This document shows, piece by piece, positions 1 through 64,000 of a stretch of 64,000 nt of DNA. This DNA comes from Loxodes magnus. Taxonomy: Eukaryota > Ciliophora > Karyorelictea > Loxodida > Loxodidae. A model generated the notes under the pieces. That model had not been told where the DNA came from and did not search any database. It saw nothing but the letters and a program-made list of their open reading frames with translations. How positions within the stretch are numbered: position 1 is the first letter of the stretch; each line of letters begins with the position of its first letter. The translations under genes were made by a program, and so were the position numbers. The stretch lies in assembly GCA_946699065.1 (NCBI GenBank), contig CAMPDV010001042.1:89565-153564 (forward strand), written 5' to 3'.

Positions 1-279
1 ATTATATTATATCTAGCTTAATTGCAACAAATCGATTTATTTCTTTTTCTACTTAATTATGCATTTCTGTAATATTAATTCTTCTCCTATAACTAGGCAA
101 ACATATCCTCCTTCACCTGAGTTGTTAAAATATGTTTTAAATCTAATTATCAATATCAGAGGAAAGTCTTCTTTTTATCAGGTTTATTTTATTGATATGT
201 ATACTATTACTCTGATAAAATCTTTAATTCTCAAATACTTGCTAGATAATCCATTATTATTAATATTAATATGTACCAT
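1..279 (-). CDS. possible partial protein, unrecognised, runs off left edge
   Basis: Read on the minus strand from an ATG at 279, this stretch stays open to the window edge under the UAR=Gln, UGA=Trp code. It gives about 93 residues with a mixed, protein-like composition, including a Ser-Gly-Glu-Gly-Gly-Tyr-Val-Cys segment near residue 55. It is less AT-biased than the sequence between 300 and 880. I do not recognise a family. The plus strand is also open over the same bases from 59, so the strand choice is a judgement. It is tentative because openness is weak evidence when no codon is a dedicated stop. Confidence 0.25.
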
Positions 280-883
280 CTTTATTTTTAGATAAAAAAT
301 TAAAATAAACATTAAATTTAAATGAACTTTAAGACTAAAATGGCTATTAGTAAAATTTATAAATTCGAATAGCTCAACAAATTAAAAAAGACTTAATAGA
401 AAAATAAAGAAACATAACTTTAAAGTGGTAATGCTAATTTCTAGGAATTTATAATGAAATTATTTAAAAAAATATTATAATTTATAGTGAGCATAATGAT
501 ATTATATCAATTACAATCTTAAAATCTTAAGTTTTTATCTATAAATTTATAAAAGATGTTAAGCATGTAATGTTTCATTAAAAATGGACGAATATAAAAT
601 ATTGTAAGAATATACTTTTAGTGACTCTTCTTTATCCAGAGATAATCCCAAAATTATTAAATTTTAATGAATTTTACTTGTATGATTAAAGTTTAATCAT
701 TGTTTAAAATACGAACTTCTTTAAATTTATTAAAGTATTTTATGTATATACTCTTTTGAAAGCTATGATAACTATCACATGAAGATTAAAATTAAGCAGA
801 AATAATGAAGTTTAATACTTAAAATTAAAGATTAAAGATTAAAGTGAAATTAATAACTATTTATTAAGTTTATTTAGCTTTTC
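280..883. other. AT-rich spacer, 3' flank of giant gene copy 1
   Basis: Very AT-rich sequence between the doubtful left-edge frame and the UGA stop of copy 1. I see no RNA gene, repeat or convincing coding stretch. It shows no clear similarity to the sequence downstream of copy 2, so the duplication ends close to the coding region on this side. Confidence 0.5.
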
Positions 884-3800
884 TCATGCTTACTTTTCTT
901 AAACTTCTTCTTTATCTATTACTACTAGATATTCCTTATCACTTCCATTATCAATTTCAATTTCCTCTCTAAAGTTTTAATCCTCCGAGCATAATGGTTA
1001 ATTTACAGATTTAGAATCTTCTAATTATAATTTTTTGTTTGGCCTATGAGTAAATTATGCTTTTTCAAATTATACCTCTTTTTGATCTTCTTAAGTATTC
1101 ATAATTTCACCAGCTTCTTTAATTTGATTAAAGAACTTTATTTATGATGAATCAATTTTACTATTTTCTTATAAACAAAGCTCTTAGCTTTGTAATTCTT
1201 AATATTGATTTGTAGTTTCGTTAACGAACTTTAAAATTTTCTAATACTTAGGATTTAGCTCCATTTTATAAGAAATCAACTCTTAATTTCCTATTTCTTA
1301 TTTTACTATGTTAAAAACTTACCTTCAGAATAACTCTTTAATCTTTCTTAATCTATCGATTTAACTAGTTTTTTCCAACTTACTTCGTTATAAATATACT
1401 TAATCAGTAGAAATACTAGAACAAATGCTATTAAAATTTACATTAGAATTACTGAACTAAAGCTTAATTTATCAGAAAATGAATTGGTTTGCACACATCT
1501 CTAAAGATTTGTAAATTTACATTTCTTTTAGTACTTTATTTAATCTTGCTCACAGTCTCCTCCATCATATTTACATTCTTCATTGTTACACTTTTAATCA
1601 CATATTCCATTTTATATAAATGATAGAAACTGACATCCTGTACTTAAGCATTTCTATTATTAAACTTTTATTTTTCAATCTAAACATTCAAGATTATCAT
1701 AGTTACACTCTTTAATATTACATTAAAAATCACATATTAAGTTATTAAAATGTTGCTGAATGCATCCCTTTTATGCGCAGTCTGTTAAATAAGTAAGTTA
1801 ACTATCACAATCTCCTTTATCAAACTTACAATCTATATTAAAGCATTATTAATCACATTTCTTATTTCCTAATAATTAATTAGCACAAGTACAATTACTA
1901 CAATCTCCATTATCTTTATTACATTCTAGAATGTTACATTTCTAATCACATATTCTATCTCCTAATCAGTACTTAGGACATCCTTTCTATTCACATCTTT
2001 CATCATTAGCTAATTTATTTTTAAAGTTACTTTACTATCTGTCTTAATCATCATTTTCACAGTCTCCTCCATCAAAATCACATTCTGTTACATTGCATGA
2101 AACATCACACTCTCCATCGTAAACTCATGATCAATAACAATTTTCACTACATTATACATATTAGCAATCAGGTCAATCATATTAGCACTCTTTATTTAAG
2201 CATTATTTATCACAATTTTGATTATTTCTTAACTATTAATTACAGTTGCAAGTACTTTAACCTCTATTTTAAAAACTACAATCTTCTCCATCATAAAGAC
2301 AATTGAAGTTATAGCAACTGTAATCACATAATCCATCATTTATTCAATTTATAGAGCAATCTTAAGAACATTTATTAGTAGAAGGAAGTATTTAAGCATT
2401 TTAGTTTAAGCAATCTAGATAATCATATTTACAATTCTTTTCATCTTTACAATAAAAATCACAAACCCCATTTTATAACTAACTTAAATCACAACCAGTA
2501 GAACATTCACAATCTCCATAATCATAATTACATCTTTCTACATCACATTGAGTGTCACAAAATCCATCTCCTAAATAATAAACTTAACATTATTCAGAAC
2601 ATTCGCAATCTCCATAATCGTAATAGCATTCTTAAGTTAAACAATATAAATCACATTTACTATTTCCTAATGAAGTAGCATTACATCCAATAGAACACTC
2701 ACATTCATAAGAATCGAAGTTACAACCAATAAAGCTACAATTCGAGTCGCATTATCTGTTTATAGATAGAACTTAACATTCATGAGGACATGAGCAATCT
2801 CCTTCATCATAGTTACATTACTAATTATAGCATTCAGGATTACAAAATTCATTGTTCAAAAATAAGAAATGACATGCAATAGAGCATCAACAATCTTAGC
2901 CATCATAATTACATTTGTAGCTATCACATGAGAGATCACAAATTCCATCTCCTTATTTTAAAATACATTCTGTAGAACATTAACAATCGCCACTATCATA
3001 ATTACATTATTCATTATAGCACTAAAAATCACAATTTCCATTTCCTAACATATCAAAAGTGCATTATTTGCTGCATCTACAATCCCAATTGTCATAATTA
3101 CAAAGTTCATTATTACATTATTAATCACAAATTCCATTTCCAAGCTAAATTTAATTGCAAGATGTTGGACAGAGACAATCTCCTTAATCTCAATTGCATT
3201 ACTCAAAATTACATAATTTGTCACACTAAGAATCACCTAGTCAAAATACGGGACAATAAAGTGCACATCTACAATCAAAATTATCATAATTACAATCTTT
3301 AAAGTTGCATTACTGATCACATTTTCCATCTCCTAATAAAGATTAATCACATTATTATAAGCAGAGACAATCTCCTTAATCATAGTCACATAATTAAAAA
3401 TTGCATTCATCGTTGCAAACTCCATTACCTAGCAACTCATTTGTACATCCTACTACGCAAAGGCAATTCCAATTATCATATTTACAGGATAAAGAATTGC
3501 AATCTGTATCACATTTACTATTTCATAATAGATTAGTATCACAGGTAGGTGAACATTGGCAATCTCAATTATCATAATTACATTACTCATAATAGCATTC
3601 TAAATCACATACTCCATTTAATTAAGAATGATCTGGACAATCTTCTGCGCATCTGCAATTAAAATTATCTCAGTTACAGTCACTTAGATCACATTCTTTA
3701 TCACATTTTCCATTTTCTAGCATATCTTAAGTACAAGTTATAGGGCAATTGCAATCTCCATTATCATAATTACATTATTCATTATTGCATTAGTTATCAC

Positions 3801-6800
3801 ATATCTAATTATCTAAATAATAATCCGGACATTCTTTTGCACAAGTACATGCCCAATTATCATAATTACAACCTTTAAAATTACATTCAGTATCACATAT
3901 TTCATTTAATTTTAAATCTTAAGTACAATTTTAAGAGCAAGAGCAACTTCAATTATCATAAATGCATAATTCAGTATTACATTCATCTTGACATATTTCA
4001 TCTAATTATAAATTTAATGAACATTCTTTAGAGCAAAAGCAATCTTAATTATCATAGTTACATTACTAACTATTACAGTAAATATCACAATTTTAATCTC
4101 CTAATTTTAAAAAATCGCAGGAAAAGGAGCATTAACATTTTCCATTATCATAATTGCACTATTCTCTATTACACATACTATCGCAAAAGAGATTATCTAA
4201 AAGGTTGCTTGAGCAACCTTTGGCACATGTACAATCTCAGTTATCGAAATCGCAACCATAAAAGTTACATTCTTCATCGCATTTTCCATTCTATTACAAT
4301 TCTTAAGTGCAGTTTTATGGACATAAGCAATCCCAATTATCATAATTACATTATTCTACATTGCACTAAGAATTACATTAATTATTACCTATTGCTCAAG
4401 GATAACATCCTATAGAGCAACTACAATCATATAAATCATAATTACATCCAGCATAATTACATTCAGAATTACAATATCCATTTCCCATTAAAGTGAAGTT
4501 GCAATTCTCTGGACAAGCACAATCATAGTAGTCTCATTAACATTATTCTACATAACATTCATTATCACAATTTCCATTATTTAAATAATCATCTGGACAT
4601 TATTATGCACAAGCACATTTTCAATTATCAAAATTACAATCTAAAATATTGCATTCCTCATTGCATTTTTCAGTTTCTTCTGAATCTAGTCTACAGTATT
4701 CAGAACACTAGCAATCTCCTCTATCATAATAACATTGCTCATTATTGCATTCAATATCACATACATTGTTTCCTAATTATTCTTTTTAACAATTTCCGTA
4801 ACATCCACAATCAAATCCATCGAAATTACATTGTAAACTATTACAAGTTTCCTCACATATACCATTTCCTATTAAAAATTTAATGCACGTTTATGAGCAT
4901 AAGCAATCAAAATTATCATAATTACATTATTCTGAATTGCAAGCACTGTCACATATTTCGTTTTCTAAAAAATTATTCTAGCAACCTTAGAAACATGTAC
5001 AATCTCAATTGTCATAATCACAACCTTTAAAGTTACATTCTTCATCGCATTTTCCATTCTACTACAAGTCTAAAGTACAGTTTTATGGACATAAACAATC
5101 CCAGCCATCATAGTCACATATAGATATATTACAATTTTCACTGCATACTTAATCACCTTTCATGTAAGGTATGCATCATTCTTAGCAATTACATTCCTAT
5201 AAATCGAAATAACATCCAGGAACATTACATTCTTCGTTACACTATCCATTTCCAATTCAGGAAACATCACAAGAATATGGACATTTACAATCTCAATTAT
5301 CTCATAAACATTCTTCAACATTACAATCATAATCACAAAATTTATTAGCTTGTAAAATATTTGTGCAATAATCTGCACAGGTACATTTTCAATTATCATA
5401 ATTACAATATTTAAAATTGCACTCTTCATCACATTTTTCGTTTTCTCTCAAATCTTAAGTACAAGATTATGGACAATTACAATCTCCTTTATCATATTTA
5501 CATTGTATCATATTACATGTAGCATCACAATATCCATTTCCTAGCTAATCATTCCTGCAATCTATATAGCATTAACAATCAAAGTTATCTCAATTGCATT
5601 CATTATTATTGCAGCTTTCATCGCATTCTCCATCTCCTAATAATATTTAATCGCATTATGAAGGACACTAACAATCTCAGTTATCATAATTGCATTATTC
5701 TAAATTGCATTCATATTAACATACTCCATCACCCTAATATATTTAAGGACAATTTTATGAGCATGTACAATCCCAATTATCATAATTACATCTATATGAA
5801 TTACATTCTTCATCACATTTTCCATTCGATTGCAATTCTTAGATACAACTTTTCTTACACTTACATTATCAATTATCAAAATTACATTATTCTACATCAC
5901 ACACAGAATCACATCAAAAATTTTCTGAAGCTTCAGTAGTACAATTTTCAAAGCAAAGACAATTTAGATTGTCGTAATAACAGACTTCAGAATTACATTC
6001 TTCATCACATTTCTCATTTTCTAGTAAATTTTAAGTACAAGATAGTGGACATAAACAATCCCCGTTATCAAAATTACATTATTCATTATTACACTCTTAG
6101 TTACATACTCCGTTACCTATGTTATCTTATCAGCAATCCATATAGCACATGCAATCAAAATTATCTCAGTTACATTATTATAAATTACATTACTAATCAC
6201 AAGTTAGATCTCCTAATAATGATTAATCGCATGCTAATGGGCATAAACAGTCTCAATTATCAAAGTTACATTATTCAATGTTACATTATTAATCACATTT
6301 ACCATTTTTTGAAAAATATTCTATACATGAGTAACTACAAGCTTTTTATTAATCATCCATTACAAAATCTTTTTTAGAAAATCCTAGAGCATAATTATAC
6401 CAGTAGCATCTGTCTTCAAATTCATTTAAACAAGTTTAATATCCCTTAGGAAATATTTCACTGTTTCCAAATATAAAAATTCCTACTATTGCATGTGCTA
6501 TCAAAGCATAAGGTATCAGATTTTGAATACTAATGTGTATATTAAATGAATATTTTTATATTTTCTTATAGAAAGTAAGCAATAAATATTTATCTGATAA
6601 ATATGCAATAATAAGAGTAAAAGTAGATATTATTATAATTAAAGGAATACCAGAAGAATAAACTAAGGAAGTAAAAACTATTGCACATATAAATGCACTT
6701 TATTATGGCAGATCAAATTCAGAACCATTTAGTTCGTTATTTTAGATTTAAGTAACAATTTTTTTAGATTTTCACTTTGCTATTAGTAGTTTGAAAGGTT

Positions 6801-8616
6801 TCAAAATAACTTTAAGTAAATTAGGAATTACTGATGCTACAATCATAGTTATAGTTATGCCTTTTCCAGCATTGATATACCAATATCTTACAAATATTTC
6901 CCTATAAAGTTAATCAATTACCATAATAGTAAAAGCGTAATTAAAGAACTAGAATATGAATATCTTTTATCATAATATTTTTTAAGATTCTACTTATTCA
7001 TGCTTCCTTTCTATTTTGTTTAATTTCTTCAAACTAAAAATTATAACTCTGTTCCAAAAAATTATTACTAAACCTATTCCTATTTAAATAGCTCAATGCT
7101 TTAACAACTCTTCTCTAAAATTGTTACAAAACTAAGCTTCATCAGATTTACCTTTCAAAATATCATAAACATCTTATTAATAGCATCAACAATAATATCC
7201 TTTAGAAGAAGTATCATATTAATAAGTTTCTTTAGCATATTCTTTCTATAAGTCTTATAATTTTATTTTACTATCCTTTAAAATGTTTCTATTAACAGCT
7301 ATGTAATATTACTCGCATTCAGATTTGGTTGGAAAATTCACGTTTTCGGCTTAATTGATAGATCAAATTAAAAGTAAGGAAATGCCGATTATAACTCCTG
7401 AAATAAGCGATACAAATAAAGATTATAGCTTTTATTTCCAATAAGATACTTCAAAGTTTTCCCAACATATCTAAGAAGGTTCTTATGCTTCTTTTACAAT
7501 AAGAGGTTGATTTTGATTCCATTAAATTTCTTTAGGTTACATTTATGGAAAATATTAAGTTTCTCTATAATCGTTTATGCATTTGATTTACGATTAAACA
7601 TGCTCGAAAATAATGAAAACTTTAACTATTTCTTATTCTTGATTTTATTCTTTCATATTAGTTTTCCTTACTTCATTTAGAATATTCATGAGTTTTTATT
7701 CATTTTTTTTATTTTATTTTTTCCTTGATTAAAGTTAGTTTTAAATTTCTTATTTTATTATTTTTATTTATAATTTCTCAGCCTCATCATAGCATTTTTA
7801 ATAAAAGGATAAGTTTTAAATTTATCTTGCTATTACTATTTCATTAATTTATCCATATTTTCCAAAGAAATTTCTTATTTTATTTTCATTTATTCCTTAC
7901 TTTGGTAATCCTCTTATTTCAACACTATATTTTCCTACTCTATTCTCTTAAAACTTAAATCTGTGCAATCTTTTTTTCGTTTTAAGTCAGTAACAAAATA
8001 AGAAAAATAGAAATACTATGCACTAAGCAAAGTCTAGTAGCCCTTCTTGCAAGTTTCTCCGTTTTGTTTAGTTTAAAATATCTCTTTCGTATAATTATTG
8101 TTGTTCATCTTTGTCTAAAGACTTTTTTACATTTTCAATTTATATTCCTCGTAATTTGTATCACTTATAAGTATATTTACTAGTTTCTCCTTTCAAATTT
8201 TATGTTCTAGTGTAATTTTCATCGAAAATCCAAAAGTCTACTATCTTTTTCCCAGTATCAAGGTTACCAATCGTTAGAGATTCTAAAATTCCAGCTTCAT
8301 CTTTCTCATAACCTTTTCCTTTGTAGTTCAAATAAATTTTTCCTATACTTATACAACTTAAAATGACAAAAAGGAATATTAATCATTTTACTCAATCGAA
8401 ATAGAGCTCAATTCCTATTCCAAATTATCTTACATTTTTGGGTGGAACTTAAATAACTTGTAAGTTCCTTTCTTCTTTTAGATCTTCAGTTTGTTTCACT
8501 TCTTCAGTACCTTTACTTTTTCTTTCTTGCTCTTATTACAAATTACTTTCCACTTTTGCTACCTCTTTTGAGTCTTCTTTATGTACGTTTACTAAAGAAT
8601 CCTCGGGGTAAAACAT
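884..8616 (-). CDS. OSCA/TMEM63-like channel with giant Notch/LNR repeat array, copy 1 (intact)
   Basis: One 17-nt intron (1306-1322) joins two exons into 7,716 nt, giving about 2,571 aa that end at TGA 884-886. The start is the ATG conserved in all three copies. Residues 1-74 are hydrophilic. A membrane segment (about 78-96) and another (about 196-211) flank a 100-residue loop. An RRM-like cytosolic part follows, with VEIRGLPKQG at about 232-241 and VFIIFEH near 333. The ICWENF motif at about 383 matches the WENL-type motif that precedes the channel core in OSCA/TMEM63/CSC1 proteins. Seven or so membrane segments span about 398-717. Residues about 770-2357 are some 48 LNR-type repeats (C-D-x2-C-N-x3-C-x2-D-x2-D-C-x-C). 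A last helix (about 2387-2412) and an acidic tail of about 160 aa close the protein. Counting helices puts the repeats outside the cell. Known family members are mechanically gated ion channels; gating by the repeats is my inference. UGA encodes many Trp residues. Anoctamin/TMC relatives are the alternative superfamily assignment. Confidence 0.82.
1306..1322 (-). other. 17-nt intron in copy 1
   Basis: On the minus strand the sequence is GTAAGTTTTTAACATAG, with GT and AG ends. Removing it switches to a frame encoding a sensible tail (ending V-V-I-D-K-E-E-V-Q-E-K-Q-A) that stops at TGA. It also makes the whole coding length divisible by three. The same 17-nt intron with one base changed lies at the equivalent site in copy 2. 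Heterotrich ciliates are known for 15-16 nt introns, so this size is plausible. Confidence 0.8.
1545..6370 (-). repeat. LNR-type cysteine repeat array within copy 1
   Basis: About 48 tandem coding repeats, mostly 96 bp (32 aa) apart. Each carries the core C-N-x3-C-x-(F/Y)-D-x2-D-C, as in Notch LNR modules (compare C-N-N-H-A-C-G-W-D-G-G-D-C). The residue before the last D-C is often Trp encoded by UGA. Units from about 4.2 to 5.9 kb are most alike every eighth repeat: the segment around 4268 recurs near 5035 and 5803. This gives a higher-order period of about 768 bp. Units near the 1.5-2.4 kb end are more divergent and irregularly spaced. The regular DNA repeats are coding and are not a CRISPR array. 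Confidence 0.85.
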
Positions 8617-8660
8617 TTTATAATTAAATGAGAGTCACTGGTATTTAAATAAGGTAATCA
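8617..8660 (-). promoter_or_regulatory. conserved 5' leader and TATA-like element of copy 1
   Basis: The 40 or so bases upstream of the ATG are almost identical in the three copies. They include a TATTTAAATA motif about 25-35 nt before the start codon and the shared GAGAGTCACTG block (complement strand). This may be core promoter plus a very short leader, or simply a recent duplication; the sequence alone does not separate these. Confidence 0.4.
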
Positions 8661-9860
8661 CACACATTATGATATAATATTAGTTATTGATTACATTGTA
8701 ATTATTTTAAATTTAATTATAAACTATTAATAATTAATTTAAGCTTCTACTATGCTACTATATGATATTATAACTTCATAATATAAATAATTAATTTTAA
8801 TTATTCCTTATATAAGATAATTTTATAATTTAGACTGATTTTATTTAGATTACTTTGTATATAATATTTAATGTATATATAAGGTATATTAATTCTATAA
8901 TTATTTTCATACTATTTAATTATTAATAAATAGAATAAACTATTTTAAATATTGCTAAGCAATACAAAGTTTTAAATAATGATTCTTAAAATTTTCCATA
9001 TAGCTTTATTAATTAAATTTAAGATTATTAGATAAAATATAAAAATTATTATAGCGCAGATTTTAGATGTCTCTTATTTTATTTGATAAACTTATTAATT
9101 TCGTATTGAACAAATAGATGAAAAATATATGAAACTAATTTAAAGAATGACAGCATATATAAATTATAATTATAGATTTATATCTACAAAAGAGATATTA
9201 ATATAAAAATAATATAGAACTTTTAGAACTTTAAATGTTTAAATTGATTTAAGCAAAAATATTAAGCTTTTAATACATAAACAACTATTTCATATATATT
9301 TCCTTTATTATTTTAATTAAACATATGCCTAGACAAACTTATTCATTAATAGAAAAAAAATCTGGTAGATGTTAATTTTGGTAAGTTTAGAAAATTGAGA
9401 TAGATTAAGCTTAATAATTGTATAGATTGTTTAACTTAGGATTTAATTTATACTAGGGATTTTTTATTTATTACATTAATTATCTTCTGATTTAGTATTT
9501 TTTTAATTTTTGAAATGGTTAAAATTAATAGTTTATGAGAGATAGATAAAGGACTATTAATTAGTAAATGAATATTAATTTATTAAACTAAATCTAAACT
9601 TAAAGTTTATATTGCTTCACAATAGTTTCTTACCTTTTATTAATGGACTACCTGTTTTAAAGATCATAAGTTATTAATCTATTTTAGAATATTTAGTTGT
9701 ATTGATATTATCAGTGTATTAATTAGATTATATGTAGAGATGATATTTAAGATGATTATTCTATCTATATAACTTAAGAGCTAGTAAGAACAATATATGT
9801 TCTGAATTGTTTATACAGTTTGTGAATAATAGCAAAAGATATCTATATGAATTTGATGAT
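8617..9860. repeat. duplicated 5' flank, inverted relative to 59440-60663
   Basis: Upstream of copy 1, patches such as the bases around 9150-9250 and 9770-9830 match, in reverse complement, the sequence upstream of copy 3. An example is the TGTTTATACAGTTTG stretch near 9808, found again near 59470. The duplication therefore carried about 1.2 kb of non-coding flank with the gene. Copy 2 shares only roughly the first 200-300 bp of this flank. Confidence 0.6.
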
Positions 9861-12800
9861 TATTAGTTCCTTTTATAATTAAATTTCTAAATTTATAGAA
9901 ATGATAATTAAAATAATGCAAAGAGAAATATAATGATTATAAACATTAATTTTATTTAGATTATTAACTATTAAGAAAATAAGAGTAGTTTAACTTTAGA
10001 TAATTAAGGATATAGTTAATAATTATATAAGCTTAAATTATTAAATAGTTAAAATGCTATAAAGCTTGATAGTAGTAATTAACCTTATTTTTATAAATAT
10101 TTATCTAATATTTATGAATTAGATATATAGATCCTAGTTATTATGCTACTTCTAATTTTTTATTTTACACTGTTTAATATATCAAATAACTAAGATATAT
10201 CAAGCTAGATATAAATTATTACTTTATTAACCTTAATATTATTTCATCATAAACATATATATACAATTCAGAAAGATTAAAATAAGTATTATAGCAATAT
10301 TTAGCTAAACCTTATTCACAAAATTAGATTTAAGAAACTCAAAGAAATTAATTAAAGAAAACTAAAAAATAAAATTAAGAAAATCATAAAGATTAAGGTA
10401 ATTTAATATTAATAACTATGCTTATTTGTGGAATAAGAGAGATATTATGTTTAATATTAAGCTTTTTATTTGCAATTTGTTAGTCTAAGATTTATTTATA
10501 TTATAGCCATATTTTAGTTTTGCTAAGATTTATTTGAAATATGCAACAAGAAAAACTTGAAAATAAAGAGAATTTAAAATTAAATTATTATATTTATTAT
10601 ATAAAAGAAGTTCTAGAAGGTTCTATTTTATCGCTATTATTTTAACCACAATCTTTCTTAATCATTTAATAAGCTTTATCTGATTTAAATAAAATTAAAA
10701 ATAAATAAGAAAAAGTTAGAGTTATATAGATAAATTAGTCATAGAAACTAAAATTAAGATAAATGTTTTTATAAAAACGTATATTTAATAATCATCTATA
10801 TATCATTTTAATAGCTAAATGGTTTAAGAACAAATAAGCTTATAATTAAATATAAGAAAAGTTATCTACATTTATTTTATGAACATTTATTAAATGAAGC
10901 ATACAAGTAGCTATGATTAAATTTTTTACTTAGTTTTAATGTTCAAATAGTTATATAAAATTTATAAGTTTTAGATTAATAAATTTAAATCATTTATTAA
11001 TGCTCCACTCCTAAAATTCTATGAAGTAAGATTGAAAAATTTTAGCAACTTAACTAAATTGTCTGTTCTTAAATTATAATAGCAAGTATGAATATATATA
11101 ATTAATTAAATTTTATATCTCTTATTTATCAAAAATTGAAAATTATCTTTAGATGAAATAAAATAATAAAGTTAACTTTAGTTAATGTTTATCTTATGAG
11201 AAATACAAATTATATTTATTTTATTTATTATTGCTGTGGTGATACTTAGAGCTTAAACTTTAAGTTACAAATTTCTATTTAATTTCTTTAAAAAATGTAT
11301 AATTCATTTTATTTTTATTTTATACCTTATCCTAGACTTAAAGAACTTTAAATTTATCTTATAAATATCTTAATTAAATCATTATTTTAAGATTCTAAAT
11401 TATTAAATGCGATATTTTTAACTAATAAAATAAGTTTAAAATTAAAAATAGAAAAGTTCATAGATTTAGAAGCAAAAGTAACTAATTAAATTAATTTAAA
11501 ATAAAGTGATTATAATACTTTATTCCTTTCATATTAAGTCATTAAATCATATAAACTCATATACAATTTCTAAAATATCTATTTAAAGGAAATTAATTTT
11601 TTATAAGAGCTATACATTAAATTTAAATCAAAAAACTTAAAAACTCAATCTTAGAAATAAAATTCATATTGTAAGCTTAATCAAATGCTATCACTATTTA
11701 TTGACATTAATTAAGAATTCTTTATATTCTACTAGTTAAAGGTAATTTAGACTTTTCTAATTTAATTTATCTTTTGGAATAAATATAAAGTATAAAAGAG
11801 TTAAAGTTGCTTTAATTTATTTAATAAAGCTTAGTTATATTTATTAATTATATTTATTTAATAAATGCCTACAAATATCCAGAAAACAAGCATGTTTATT
11901 TGCTTAATTAACTAAATTAAAAAATAAAATTAAGAGATATATCAAATAAAAATGACTTAAGTGATTTTAGACTCACTCTTTCTATAAAATAAGCAAAATT
12001 TTTTATTTTTAGCATTATTTCAAAATATAAGCATTAATTAATAAAATATTTTAGTTTTGCTTAATTTTATACAATATAAAGAAAGAAACACTTAGCACTA
12101 TTTAACTAATAGTCTACATTCAATGGTTTTTGAAAGAATATTAAAAAAAAGCATAACCATGTTTAGAGGAATATATTATAAATTAAGTATAAATGATATA
12201 ATTTTTGCTTAAGAAAAACCATTAAAATAAGAATAAATTAGAAAAATAGAAACTAAATGTATTAATTTTATTTCTTTCTTAATACTTATATAAATTTAAA
12301 ATATCTAACATTATAACTTTAACTTTTCATATAGTTCCTTAGTAAACTAATAATCCTTTAAGCTTTTATACTTTTATTTTAATTTATGAGTATAATACTA
12401 AGAAATTTTATATAGATAAATAAAATACTAGTAAATTATTTATAAAATTTGAGAGTAAGCAGATTATATATTTTAAAATTATTTAAATTTTGGAAACCAA
12501 AAAATTGTTAATTTTATTTTAAAACAGTGCCCAATAATTTTGATTAAGTATTTAATTAAAAAAAATTTAGTTACAAGTTACCTAAAGATAAAGATAAAAA
12601 ATTAATACTACAATTTTTTATGAGTATAGTTAGAATCTTTGGAATTATCTTATAACTGTAAAAATAAATTGTTTATTAATTTTTCTTAAATTAATTATAG
12701 AAATAATTCTCTTTAATTTTAATTTAGATTTTATCTTTATTATCTTAAAATATTTCTAAATTGTATAAAAGAGCAAATGTTTAAGCTTTAGTTTTAATTT

Positions 12801-15514
12801 AAGAATAACTTAATTTTAAAATTAAAAAATATTATTTTGATCTATTAAAAATGCTAAGGAAATATAAAATAATTTATTTATGCTTAATAATAATTAAAAT
12901 TAATGTAAATAATATAAGAGAAATTGTATATATATTGAATGCTTATATAATTAGATATAATTAGATTTTATATAGTTTATATACAGTTTCTAGGAAATAT
13001 TAATATTTTATTAAATACACTGTAAAATTAAAATTAATAATTAATTAAAAATTTTTAATTTTATATTAATGCTCTTAAGATAAAATCTATATGAAAAGAT
13101 AATTATAAAGTGATCTTAGAGTAGATATGAATAAAGCAAATATTAAGAAATAGATTTTGCTTAATAATACACAAAAATTCTAATAAAAGATAATTATGGC
13201 TCGGGGGATATTTATATATCGCAGCTTTAAAAACATAACCCTTAAATAAAAAATAATAGAATAATATAAAGCATAAAAATTAAGTTATTTATTCAATTAT
13301 CATGATAAAGGATATTATAAAACTAATACTTTCTAGATTATTTTAATATATTTAAAAAATTGCAAGATTATCCAACACAAGAAGTAAGCTAATATAGAGG
13401 ATAAATTAGATTTATAATAAATAAATATCTTACTTAAAGCTTTAAATTTTAATAGTTCAAATAATTTTAAAGTAATTTAAATTATAATTATTTATTTAGA
13501 TTTTTTTATTCTTTATTAACCAGATTTTAAATCATAAAAATAAATATTCTCTTTTATTTATTTTTTCTATTATTTTAATTTTGAATTAAGAAATACAAGC
13601 GGATATATGCAATTTTTTTAATTTATAATTCATAAATTTTTTTCTATAAACGTAAGGATTCTAACTAGATTTATAATTTGTAAATATCGTAGCTTCTGTT
13701 TATTGGATTAAATATTTGTTAAATAATTTAATAAAATAATAAATTTTAAGTATTAATTAATTTTTATTTAAAATAATTTATATCATCTATAAATTAAATT
13801 ATTTTACTCAGTTTTGTCTTACATTTATAATAAAAACCTAATTCACACTACTTTAAGATTTATTTATTTAGTTAAGTTTTATTATTATACATCCACTTTA
13901 TTTTACAAAGGAGCTTTATTTTAATTTCTTATAGATTTTAGTTTTCAATTTTTATATCTAGACTGAGCTTTCGTGTAAAGGATTTAAATTTATTTTTGAA
14001 ATGATATATTTTAGTTAAGGATTTATCTTGGACAAATATAATAAATAAATTTAGGAATTTATTAAATTGCTGCTAATTAATAGATTAATAAGCTTTATTT
14101 AGAATAAATTTAGTTTGGTATTTAGTCATTTTTTTATAGCAAATGGTATAAATTAGTAAATAGTTCTTCTTAAGTTTATTTAGTTCCTAAACTTAAAAAC
14201 TAATATTTGAAAGGAAAAAAAACTATTTACTAAAAATTAATATGAAAGGATGAAGAAAGTAAAAGAATAAATTAGTTAACTCTTTTATAAAATTAATTTT
14301 TCTATTTGTTTAGTGAAATATAAGATTATTATATCAATAAACTATTAATTTTTTCACTGATGCTTAAATTAATTCTTAATATATAAGTCTCTATGTGTAT
14401 TCAATCCTTTAATATTAGTCTCATCATATTTAATAAGATCTTTAACTTTCGTAAGGCTTTATTTAGTTAAATATCTATTTTTTCTAATCTTTTAATACTA
14501 ATTTTAATTAATAATGTATCACTAATCTAAATCATATATTAACTTCTTTGAAGAAGTAAAGAGATTTAGCAAAAGGCTTATTTATATTTTTATATTTGAG
14601 AGACTTTGGTATATAAAATAAAACTTGATTTATTGAGTATTTTATCTATTTAAAAACAATTGGCTTCTATAAATATTTGATTAATTTTCTTTAAAAACTT
14701 AAAAAGAAGATAGTTATTTAAGTACTAATTATACAAAAATTTAAATGATATGCTTCTAAGAAACTATTAAGCATTTATTTATTTTATTAATACATTTTTC
14801 TGCTTTTATTTATTTTTTGGAGGAAAGAGTTAGTAATTGTATAATTAGATCTAATAAAATTTATAAATTCTAGGAAAATTAATTTATAAACATTTGCTAT
14901 TTAAATTTATAAAAGTGAAGCATAAGGATTATGTGGCTATTATAAAGAGAAAATAAAAAGTTATATACACTCTTTGTTTATAATAATAATATTTTATACT
15001 TAAAAATTAAATATTTTTAACATTTTAAAATTAAAAAACAAAAAAAAATTAAATTTTATTTCAAATGTCTATTTAGAATCTAAACAACAAAATTATTAAC
15101 TAAGATAATAATAATTTTACATCTCATCAATTAATTGAGATTATTCTAAAAAATAATTTAAAAAACTTTAAATTATTTTTTATAAATATATTTATTAATT
15201 TTAACTTAATAAATGAACAAGCTTATCTATTTTGCAATCATTGTTTTATTATTATTTATTATTTCAAAAGCTAGCAAGCTTTAAATTTTTTAGCTAAAAT
15301 TATCTAAATTTATATTATTTCATATGTTTATTCTGATATAACTATACTTTTTTAAATGAAAATCATTAAATTAATAAACCTTGCTTATCAAATTATTAAT
15401 TTAATTCTAATTATTGGTAGATATCAATATCTTCTTTTCTAAAATTTATACTTATATATAACTTTTGTTTTTTTAATAAATCAATTTAACCTTAGCTTTA
15501 TTAGTGAATTTAAA
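9861..15514. other. long AT-rich region without a recognisable gene
   Basis: Almost entirely A and T with many homopolymer and TTTA/TAAA runs. I found no motif-bearing coding stretch, no tRNA and no clear tandem array. One short GC-richer patch (about 13198-13227) has no feature I can name. Confidence 0.5.
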
Positions 15515-16030
15515 TAAATAATAATAATAAATAAATAAATTTGATTATAGAGCCCGTAGCACTTTCATTGGTGCGCAGCTCTTTAAAAAAAATGTTTCAT
15601 ACTGACAAGAATGTTTGTTACTGATAAAATTATCAGATACTGATAAACCTTGTTCAACACTAGTATAATTATTCAGTACTGATAAAAATGTTCAATACTG
15701 ATATAATTTTAGAATACTCGTCATCTTTAATACTTGTTGGAGGTCCAAGGACATGGTAGGATTGTGTCTCATTGCATTACCAAAGCAGAGGACGACATGT
15801 GTCAATTATGGGTACTTAAATTCCCCACCTCTGATGAAGCTCGCAATATTATTTCTTTTTAGTTCCAGAATTAAATTAAATTCAAATTGAGCCAGTGCCG
15901 AAGGTCTAAGAATCTTATGTCTCAAGGCCAAACCAAAGCAGAGGAAGACATAAAGTCGATTATGGGTACTTAACTTCCCCAACCTCTGATGAAGATGACC
16001 TTGTTGTTCACCTTCGAACAACTACGGCAG
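15515..16030 (-). mobile_element. retroelement island with LINE-type 3' hairpin tail
   Basis: A GC-richer island ends, on the minus strand, in the 42-nt hairpin shared by four elements in this window (15543-15584 here), followed by a TTTA-type tail (15515-15542). Upstream of the hairpin are two copies of a roughly 75-bp block offset by about 153 bp (CAAAGCAGAGG at 15781 and at 15934). I see no long protein motif. It could be a LINE 3' untranslated region, a SINE-like element carrying a LINE tail, or a reverse-transcribed host RNA. Confidence 0.55.
15543..15584 (-). repeat. LINE 3' terminal hairpin, copy a
   Basis: Read on the minus strand it begins AAAGAGCTGCGCACC and ends in the complementary GGTGC..GGGCTC half, giving a GC-rich stem with a small AATGA-like loop, then TATAATC and an ATTT-rich tail. 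The motif is also at 53077, 58762 and 59008. Confidence 0.7.
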
Positions 16031-17860
16031 TTTTAAAAAATATATATAAGATAAAATATTATAATTTATAAGACTTTAAGCTATTAAATTAAATAAAAAT
16101 TATAATTAAATATAGTTATAAATAGTAAACAAATATGACTAAACAGTTAGGTAAAAATATATAAGTATTATGTAGCTATTAATAGTAATTTGTATTTAAT
16201 TTAAGTTATTAAAGTTATATCACTAATAAAGTTATATTTAATTTAAATTTGTTTCATCCTATTACAATTTAATAATTTATTTTTGCTATATAAAAATAAA
16301 TATGAAAATCCTTGAAAGATATATCATATCAAATTAAAAGTTTTTATATTAATAAAGTGAAAAACTATAATAAAAGCTAGATATAATTAATGCTTTATTA
16401 GCTTATACTATTACCAGCTTTTTACTCTTAAAGATATTTTAATTATTTAAGTTCTTAAACCTAAATCATTCTATAACTTTAAAATATATTCTCTAGTGTA
16501 TATTAGTACCATTTTAACTTAAATTATCTATTTAAAAGTTTAATTTCTATAAAAATATAAAATTTTGCAAAAGAAATAAAGAGAGATTTATACTTAAAAT
16601 TTGATTTTTCAGAATTTATTTTAAAAGAAAGAAAAGTCACAACTAATAAAAAGAATAATAATAATAATCAAATTTTTAAGCTGCTAATTTTGTTAGTTTA
16701 CATAATCAAATTACTTATTTTTAAAGTTAAAATTTGCTAGTACTAATAAAAGATATTTACCTCTGGAAAAATTCTAAGAATTTATAGAGATAAAATTAAA
16801 TAATATATATAGGCTATCATTAAAAGAGCAAAACATTTTAATAAGAAATGATTCTTTGTATTTTTAATATTTTAATTAAATAATTATAAATTAAAATGCC
16901 TTTATTAAAATTAAAAAATTATATATATTCATATTAATTTTAATTTTATTATTTAAATTAAATATAATTTTTAGTTATTAAGGATATTAAACTTTAATAA
17001 AAAATTATTGAAATAAATTATTTCTAACTAATTTTATTTATTTTTATAATTTCATTTTTAAAGATTTTATCTACAATCTATTTATAATTCAATCTATTTC
17101 TAAGATTATTTTATGTTTATATTTATATATTTTAAATATTAGGAAATAAGCTAAAATTAAATCTTATTTTTCTAAGCTTAAAGTTGTAAATAAACTTTTT
17201 TTAATCAATAGAATCATCATTTCCTTTCCATTCTTATTAAAATCTTATTCAGTCCTTACTATTTGTTTTTATAGCTTTTTTAGTTACTAAGATTTATTTA
17301 AAAAAATTAGATTTATTCTTGTACTTCTGAATAAATTAGAAATTTTTAAAAGCAATGAAGTTATTTAAGCAATAAAATTAAAAATTGTATAATTAATTAA
17401 TTATTTTAATTCCTTTTGCTTTATGTATTTAGATTCTGTCATTTCTCTATACAAAACTTTATAGCTAATAAACTTCTTTTATTTTATTTTCTAAGTTTAT
17501 TTTCTTTTAATGCTAAAATAAAATTAAAAAAATCATCGATGTATTATAAAGATTAAAGTTTAAGAATCAAACAAAAATTAGGACATAATTTAAATAAATT
17601 ATATGGATATCATTAAAAATTAAAATCATACACAATTAATTAAAGCTTTACTCACTAAAATATTTTTTAAAGATATAAAGGCAGCCTTGGTAATTTTATA
17701 AATGTATAATGTTGTGGTTATAATTAAATTAACTAATTTACAAAATATTTATTCTTTATTTTCCTTTTAATTACTAACTAAATATATAAACTATTATTAT
17801 ATTTACAAATTTTTTATTTTTATATTGTCTTTAACTTAATAACATAAAACATAAAACTTT
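16031..17860. other. AT-rich spacer
   Basis: No gene, RNA or structured repeat recognised. Composition is as in the other spacers. Confidence 0.5.
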
Positions 17861-17864
17861 AAGA

Positions 17865-18025
17865 GCTTGGTGGAGACACCATGGAGTCCGAGACCCTGTA
17901 AAAGGTAATACAGGAGATTATGGATCTTTTAAGGGAACACTCCATTAGCCTTAAAATTTTAATTTAATTTAAAAACTTTAAAAGCCTGCTAGAAAGTTGG
18001 TCTTTAAGTGGGATGAATAAAATAT
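17865..18025 (+). mobile_element. possible LINE ORF1 fragment
   Basis: A short island of higher GC in an AT-rich background. Under the UAR=Gln code it reads M-E-S-E-T-L-Q-K-V-I-Q-E-I-M-D-L-L from about 17881. This resembles the M-E-Q-L-I-x-V-V-L-x-L-Q-K coiled-coil start of the LINE ORF1 copies at 23.1-24.05 kb and 34.8 kb. The fragment is too short to be sure, and the flanks give no support. Confidence 0.3.
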
Positions 18026-18029
18026 TTTA

Positions 18030-19005
18030 TCTGCTTATTTTATAAATAAAATCTAGGTTCATAAATATAATTCTTCTTTGAGTAATATCAATAATATCTA
18101 AAATTAAAATAAAATATAATCTTAATTTAGAAATATTCCTCACAAAATAATATGAATAAGATTGATATTTAATTTAAACTTAATTATTAAATAACTTTGC
18201 AAGTATTAATATTAATAATAAATAACTATTATATTATATTTATAACTTTCAAACTTAAAATTATTTACAATTTTTTCATAATTTTAGTTATTTTAAAAAT
18301 TTTAAATTGCAATTTTATCTTCTTTATTTCGCAAAAGCTTTAGAAATATTTTATATACTAAATTTTAGAAAGATTATTTGAGAATTTTTTATTAGCTTAA
18401 ATACAAATTAAAAAATTAAAAAATTAATTCAAGCTTTTATAAAATTTTTGCTTAATTAGCTATATTTTACCGAGTATCTGAGAATTAAAGTATATTAATA
18501 TATTAGCAATTATCACTTTTCTATATATTTTTTGAAAAATATGACAAATTATTTATGTAAGAATTAAAATAAAATAAAATAAAATTTTAAAAATTTAAAT
18601 TAAAAAAAATAGATACAAGTTGTTTATAATTTGTGAAAAATTATAGATATAAAATTTAACTAAATTATGAAATTTTTAATTTTTTTTCCTTTTTTTGATT
18701 TTAACTTGAATTTTTGGAAAAAAAATTAAATATTTTAAAGAAAAATTAATCTTAAATAGTTGTTTTAATTTTAATTAATATTTTATCGATTTAAATAAAT
18801 TTGATAAAGTTTTTTTGAACTAAGAAAATTAATTTAATTTAATTTATTTAATTGTAAAATAAATATTAAAATTTAATTTATTTATATTGTATCATGCATT
18901 TTGTACTATCCTATCTTATAAATTATGTTATTAAATTAAATTAAAATTAAAAGAGTTTTTTTACGTTTTTAATTACAAGAATTACTTCTTCAATTATATA
19001 CGTTA
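18030..19005. other. AT-rich spacer
   Basis: Extremely AT-rich. Nothing recognised apart from short oligo-A and oligo-T runs. Confidence 0.5.
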
Positions 19006-19009
19006 GTAA

Positions 19010-20585
19010 GTACTTTTTTATTTTTTATTCAATCTTGATACCATAATTTTTTCTTTAATTACACCTTCTTTCTACTATCTTTAGCATCTTCCTTTTTTAC
19101 TTTCTTAATTTCTAGAATCTCAAGTCTTCTTGCCATTATCTTTTTGTTATATATTTTTATTTATAAATATAAATACTTCAATTTAAACCCTGAAAATGAA
19201 TTTATATATTCTTGATTATACAGTATAAGATATCTTAAGTTATAATTTCCGATCTTTTCTGATAATAAATCCCTTATAATAGAATAGTTTATATATTTAA
19301 AGATATGTTCGAAAATCTCATATTCTCCACTTATGCAATAGGAATTATCAATAGGATAATGACGATCTTAAAGATCTTTACAAAAATTATAAGATTAGAT
19401 TCTAAGTTTATATATATTTATAATTTCTCGTCTTTATTATTTATTTAATTTCGAATAAGTAATATTTTTTGATTTTTTTTAATTACCAAATTATTAAGTA
19501 TATATTTTTGCCTAATTCATTCTCATAAACCTTTTAGTTGCTACAATATATAAATATTGCTGCATTTTGTCTCTTTTATGTTTGTTTAAAGTTTAAGACT
19601 GATTTTATTCTAATAACTCTGCAGATCGATATTGTAAAGATCTGGTGATTGCTCCATTTAATCATAGTGTTAAAATTCTTCTCTCTAGATATTAATGAAA
19701 AGTGAGCCTATTGAAGATCTAGGAAAATTAATACTTTTTATTTCGTTTTGTATTAACTCTGAAGAGTTTAAGACCCATAACATGCTTAAAAGGTAATCAA
19801 TTCAAATTTATTAGAGTGACTCATTGAAAGTTGAAATTGCATCTTAAAGCACATTTCTTGAAATTATTCTCATATTTAATTTAATTAAATTCAGAACTCT
19901 AATTATTCCTTTCTGAATATACAATGGTACTAATTCTTCTCTATATTCTACTTTAGGTAATGTAAAAAGTCTGTATAAAGTTTTAAAATGCCAAGGAGTC
20001 ACATTCTTATATCTCATCAGTCGAAAAGCAGCTTTTTCATTATAGCTATATATTTGAACGCTATTTTTCTGCAATGGGGATTCAAATTATTCTTCTTATG
20101 TAAAATTAATTTAAATTAATGATTTTTTTATAATTAGTTAATTTTCTAATCATAAATTTAAGATTTACTATTTTTAATAATTTTTTTGAGATTAAATTCA
20201 TTCAGATTTGATAACACTTATATTTTAGTAAATTGATGCAAAAATCTTATTTGTTTCATTTATTAACTCAAATCTACTTTGCAGATTTGAAAAAAGAATC
20301 AGATAATCTGCCCATCCTCTTTAAGCGAGCTAATATTCTAAATTTAGCATTTGAATCTCAATTAGGTACTTTTACTTTCCAAATATCTGATTGCGATTTC
20401 ATAAAACAACAATGCTAAAACTAGTCCATGTGAACTTCCTTAGATAACTTCATTTTTGTATTATAAAGTTCTAGTATTAATTCCATCTATAATAAATGAA
20501 TAATTTAAGTTTTAATAAAATGATTCTTTGGCTTTTATTAGTCCAAGTGATAGTTTGACTCTCTTAGTTATTTTTATTTTCTGCT
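19010..20585 (-). mobile_element. degenerate LINE reverse transcriptase remnant
   Basis: Minus-strand remains of a non-LTR retrotransposon. From about 20560 the frame aligns residue by residue with the RT copy at 54.5-55.8 kb: a shared E-S-F-Y-(E/Q)-N segment, Q-G-S-S-(H/N)-G (RT motif B), A-I-R-Y-L-E, and a motif C that has decayed from G-F-A-D-D-L to G-W-A-D-Y-L. Further on, P-W-H-F-K-T-L-Y-R and K-V-E-Y match the post-RT region of that copy. Near 19370-19330 a C-x-S-G-E-Y-E-x-F-E-H stretch resembles the Cys/His tail of LINE proteins. The frame must change several times and a catalytic Asp is lost, so it is inactive. The 5' part, including motif A, is missing. Confidence 0.65.
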
Positions 20586-20589
20586 TCAA

Positions 20590-23100
20590 TATGACTAACT
20601 TCCTAATATTATTCTAGCTTATTAATTGTTTTAGTTTTATTTAATATAGTAATAAATAAAATAAATAATATAGTTATTACTTGAATCAGTAGAAATTAAA
20701 TAACTTAACTTTTATAATAATAAGTTAGAGCTAGTCTAATTAAAATTTATCTAAGTAATTACTTATTCCATATAATACCTTTTTATGTTTCATATTTAAT
20801 AAAAAATATTTGAATCTAGATGAATTAAGAGCGCCAAAATAATTTATTTTTAGAATAAAAAATTCTTGTAGAAAGAAAATTTTTTAGAATTTAAAAAGTT
20901 TAATAATATTTATAAATATACACACTGTAGATTATGAACTTTTGTTTTAAGTTCATAATCAAATATAAAAAATAGATAGAGAAACAATAAAAACTTTCTA
21001 AAGCACGTATTAATTATACTCAAATAGAATAAATAAATAAATAGATAAAAAATTAATTTAAAGGAGTAAATGCTTCTTATAATTATAACTAAAAATAAGT
21101 GGAAGAATATAAGATGATACATGGAAGAAATTTTATCTAAAAAAATTTGGCAGAAAGAATTATTTTTAATAATTTCTGGATTTATCTTTGATTAAAACTC
21201 AAACTAAAGCCAAAAAATTATGTGAAATGATTTAATTATAATAATAAACCTTTACAAGCAATTAAGATATTAGCATCTCAATTTATTTTTTAAGAAGTGG
21301 CTTGTCTGATAATTATCTTTTCACTTTTGAATTTTAAAATTCAGTTAATTTAGTAATTGAGATTTAAATAAGAATTATGATAAAAATTTAAATACTTGAA
21401 AATTAAGTGATAAAAACCTCAATGATAAATAATGAGATTAAGCAATTTATATTCCTTAAATAAAAATTTCCTTATATGTGCAAGCCGTAAATAGTTAGAG
21501 ATGCAAATATTTAAATAAAAGAAAATAATTTTTAAAGAAGAATATTATCCAATTAAAGAGTAAAGTGGCTGGGATAATGCATAATCATTATTAAGTTAAG
21601 TCAAATATAAAAATTTAATCAAAATAGATTATTATTTAGTTTAAATTTTAAAGAAAATAAAAGATAAAAGGAGAGTGAAATTTGTATAAAAAATCTCAAG
21701 CAAAGTAAAACTTAATATTTGCAACTCTTAGTAAATCTTTGAAAATTTTAGTTTTAGATTGAATAAAACATAGCAAGACTTTATAAAATAAAAAAGTTAA
21801 AGTTACTTAAAAAAAAATAAAATAAATAGATAGATAAAATAAAATAAATAGTAAGAGTTATAATACTTTATTTTATGTAGAATTAAGAGATATACAACAA
21901 AAATAGAAAATAATTTCGCAAAAAGATATATTAAGCCTGTTTTCTTGTAATGAAACTCAATTCTTAGACAGTATCTTAATCAGGTTAATAAGTAGTTTTG
22001 GATGGTCTTATCTTTATCACATATTTGTTCAATCATATCTAATTAAAACTCGTACCTTCTATTTCTATTCATGTTATTATTATTTTATTTAGTTTAGTTC
22101 AAGCTTTCTTTTATTTACCATTAAAAGGTTTATACAATTGATTGCTAACTTAATTAAGTTGATAAGTTGAAAATCTTATTATATTTTGTTAACTTAATAG
22201 TCATTAATCTCTAGTTTGCAATTTACTTTTACTTTAAGTTCTTTCATTCTTTTAGAATAGTTACTTCTTTTTCTTCAATCTATCAATTTTAATACTTATC
22301 TGTCTAAGATCTACAAGTTTTAAATAAAAATCTAGATAAACTTAATAATTCTATTCTTTAGTTTCATAATATCATTTTAGCTAAAATAAAGGAAAAAAAT
22401 AAATGTATATTTATCTTTCTGTGAAATTTAAAGCTTTTAATTGAAGAAAATACTTAAATTATTCCAATTCTTTTATCTTTTTTCTTAAATTTTCTTTTCT
22501 AAACTCACCTAATAAACTTTTAAATTTTAACTTTTTTTTACTTAATGGAACATAATCCTTAATCTCTACATTCAATTAAAATGAGATCTGACAATTTATA
22601 ATATTTTGCTAATAACACTACGAGAAAATAGACAAAGATGGTATAACTTATTTGTATTATAAATTATTTTAAGGAAGTTGGTGATGCAAAAGAATAATCT
22701 ATAAATAATTAATAAAAGTATATCAAAGTTTATATCTAATTAGAATAATTTAAAAGATTAATTTAGAGAAAATAGAAGAAAAGAAAGATTAAGCGCAAGA
22801 AAAGAATTAAAGGAATGAAGGAGAATTTCGTAAAAATTGAGAAAAAAGGTAAATAAGAAACAAAAAAAGATAAATAAATAGAAGAAGTTTAAAGAAATAA
22901 TACTTAGAATAAGGATGAACAAAAATAAATAATTAGAATTAAATCTAAAAAGAGAAAAAATGCAAATTTTAAAAGTTTAAAATATAAAATATTCAAAGAG
23001 GATAATTAAAATTTTCAGTAAAATTAGCAAAATCAGATATTTTATTAATCAAAGGAAGTTAGTTCTTCAATTATAGATTTTAAAATTTTTAATAATAATA
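20590..23100. other. AT-rich region, no confident gene
   Basis: Mostly AT-rich. On the minus strand around 21900-22080 one frame has a mixed, protein-like composition (D-M-I-E-Q-I-C-D-K-D...), but it does not extend cleanly and carries no diagnostic motif. On the plus strand 22750-23050 is rich in Lys, Glu and Gln codons without further support. I do not call a gene here. Confidence 0.4.
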
Positions 23101-23109
23101 ATATTAATT

Positions 23110-24046
23110 TATCTTTTCAATTTTAGGGATTTTCAACCCCATCAGGAAGACAGCAGTTCATGCTCCCTGCTGTTAAATATAAAAGTTCGAGTCACCCAAT
23201 TTCAGCGAGATTGGGAACTCGGATTTTTCCAGGTTTTCCCTCCTTTAACTTGCCTTGGTTCCATCTTAATCTTGTATATTGAACTATCCGGGTTACAATT
23301 TATTCTTTTCATTTTTGCTTCTTCTTTTTTCTTCTTTTTTTGCTCTTTTATCCAATAGTTTCTTTATTTCTATTAAAATTTCCAACATTTCCGATAAAGA
23401 TGTCATACACTTCCACAGCAGAAACATTTCTTTTTGATTTTTAATTATCTTTCTTGATGGATTTGTTTCTTTCTGGCTTCGATTTTCATTTGTATAGCTC
23501 CAGTTTCGCTTTGATCTTTCTTTAATGTTTACAACTTCTCTTCTATTTTTTCGAGTCTGTTATCCAGTTCAGTCTGTTTCTGAAGCTAATTTTAGGATTA
23601 GCTGATCTGACTTTGTGATATGTTTCAAAAGGCGCTTAGTTCTCTTTCCTAGGACATGAGTCTTGACTCTATTCCTTCTATTTGGTTAAGTTAATGCATT
23701 AACTTCTCATTGTCCTTCCTTAGCTTTTTGATCACTTTCTGGAGGTTTAATACAACTTTAATGAGCTATTCCATGGTCATCTGGCCAGAAGGGTTAAATT
23801 CTGTGACCTCCTGGTGCAAAGCAGATTTCGCCTGTTTTCTAGGTTTCTCCTACTACGTTGGAGTAAGGACATGAGTGCTTTTCTGAGTTTGTTTCCGTTC
23901 TTCGTAGATCTATTATATTCCAGGTTTTTAAAATTATTAAGAAAAAGGCTAAGGTTAAGTGTAAGAAGACTGCCCGAGATTTGCTTCTGATTTCCTCTCC
24001 TTCTTCGAGGAGGTGATATAGAAACCTTTTTTGAAGCCTTATATTT
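23110..24046 (-). mobile_element. LINE ORF1 (gag-like): coiled coil and CCHC zinc knuckle
   Basis: A minus-strand frame stays open from about 24046 to at least 23110 with UAR=Gln and UGA=Trp. It has clearly higher GC than its surroundings. The N-terminal F-K-K-G-F-Y part aligns with L-R-K-G-F-F at the start of the copy at 34794, but its own ATG is lost. A basic, Pro/Gln-rich section follows, then a long heptad-like coiled coil with M-E-Q-L-I-K-V-V-L-N-L-Q-K and repeated Lys/Glu/Leu. Next comes C-F-C-C-G-S-V-W-H-L-Y-R-K-C (C-x2-C-x4-H-x4-C) at 23385-23426, and a basic tail. Coiled coil plus CCHC is typical of LINE ORF1 proteins, which bind element RNA. It is probably a 5'-truncated or partial insertion, since no RT follows it downstream. 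Confidence 0.65.
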
Positions 24047-24049
24047 AAT

Positions 24050-25290
24050 TTTTAATCCTTTAAAATCTTTATTAATTAAAATTATATTACATATTAAATT
24101 AAATTAAAAATCTTCACTTATATCTTAATTAGATTTTAAGAATAAAGAAACCTAAAAAATCGTTTAGGATATGAACATAGAGATATTATACTATTTTTTC
24201 AGTTCTAAGTCTATAGAAAGATCTGATTTTTTAAGTATAGAAAATATAATTTATATAGCTTTTTTTCCTTAGTAGTCAGTGAGTGTTTCAGTTGAAATTA
24301 TTTAGTTAGTTATCTTCAGCTAGGTGCTGTATAAATTCTATCTGAGGTATAATCTTCTTTTTCTTTACAAATATTCCTTATTTCATATATTTCAAGATAT
24401 TTAATAATTTGTTTATTTAAAATTTAAGAAAGAACTTTTAATTTATCAAATATAGGCTTTAGCTTAAATAAAAATAGATAGAAGGGAGAGAAGGCAAAAC
24501 ATATAAGCTTTAAATATAAATTGACTTAATGGTATTCAGTTGCAATAAAAGGAAAAAAGACTAAATATCGCAAAAAAAATAATTTAAATTGATATACGCT
24601 TATCATTATTTATTGTCGAGTGTAGTTTTGGTTTTTTAAATTCTTAAAAGCGACGAAAATTCTAAATTAATATGAATTTTGAAATCAAGAAAATGATTTT
24701 TAAAGTTTCTTCATTATTAAATATATGATTAAATTGATTGGATGATCAATGAGTAAAAAGAGAAGGAATTTAAGGTTTGTAAAATATATGCATGTATTAA
24801 TTTCATATTATATCAAATTTGAATGATTAAATTAATAAAAAATTGCTATTTGATTAAAGTTTACTAAGTTTAAAAATTCTAGATCTTCGAAATTTAAAAT
24901 CATAAGGAACGAAACTGAGAAAGTTAATTGCGAAATTTAGTTTTAAAACTAATTAAAAAAATAGAGTTTAATCCTCGAAATTTTAAAATTAGACTAAGCG
25001 AAATTTAATCAAATTAGATTTTGACTTTTATTATTTTAAATGTGATGGATAAACTTAAATAAATAAACTTAGAAATTATTTTTAGAATTTTAGCTATTAT
25101 ATTAAAGGAATTCTCAAAATAAAAATAGATTTAAATAAGCAAAGCATTTTTTATTTTTCAGAAAGAGAGAAGATAATCTGAATCTGCTATTTAATTTAGT
25201 TTTAAAATAGAATGAATATAGAGGTTTTAACTAATGAAATCGAATTCTTTAATAAATTATTTTTTTATTCTATTTAATAAATTCAAATGC
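24050..25290. other. AT-rich spacer with a weak coding-like patch
   Basis: Mostly AT-rich. The minus strand between about 24100 and 24560 holds one frame of mixed composition (K-Y-L-E-I-Y-E-I-R-N-I-C...) directly upstream of the LINE ORF1 fragment. It could be element 5' sequence or a gene scrap. I cannot assign it. Confidence 0.35.
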
Positions 25291-26876
25291 TCAGATTTTC
25301 ATTTTGAACGTCAGGTTTAAAACATTTTCATTCGTTGTCGACTAATGTAAACTTTTAAAGTTCTAAGATCTTTGAACATCCTTAAACGTAACAGTCAGTC
25401 CTTGCGCTGATACTACTTATTTGAGTGAGCTTTGTAAGCCAATATGAGTTGGTTGACCTACTATAAGCAATACAAGACTGTATTATAAATTTCCCAAAAT
25501 ATAAACTGGATGCTTTAGTTTCTGGAAATGAAGCTCACCACAACTAATCTATATTTATTACGTCTAATACATATCATTGTCTTCAAAGCAAATTTTCTCT
25601 TCTTCGTTATTAATGGAATTTTCTTAAGCTACCTTTTGATATATTATGTAATATTATTCTTATGCTTAGACTCCTTTTAAAATTCCAAACCCTGTTAAAT
25701 AGCAATTAACATTTGTATAAAACGTAAGATAGAAGTCAGGTTCAGACATGAAGTACTCGAATTCATCATTTACAACCTTATCACATCTTAATATATTGAT
25801 AACATTTTCCTCATTATTCATAATGACATCTTAAGAATTTTTTTCTTTCTTATTCTCTTCAGAGTTTGATCTACTAAAGATACTTTATTTTAAATTCTCT
25901 TAAGATCTTTAAGGATTTATTAGTAAATTTTCTTCGGATGATCCCCCTTCATTTAAAATAATATTTTTATTTTAATTATCACTTACCTTACCCTCTGAAT
26001 TATATTATTTTCTATCTAGCTGAGGTATGCATTTTTACATTTTGAATCTAATGCTTTAAATTTATAATTGCCTCGACTAAGAGGCTAAAGTTCTAAAAAA
26101 AAAATTCAATCTAGAGTATTCTGAACTATCTCTTAATTATATACTAGCTTTATCTTAAATTTTTTATTGTTCTTAATAATTTTGATTGTATTTACTTTTT
26201 TAATCTTCTTATGAAGTTCTTTGACTTACTAAAAATCTTATATCCACATATTTCGAGTATCCACTTTTTCTTATATTTGTTTTATTTAATTCTTATTTCT
26301 TAAAATTGTCTCCAATTGATCGTCCATGATTTTTATTATATTTTAAACTTTATTTTGGGAATTTTGAAACGATTTCTGATATTAATTTTCAAAAAACATT
26401 TAGAGCTTTTAATACTCTTACTAAAACTAATTTTTAACCTCTTTACGCATATCATTACTTTAACTTTACAATTAATCTTTTCATTTCTATATACCTTGAA
26501 TATCAAATTCTTAATTCGGAATTTTTTGGAGTTTCTACAGAAGGCAAAATATGGTATCATAATAGTTGTTTTTGAATTTCAGAAAACTGCATTATTTATG
26601 CTGCTATGATGAGCAATCAATACATAAGAACTAAAGATGCTTTTAACAATAGGTTAATAAATTGCATTTTTGGCTTTAATTATTGTTATTTATCATCTCA
26701 ACCATTGAATAGTTCGTTTTTATGTCGTCTTCGTTTAATTAAGTTCTATCAAAAGGACATTCGCTAATCTTGTTACTGCATTAATAGCAGATGGTATGAT
26801 CGCAAACTAATATCATAGGAATTCGGTCAATTGTATCAAAATCATATCAGCAAAGTTTGCATTAAAGATTCACTTT
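25291..26876 (-). CDS. TRIM-like RING, B-box, coiled-coil, PHR-domain protein
   Basis: This is a probable E3 ubiquitin ligase of RBCC design. Reading leftward from about 26862, a RING finger has C-K-L-C, then L-V-C-D-H-T-I-C-Y-Q-C and E-C-P-F-D, with the usual last Cys replaced by Asp. A B-box-like C-Q-K-H...C-I-D-C...H-K-Q-C lies at about 26585-26667. A Gln/Lys-rich coiled coil follows (about 26100-26580). The C-terminus (about 25293-25760) resembles a PHR domain: Y-L-T-G-F-G-I-L-K-G, then H-F-Q-K-L-K-H-P-V-Y-I, V-T-F-K and a final L-T-F-K-M-K-I before TGA 25291-25293. The frame before and after about 26016-26038 differs by two bases. A 23-nt GT..AG intron there restores it; an indel is the alternative. 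Several Trp codons are UGA. The RING begins only a few codons into the readable frame and I could not find the ATG, so the start is unresolved. The gene stands alone. Confidence 0.68.
26016..26038 (-). other. candidate 23-nt intron in the RING/PHR gene
   Basis: On the minus strand it begins GTAAAAATGC and ends CTCAGCTAG. Its removal joins the B-box/coiled-coil frame to the PHR frame; the required shift is 2 modulo 3. No 17-nt GT..AG alternative was found at this site. It is longer than the 17-nt intron of the giant gene, so the call is cautious. Confidence 0.4.
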
Positions 26877-26879
26877 ATA

Positions 26880-28560
26880 ATTATTAATAAGATAGAAAGG
26901 TAAAATTAAATAAAACCAAATAGAAATTACAATATAATTATGAGATATACTAATAACAGGTTAAAGTTAATATAAGTACATGCAACTCATTTAAATCATA
27001 AAGATTTAAGTTACTTAAAGGATTATAATCATCTAATTTGCTATATTTTAGTGTTGCAAAGCTAGTTCAAATTTTTCAGTAGTTAGTGTAGAAATTAAAT
27101 TTTAGGTAAAAAGTAATAAAGACAAAAGGATTATTTAAGAATGATTTAAAATAATTTTTCTTGTAATATTGGCATAAAAAAGAGAGAAGGAAAAAAAAAT
27201 TAAGAGATCTGCTTTCATAATTTTTCTAAAAATAAAAATTAATTTTAATTTTAATTTATTCGCTAAATCTTAAAACCAATTACTAAATATTATTAACTAA
27301 GGTCTAACTAAATATAATAGTGGATTTTAATAAATCTTTTATTTTTGGTTCACTATTTTAAAGTTTATAATAAACAATTATTATTGAAATTATTTTTGTT
27401 TCTTTGTATTATATTATTTATTATGTTTTCGATTTTTTTAAAACTTTTTATATTTAGTTGCTTTAGGTTCTATTTTTTTTAAAATAGAATCTCTGATAAA
27501 AACTCTTCTTTATAAAATTATTAAATATTCTCAGCTTCAGTTTAAAAAATCACCACATTTTTTACCATTTAAGTTGCCTAAATTTAACTTTATCTATTTT
27601 TTAAATTACATTGTATTTAAAAACTTAGTTAAGACGACAGGGGAAATTTAAAATTTTCATATTCCCTAGTCAGCTCTTCTAAAATTAATTAAAATATTTG
27701 ATTTATTTTCAAAGAAGAGGATTTAATATTTTCTTAATTTTTAAATTTGGATTTATGATAAAAGCAAAGAGAGAGATAGAAATTTGATAAATTGATATAG
27801 TTTACTCAATCAGAGATTATAAATGCTTAAATAGTGATATTAATTATTTTTAAGATAGTAATACCATATACTTCACTAGATACGCTTTATAATTCCAGAT
27901 AATTAATTTCTCATTCAATTTTTATAAAGATTATCCATTTACTAGAATGTATTTTAAACTAGTTAATTTAAAAGAAGGTTTATAATAAATGTGAAAAGGC
28001 TTAGTACCAAATAAATAAAATAATGAATTAGATATTAATTTAATTTTAATTTTAGGGCTTATTTTATAATTATTAGACTTATGATTATTTTTAAATATCT
28101 AAATCAAATTGTTTCTATTAAGATACATAAGTTTTTATCTCATATACTAAAATATTATTTATAAATGGTAATAATGCTAGTAACTAAGTAGCTAATAATT
28201 ATAAAAGCATTATATTAAAATAAATAAAAATTGATTATTAAATAAAGATTCTTTTAGAGATAAATAAATTTAATTTTTAATTCTCTTTTGTTTCTAAAAC
28301 TAAAGATTGAAATAAAATAAATAAAAATAAGATTAACTAATACAATAAAGTTTATAGTAATTTATATTTTTCATTCTAGTTTTTTATTTATTTTTTAGTA
28401 AATTAGTTTTAAAAATGTTTTATATACTCATAGAAATAATAATTTCCATATGTTTTATATTATTTTATTCATAAGATAAAATATTATAAAAGCTACTATT
28501 ATCCAAATATTTTTCATATGTAAAACTTTAATTCTATTTAAATCAAATGTGTATCTCATT
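26880..28560. other. AT-rich spacer
   Basis: No convincing gene. It must hold the promoter of the RING/PHR gene and possibly its first codons, but I see no distinctive element. Confidence 0.5.
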
Positions 28561-28566
28561 ATTTAA

Positions 28567-28639
28567 GCCCGGCTAGCTCAGTCGGTAGAGCGTCAGACTC
28601 TTAATCTGGTGGTCGTGGGTTCGAGCCCCACGTTGGGCG
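28567..28639 (+). tRNA. tRNA-Lys (anticodon CTT)
   Basis: The sequence folds as a 73-nt cloverleaf. The acceptor GCCCGGC pairs with GTTGGGC, allowing two G-U pairs. The D-arm contains TAGCTCAGTCGGTAGAGC, and the anticodon stem-loop has CTT at 28600-28602 (tRNA positions 34-36). The T-arm contains GGTTCGAGCC (B box). There is no intron and no encoded CCA. The discriminator base is G. It reads AAG lysine codons. It is the only tRNA I recognise in the window. Confidence 0.95.
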
Positions 28640-28650
28640 TTTTATTTTTT
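28640..28650 (+). terminator. RNA polymerase III oligo-T terminator
   Basis: A TTTT run followed by A and TTTTTT starts at the base after the tRNA discriminator, as expected for Pol III termination. Confidence 0.7.
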
Positions 28651-28913
28651 ATTAGATAGAGCAAATTCTTAATTTAATATAGTGGATTTCTATTTAAAAA
28701 TGGAATAAAAGTGTTTAAAATAATTAAAAATTTTAATTTCTTTAAATCTGAAATCAAAAAAGTCTTTATCTTTGGAGATTTTAAATTGCATTGTAATTAA
28801 AAAATTTTATAAAATATCACTTGAATCATAATTAATTCTTAGCGAAAAATAAGGAAATAGAATCAAATTAAAAGCGAATCTTTATATATATCATATAATT
28901 ATTCAGATCTTAT

Positions 28914-30480
28914 TCATTAAACATAAGTTTCAAATAATTACAAATAGAAAGTTAAATAAAAGTATTTTCTTAGCACTAAAATTATATAAGGAAATGGATT
29001 TATTAGGTCTATCTATTAAATAGCTTCTAAATTAATTTTATAATTAAAAAACTATAGATCTACATTTTAGTTGGTTAGTTAAAAACTAATAAAACTTACC
29101 TTAATTATGTTGAGAATTTGCTTGATATTATGCCAATAAATTTATTTTTCGCTCATTTGTGAAGACTTAGATTACTCTTTAACCTAATTCTAATTTTAGG
29201 ATCATTTTAAGATAAATTTATTATTTTCAAATATCTGACGAAATTATTCAGAATTAATTAAGGAGTTCTTTAAAAAACAGAAATGCCACGTACTTAGTTT
29301 TGAGTCGATTTAATTGAATTTTTAAGTTCAAAAACATAAAATAAAATTACTATAAGCTTCATTTTAAGCTTTATCTTTAGTAATGCTTAATATTAATTTT
29401 TTAAATGAAAAGTTATTTTAATTTAGCTTTAATGCCAATAAAGTATTTAGAATGATGTTGATATTTATTTTGGGAATAATTGGATGAATATATAATCATA
29501 AACTCTACTTGCAGCATAAGTTTTTGTTTTAGAGTAGCGATCTCTAAAGCTATTAAAGCAACTTTAAAAAGTCTATTAAATATTTGCATAATTTTAAAAA
29601 ACTTTGCCGAACTTTTATTTTCTTAAAGCTGAGTATGGTATTACCAATAATCCTTTAACTACTTTATCAAAAATTAGAAGAATAGTTTTAAAATAGTTAA
29701 TCTTTTAAGATTGTATCATGAATAATTTATAAATTTTCTCAATATACATTTAAGTCATTTCCATTTATTTAAACTGGAATAATTTTCGTGCACGGTGAAA
29801 AAATGAAGTTTATGCTCTTTAACTTTTAATTAAGAAAGCCCAGTCTCTTATATAGCTTTTTTATTGTCTAAATGAATTGAATAAGATTTGGAGAAACATT
29901 TAAGTAAAAGCATTTTATTATATCCACTTGATCCTTATAATGTAAATATTTTCCAAGAATAGCTTAAACATCACACCCTTCAATATAAAAGAAATTTTTC
30001 TCAGAATGTTTCCTGAAAAGTACTTTAATATCCACTGCAAAATAATAAAAAGCAAAGTATTAAATAATTAAAGAGTATTTTTATAAATTATCATCCACAA
30101 AGCAGATAAATATCTTTATGAGGATATCAATTTCTTTTATAAGCTTAATACTTACACTTATAAATTTTATCATGAACTTAACTTAGGATATTAGCTACTT
30201 AATAAAGTGCATAATTATTATGTGGATAAAGTTTTTAAAGTTTGAACATATTTAAGATAACTTTAAAATAGAGATTCACTTTAGGATTTTCTAATAATAA
30301 GTTTATTTTTGCGAAAAAGATTTGAAGAAATCACTTTTTCAGTTCATTGTCGATCTTCTTTAAGTTTCTGAATTTATAACTTGCCTTTAAACTTTATCTC
30401 AGTTATCTTTTATCATAAATGCCAATATTTGCTATAACTACTTACATTTTTAATAATCATTTCCATTAAAATTTGAGATA
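28914..30480 (-). pseudogene. unrecognised protein-coding remnant with frame changes
   Basis: The minus strand shows three consecutive stretches of mixed, protein-like composition that are not all in one frame. The first (about 30480-30300) contains K-L-K-E-D-R-Q-W-T-E-K. The second (about 30300-30050) contains L-Y-P-H-N-N-Y-A-L-Y-Q-V-A-N-I-L. The third (about 30020-28917) contains F-F-Y-I-E-G-C-D-V-Q and N-G-N-D-L-N-V-Y-W-E and ends at TGA 28914-28916. Residues such as Gly, Asp, Pro and Cys are commoner than in the spacers, which argues for real coding. The two frame changes could be tiny introns (a 23-nt GT..AG option exists near 30020) or decay. I know no family for it; the middle part is vaguely TPR-like. 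Confidence 0.35.
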
Positions 30481-31110
30481 TTTATTTAATTTAGATTCAC
30501 ATAAACAAAAGTTATTATACTTAGAACAAATAATATCAGTTTTCATTAAAAGAATCTAAATTATACAACTTTATAATAAACTAAATTCTAGTATACTTAA
30601 TACTTATTTCATATATTTTATTATATTTATATTTATCTTTTCAATTTACTACTAAAATTACCCATTTTAATCTATTTCTTAAGCTTCTTTCTAAAATCTA
30701 TATTAAAATAAAGTTTTTTTAAACATAGTAAATTTATGCTTACACGAAGATGTATTATTTATAGTTAAGCTTTACTTTTTAACTATATAATTTGTTCTAT
30801 GTTATACTTTAATAGTTTAGAAGGTATTTTATAACTTTTAGACAAACATTAATTTTTTTAATTCGTATTTCCCAGTAATTTTATAATTTGGTGTTTTATG
30901 AGCTAATTGATTATTTGAGTGAGTTTAGTTTGAACTAGTCAAAGACTTGAACTATAAGTGTTATGGAATAAATTGAAATACATTTTTGCTGTTATTTTTC
31001 CCTAGTATATTTTTCCAATAATTTTATACTCTATTTATGGATTCATTAGTTTAAAAGAAATCTTTATAGCTTTAAAGTTTATTTATTAACAGGTTGGCTT
31101 TAATTTTTTA
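30481..31110. other. AT-rich spacer
   Basis: Nothing recognised. It may include the 5' end of the minus-strand remnant to its left. Confidence 0.45.
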
Positions 31111-31119
31111 TTATATATA

Positions 31120-31860
31120 TGAAAAAAATGGATAAATTCTTGTAAAAAGTCTCTTCTAAACAGGATCCATCCCAATCAAATACAATTAGCATAAAGTACT
31201 CCAAGAGCTAAAAATTATGCAAATGGAGAATTTTAAACTTTTAAGTTATGTATAAGAGTTAGATGGAAAATTGCATAACTAATTTCTAATACATAAAGGC
31301 AGAAAGATGAAAATTCCTAACCAGTTAATCTGAGAAATGAACAAATGGAAGTCAAATTCAATCAATTAACGGAATTTACTGAAAGCTTATTTCTAAAAAA
31401 TACAACATAAATGATTCCATGGATGTGGAATCGAATCTAAAGCAAGTTAAAATTCCTAAAAAAAAGTATTGAAAGTAATTCTGGTATCGCAGGAAATATG
31501 ATCATATTCTAAGATAATTCTGAAAATTCTAATAAAAATAAAAATAAAAACTTTAAAACTTTAACCTATGAATATCCATAAATAAACTATATTGTACATC
31601 AGAAGATTTAATATACAGAAAAAGATATACATAGGGGATGAAATCTTGAAGGACATCGCATATGCTTAGTAAAGAAGAAATTTGAATATGATTGGAATTT
31701 ACTCAACTGAAGCAAGATACTTTTTATTAAAAAAATTAAAAGAGTAATGGAAGATATATACTTTAAGAAGAAGCCTAGAAATGGAATTATACTTAACACA
31801 ACTTTAAATTTCAGAAATGAACCCCATTGATAGGTGGAATCACTATAATTCATTACTATT
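31120..31860 (+). pseudogene. possible cyclic-nucleotide-binding-domain fragment
   Basis: One plus-strand frame reads Y-I-G-D-E-I-L-K-D-I-A-Y-A-Q-Q-R-R-N from about 31605. The spacing of the Gly-Asp, the small residues and the paired Arg resembles the phosphate-binding cassette of cNMP-binding domains (G-E-x-x-G-x-x-A-L-x-x-x-x-R). It is followed by a Leu/Lys-rich helix and E-M-N-P-I-D-R-W-N. Just upstream, an Asn/Lys/Ser-rich stretch reads best in a different frame, so indels or tiny introns are needed. Ciliates carry many large cNMP-domain proteins. The canonical Glu is replaced, so the match is weak and I would not rely on it. Confidence 0.28.
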
Positions 31861-31869
31861 ATATGGTAT

Positions 31870-33920
31870 TATTATATGGAATTGTATTTGGATATATTCC
31901 ACAAAAAGTATATCACAAAAAGGAAGCAAATTTCTAAGCATTTAATCATTTAGCTAGATAATTAACTTTGAGTTATTGAATATATTTCATAAAAAGGAAT
32001 AAATTTTATTAAAAAGTATTCTAAACAGAATGAATAATAAAAGAAACTTATATAAAACCTAATTTAATTCCAAACTAGGAAAAATTTATCTATATTAATT
32101 AATAAAACGTTATTCGTTTAAAAATTAGATTTTAAATATGATTTCTTTAAAAAATATTTTAATTTATAGTATTTTAAAAATATTCAAATTATTAGGAGAA
32201 AAAATTATATATTTTAACTATATTTCATAATATTTTCATCTTACTCATTTATTTAAATATAGTTTAAAATTTTTACCTGCTTGTATATATGAGCTATAAT
32301 AAATAAATCTAATAATTATAAAGTTTTTGAAGGGAATTGGAACTGATGTTTGGTAGCAATCAAAAATTACAAATGTTGGTTTACTAGCAATATATGACAC
32401 TTTCTTTTGATGAAAGACAATCTTAAGAGAATTAGTAAGGAATTAGAATGTCGCTAGCATAACTCAGTTAAACTTTTTTTCATTTAGACAATAAAATAAA
32501 ATGGAGATATAAATGTATTAATTTAACCCTACATAAACAATTTTATTAAAATCATTCCTATTTATTAATTACTACCAAAATAATTTTAATTCGACTGGCA
32601 ATCAGAAAAATGTATAAGTAATAAATGTATGAATATTAAAGACTTTATTTTTTATAAAATTTAAATAGCAAATAGTTTCAAGGTCTCACTTATAAACATT
32701 TTAACTAGATAATATACTCTAATCAAGCTTTTATATTTTTAAATTTTACTTTCGGCTTGAACAAATCAAATTTGTATAATGTTGTTTAAATTAATTATAA
32801 TTAAATCAAAAATTTTTGAGATTGTATTTACTTTAAATTTTAACTTTCAGAGTTCAAGTGTTTTATATAAGATTTTATTTTAATGCAAATTTTAACCCAT
32901 ACTCATTTTAATTTCCTGGATTTATTAATCAGAAATATTTTTCATACTAACTCCTTTATTTGAATATTTATTTATGCATGTATTATAAAGCTAATATATC
33001 TAAATCCTTGTAGTGAAATTTCATAAATAAATGAAATAAGGATAATTTTAATTTATTTTAAATCCAAATATTTGTTTTTAAGTTGATAATGTTTAATTAA
33101 TTTTCTTTAATATTCCCTATTTTTATTCCTTCATCTTTTTTTGTTGAATTTAATTAAAAAAGCTTCTTTATTTTTTTAATATTTAAAATCAAAGAAATAT
33201 GAAATTTTTAAGTGCAAAAAAGAAATTCTATTTAGCATTAGAATTAAAATTTAAAATAGAAGCAAATAGTTATATTAGATATAAAAGCTTACAAGTATAA
33301 AGAAAAATTAAAAGTATTTTAGATTTAAATTTATATTATAGATATAAAAGTTTTAATATTTTAATTCTTTATTATAATTGCTTAATTACAATGAAATATA
33401 CCAAACTATTTATGTTTAAATAAAAATTTCTAATGCGAAATTATTTTTATAAGTCTAAATCTTCTTGTAATTATACTTTAAAAGGTGTTTTCGTTAAATT
33501 ATGTTTTCTTCGTTCTTGACATTAATTATTTTCTTTTTTCAACTTGAATATTTTTTTCTCTTTAATAATTTGCTGTGAAAGACACTGACTAAATTATCTA
33601 ATTTATAAAGTTAATTTCTTGTAAAAGGCTAATTGATATTATTATAATCTTTTAAAATTAATTATTCTAAGTTAATTTTATGTGGTTGAATACTAAGAAA
33701 TGTATGACTGATATCTTACATATATACTAATAAAATAAAAGAAAGAATAAGAGAATATAAAGTACAGAGTTTCCATTTACTCTTTCCTTTTAAAGTTTTA
33801 TATCCAATTAAAATTATATAAGTATCTATATTTTGGGGGAAATAAATGTTTAAAAAACTACAAATTAAGAAAGTAACTATCCTTTTTATGATATAATGGT
33901 TTTTTTAATATAATTAAAGC
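31870..33920. other. AT-rich spacer
   Basis: No confident gene. A short patch near 32340-32520 has slightly more mixed composition on the plus strand but no motif. Confidence 0.45.
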
Positions 33921-33927
33921 TTAAAAA

Positions 33928-34191
33928 ATGGAGGTCAGCTGAAAATTGAATGTGGATTTTTGTAGTTCGCAATCAAGCAAGCGGAGATACACAGTTAATA
34001 CTGAGCTTCAACACTGTTTGGAAGCTTTCAGTTTTGAGGGCGAATTATTCCATTCTGATCTCATTCTTCTTGTCTTTCCTGAGGAAATATTAGTATTGCA
34101 TAGGTGTTATAGTAGAGAGAAGCAAGAAATGGAACCCTTATGTGGATCTGGAAAGGCGAAAGGAGAGCCTATTTTAATGAAATTAAATTAA
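33928..34191 (+). CDS. small unrecognised ORF of higher GC
   Basis: An ATG preceded by six A's opens a frame with one UGA (Trp) near its start and about 87 residues before the first UAA. If UAA is Gln, the frame continues in poorer sequence to a TGA at about 34405. The GC content is clearly above that of its flanks. The product is acidic and Leu/Glu-rich, with no signal peptide or family motif that I recognise. A second frame over the same bases is also open. It could be a retroelement scrap, since a LINE ORF1 fragment begins 600 bp downstream. Confidence 0.3.
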
Positions 34192-34793
34192 AGTTTTTAA
34201 ATACAGAGAAATAAAATAAGCAAAAAATAAAGTTAAAAGCAGGAAATAAAAATAGAATATAACTACTTTATAGAAGCATTATATAATTATTATTATTAAT
34301 TATAAAAATGTATGCATATTATTTCTATTATATTCATTTTTAATTTATCAATATAAATTTAATGCAAATAAGAGAAGCATATCATTTTAAAGTAAAGAAA
34401 ATTATGAGTGAATTGTACTTCGATAACAATTTTATTTCCTGTATCTATTACGAATATAAATTTAGAGAATAATAAAGAATTGAAATTATTATTTAATCCC
34501 TTTTTTATAATTTAGAGCTTTTAATTGTTTAATTTTTTATAGTTAAATAAAGAAAATTTTCAGTTTAAATGTGAAATAATTTAAGGCTGAAAGTTGTTAT
34601 CTCGAACTTAAAAAAGCAAAAACAGAATTAAAAGAAATAAAATAACGTTTAAGTGGTAAATTAGATATTCGTTATGCTATATTAATTTTATATAAAATAT
34701 GATACTGAAAGCAAATTTATTAGCATTGCAATTACTAAGGTTTTATTTATAGAGCTTCAAATATTATTTAATACAATTTTTTTTAATTAAAAA

Positions 34794-35270
34794 ATGTCAG
34801 ACTTAAGAAAAGGTTTCTTCGTTTATCCGAAAAAGAAATATCCGGAGTACAGCAAAACTATGGGGAGTTGAAATAGTAACTAAAAGCAACCCACACGGGA
34901 ACGCCTATGTCGAAAGAGAAACCTACGGAAATAGTTGAAGTCTGATACACCAGGAGGTTTCCGAGCTTGACCTTTCTGGCCAGATGAGCATGGAGTAGCT
35001 CATCAGAGGGGTCTTAGACCTCAAGAAAGAGGTTAAGAAATTTCTTAAGGAAAAAGATAGACTAGCTGAGTAGATCTAACACGGGCTGCGAGAAACTTTA
35101 GACCTCAAGATGGTATACAAAGAGAGGACTAGATGCCCGTAGGAAAACTAAAGAGAATAATTTAGCCAGACGAACTTCAAATTCAGAAAATCCAAGAGTA
35201 AAATTATCAGATTTAAAACACTATGTAGAGCATGAAGAACTCCTAAAGTCAGCAAAATTAACATAAATAA
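34794..35270 (+). mobile_element. LINE ORF1 fragment, 5' end preserved
   Basis: It opens with an ATG giving M-S-D-L-R-K-G-F-F-V-Y-P, which aligns with the N-terminus of the minus-strand ORF1 at 24046. After one single-base frame change near 34900 it reads H-Q-E-V-S-E-L-D-L-S-G-Q-M-S-M-E-Q-L-I. The other copy has H-Q-E-V-T-E-F-N-P-S-G-Q-M-T-M-E-Q-L-I at this point. The coiled coil follows, but the CCHC knuckle is not found; the homology fades after about 35270. GC is well above the surroundings. It is a broken copy of the same element family and supplies the likely ORF1 start that the other copy has lost. Confidence 0.6.
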
Positions 35271-35933
35271 ATGATAATTATTGACAAAATGGAAATAGAA
35301 AAAACCTTTTAACTGAAGAAAGCATAAAAAACACAGATCGTAAAAAATTTGTTACTAATGCAAGAGTCAATGACATTTAAGGAATAATTACTACGAGTTC
35401 AGAAAGGTCAAAGAACGGTCTTTGACAAAACAAATTTAATAGCAGTTAAGAAAAAAAAGAATCAGATATGATGTAGGGAAAATGAAACAGTTTACTGATT
35501 GAAAAGGAATTTAGAACTGGAAGCATTTTTAGATGCAGCAAGAGTAAACTATGATAAGAGAAGGAGAGTTCGATGGGTAAGATACTCGAGTTCAATAACT
35601 CGTTAAAAACTAAGCCCCTCAAATTTTCAAACTTTTACTTAAGTATTAGTCTGACGGATATTGCAAACATTTTTATTCGATCAATAAAATTTTTTCTTTA
35701 TAAAAAACACATGCAAAACGAAGGAATGTTTGCTTAATCCAAAAATTTTGTGAGCTTAAAATAAAAATAACTCAAAAAATATAAAAGAAAAAGTTTTATT
35801 CTTTATAGACTTAAGTTATGCTAAATATTTTGAGATTAAAGTATTTTATATATATAAATAAACTTTTTAATTAAATGTTATGGCTTAATAGTTAAATTTA
35901 AATTAATATTTATTATTTTAATTTTTTGTCAAA
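35271..35933. other. spacer between LINE fragment and copy 2
   Basis: The first 300 bp or so may be decayed LINE sequence (slightly higher GC, Lys/Glu-rich frames). The rest is AT-rich. It has no similarity to the 3' flank of copy 1. Confidence 0.4.
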
Positions 35934-38900
35934 TCATAAATTTTCCTTCTTTTTAACTTCTTCTTAATCTATTGATATTAGATATCCCTTTCTTTCATCA
36001 TCAATTTAGCTTTAATCTCTAAAATATTGCTCCATTGAATTTTAAGATTTATTAAAAGATTAATAATCTGCTTTTTGAATTTTTTAAACTTTTTCGCTAG
36101 TAAGTTATGGTTATTTATTAAAAATCTCTTTCTACTCTTATTGTAAATATTCGTTTTCGCTTGTTTCAAGAATATTTTAGCAAATCTTTGCTTATGAATC
36201 AATTTTGCTATTATCTTAGAAAGAAAACTCTTAGTTTTGACCTTCATAGAATTTATTTATAGTTTCGTTAACAAACTTTATAATTTTCTAATACTTAGGA
36301 TTTAGTTCCATTTTATAAGAAATCAACTCTTAATTTCCTATTTCTTATTTTACTATATTAAAAACTTACCTTCAGAATAACTCTTTAATCTTTCTTAATC
36401 TATTGATTTAACTAGCTTTTTCCAACTTACTTCGCTATAAATATACTTAATCAGTAGAAATACTAGAACAAGTGCTATTAAAATACTCATTAAAATTCCT
36501 GAACTGAAGCTTAGTTTATCAGAAAATGAATTGGTTTGTACACATCTTTAAAGATTTGTAAATTTACATTTCTTTTAGTACTTTATTTAATCTTGCTCAC
36601 AGTCTCCCCCATCATATTTACATTCTTCATTGTTACATTTTTAATCACATATTCCATTTTATATAAAGGATAGAAATTGACATCCTGTATTTAAACATTT
36701 CTGATATTAAACTTTTATTTTTCAGTTTAAGCATTCAAGGTTATCATAATTACACTCTTTAATGTTACATTCAAAATCACAAATTAAGTTATTAAAATGT
36801 TGTTGAATACATCCCTTTTATGCACAGTCTGTTAAATAAGTAAGTTAACCATCACAGTCTCCTTTATCAAACTTACAATCTATATTAAAGCATTATTAAT
36901 CACATTTCTTATTTCCTAATAATTAACTAGCACAAGTACAATTACTACAATCTCCATTATCTTTATTACATTCTGGAATGTTACATTTCTAATCACATAC
37001 TCTATCTCCTAATCAATACTTAGGACATCCTTTCTATTCACATTTTTCATTATTAGCTAATTTATTTCTAAATTTACTTTACTATCTGTCTTAATCAGCA
37101 TTTTCACAGTCTCCTCCATCAAAATCACATTCTCTTACATTACATGAAACATCACATTCGCCATCATAAACTCATGATCAATAACAATTTTCACTACATT
37201 AAACATATTAGCAATCAGGCCAATCATACTAACACTCTTTATTTAAGCATTATTTATCACAATTTTTATTATTTCTTAACTATTAATTACAGTCGCAAGT
37301 GTTTTAACTTCTATAATAAAAACTACAATCTTCTCCATCATAAAAACAATCGAAATTATAGCAACTGTAATCACATAATCCATCATTTATTCAATTTATA
37401 GAGCAATCTTAAGAACATTTATTAGTAGAAGGAAGTATTTAAACATTTTAGTTTAAGCAATCTAGATAATCATATTTACAATTTTTTTCATCTTTACAAT
37501 AAAAATCACAAACTCCATTTTATAACTAGCTTAAATCACAACCAGTAGAACATTCACAATCTCCATAATCATAATTACATCTTTCTACATCACATTAACT
37601 GTCACAAAATCCATCTCCTAAATAATAAACTTAACATTATTCAGAGCATTCGCAATCTCCATAATCGTAATAGCACTCTTAAGTCAAGCAATATAAATCA
37701 CATTTACCATTTCCTAATGAAGAAGCATTACATCCAATGGAACACTCACATTAATAAGAATCGAAGTTACAGCCAATATAACTACAATTATAATCACATT
37801 ATCGATTTTTAGATATCATTTAGCACTCATTAGAACATAAGCAATCTCCTTCATCATAGTTACATTATTAATTATAGCATTCAGGATTACAAAATCCATT
37901 ATTCAAAAATAAGAAATGACATGCAATAGAGCATCAGCAATCATGACCATCATAATTACATATATAGTTATCACATAAGAGATCGCAAATTCCATCTCCT
38001 TATTTTAAAATGCATTCTGTAGAACATTAACAATCGCCACTATCATAATTACATTATTCATTATTACATTAAAAATTACAGTTTCCATTTCCTAACATAT
38101 CAAAAGTACATTACTTGCTACATCTACAATCTCAATTATCATAATTACAAAGTACATTATTGCATTATTAATCACAAATTCCATTTCCTAACCAAATTTA
38201 TTTACAAGATGCTGGACAGAGACAATCCCCTTAATCTCAATTACATTATTCAAAATTGCATGCTCTATCACACTAAGAATCACCTAGTCAAAATATGGAA
38301 CAGTAAATTGTACATCTACAATCAAAATTATCATAATTACAATCTTTAAAATTGCATTACTAATCACATTTTCCATCTCCTAATAAAGATTAATCACATT
38401 ATTATAAGCAGAGGCAATCGCCTTAATCATAGTCACATAATTAAAAATTGCATTCATCGTTGCAAACTCCATTACCTAGCAACTCATTTGTACATCCTAC
38501 TACGCAAAGGCAATCCCAATTATCATATTTACAGGATAAAGAATTGCAATCTGCATCACATTTACTATTTCACAACAGATTTGTAACACAATTTGATGAA
38601 CATTGGCAATCTCAATTATCATAATTACATTACTCAGCATCACATTCTAAATTACATAATCCATTTAATAATAAATAATCTGGACAATCCTTTGCACATC
38701 TACAATTAAAATTATCTCAATTACAATCATTTGAATCACATTCTTTGTCACATTTTCTATTTTCTAGCATATCTTTAGTACATGTTAGTGGACATTTGCA
38801 ATCTCCGTTATCAAAATTACATTATTCATTATTACATTAGTTATCACATATCTAATTACCTAAATAATCATTTGGACATTCTATTCCACAAGTACACATT

Positions 38901-41900
38901 CAATTATCAAAGGTGCATCCTTTAAAATTACACTCAATATCACATTTTTCATTTAATTTTAAATCTTAAGTACAATTTTAAGAGCACAAACAGCTTCAAT
39001 TATCGTAATTGCATTATTCAGTATTACATTCATCTTGACATATTTGATCATTTTATAAATTTAATGAGCATTCTTCAGAGCAAAAACAATCTTAATTATC
39101 ATAATTGCATTATAAAATATTGCATTATAAGTCACAATTTTAATCTCCCAATTTTAACAAATCACAAAATTTAGAGCATAAGCAATCACCATGATCTCAA
39201 TTGCACTATTCCCTATTACATACATTATCGCAAAGGAAATTAATTAAAAAGCTGCTTGAGCAACCTTAGGCACATGTGCAATCTCAATTGTCATAATCAC
39301 AACTTTAAAAGTTACATTCTTCATCGCATTTTCCATTATAATGCAATTCTTATGTACAATTTTATGGACATAAACAATCTCAGCTATCATAATTACATTA
39401 TTCAAAATTACACAAACTATCACATATATTATTTCCTAATATTCAAGGAAAACATCCTATCGAGCAACTACAATCATATAAATCATAATTACATACAGCA
39501 TAATTGCATTCCGCATTACATTATCCATTTCCCATCAAAGAGATGTTGCAAAATTCTGGACAAACACAATCTCAATTATCTCATTAGCATTATTCTACAT
39601 AACATTCAACATCACAATTTCCATTATTTAAATAATCATCTGGACATTACTTCGCACAAGTACATATTCAATTGTCATAATTACAATCAATAACATTACA
39701 TTCCTCATCACATTTTTCATTTTCATATAAATCTTATTTACATGTTTAAGAACATTAACAATCTCCATTATCATAATTACATTACTCATTGTTGCATTCA
39801 ATATCACATACACTGTTTCCTAACTTTTCTTTTTGGCAATTTCCATAACATTCACAATCAAGTCCATCGAAATTGCATTGTATATTGTTACAAAATTCAT
39901 CGCATATGTCATTTCCTATTAAAAATGTAATGCATGTTTATGAACATAAACAATCGAAATTATCATAATTACATTATTCTAAATTGCAAACATTTTCGCA
40001 ATTTCCATTTTCTAAAAAATTATTCTAGCATCCTTAGGCACATGAGCAATCTCAATTATCAAAATCACAACCTTTAAAGTTACATTCTTCATCGCATTTT
40101 CCATTCTACTATAACTCTTAAGTACAGTTAGATGGACATAAACAATCTCAGTTATCATAATTACATTATTCTACATTACACTCAGAATCACATTAAGTAT
40201 TTCCTAATGAATAATAGACACATCCTATCTAGCAAAAGCAATCAAAATTATCATGATTACATCCAACATAATTACATTCTTCGTTACATTATCCATTTCC
40301 AATTTAGAATAGGTCACAAGAATATGGACATTTACAGTCTAAATTATCTCATTCACATTCTTCAACATTACATTCAGGATTACATCATCCATTATCTTTC
40401 AATTTATTCGAACAATACTCTGCACATGTACATTTTCAATTATCATAATTACAATACTTAAAATTGCACTCTTCGTCACATTTTTCATTCTCTCTCAAAT
40501 CTTAAGTACAAGATTATGGACAATTACAATCTCCTTTATCATAACTACATTGTTGCATATTACATTCAGTGTCACAATATCCATTTCCTAGCCAGTAATT
40601 CCAGCAATTTATCTAACATTTACAATCAAAGTTATCTCAATTGCATTCATTTGTATTACAATTTTCATCACATTCTCCATTTCCGAGTAATAATTAATCA
40701 CATTACGAAGGACATTAACAATCTCAGTTATCATAATTGCATTATTCTACATTGCAAGATGTTTAGCAAGATCCATCACCTTATCATGTTTTAGGACAGA
40801 TTTATGAACATGCACAATCCCAATTATCATAATCACAACTTTATGAATCACATTCTTCATCACATTTTCCATTCTATTACAAATCTTAAGTACAACTCTA
40901 TCTACATTAACATTCTCAATTATCAAAGTTGCACTATTCTACATTACACTCTGTATTGCATAAAAAATTTTCTAAAGCTTCAGTAGTACAATTTTAAGAG
41001 CAAAGGCAATTTTGATTATCATAATTACAGACTTCAAAATTACATTCTTCGTCACATTTTTCATTTTCTAGTAGAGCTCAAGTACAAGATAGTGGGCATT
41101 AGCAATCATCGTTATCAAAGTTACATTACTCAATATTACACTCTTAGTTACACACTCCATTACCTATATTTTCTTTTCTACAATTTAGAGAACACATGCA
41201 ATCAAAATTATCTCAGTTACACTATTATAAATTACATTGCTAATCACAAATTAAATCACCTAATAATGATTAATCGCATGTTAATGGACATTAGCAGTCT
41301 CAATTGTCAAAATTACATTATTCAATGTTACATTATTAATCACATTTACCATTTTTTGAAAAATACTCTAAACATGAATAACTACAAGCTTTTTATTTAT
41401 CCTCCATTACGAAATCTTTTTTTGAAAATCCAAGAACATAATTATATCAGTAACATCTGTCTTCAAATTCATTTAAACAAGTTTAGTATCCCTTAGGAAA
41501 TATTTCACTGTTTCCAAATATAAAAATTCCTACTATTGCATGTGCTATCAATGCATAAGGTATTAAATTATGAATACTAATGTGTATATTAAATGAATAT
41601 TTTTATATTTTCTTATAGAAAGTAAGCAATAAATATTTATCTGATAAATATGCAATAATAAGAGTAAAAGTAGATATTATTATAATCAAAGGAATACCAG
41701 AAGAATAAACTAAGGAAGTGAAAACTATTGCACATATAAATGCACTTTATTATGATAAATTAAATTCAGGACCTTATTCATTATATTATATTTAAGCAAT
41801 AATATCTTTAGATTTTCACTTTGCTAATATTAATTTGAAAGGTTTCAGAATAACTTTAAGTAATTAAGGAATGACTGATGCCACAATCATAGTTGTAGTT

Positions 41901-43661
41901 ATTCCTTTTCCAACATTGATATACCAATATCTAGTAAATATTTCCTTATTAAGTTAGTCAATTATCATAATAGTAAACGCATAGTTGAAAAACTAAAATA
42001 TAAACATCCTTTATCATAAGATTTTTTAGGTTTCAACTTATTCATGCTTCCTTTCTATTTTGTTTAGTTTCTTCAAACTTCAAATTATAACTCTGTTCCA
42101 AAAAATTATAACTAAACCTATTCCTATTTAAATAGCTCAATGTTATAATAAATCTTCTCTAAAATTGTTACAAAATTAAGCTTCATCAGATTTACCTTTC
42201 AAAATATCATAAACATCTTATTAATAGCATCAGCAATAATATCCTTTAGAAGAAGTATCATATTAATAAGTTTCTTTAGCATATTCTTTCTATAAGTCTT
42301 ATAATTTTTATTTTACTATCCTTTAAAATGTTTTTATTTACAGCAATATAATATTACTCGCATTCTGTTTAAGTTGGAAAATTCACATTTTCGGCTTAAT
42401 TAATTAATCAAATTAAAAGTAAGGAAATACCTATTATAACTCCTGAAATAAATGATACATGAAACGATTATAACTTTTATTTCCAATAAGATACTTCAAA
42501 GTTTTCCCAACATATCTAAGAAGGTTCTTATGCTTCTTTTACAATAAGAGATTAGACTTAATTTCATTTGATTTCTTTGGGTTAAAATTATGGAAAATAT
42601 TATGTTTTTCTATAATTGTTTATACATTTTATTTACGATGGAGCATGCTCAAAAATAATGAACACTTTGACTATTTCTTATTCTTGATCTTATTCTTTCA
42701 TATATGTTATTTTTACTTCATTTAAAATGCTTTATAGCTTTTATTCTAGTTTGTTATTTTATTTTCTCTTAGATTAAAGTTAATTTTAAATCTCTTATTT
42801 TGCTATTTTTACTTATAATTCCTCAACTTCATTATAACATTTTTAATAAAAGAATAAGTTTTAAATTTATCTTCCTATTACTATTTCATTAATTTACCCA
42901 TATCTTTCAAAGAAATCTCTTATTTCCTTTTCACTTATTCCTTGCTTTGGTAATCCTCTTATTTCAATGCTATATTTTCCTACTCTATTTTCTTATAACT
43001 TAAATATTTTTAATCTTTTTTTCGTTTTTAGTCAATAACAAAATAAGAAAACTAGAAATATTATGCATTAAGCAAAGTCTAGTAATCCTTCTTACAAGTT
43101 TCTCCGTTTTGTTTATTTTATAATATCTTGTTCGTATAAATTTTGCTACTATTCTTTGTCTAAAGAACTTTTTACATTTTCAATTTATATTCCTCGTAAC
43201 TTATATCACTTATAAGTATATTTACTAATCTCTCCCTTCAAATTTTATGTTTTTGTATAATTTTCATCGAAAATTCAAAAGTCTACAATCTTTTTCCCAG
43301 TATCAAGGTTTCCAATCGTTAGGGATTCTAAAATTCCTGCTTCATCTTTCTCATAGCCTTTTCCTTTATAGTTCAAATAAATTTTCCCTATACTTATACA
43401 ACTTAAAATGACAAAAATGAAAATTAATCATTTTACTCAATCAAAATAGAGTTCAATTCCAATTCCATATTATCTTATATTTTTGGAAGAAACTGGGAGA
43501 ACTTATAAATTCTATTCTTTTTATGGATTTTCAATTTATGTAATTTCTTCTATCTATTTACTTCTTTTTTCTTGCTCTTATTACAAAAAAATTTTCGTGT
43601 TGTCTGTCTCTTTTGAGTCTTCTTTATGTATGCTTACTAAAGAATCCTCAGGGTAAATCAT
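35934..43661 (-). CDS. OSCA/TMEM63-like channel with giant LNR array, copy 2 (one frameshift)
   Basis: A paralogue of copy 1 with the same order: hydrophilic N-terminus, two membrane segments around a 100-residue loop, RRM-like part, channel core, about 48 LNR repeats, last helix, cytosolic tail, TGA at 35934-35936. It has the same 17-nt intron (36353-36369). The LNR region up to the intron has exactly the same length as in copy 1. A 5-T run at 42305-42309 (4 T in copy 1) adds one base after about residue 450. It shifts the frame before the channel core unless the base is an assembly error or corrected in the RNA. Copy 3 is in frame at this site. A further net 3-nt deletion near 41790 keeps the frame. 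One Trp (residue 129 of copy 1) is UGA here and UGG in the others. The last 120 residues diverge strongly from copy 1, keeping only scattered motifs and a Glu-Glu-Val end. Confidence 0.75.
36353..36369 (-). other. 17-nt intron in copy 2
   Basis: GTAAGTTTTTAATATAG on the minus strand differs by one base from the copy 1 intron and lies at the same codon phase. Conservation of length and ends between diverged paralogues supports a real intron. Confidence 0.78.
36590..41420 (-). repeat. LNR-type cysteine repeat array within copy 2
   Basis: Same organisation as the array in copy 1: about 48 units of about 96 bp. The eighth-repeat periodicity is also visible, with the catcgcattttccatt-type segment near 39317, 40082 and 40853. 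Equal total length with copy 1 means no repeat was gained or lost since the duplication. Confidence 0.82.
42305..42309 (-). other. single-base frameshift in copy 2 homopolymer
   Basis: A five-T run (minus-strand AAAAA) where copy 1 has four. The resulting frame is wrong until the gene end, while downstream sequence keeps coding character in the original frame. Either a recent mutation or a homopolymer sequencing error. Confidence 0.65.
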
Positions 43662-43705
43662 TTTATAATTAAATGAGAGTCACTGGTATTTAAATAAGGT
43701 AATTA
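43662..43705 (-). promoter_or_regulatory. conserved 5' leader and TATA-like element of copy 2
   Basis: Carries the same TATTTAAATA motif and GAGAGTCACTG block as copies 1 and 3, directly upstream of the ATG. Beyond about 200-300 bp the upstream sequence no longer resembles the other two copies. Confidence 0.4.
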
Positions 43706-43899
43706 CGCATATTATAATATAAACATTAGTTATCTATTACATTGTAATTATTTTAAATTTAATTGCAAACTATTAATCATAAATTTAAGCATCTGCTATT
43801 ATGCTACTATATGATGCTATAACTTTATAATATAATATTTAACTTCAATTATTTCTTTATTTAAGACTTGCTTTTATTTTAGTACATATTATATAATTA

Positions 43900-46800
43900 T
43901 ATAATTCTTTAAGTTTACTTATATTAAATTTATAATTAGCTATTTTCTTTTTAAATAAATATTAATAATTCTATGAAATATTAGCTAAGAAACAAATAGA
44001 ATTTTACCAAATATCTTGATTTTTCACTATTTTTGTTAATTAAATAATGTTAATTAGATAGGATCTGTAAACTTGCTCAAATTTAAAATAATTAAAAGCA
44101 GCTTATTAATTTGTATAATCTTAACTTTTTCATTTGGAACACCTATTTAAAAATTTAGTTATTAAATTATCATATATAAGGTTAGAGCTTTTTTTTAAAT
44201 ATAATTATGATTTTTCATATAAATTAGATATTAAATTAATAATTAATTATCAAGTAGATTACTAAAGTTTATCATTTAATATATACTTAGAAATATAATT
44301 ATAAAGCTTTTAATTAAATTACAACTTCCTTATGTTCTTTGCATTTCAGCTTTAAATCTCCAAATACACTTCATTTTATTAATTTTTATTTTTTGAATGC
44401 ATAAATGCTTGGATAATTTAAGTTAAAGTTGATAGCAAATATATAAATAATTTATTTTTTCTTAGAGAATACACATAAATTTAGTTTAGGTTATCCTTAA
44501 TTTTCTTAAATTTATTATTTAATTATTATTACTTATATTTGGTTTGATTGCATAAAGTCATATCTATTTTATAATTTTCTATAATTTTGGTAATAATAGA
44601 TATGATTTAATTTTATGAATTTATGAATTTTACTAAAGCAATATAATTTACTATTTATTAATTTTTATTCTTTTTCTATCTTTCTTTATTCAATTTAGTT
44701 TATATCTTGCTTAGTAATATCTCCTATTCTTTAGCTATTACTATTAAATCCTAAATATTTTGTAATATTTTAGTTTTTTTTAATTAAGGTTTATTACAGT
44801 TATCATTACTTTTGCATTATTAATTTACAAACTACTTAGTGATATAAGAAAAAGCGAATTTATTAATTTCTTTAATAGTTGAAGTATAATTAAAAATATA
44901 TAGCTAATATCCATTCTATTTATATCCTTTTGTAACTAAAACTCTAAAGAATTATAGAAATTAGTAAATAGATAAAAGCAATGAGAAAAATAATTTTACG
45001 AAAAGCTTTTGGCTAAGATAAAAAAGTATATTATTACAGCCTTTTAAGATATCTATCTAGTACCTATTAATATACCCTTTTATAAACCTAATTGTTTTTG
45101 AATCCTTTAAATTATAATAAGGCTTATTAATTAGAACCTTTTAAAATATTTTAAAGGTATCTCTAATTAAAATTCTCAAAGTTATAGTAATTTATTATCT
45201 TCAGCTTATAACTTTACTTTACTAAGTTTATAAAAAATAGATAAAACATACAATTGTTTTAATGCAACATATAATCTTCTTTTGCTATGTTACAACATAA
45301 TAAGCATATTCACAATCAATGAGATTTAAGTTATATGCTTTAAAAATATTTTAATGCAATAAAACTTAAAAAATAATATCTAAGAATTTATAAGGAACCA
45401 TTAAAAGACTTTTAATATACTGAGAATTAGGAAATTATAGAGTATAAATAGTAAATAATTGTGATAAATTATTATGCTCATTATTTTCAAGAGATATGCT
45501 ATTTATCACTTAAATTAATAAATAGAGACTTTTTAGTTAAATTTATTTATATATTTTTCAATTTTTAGGACTAAATAGAAATATACAAACAATATTGGAG
45601 TAAAAAATAAAAAATTATAATTATAGATAAAAGAAATTTTTCATTGGATTATAGCATTTCGCATTGCATTTTAAAAATATTTTGTACTCTTTTCATTCCA
45701 CTTCAAAGCATTTTAAGATATTTATTAAAACTTATGTAGAAATGATTAGAGTTAAACAAATAATTTAAGAATACTCTTAAGATAAAATTTAGCTAAGATA
45801 ACTAAATAAACCTTAAAGTCTTGGCATTCAGGTTTAAATAACTAAATAGTCAATAAGCCTATAATTATTAAAATTTATCTATCTATTTTAATCTGAGAAT
45901 ATATATTTATTTCGAAGAATGTGATTTCTATCTAGCATATATATTTAAATTATTTTATTTTTTATATGATAATTAAGATAATAATTTTTAATTAGATAAT
46001 TATAGATATTCTTTAATGTTCAGTGTATTAAATAAATTTGAAGATATTTTAAGGTTAGAATAAAATATTGGTATATTTGTTTATAAAAAGAACATTATAA
46101 TATGATAATTCTTTTTTGTAATTTTTACCTGTATCTGTAAATTTATTTAAGTTAAATTAATTTTGCTAATTATATGATACTTTTATTTAGCGAAGTAAAA
46201 ATATTTTGAATTATTTAAGGTATTCCTTTTGTATATATCTCAACATTTTCCATGATATTTTTAATGTTTTGAGAATTGAATTTAATCTGACTGAAATCAG
46301 ATGATTTTAAAATTCGTTAATTAATATTAATTTAACTTAAATTTTGATAATTTCATATATTTAAGAAATTTAAAATTTAATTTAGTTTTAAATAAAATAA
46401 AGTGGCTATATAATCTTAATCATTAAAATTTAATTATTGTGTAGCTCATATCATAAATGCATATAGTTTAAATAAATAAATTTAAACACAAAATAAATCA
46501 AAGGAAATTAGGATTCTTTATATAAATTATTAGTTCTTCTTTCTAAAATAAATTCTCTAAATTCATATAGTTTTTTTATTGTTTTGCTAGTCTAATAAAT
46601 TTTTAATTTTACTCTAAAATTTAATTTGATCGTTCTACAACTGTTGGAATAAAGAAATTTTGATTTTTCCTATCTTAGCTAACCTTTAGTTTAAATAAAG
46701 AGGCTAAAAGAATTTTAGATATATTGTTCATAAACATTTAATATTTCATTTTGATGTTCCAAAATTGAAAAATACCTAACATCATTAGAATCACTTAAAC

Positions 46801-49780
46801 TACTATTAATTTTATAGATAAAATAGACAAACTTTGCGATATTGACATAAAAGCATTTTATTATGCTAGCTTAATAATTTCTAATTTAAATAATTAAGCT
46901 ATTAAAAATTATTAGACTAATTATAATTTTTTAAAGCAAAGCTTAATGTTTTTCCTTTCTCTATTTCATTAAAATAATTATATATAATACATAATTAATT
47001 TTTATAACATTTGGTTCTACTTCAAAGTTAACTAAAAGGTATAATAAACTAGAAAATAATTTAAAGTTATTGAATAAAAAATAGAAATTGAAAAAAGATA
47101 AAGCCCGATAAAAGTATTGATACTCTTTAGTTATAAAGATTATTTTATTACTTTATATAAATAAGAGAATAATAGTTAATATTTTATTTTAGTAATAATT
47201 AAAAGTTTAAAGTTAATATAAGAAAGGAACTTTAACTTTTAGTAATAAATTATTATAAATAGTTATTTCTTTTCTCTTACATAATTTTGTAGAAAAAGAA
47301 AATTAATAAATTAAATGTATTAAATAAAAATCTTTAAATTTATAAATAAATTTTAGTTTTATTTATTTTAATAAATTCCTTAATCTTAAATAATCGAATA
47401 TCATTATAAAAAAATTTAATTCATCTATAATTGAAAATAATTTATCAAATTTAGTAATTTTATATTTTCATTATTTATTTAATTTTTTTTAAATATCAAG
47501 CAAATATAACAAGCAAGAGAGATTTTTACAATTATTTAAGCAAAAAATGTAAAAAAAGTAGATATAGATTAGCTGCTTCAAATAAGAAATTTATAATAAT
47601 ATAAATTAATTTTTAGTGCTAATAGGTTATCTTATATCTCTTTTTAATTTCTTTAAGTAGAAATATTAACTAGTAACTTTATATATTAGGTTAAAAGTTT
47701 GAATTTTATCTTTTATTGAATGAAGTTAAAAGATAAACTTAGAAGCTTTTATATAAATTAAATAATTTTTAATAGCTTAATAATAATAAAATTAAGGGAA
47801 ACAATTATAAATAAATTATTAAAACTATAAGATTCGTCAAAGATATTATCTATCTCTTTTATAAGAACTTCATACTATTATACATGTATTAAAAAAAATA
47901 AAATAAATAATTATCAAATCTGATTTATAAAAGCATAAGCAGAAAATAGAATTAAGAAATAATAATTAAACATAGAAGATAAAGTAGAAATATATAAAAC
48001 TTAAATTATGGTTCTTGTATAAATTTTATTTTAATAGTGTATCTTAATAATTTTTTCATATCTACAAAAATTCATAAATTTTATTCGATATGTATTTATA
48101 TTAAAAAGACTTGCAAATTATTTGGCAAAAGATTCAAACATTTTATAAATTTGAAATAAAAAAATCGTACAATGTTTTTATTTTTCTAAATATAATAAAA
48201 TCACATCAATGAAATTTAAAAATATATTTAAAATTTAAAATGTAAATAGAGCAAAAATTATAAAGAAGATATATTTATTTCTGAAAAGGAATGAAGCTAT
48301 TATTTCTTTAGATTTAAAAAAATAATTTTTTTATTAAAAAATTTAAAAAATTTGATTATACAAAAAATTATTTTTAAGTTGTCTTAAATAATAAATTTAT
48401 TTATTTATTATATAATTATTTCTTAGATTTTTCTTAAAATAAGTTAAATTAAAAATAGATTTATTTAATTTCTTAGCAAAAAAAACTAAAAAATTAGAAA
48501 ATAAAATTTAAATAAATAGATTTTATTATTATTTAGGAAAAATCTGAAATGATAAATTTACTAGACAATAAATAGTTAGGTAAACATTTTTAGTTAAATA
48601 AATAAATTTAATTTTCTAAACAAAATTTTTTTAATTAATTTGAGAAAAATCAAAATTTAAGAAAATTAAAAATTATAAAATTTATAAATAAAATGATGAA
48701 TTTCACTCAAAATCAAATAATTTAAATTTTTAGTTTAAATAAAATTTACGCTTTAGTATTTTTTTAATTAATTTAATTTTAAATTTTTTGATTAATAAAA
48801 TAGGTATTTTCATATAAAAATATAAACTTAATCCTCCGCAAAATTATTAGAGAAAGTTTTTCCTACCTTTAAAATAATTATGAAAGAAAATATTTCGTTG
48901 CCATCTAGTTATTTATGATTTTATTTTTTCTTATAATTCAATTATTTTTTGTTTAATCAAATTTCTAAATTTTAAATAAAATATTTCTCTATAAAAAGTA
49001 ATATTTTTTTATAAATTACTAGTAATTATATTTTTCTTAATATTGTTTAAAGAAATTGTAAAAATTAATAAATAGTTGCTTTAAATTTAAAATTAACATA
49101 AGCATTAATTGGTCAAATGTAGAATTTTTAATATTCAATCTTTTAACTTTTTTGTTTAATCCCAATAAATTTAATTTAGCTATTAATTTCATTATACAAT
49201 CTGGATAAATTCGTATCATTTTTAATTTTTCCAAAATAGATAGTTTGAAAAACATTTACTTATATTTCTTTTCATTTCTAGAAATAAGACACTGAATCAA
49301 TAATTTGTTATTCTTAACTTAACCAATAAATGAAAAATTAAAATTTTTCTTAAAATAGCTTTCTATGTTTTTACCAAAAAGTTACTAAACTTTTGTTTAT
49401 TCATTTTTTATTTAATTTAATGTTTTTTTATTTTAAATACTAAATTTTAATTTATTTTTAATTTTTTTCTTAAAATGTAAAGAATCAAGTTAAGGAATAA
49501 ATGAAAATAGTTGTAAAAGCTTTAAGAAAATGTTAAAATCATAATATTACTAAATTTAAATTTAATAAGCATTGTTATGAATCTTTCGTATTTAAAGATA
49601 AATTTTGATTATTTTCATAAAGATTAAATTATTTCTCATTAAGCTTATGTAAGCTATTTTCTAACTTACTAAATTAAAAGCTTTATAATCATAGATTTAT
49701 ATTTTGGATATAAAACACACACAATTTTACAAGAAAATATCAGAAAATAGGTGCTATATTAACGAAAATATCAAGTATTT
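43900..49780. other. long AT-rich region without a recognisable gene
   Basis: No motif-bearing frame, tRNA or structured repeat seen in nearly 6 kb. It provides the upstream region of the DOMON gene, where I can point to no promoter motif. Confidence 0.5.
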
Positions 49781-49786
49781 TTATAA

Positions 49787-50389
49787 ATGTTGATATATTT
49801 ACTCTTTGTTGCTTTAGTCAACACAAATTCAGAAATTATCGATTTAACTGATGAAATTTCCATTCACTGGGGCATTGGTGAAACCGTCATGAATATCTCT
49901 GTTGGATGTACTTCAAATATCAACTGGGTTGGAATAGGTTGGAAAAAGACAAGTGAAGGTGGAGGCATGGCTGGAGCTGATATGGTTCTATTTGAAGGAG
50001 ATAAGGCAACTGATATGTATGCCACCTCAAATTCTATGCCAGATATTGATACTTAGCAAGATATTCTTTATAATGGTATGTACGAATATGATGGAAGAGA
50101 TTGGTACGTATGCTAGAAGGCAAATCCAACGAACGATAAATAAGATGTTAAGATTGACAGCGGAGAGTATTGGTTATTGTATGCTTGGGGTACAGGCGAT
50201 TATAGTGACCATGGCAAAAATGCTGGAATGATTAAAGTAAATTTTCTTGAGTAACAAGGATATTTTCCAGATTAGAATGACGATTCTTAGCAAGAAATTA
50301 GTCTTGACAATAGTAAAAATGGAGATACGGATGAAGATAGCTCTTCTTTATTACTAATAGCTTCTTACGTTATTGCCCTATTAGTATGA
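49787..50389 (+). CDS. secreted or GPI-anchored DOMON-domain protein
   Basis: An uninterrupted 200-codon gene from ATG 49787 to TGA 50387-50389, with several UAG/UAA codons read as Gln. All Trp codons are UGG. Residues 1-15 form a short signal peptide. Residues about 17-150 match the DOMON fold: I-H-W-G-I-G, a central W-V-G-I-G-W-K-K followed by M-A-G-A-D-M-V, then D-M-Y-A-T-S, and a late Y-W-L-L-Y-A-W-G-T-G-D-Y. DOMON domains bind haem or sugars in secreted or membrane oxidoreductases. No cytochrome b561 or monooxygenase part is attached here. The C-terminus is acidic and Ser/Asp-rich and ends in a hydrophobic stretch, as in GPI-anchor signals. More in-frame UGAs follow shortly after the stop. 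Its base composition stands out from the AT-rich flanks, and it is solitary. Confidence 0.85.
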
Positions 50390-52800
50390 AGTTGAAAAAA
50401 TTTTAATTGAAGTTATGATTTATAAAATAATTTTAGATTTAAATATATTATTTAAAATTAAATATATGAAGGTTTAAGTTAATAATAATTAATTTAACTT
50501 TTTATAAATAAAAAACTTTTAAGAATAAATTTATAATTAAAGAAGCATCATTTTATAATACTTTTTTTTGATGAGGTTAAGCAATCAAACATAAACAAAT
50601 TAAATATTTTTCGTTCTTTTTAAAGGAAATTAAATAATATCAAAAATTACAAAATTACAAAATCTCTTTGCGTTTCAGAATAAATTTAAAGCTAAAAAAT
50701 TATTATAATTTAAATCTACCCTTTCTCATTTTAAACTAACTTAAATATAATCACATAAATATAAGAAGATAAACTTAACTGAAAAATAAATAAAGATAGT
50801 TAAAATAATTTATTTTGTTTACTTATTTTTATTTAAAACTTTTCTATTCTGAATCTTTAATTAATATATTTTTCTAGATTTAATTATGTAACTCCAATCG
50901 TTTTTTTTGCAATTTATATCCTTAATTAGGAAATCTAAGAATTCCTTAATTAGGAAATTTAAGAATTCCTTAATTTTTATTTTATGCTAGTCCCTTCTAA
51001 CTTTTCATTCTGAATTATTTAAAAGAATTTAACTTATATCATAAATTGCTATTTCTGTAAAATTATTAAAATTTATTTATTTTTGAAATATTTGCTAATT
51101 AAGCTACCTTACGCTAAGAAATTTTCTTTCATAGTTTTTAGATAGTTCCAATTTTAATTTAAGTAACCTGATAAGTTGTAAAAGAATCAACAATATTATT
51201 AACGTACTTTATTAAATTATTTTTATTTTAAAGAAAAACGAAAATAATAAAATTTGAGTACCAAGAATTTATAAAATTACATAATTCTGAAAGTAGAAAT
51301 ATGAATAAAAAATGAATAAATTGAGAAATATTTGGATGAAAGAAATAAAATATTTTTATAAATTCCTTAATCTTAAATTGTTTTAAAATTCATTAAATTG
51401 ATTATTTCTATAAATATAGAATAAAATTAATTTTAAAATGCTTTAAGAAATGTATTAAAGTATTTTAATTATAATGCCTATTTTATTTTCAAAGCTTATA
51501 AAGATAAACTTAATTGAAAAATTTCAAATTAAAAGCATAATCTTTTAAATTTATTTTTTACAGAAAGTGTATGAAGAAATCTAATTTATAAGGTAAATGA
51601 AAAATTTTAATTATAAATATATCTAATAAATATAAAATTAATATAATTATTTTTAAAAAATAATATAAAAATTAAACAGAAATAAAAATAATAAAAATGT
51701 ATAAAGAAGTTTCAAATTTGAAAATAACTTAGCAAATTATTTTCAAAATTTAGATAATATTATTTTTACAGTCTCGAGTTATTTGTATTTCAATTACTAT
51801 CTTATGAATTTTAATTTTTTTATTTAAAAATAACTTTGAAATTAAATTAAAAGTAAATAGTTTACTAAAATAATTTTCTTTTAAAAAAGTAAATAATTTA
51901 AAAAATAAAATTTTAGAGATTTATACAGTTGAAAAAAAATCAACTTCTTTGAAACCTTTTTAAAACTTTTTTATATTTAATTAAAAAAATAAAAATTCAA
52001 TAGAATAAATATAAAAATAACCATCTAACTCTGAAAAAAATATAAGCTAAATTTTAAAATGATATCAAGATAGCTTAGCTCTTTTAAAGAGGAATATTGG
52101 TAAAATTAAGATGAGATTATTTAAAAAAATATATAATAAATGTAAATTATTTTGCTCTAATTTAACAAATAAATACCTTAACCAAAAAATCTTTATATAG
52201 CATTTAATCTTCTATCAAACTTTTTCCAATAACAATTTTGTATAAATATAAAAAAAATTTCAATTTTTTTATATTTTATTTTTATTTCCTATTTATAAAT
52301 TTTACAATTTCGAAAAAGTTAATATCCCCAAGATAAATGATTTAAATTAAAAAATCTTGATCTTGAAGTAATAAAGAAAAATAAACTTTTATAATAATTT
52401 TAGATATTTTTAATTTTTTAATAAATTTAAATAATTATAATAAAATAACCAAGTTTTAAACTAAAAGGAAAAATTTATTTGCAAGTTATAAAAATTAATT
52501 ATTTTTCTTTTATTTAATTTATTTAGCTTTTTGTAAAATAAATTAAATTATTCAAACTTAATGTAAACTAAAAATTCTTTTTAATTAGCTTAAATTTAAA
52601 AAATTAATATAATATAAATTGAAAAATTTTTAACGATAAAAAAAATTATAATTTTTTTGTGTATCTAATTTGCTAGGTTGTCAACAATTTAGATCAAATT
52701 AATTAAAAAATAAAAAAAGCAAAAATATAATAATTGTTATAGCTTTTTAAAATTAAATTAAAAATATTAATTATTAAAATCAGAAAAGCTTAATATAATC
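50390..52800. other. AT-rich spacer
   Basis: No gene recognised apart from the short tandem repeat at 50920-50975. Confidence 0.5.
50920..50975. repeat. short tandem repeat, 24-bp unit
   Basis: A unit beginning CCTTAATTAGGAAAT and ending AAGAATT occurs twice plus about a third of a unit. The two full copies differ by one base. It is partly palindromic (CCTTAATTAGG). No function suggested. Confidence 0.7.
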
Positions 52801-52810
52801 ATTATTAAAT

Positions 52811-53135
52811 ATAAATAAATAGGGAGGAACAATCTTCCAACTGAAATTGACTTAAACTCTAGTACCAGGAAGTACCCGATAGGCGAAGAACCAGCCAAGA
52901 GAAGAGAAGACAAGATCGAAGAGGCATCAAGTAGCATTAATGATGAAAGATGCCAGATACTAAGGTCTCTTAGGGTAGCATTCTGGTCACGGCCCTATAG
53001 AAGACAAAACTCACAAGGGAATTCTAGCATTGTGGAAGATTTCAGCAAGAAATTTTTAACTTTAAAATTATTTATTAAAGAGCTGCGCACCATTGAGGTG
53101 CTACGCGCTCTATAATCTCATTTATTTATTATTTA
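52811..53135 (+). mobile_element. retro-island ending in LINE-type hairpin and TTTA tail
   Basis: About 240 bp of distinctly GC-richer sequence (52821-53040) lies in an AT-rich background. Then come a short AT stretch, the 42-nt hairpin (53077-53118) and an ATTT-rich tail. The body does not resemble the bodies of the other islands by eye. I see no protein motif and no tRNA-like A or B box. Candidates are a SINE that borrowed a LINE tail, a LINE 3' region, or a retro-copied RNA. Confidence 0.5.
53077..53118 (+). repeat. LINE 3' terminal hairpin, copy b
   Basis: AAAGAGCTGCGCACC, loop ATTGA, GGTGCTACGCGCTC, then TATAATC. The two arms pair as GAGC/GCTC, GCG/CGC and CACC/GGTG. It is followed by an ATTT-rich tail. 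Confidence 0.75.
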
Positions 53136-53139
53136 AAAT

Positions 53140-54500
53140 TTTATATCATATAAATTAATAGAAAATCATAAAATATAAAACATTTATATATTAAAAAAAT
53201 ATACAAAAAATAAATAAAAATTTTAAAATTAAAAAGATGCAGTTATAATTAAAATATTTTAAAAATTATTTTTTGAAAAACCATTAAATAAACATCTACA
53301 AAGCAAAATTTAAAAAATTTGTGATTTAATATCAGAATTTAGAAACTCAGCCTGATATTTTTTCACTTTGTTATTTAGTGAATAAAAATTTATGGAAGAA
53401 AAATTTCGAAATTTTAATGCACAAAAGATATTCTCTTCTTAAACTAAAATATTTTCAAAATTGTTAATAGAAAAATTTTACTCAAAATTTAGAAGAAATA
53501 ATAAGTATTTAATATTATTAATTTTATAGAAAAAATTTCAAATTATTTCAACTAAAATAATTTAAATAAAATAAGCAGATAAAGAAATTTATTTTATTTC
53601 AAAATATTTAATTATAAAATATTTAAAATAAATTACATAAAATTTTACCTTATTATTTTAATTAAACTTTAGGCAACAGCATTTAAGCATAGGAAATTTA
53701 TTAAATGTTTTTTATCTTTTAACTATTATCTTTTGATTTAAATATCCTAAAAAATTATAAATTTTGACCTAAAACTTGCTTTTGCTAATCATTCGTTTTC
53801 TTATTAAACAAATATGAAATTAGATCATTTTTTTAATTAATCAAGCCTAATTATAGGATCGATAGTTAAATAATAAAGTTTGAGACACTATAAAAATCGA
53901 AACTACATTTATTTAAATTATATTATTTTTTTAAATAAAATATCTCTTTAAAAGATATGAATTAATAAGACCTAGGATAAAAAACCTTTTTATTAGTCTA
54001 TAAGCTTAGTAATTTTCTACAAAATAAAAATTCTTTCTAAGATATTATTCACTTTAATTATTTTTTTTAATTTTAAAAGCTTTTTTATTAAATTTTATTA
54101 TTTAAGTTTGCGCATAATACAAAATTGTATTCTTAATTTAAAGTAAGAAATTTAATACTTTTATAATTTGAATGACTCAAGTTTTTACAATTTCTTTAAT
54201 AATCTAGTTCTCAATTCCCTTATTTTTTAAATATTAAAAATTCCTCTAACTACACAAATTTTTTAATATCTAAGCTTTTATATAAATATGAATTCCTTTC
54301 TTAAGAAGACTTAATAAAAATGCTTGCTTTTTACACTAAACAAAATAAATGAATTTGTTTCTTAATAAAAGAAATAATTAATGTAGATTCTTATCAGAAT
54401 TACTTTGATTCTGATAGTTTGGATTTAAATTTTCCCCTCATATCTTATATTTATGACTTTATCTATTATTAATTTTGTTATTACTTAACTAAGATATATT
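53140..54500. other. AT-rich spacer
   Basis: Nothing recognised. Confidence 0.5.
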
Positions 54501-54504
54501 AAAT

Positions 54505-55810
54505 ACTTTTTTTAAGCTTATAAGAAATTCTGCCTCAGGTAATGATGGTTTAAAAGCAGAATTAATTAAATATGGAGGATAGGAATTACATAATATAGTT
54601 ACAAGCTTTAGTAACAATAGTTAAGAACACTCACTATACCAAATGAATTGAAAAGAATTAATATTTTACCTATTTTCAAAAAAGGAAGTAAAAGTATCTG
54701 AAGAAATTGAAGACCAAATAGCCCTACCGAATTACTTACTTAAAATATATGATAAAGCATTAACTTAAAGACTATATAATTTAATATACGAAAGAAATAT
54801 CATTCATCAAGCTTAATTTGGTTTTTATCGGAAAAGATCGACATCATAACAAATTTGAAAAATTTAATAGATTATTGACTTGCATCGTAGATGGACATAA
54901 AAAAAAAGTTAATTGCTACTCTAATAGACGTGGAAAAAATGTTTGACAGTATACCAAGGAAAATGCAATTTGATCATCTAAGAAGACTTAGATTACCTCT
55001 GAGATTGATAATGGCACTTGAATCTTTTTATGAAAATATTGATGCTAAGTTCCCTATTGAAGGCAATATTACAAGATCAGTTAAGTTAAATAGTGGAGTA
55101 TTATAAGGAAGCAGCAATGGACCTGCACTTGCAATAATTTACTATGATATTGTAATTAGATATTTAGAAGAAAAATAACATAAATATGGCTATTCTATCT
55201 GCTAGAGAAATTTTGTGGTTCGTGGCTTTGCAGATGACTTAATTGAGCTTTCTAATTCATAGTAAAATGCATAAAAATTACTCAACACCACAAAAAAATA
55301 TTTTCTTGAGTAAAACTAAATATAAATGTGGAAAAATGTGAAGTAATTTAGTTCTTAAAAAAGAAAGAAAATAGAATTTAAATAAATTTAAATATTAATG
55401 GAATTCCTATTGTTTAAAAGGACGAAATTACATATCTTGGATACAGATTGGGAAATAAATAAAATTATAAACTACACTGGGCAAGTAAAGTATCTGACTT
55501 CAGAGTAGCAGTTTTGAAAGTATCAGCAATTCTTTCTAAGTATGGAGTAGTATCACCACTCAATTTTAAAACACTTTGCAGAACGTTTATTTTTACTAAA
55601 ATAGAATATGGAAGCGATATAACTCCTTGAAGTATCATGTCAGGACTTAAAGGAATGAAAGCTTAAATAACTAAAAGTTACAAAGACTCATTTCAAGGAA
55701 AGCATTTAAATCTCCTTAATCGGCATTAATGAATCTTACTTCATTGATCTTAATTGGCTTCCGTTTACACACAAGGCTATATTAAAATTCACTATTATTT
55801 GTATCTAATT
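54505..55810 (+). mobile_element. LINE reverse transcriptase remnant
   Basis: Plus-strand non-LTR RT in order: G-N-D-G-L-K-A-E (about 54540), I-P-N-E-L-K, then P-I-F-K-K-G-S-K with N-W-R-P-N-S (about 54675-54730). Next are Q-F-G-F (about 54820), L-I-D-V-E-K-M-F-D-S-I-P (motif A, 54915-54950), V-L-Q-G-S-S-N-G-P-A-L (motif B), and R-G-F-A-D-D-L (motif C, about 55220) with both catalytic Asp present. K-C-E-V-I, Y-L-G-Y-R-L-G and a C-terminal L-Q-R-L-I-S-R-K-A-F follow. Reading it needs frame changes near 54740, 55320 and 55670, so it is dead. UAR is read as Gln and UGA as Trp throughout. It is the same family as the remnant at 19.0-20.6 kb. No endonuclease domain or 3' hairpin is attached. Confidence 0.8.
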
Positions 55811-55819
55811 GTTTAAATA

Positions 55820-57240
55820 TGTTAGTTTTTAATCAATAAAATGCTTTTTTTAAGTAATAAGTTTCTTAGTTAGATACGCATTAAAAATAACTAGATGATT
55901 TGTTTGATTAGAGTTAAAGTAATTAAATTTCCTTACAGCATAGTAATTTTGTAGATGGTTTGTTTGGATGTGTTATGACTAGATTCAAATAAGTAAAATT
56001 TAATAAAATTGCACAACTTAAATTTAGTAATTCATATGAAATTAAAGAAGTAAAAGAATAAAATTAAAAACTTAATATTTTGAATTAAAGGGAATAGAAT
56101 TAAATTTCTTAAGTTTTAAAGAATCATAAAAGTAAAAATAAACTTAAACTATGAAAAAAATTAATTCTTTAGATGATAAAATTTAATAAAAAGATGCAAG
56201 ATGTCTTTCTTAAAATATTATCTAAATTGCTAAAAATTCAACAATTAGATTGAACTATTTATTAAAAGTTATAAATAAGATTCTCTATCAAAACTACTAG
56301 AAAAATTTATTAATATTAATTTTTAGTTAGAATAAAGCAAATAAGTTATAAAATTTTAATATGCTTTAAGAATAATAAAATAAGTTTTAGAGAAACTGAA
56401 AAAATAAAATTTATAGTGGCATATGTAAATTTGTATTATATATAGAAAATAAAATAAATTAAATTATTTTATTATTTCTTAAAAAACAAGTTTATAATTA
56501 TATATATTTTTAATGAAGTTTGGTAAAATAATCTAATTAAATAATTAAATTAATTTTTTAAATTTAAACTTTCTCATTTATTTTAAAAGCCAAAAATTAA
56601 GAAAATTGTAAATTATAAATAAAAGAATAAACCTCTTTGTTTATTAAACAATTTAAATATTTTTTAAGTTTAAATAAAAAATTAATTTTTAATATATTAT
56701 TCTACTAATTATTTTATTTATCTAGTTATATTCAAACATTAAATATAGTATTTTTTCTCTTCAAATAATAAAATCATTGTATAGTTTAATAATTAAAGCT
56801 AGATTATTATTTTTTACACAGAGCAGATTTGTTATATTAATTTTTTTTAATTATTTAAGTTTTTTTCATCAATTTAACATATTTTCAAATAGATAAATTA
56901 GATCTAGCTTTGAAATGTCTAGAGCATGAATAAATAATTTGCAAAAGTTTAATATTTCATAGGATTATTTTTCACTATATTTGAGATGATTCATTCCATG
57001 AAAAAGAATTTTTTATTTTCAATAAAAAGTTAGATTTATACAATTAACTGTAATAAACTTTATTTTATTACAGTAAATATTTTAAGAAATAATTCCTTTA
57101 TTCAATTTAAGAAACCTTTAAAAATTCTAATTTAAATTTAGTAATAAGAAAACAAAGCTCTTGCTTATAATCTTAAATTTTATAAAAATATTAAATTATG
57201 AATATTGTAAAATATTTTGGGTGTGATTTGACTAAATAAA
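55820..57240. other. AT-rich spacer between two LINE fragments
   Basis: No gene recognised. The first 200 bp may be further decayed LINE sequence. Confidence 0.45.
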
Positions 57241-57244
57241 CAGA

Positions 57245-58832
57245 TTAAATTTGGAAATTTTTATCTTTTATAACTTTACATTTATTAGGCAGAAAAGTAC
57301 AAATTGGAAATTGCAGATTAAAAAAATGAATGATATGAAAAGCAGAAGAAATAGCAACTGTGAAAATATTAGAAGTACTATCAAGATGCGAAATTTAAGG
57401 ATTGAAAGAGTGACGACCTTTTAGTATCTAGGTCTTATAATAGAAGAGAATACCATTTTTGAAAAAAGTATGGAGAATAAACTAGTAGCAGCATAAAAGA
57501 TGTAAACATGAATAATAGCAAAATAACAATGAATAAGGGATTAACACCATATAATGCAGGAATAATGATAAAAAAAATTTTAAACTCAGTTTTCAGTTAT
57601 GTGACAGAAATGATTCCATATTGCGAATAATTTGTGGGAAAATAAGTGATGGAACAATTAGAAAAAATATAGAGAAGATCTTTATGAACAATCATAGATG
57701 CTCCTTTTTAAGTGCAAAAGAGATGTTAACATGAACTGTAATTTATGAAATTTAAACATTACCTATGAAGAAAAAGTTAAGATTAAGATGCTAATTAATA
57801 GGTAACTAAGGAAAACATTAGAAAGATTAATTTTTGATTTAAGTAAAGAAGAGAACTTTATATTTGAATAATATTGAACGACAATAAAATTAGAATTAAA
57901 AATTGAGGACAAAGATATATTTATAGATGATGGTAATAATAATTAAAAAGGGAAGAAAAACATTAATCGTGCAATATGAGAATATAGAGTATACGTAGAA
58001 GATAGAGAAAAAATGGAGTAAATTATAACGACAATACAGAATAGAAAAACATGATTTGATGAATATGTAGTAGGACCACCAACTACCTGAGTTACAATAA
58101 AAATAGAAAAGAATAAATATGCTACATATTTAGAATAAGAATGAGATGTAATGGTATCTAGGATTGCTTAAAAGAAAGACAACTAGTTGTGACAAGTCAA
58201 TGCTCTTTCTGTAATGATTCGAAAGAAAATTAAAAGCATATCATAGAAAAATGTTCAGAATAAAAGAAGGAAGATAAATATATATTTGAAATCTAAGATT
58301 AATAGGAGTAGAGAGATAAGGAATGGAACTATTTGATATAATATGAGATACGGCCAAATTAGAGAAAATCATTAGAACTTAAGAAGAGTAAAAAAGAGCT
58401 AAAACTGACTTGATAATAAAGGATTATATCAAAAATATACTAAAAAAAGGTAAAAAGGATACATAGAAAAGAAAATTGAATGAAAAAGAAATAGGAAAAT
58501 ACTATATAGCAGAAAAAGGATAATTTTTATGGGTGTATAAAAGCTTGATTAAGAAGAAAAGAATTAGAAATTAAAATTAGTAAGATATGTAAGAAAAAAT
58601 AAATTAAGCTTGCAATAAGGATCTAGTAAAGCGTGAATAGATAGAAGACAGAAGAATAAGAGATAATTTAGAGGAAAATGTGGAAGATATGTAATTAATA
58701 AGACAATAATTTTTATTACCTGAAGACTTACTTGAAGAAACGGACATATATTGAGATATGGAAAGAGCAGCGCACTAATGAGGTGTTATGTGCATTATAA
58801 ACAAATTTATTTATTTGTTTATTTATTTATTT
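57245..58832 (+). mobile_element. LINE 3' half with hairpin and TTTA tail (second family)
   Basis: A 5'-truncated non-LTR element. It starts inside the RT C-terminal region, with V-T-T-F-Q-Y-L-G-L-I-I-E-E (about 57408) that differs in sequence from the RT copies at 20 and 55 kb. It continues through V-M-E-Q-L-E-K-I-Q-R-R-S-L (about 57650) and A-P-F-Q-V-Q-K-R. A Cys/His motif C-S-F-C-N-D...H-I-I-E-K-C (C-x2-C-x7-H-x4-C) lies near 58205-58255; such a motif is common at LINE protein C-termini. The end is the conserved hairpin (58762-58802) and a TTTA tail. UGA occurs as Trp (R-S-L-W-T-I-I-D). The 5' edge is approximate. At least one frame change is needed in the first 300 bp. Confidence 0.7.
58762..58802 (+). 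repeat. LINE 3' terminal hairpin, copy c
   Basis: AAAGAGCAGCGCACTAATG then AGGTGTTATGTGCATTATAA: a mutated version of the shared hairpin, ending the protein-coding LINE fragment. This ties the hairpin to a LINE. An ATTT-repeat tail runs to about 58832. Confidence 0.7.
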
Positions 58833-58987
58833 AACTATGACCTTAATTATCTAAAGGTAAAACAACTTTTATTTTCTTTGTATTTAATAACCTAAATAAA
58901 ATTAATGTTTATAATAATTATATTTCTCTTTGCTTTATTTTAGTTATCATTTCTAGAAATTTACTACTTTAATTATAAAGAATTTTT

Positions 58988-59405
58988 TTAAATAAATAAA
59001 TAAAAATGATTATAGAGTGCGTAGCACCTCATTGGCGCGCAGCTCTTTCAATATTAATATTTAATATTAAAAAATGTTCTCATGTTTCTTGTTAATTTCT
59101 AGAGGTCTGATGAGTCATGTCAGCTTCTTCAAATGAGGAATCTTCTTATTAAAAATTATTCTTAAATCTTGAGTCAAATGCTTCATTCTTCTTGAATAAG
59201 GTCCAAATAAGAATTAATTATTAAGTCGGTAATTAGAATGTCCGTCAGTCAAACTTTCATATTGCTAGAGAGAACCCTCGGGGTAAGTTAGGTACGTCTC
59301 AACAGAGCTTATCCACTCTTCTCCGTGGTGGCATCTAGTGCGATATTACTCACAATGCAGTATACACTGCACCAGATTACCTACTAGTTTGGTTGACGTG
59401 GCCGA
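58988..59405 (-). mobile_element. retro-island, tail-to-tail with the LINE end at 58.8 kb
   Basis: A minus-strand element whose TTTA tail (58990-59006) and hairpin (59008-59048) face the tail of the plus-strand LINE 150 bp away. The body to about 59405 includes about 200 bp of GC-richer sequence (59205-59405). No protein motif or tRNA-like promoter is seen. The duplicated flank shared with copy 1 resumes just beyond it, so the element may have inserted at or near the duplication edge. Confidence 0.5.
59008..59048 (-). repeat. LINE 3' terminal hairpin, copy d
   Basis: On the minus strand: AAAGAGCTGCGCGCC, loop AATGA, GGTGCTACGCACTC, TATAATC, then an AT-rich ATTTATTT tail. The best-paired of the four copies along with the one at 53077. 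Confidence 0.72.
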
Positions 59406-59439
59406 CATCCATTTTATATTTAATAATACTATAATAAAA

Positions 59440-60663
59440 TTGATAGTAGATATATTTTAGTATTTATGCCCAAACTGTATAAACAATTGAGAAAACAGAT
59501 TATTCTTACTAACTCTTAAGTTTAATAGATAGAATAAATAATCTTAAATATAATATCCACACTTAATCTAAATACTACAATGCTAATATCAATACAATTC
59601 TAAATTCTAAAATAGCTTAATAACTTATTATGCTTAAAACAGACAGTACTATTTAATAGACATTTTTTCTCTTTCTCTCCTTTCTTAATTAAAATTTGTC
59701 TCAAAAGCAATTGATTTTAACTATTCCAAAAATAAAAAGAAATGTAAGTCAGAAGATAATTAATGTAATAAATAAAAAATCCATAGTAAAAATTAAAGCT
59801 AAACAATCTATAAAATTATTAAGCTTAATCTATCTCAATTTCTATAAGCAGCAAAAATTAATATCCACCAGATATTAATTGTTTTCTTTAGAAGTAAAAT
59901 TGTCTTGGCATATATATAATTAAAAAAAACAATTAAAGGAAAATGCATTTTAGAACAAAATTTAAAGGAAATATATATGAAATAGTTACTTATATATTAA
60001 AAGGTAAATAATTTAGCTTAAATAAATTTAAACATTTAAAGTTCTAATAGTTCTAGATTATTATTTATGAATGTCTCTTTTAAAACTATAAATCTATAAT
60101 TATAATTGATATGTGCTATCATTATTTAAATTCATTTAATACAATTTTTCATTTTGTGTGCTCAAAACGAAAAGCTTAGCTTGTAAATAAAATAAGAGAC
60201 ATCTAATAAATCTGTATTATATTAATTTTTGAGATTCTATCTAATAATCTTAAGTTTAATTAATAAAGCTATATGGAAAATTTTAAGAATCATGATTTAA
60301 GACTTTGTATTGCTTAACAATATTTAAAATAATTTATTCTATTTGTTAATAATTTAAATAGTATGCAAATAATTATAAAATTAATATAGCTTATATATAC
60401 ATTAAATATTATATAGAAAGTAATCTAAATAAAATAAATTTAGCTATACAAAGTTTATCTTATATAAAGAAATAATTTAAATTAATTATTTATATTATGA
60501 AGTTATAATATAATATAGTAGAATCATAGCAAATGCTTAAATTAGTTATTAATAGTTTATAATTAAATTTAAAATAATTACAATGTAATCAATAACTAAT
60601 ATTTATACTATAATGTGCCTAATTACCTTATTTAAATACCAGTGACTCTCGTTTAATTATAAA
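59440..60663. repeat. 5' flank of copy 3, inverted duplicate of 8617-9860
   Basis: AT-rich non-coding flank that matches the copy 1 flank in reverse complement over several blocks. Identity is highest next to the start codon. The last 43 bases (60621-60663) contain the conserved TATTTAAATA leader. Confidence 0.6.
60621..60663 (+). promoter_or_regulatory. conserved 5' leader and TATA-like element of copy 3
   Basis: CCTTATTTAAATACC lies about 37 nt upstream of the ATG, followed by AGTGACTCTCGTTTAATTAT. The same block precedes copies 1 and 2. Confidence 0.4.
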
Positions 60664-63600
60664 ATGATTTACCCAGAGGATTCTTTAGTCAATGGACATA
60701 GAGAAGACTCGTAAAAGGTAGAAAACTTAGAAAGCTTTTTGCAATAAGAGTAAGAAAGAAGAAGTAAATAAATAGAAGAAGCTAAACAAAGTAGTAATTC
60801 ATAAGAAGAATAAAACTTATAGATTCTTTAAGTTTCTCCTAAAAATGTAAGATAATTTGGAATAGGAATTGAACTCTATTTCGATTGAGTAAAATGATTG
60901 ATATTCATTTTTGTCATTTTAAGCTGCATAAATATAGGAAATATTTATTTGAACTATAAAGGAAAAGGTTATGAGAAAGACGAGGCAGGAATTTTAGAAT
61001 CTCTAACGATTGGAAATCTTGATACTGGGAAAAAGATAGTAGACTTTTGGATTTTTGATGAAAATTACACTAAAACATAAAATTTGAAAGGAGAGACTAG
61101 TAAATATACTTATAAGTGATATAAATTAAGAGGAATAGAAATTGAAAATGTAAAAAGTTCTTTAGATAAAGATGAGCAGCAATAGTTATACGAGTAAGAT
61201 ATTATAAACTAAACAAAATTGAGAAACTTGTAAGAAGGACTACTAGACTTTTCTTAGTGCATAGTATTTTTAGTTTTTTTAATTTTTTACTGACTAAAAA
61301 CTAAAAAAAGATTAAAATAATTAAAGTTATAAGAGAATAGAGTAGGAAAATATAGTGTTGAAATAAGAGGCTTACCAAAGTAAGGAATAAGTGAAAATTA
61401 AATAAGAAATTTCTTTGGAAAATATGGATAAATTAATGAAATAGTACTAGGAAGATAAATTTAAAACTTTTCTTTTTATTAAAAATGTTATGATTATGTT
61501 GAGGAGATATAAATGAAAATAGCAAAAGAAGAAATGTATAACCAACTTTAATCAAGGAGAAAATAAAATTAAAAAAACGAATAATAACTTATTAAAATTC
61601 TGAATGAAGTAAGAACAACTTATTTGCAAGAATAAGGTCAAGAAAAAGAAATAGTTAAAGTTTTCATTATTTTTGAGCATATTCAATCGTAAATCAAATG
61701 TATAAATGAATATAGAGAAACCTAACATTTTCCATAAATGTAGTCTAAGGAAATTTAATGGAATTAAATCTAACCTCTTATTGTAAAAGCAGCATAAGAA
61801 CCTTCTTATATATGTTGGGAAAACTTTGAAGTATCTTATTGAAAATAAAACTTATAATCATTATATATATCGTTTATTTCAGGAGTTATAATAGGTATCT
61901 CCTTACTTTTAATTTGATTAATTAGTAAAGCCGAAAATTTGAATTTTCCAACCAAATCAGAATGCGAGTAATATTATATAGCTATTAATAGAGACATTTT
62001 AAAAGATAGTAAAATAAAAATTTAAGACTTATAGAAAGAATATGCTAAAGAAACTTATTAATATGATACTTCTTCTAAAGGATACTATTGCTGATGCTAT
62101 TAATAAGATGTTTATGATATTTTGAAAGGTAAATCTGATGAAGCTTAGTTTTGTAACAATTTTAGAGAAGAGTTGTTAAAACATTGAGCTATTTAAATAG
62201 GAATAGGTTTAGTAATAGTTTTTTGGAATAGAGTTATAATATTTAGTTTGAAGAAACTTAACAAAATAGAAAGGAAGCATGACTAAACAGAATCTTAAAA
62301 AATATTATGATAAAAGATGTTTATATTCTAGTTCTTCAATTACGCTTTTACTATTTTATTAATTGATTAACTTTATAGGGAAATATTTGTAAGATATTGA
62401 TATATCAATGTTGGAAAAGGAATAACAGCAACTATGATTGTGGCATCAGTCATTCCTAATTTGCTTAAAGCTATTTTGAAACCTTTCAAATTATTAATAG
62501 CAAAGTGAAAATCTAAAGATCTTATTAATTTGATTTAAAAATAACGAATTAAAAGGTCCATAATTTGATTTATCATAATAAAGTGCATTTATATGTGCAA
62601 TAGTTTTTACTTCCTTAGTTTATTCTTCTGGTATTCCTTTGATTATAATAATATCTACTTTTACTCTTATTATTGCATATTTATCAGATAAATATTTATT
62701 GCTTACTTTCTATAAGAAAACATAGAAATATTCCTTTAATATACACATTAGTATTCAAAATTTGATACCTTATGCTTTGATAGCGCATGCAATAGTAGGA
62801 ATTTTTATATTTGGAAACAGTGAAATATTTCCTAAGGGATATTAAACTTGTTTAAGTGAATTTGAAGATAAATGCTACTGATATAATTATGCTCTTGGAT
62901 TTTCTAAAAAGGATTTTGTAATGGATGATTAATAAAAAGCTTGTAGTTACTCATGTATAGAATATTTTTCAAAAAATGGTAGATGTGATTAATAATGTAA
63001 CATTGAATAATGTAACTTTGATAATTGAGACTGTTTATGCCCATTAGCATGCGATTAATCATTATTAGGTGATTTAATTTGTAATTAGCAATGTAATTTA
63101 AAATAGTGTAACTGAGATAATTTCGATTGCATGTGTTATATGGATTGCTGATAAGATAACATAGGTAACGGAGTGTGTAACTAAGAGTGTAATATTGAAT
63201 AATGTAATTTCGATAACGGTGATTGCTTATGTCCACCATCTTGTACTTAAGCTTTAATGCAAAACTAAAAATGTGACGAAGAATGTAATTTTGAAATCTG
63301 TAATTATGATAATCAAAAATTGTCTTTGCTCTTAATTTTGTACATCTTTAGCTTCCAAAAATTCTATTTGCGTGTAAGAGTGTAATGTAGAATAGTGTAA
63401 TTTTAGTAATTGAAAATGCTAATGTAGATAAAGCTGCACCTAAGAACTGCAATAGAATGGAAAATGTGATGAAGAATGTGATTTATAAAATTGTGATTAT
63501 GATAATTGGGATTGTACATGTTCATAAAACTGTCTTAAAGCATGATTAGGTGATGGATATTGTTAGAACGAATGCAATTTTAGAATAATGCAATTTTGAT

Positions 63601-64000
63601 GACTGAGATTGCTAATGCCCTTCATAATGCAATTAATTATTATTAGGAAATGGAGAGTGTGATGATAGCTGTAATATAAAAGAATGTAGTTGAGATAATT
63701 TCGATTGTTAATGCTAGATAAATTGCTGGAATAATTAGCTTGGAAATGGATATTGTGATGCCTCATGTAATATAAATAATGTAGTTACGATAAAGGAGAT
63801 TGTAATTGTCCATAATCTTGTACTTAAGATTTAAGAGAAAATGAAAAAATGTGACGAAGAGTGCAATTTTAGATATTGTGATTATGATAATTGAAAATGT
63901 ACATGTGCAGAGTATTGCTTAAACACTTTTCAAAATGATGGATGATGCGATCCTGAGTGCAATTTAGAACAGTGTCAATGAGATAATTTAGATTGCTAAT
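60664..64000 (+). pseudogene. OSCA/TMEM63-like channel with LNR array, copy 3 (decaying, cut by window end)
   Basis: It starts with the same ATG and stays in register with copy 1 for 1,850 nt: N-terminus, first two membrane segments, RRM-like part with E-I-R-G-L-P-K-Q-G, and I-C-W-E-N-F. From there single-base indels accumulate relative to copies 1 and 2: +1 between 62514 and 62591 (inside the channel core), +1 at about 63315, +1 at about 63577, -1 near 63775 and +1 near 63842. Some are in homopolymers and others are not, so sequencing error alone is unlikely. LNR repeats begin near 62970 and continue past the window edge. Many Trp codons are UGA; Trp codons that are UGG in copy 1 (for example in R-Y-W-Y-I-N) are UGA here. 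The intron and tail lie outside the window. Confidence 0.75.
62970..64000 (+). repeat. LNR-type cysteine repeats of copy 3 (partial array)
   Basis: About ten to eleven 96-bp units with the C-N-x3-C-x-F-D-x2-D-C core, aligned with the start of the copy 1 array, and with frame changes between units. The array is cut by the window end. Confidence 0.75.

Follow-up and report, generated by a model that had tools for sequence, protein, structure and literature searches.

A large Loxodes magnus protein family combines an OSCA/TMEM63-related membrane core with long arrays of LNR repeats

Background

OSCA/TMEM63 channels are regarded as sensors of bilayer force, and LNRs are, to our knowledge, known mainly from Notch. 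A reading frame near the start of a 64,000-nt stretch of Loxodes magnus DNA (contig CAMPDV010001042.1; hereafter the window) appeared to combine the two, raising the questions of whether it encodes a single protein, whether its membrane part is related to OSCA/TMEM63, and what a long LNR array would do in such a protein. A sequence-only reading had proposed a giant fusion of channel and repeats, in which the array acts as a tether or contact sensor.

Results

Gene A, on the minus strand (8616-884), encodes an OSCA/TMEM63-LNR protein of 2,571 aa under code 27, with 39 in-frame TGA codons upstream of a single intron, all read as Trp, and a terminal TGA at 886-884 as the stop. The intron is 17 nt long (GTAAG...TAG, 1322-1306), lies within the cytosolic tail and has the same place in paralog B; the earlier proposal of one continuous code 27 protein with a 17-nt intron is supported. 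The predicted protein has a ten-helix OSCA/TMEM63-type membrane part, with 48 LNRs before the last helix and a tail after it. By hydropathy, two helices precede the cytosolic domain and eight follow it, with the 43-residue hydrophobic stretch at 639-681 scored as two by analogy with OSCA. An N-terminal segment with no hydrophobic helix, and thus no TM0 (residues 1-65, 8422-8616), is followed by TM1 (78-96), an outer loop and TM2 (193-211), together at 7984-8385, by a PHM7_cyt-like cytosolic domain recognized with Pfam (residues 230-387, 7456-7929), and by TM3-TM9 (residues 399-722, 6451-7422), placed by hydropathy, RSN1_7TM and a match to the canonical OSCA of the same genome. Beyond the array, the final membrane helix expected from the sequence-only reading was found as TM10 (residues 2387-2410, 1387-1458, hydropathy 2.83), and the C-terminal cytosolic tail with the stop occupies 884-1305; residues 2387-2571 have a dN/dS of 0.65 between A and B.

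The window holds three copies of this family. Paralog B (35930-43661, low end approximate, minus strand) has the same architecture and one 1-nt homopolymer difference near 42309, and paralog C (60664-64000, plus strand) comprises the core and first LNRs, runs past the contig end and carries five 1-nt indels in its coding part relative to A. B is 82.7% identical to A in amino acid sequence across 2,566 codons, with a dN/dS of 0.26 overall and 0.23 in both the core and the array, and all 285 Cys of residues 787-2386 are kept between them; selection on the LNR array is purifying. Across the Loxodes magnus genome the family occupies ~108 places, alleles included, 17 of which sit on one contig (C76). 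LNRs are found at the TM9-TM10 site in 46/46 places inspected, and this recurrence of the same core-LNR joint rules out an assembly artefact. The fusion exists as first proposed, but it is not a lone oddity: the family is large and old in this genome. Complete arrays vary from ~7 to 48 LNRs across the members inspected, with ~7-9 in short-array members of the L065 or L063 type and 48 in A and in three close paralogs (B, L055 and L056). Array length is equal in these four close copies and different between clades.

An uninterrupted frame is no proof of a gene under code 27, according to the part of PMC11441545 consulted, and conservation was therefore used in place of the uninformative open frame. 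In a code without a dedicated stop, two adjacent genes, one for a channel and one for an LNR protein, could be read as one, but the junction from TM9 to the first LNR (residues 723-759, 6340-6450) has a dN/dS of 0.10 among A, B, L055 and L056, and C729, C737 and the motif YWYN are invariant in the nine sequences of family profile A6, down to 36% identity (YWYN is altered in L060, L063 and L065). The frame is also uninterrupted in 30/30 family loci inspected, and of 14 proteins examined for a hydrophobic helix after the array, 11 have one; the remaining three sequences end too early, so the tenth helix is present in all 11 complete cases. Two separate genes were rejected on the conserved junction, and we regard this explanation as highly improbable.

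PHM7_cyt is the cytosolic domain of OSCA/TMEM63. It was matched at E <= 1 by all 11 cores of family profile A3; A gave E 6.5e-4 (20.4 bits, under the cut-off of 27) and C gave E 0.59 (10.8 bits), and the match exceeded the cut-off in the relatives L052 (34.4 bits) and L054 (39.2 bits). The HMM searches suggested earlier as a check thus recovered Notch in A and PHM7_cyt over the cut-off in these two relatives, with A itself remaining below the PHM7_cyt cut-off. RSN1_7TM was matched by six of the 11 cores, at best with 2.1e-4 (21.2 bits, under the cut-off of 28.7, partial at 160-271 of 274). A search of PDB (177,635 sequences) with the nine-sequence profile A6 gave 13 matches at E <= 0.1, with TMEM63A/B at ranks 1-8 (best 2.5e-5), followed by two RRM chains and three OSCA3/ERD4 chains, and the eleven-sequence profile A3 gave TMEM63B as its top match (2.4e-5). 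The A6-TMEM63 alignment begins at residue 133 of TMEM63A and consists of the collinear pieces 71-123 (against TMEM63A 133-185, covering TM1), 184-413 and 603-693, each weak alone (i-Evalues 40, 0.02 and 49). Gene A as a single query against PDB did not reach TMEM63 at E <= 10, a profile built solely from the window copies ranked TMEM63B 8th (E 6), the core of A searched against proteins gave 0/7,609 candidates at E <= 0.01, and profiles built from plant OSCA1 only missed the core (not above shuffles; hhalign probability below 1%). L058, this genome's canonical OSCA (RSN1_7TM 109.5 bits), matched the family profile, here the A3 rows only, at 7.5e-6 versus a best of 0.037 in 1,000 shuffles, and this alignment stops at the insertion point. 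AlphaFold2 of the core from a five-row alignment had a mean pLDDT of 32.4.

Ten helices without TM0 would also suit a TMEM16 or TMC core, from the same superfamily, and the Anoctamin profile was matched by 2/11 cores (best 1.1e-4, 21.7 bits, under the cut-off of 28), the best being L051, where it scored slightly better than PHM7_cyt (4.4e-4). However, PHM7_cyt was matched in every core, over the cut-off in two, and among the 48 PDB matches at E <= 10 there are chains of TMEM63 and OSCA but none of TMEM16 or TMC, making an assignment to those families quite unlikely. Since only two helices precede the cytosolic domain and the PDB alignment starts at residue 133 of TMEM63A, we place the core in the OSCA/TMEM63 branch as a divergent relative and not as a standard member; the proposed OSCA/TMEM63 relation itself is upheld by the PHM7_cyt matches and by TMEM63 chains coming first in PDB with both A6 and A3.

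Six-cysteine LNRs need an oxidising space. The array occupies the TM9-TM10 loop, which is ~5 residues long in L058 (read by eye), and the helix count and the end of the L058 alignment at the insertion point support its predicted location in the last extracellular loop, as originally suggested. In support of this topology, TMEM63C is N-out and C-in, with the cytosolic domain between TM2 and TM3 and with TM10 last, in the part of PMC10636204 consulted. Both ends of the array lead into the membrane, which makes it a closed loop and rules out a free tether.

Pfam detected Notch/LNR (PF00066) in A with E 1.1e-219 in 45 stretches, and six-cysteine parsing gave 46 + 2 = 48 repeats with 288 Cys, in agreement with the ~48 counted in the sequence-only reading. 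LNRs 1-41 (residues 760-2069, 2410-6339) follow a 32-aa period, two being one residue short and one being one residue long, with one-residue linkers and with neighbours alternating in type; LNRs 42-48 (residues 2083-2355, 1552-2370) have longer linkers and make up the stem, and the loop spans ~1,660 residues in all. That reading pointed to the force response of LNRs in Notch, but a Notch-like force switch is not supported: NOD/NODP had no match in A in a Pfam scan at E <= 1, the ground on which a Notch-type switch was rejected, and most LNRs directly adjoin each other. AlphaFold2 of eight LNRs from a 22-row alignment had a mean pLDDT of ~32. The genome also contains other LNR giants without a channel core within the 3.1 kb examined, of which one seems by eye to end in a PA14-like part, and LNR arrays are thus a wider module in Loxodes magnus.

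Asp at C6-4 is kept in 48/48 repeats of A, the three Asp/Asn ligand positions, which we take to be those of Notch, are all present in 30/48, and the array is strongly acidic (286 D+E vs 79 K+R); it is probably Ca2+-binding. The acidity and the invariant Asp would also fit a Ca2+ buffering or shielding cap, in which the loop lies over the pore mouth and, without any role in force, adjusts permeation or the supply of Ca2+, and the N-terminal soluble domain that shields the pore of human TMEM63A, as given in the part of PMC10319725 consulted, is a precedent. The incomplete ligand sets in the remaining repeats argue against such a cap, and an array of ~7 to 48 repeats would be odd for so simple a function, so we consider it unlikely.

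Among A, B, L055 and L056, repeats 5, 11, 13, 21 and 23 are the most variable (60-69% mean identity), and repeats 1-2 and the stem are conserved (86-93%). This pattern, the ~108 clustered places (a family size that also suits adhesion or a coat) and the LNR giants without a channel core would be consistent with LNR loops that serve adhesion, mating, prey recognition or a protective coat, with the core chiefly an anchor (or lipid scramblase) and of little or no mechanosensitive channel function. We hold this to be possible, if tentative, but no repeat of 1-35 has a dN/dS above 0.57 in the four copies (the highest stretch, 2070-2113, reaches 0.99 at a very low dS of 0.043), and the equal constraint on core and array between A and B would be unusual for a mere anchor.

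Discussion

The reading that we prefer, at a probability of about 0.5, is that these proteins are mechanosensitive surface channels whose LNR arm, stiff and probably Ca2+-binding, loads TM9/TM10. In the members inspected, an LNR array (48 repeats in A), rich in disulphides and probably Ca2+-binding, takes the place of the short extracellular loop between TM9 and TM10. The proteins would most likely be mechanosensitive cation channels, situated at the cell surface or in cilia. As a stiff closed loop based on TM9 and TM10, the array may touch prey, substrate, matrix or other copies of itself, and load on it would act on TM9 and TM10 next to the pore. We infer that these proteins are active channels at the surface, and that the array binds Ca2+, is stiff and transfers force; it may act as a tether or contact sensor.

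A bolder proposal, which we think rather doubtful, would make the family single-chain tip-link channels, with the OSCA/TMEM63 core gated via the disulphide-stiffened LNR loop and repeat number (~7 to 48) setting its reach, giving graded force sensors at cilia, the surface or the Mueller vesicle membrane. The Mueller vesicle is a mineral statocyst with which Loxodes senses gravity, and we know of no transducer for it; the LNR-core family therefore supplies a concrete list of candidates. The presence of a mineral gravity organelle in Loxodes is described in the part of PMC10954788 consulted. More generally, the array lengths form a natural series in which to ask if a tether, too, can gate the OSCA/TMEM63 fold, and the family shows LNRs making up long arrays in an organism that is not an animal.

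As the sequence-only reading had anticipated, no description of an OSCA/TMEM63-type core with a long LNR loop was found in the literature searched, and the family is best compared with known systems part by part. Like OSCA/TMEM63 (CSC1-like) channels, it has a PHM7_cyt-type domain between TM2 and TM3 within a collinear TM core, with E-P-x-x-I-x-W-E-N before TM3 and YS-x-x-x-P ... D-K-Y in the 7TM region (by eye). Solved OSCA/TMEM63 members carry TM0, according to the part of PMC10636204 consulted, whereas this family lacks it, has 10 helices by hydropathy in place of 11 with TM0 and an outside N-terminus, and carries ~7-48 LNRs in the TM9-TM10 loop where the canonical L. magnus copy has ~5 residues. 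The PF00066 match, the six Cys and the Asp/Asn ligand positions are shared with the LNRs of the Notch negative regulatory region. In Notch, three LNRs cap the heterodimerisation domain of a single-pass receptor; here a multipass protein carries up to 48 within one loop, in A with no NOD/NODP match. Blepharisma stoltei P0133, P0136 and P0138 are likewise giant ciliate LNR proteins with C-terminal hydrophobic helices, but differ in having four to six N-terminal LNRs (Pfam), a long middle region and another membrane part (by eye), with no PHM7_cyt at E <= 1. Tip-link cadherins and the NOMPC ankyrin spring are long repeat arms proposed to load a mechanosensitive channel; in the present family, unlike in those systems, arm and channel-type core form one chain, and the arm is predicted to lie outside the cell, to be rich in disulphides and to be anchored at each end.

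Gene A and its copies in the window

Translated with genetic code 27, gene A (8616-884, minus strand) encodes a protein of 2,571 residues, with 39 in-frame TGA codons read as Trp upstream of its one intron, 17 nt long (1322-1306), and a single terminal TGA. The sequence-only reading had proposed this translation and the 17-nt intron, and both held. In Loxodes magnus, the MAC genome was assembled at 706 Mbp, is read with table 27, and has introns most often of 17 bp (PMC11441545). Since an open frame is no evidence under code 27, conservation was relied on instead. TGA and TGG are mixed at 8 of the 32 Trp positions common to A, its paralog B, and two other loci of the same genome, L055 and L056.

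DNA self-comparison located paralog B at about 43661-35930 (minus strand; 86.8% over 8,250 b) and paralog C from 60664 to the contig end (plus strand). A and B are identical at 82.7% of 2,566 codons with an overall dN/dS of 0.26 (core, the membrane part before the repeats, 0.23; repeat array, 0.23; region 2387-2571, 0.65), and B retains the intron as well as all 285 cysteines of residues 787-2386. Compared with A, the coding part carries one single-base indel in B and five in C, which are either long-read errors or marks of decaying copies. Between B and C lies an RVT_1 reverse transcriptase fragment (54879-55517, plus strand; Pfam 1.4e-14), possibly connected with the duplications. Other features of the window are a DOMON domain protein (49505-50389, plus strand; Pfam 2.4e-11), a PHR domain (25291-26544, minus strand; above cut-off at 27.3 bits), and a tRNA-Lys (CTT) found by ARAGORN (28567-28639, plus strand).

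The LNR array

Cysteine-pattern parsing of A yielded 48 six-cysteine LNRs, in agreement with an earlier estimate of about 48 Notch/LNR repeats. LNRs 1-41 (residues 760-2069) are joined by one-residue linkers, while LNRs 42-48 form a stem with longer linkers, the spacings between parsed repeats being 13, 37, 21, 40, and 11, of which 37 and 40 each hide one short LNR unmatched by the pattern. L055 and L056 show the same spacings, and those of L051 (15 instead of 21) and L054 (36 and 16) differ little; L052 likewise has an unmatched repeat, which lacks a Cys. The C6-4 Asp is retained in 48/48 repeats of A, and all three Asp/Asn ligand positions, taken from Notch, are present in 30.

The repeats alternate, as identity at even distances exceeds that at odd distances over distances 1-24 in both A and B; for 35 repeats of A, this excess was 0.054, matched by none of 10,000 permutations (sd 0.0066). 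Inter-repeat identity peaks at distance 8 in A and B alike. We infer that the array grew through the addition of two-LNR and eight-LNR units. The best B match of an A repeat was the same-place repeat in 40 of 41 cases, indicating that this growth is older than the A-B split.

Relation of the core to OSCA/TMEM63

The OSCA/TMEM63 cytosolic domain, PHM7_cyt, matched A with an E-value of 6.5e-4 (below cut-off), B with 2.3e-4, and C with 0.59, and A as a lone query against the PDB returned no TMEM63 chain at E <= 10. Judged from sequence, the relation is thus weakly evidenced by A alone and firm with relatives added. PHM7_cyt was matched in all 11 cores compared, with L052 and L054, both 57% identical to A, over the cut-off, and the channel-region family RSN1_7TM in six, at scores below its cut-off. 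In PDB searches, a profile from the window copies only placed TMEM63B eighth (E 6), an eleven-sequence profile placed it first (2.4e-5), and a nine-sequence profile including the divergent member L057 placed TMEM63A first (2.5e-5), in three collinear pieces that are individually weak (i-Evalues 40, 0.02, and 49). The genome also encodes a canonical OSCA, L058 (109.5 bits to RSN1_7TM), which the family profile matched at 7.5e-6, the best among 1,000 shuffles being 0.037; the second aligned piece stops where A exits TM9. Plant-only OSCA1 profiles did not detect the core. In L051 the Anoctamin match was slightly better than that to PHM7_cyt; such cross-matching may occur inside one superfamily (PMC11534332). 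The kinship suggested from the sequence was thereby supported.

A gene family in the genome

The A core as query gave 58 places in the genome and the L057 core 66 rows, of which 15 overlap the A list and four represent two split genes (counted by hand). The union of 107, with B, which was absent from the search list, makes about 108 places, a figure that includes alleles and, being drawn from the best candidates scored, may miss divergent members. Contig C76 alone holds 17, and a third search with the L051 core added no place to the two lists. LNRs lie downstream of TM9 in all 46 places inspected (L021-L050, L051-L056, L057, L059-L065, B, and C), L059-L065 being viewed from about TM8-TM9 onward. 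All 30 of L021-L050, where L021 is A, read through without a frame break into 13 or more LNRs in the space of 500 residues; among L051-L056, L053 loses its frame after a few LNRs. Complete arrays of 48 LNRs are present in A, L055, and L056 (by signature) and B (by alignment to A), and other complete arrays have 44, 43, 32, 15, 14, 9, 8, and 7 by signature, from which Pfam stretch counts deviate by up to two in the short arrays. Three further members have at least 13, 16, and 19 up to the end of the fetched sequence. In L061, nine LNRs in a row are nearly identical, which points to recent expansion. Relative to A, core identity goes as low as 36% (L057), indicating a long history of the fusion in this lineage. 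No LNR was found in L058, the one canonical OSCA inspected.

Five other loci (L001, L003, L007, L008, and L017) carry 14-26 LNRs and no channel core within the 3.1 kb fetched; by eye, some end in acidic low-complexity tails, and the end of L003 is a segment resembling PA14.

When residues 560-1060 of P0001 were searched against 5.8 billion proteins, 650 candidates of similar total length were scored and 16 of them matched; by precomputed Pfam domains, all 16 contain PF00066 and none PHM7_cyt or RSN1_7TM. A Pfam scan of the three Blepharisma matches found no PHM7_cyt at E <= 1. Among the titles and abstract openings listed from the open literature, subscription journals and preprints aside, we found no description of LNR/Notch repeats joined to OSCA/TMEM63, as the sequence-only reading had supposed. 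In the paper on the L. magnus genome, the main text does not mention Notch, channels, gene families, mechanosensing, or gravity (PMC11441545).

Topology and proposed mechanism

By hydropathy, two helices precede the cytosolic domain of A and eight follow it if the 43-residue stretch 639-681 is counted as two, giving a predicted core of 10 helices with TM0 absent. TMEM63C has TM0-TM10 with N outside and C inside (PMC10636204), an orientation that would make the TM9-TM10 loop of A extracellular and supports the earlier placement of the array in the final extracellular loop. With both ends in the membrane, the array must form a closed loop. The TM10 helix of OSCA is turned towards the dimer interface, and TM3-TM7 contain the pore (PMC10636204), from which we infer that a load carried by the loop would be exerted next to the pore.

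The family is best read as predicted mechanosensitive channels bearing a stiff extracellular loop arm, a reading supported by the fold family, the conserved core and array, and the equal length of four close copies. The family size is also compatible with adhesion or surface roles. For the channel reading, a statocyst role may be speculated from the host's Mueller vesicle only, an organelle of Loxodes (PMC10954788). The TM9-TM10 loop has about 5 residues in the canonical OSCA L058 (HKHEN, by eye) and about 1,660 in A.
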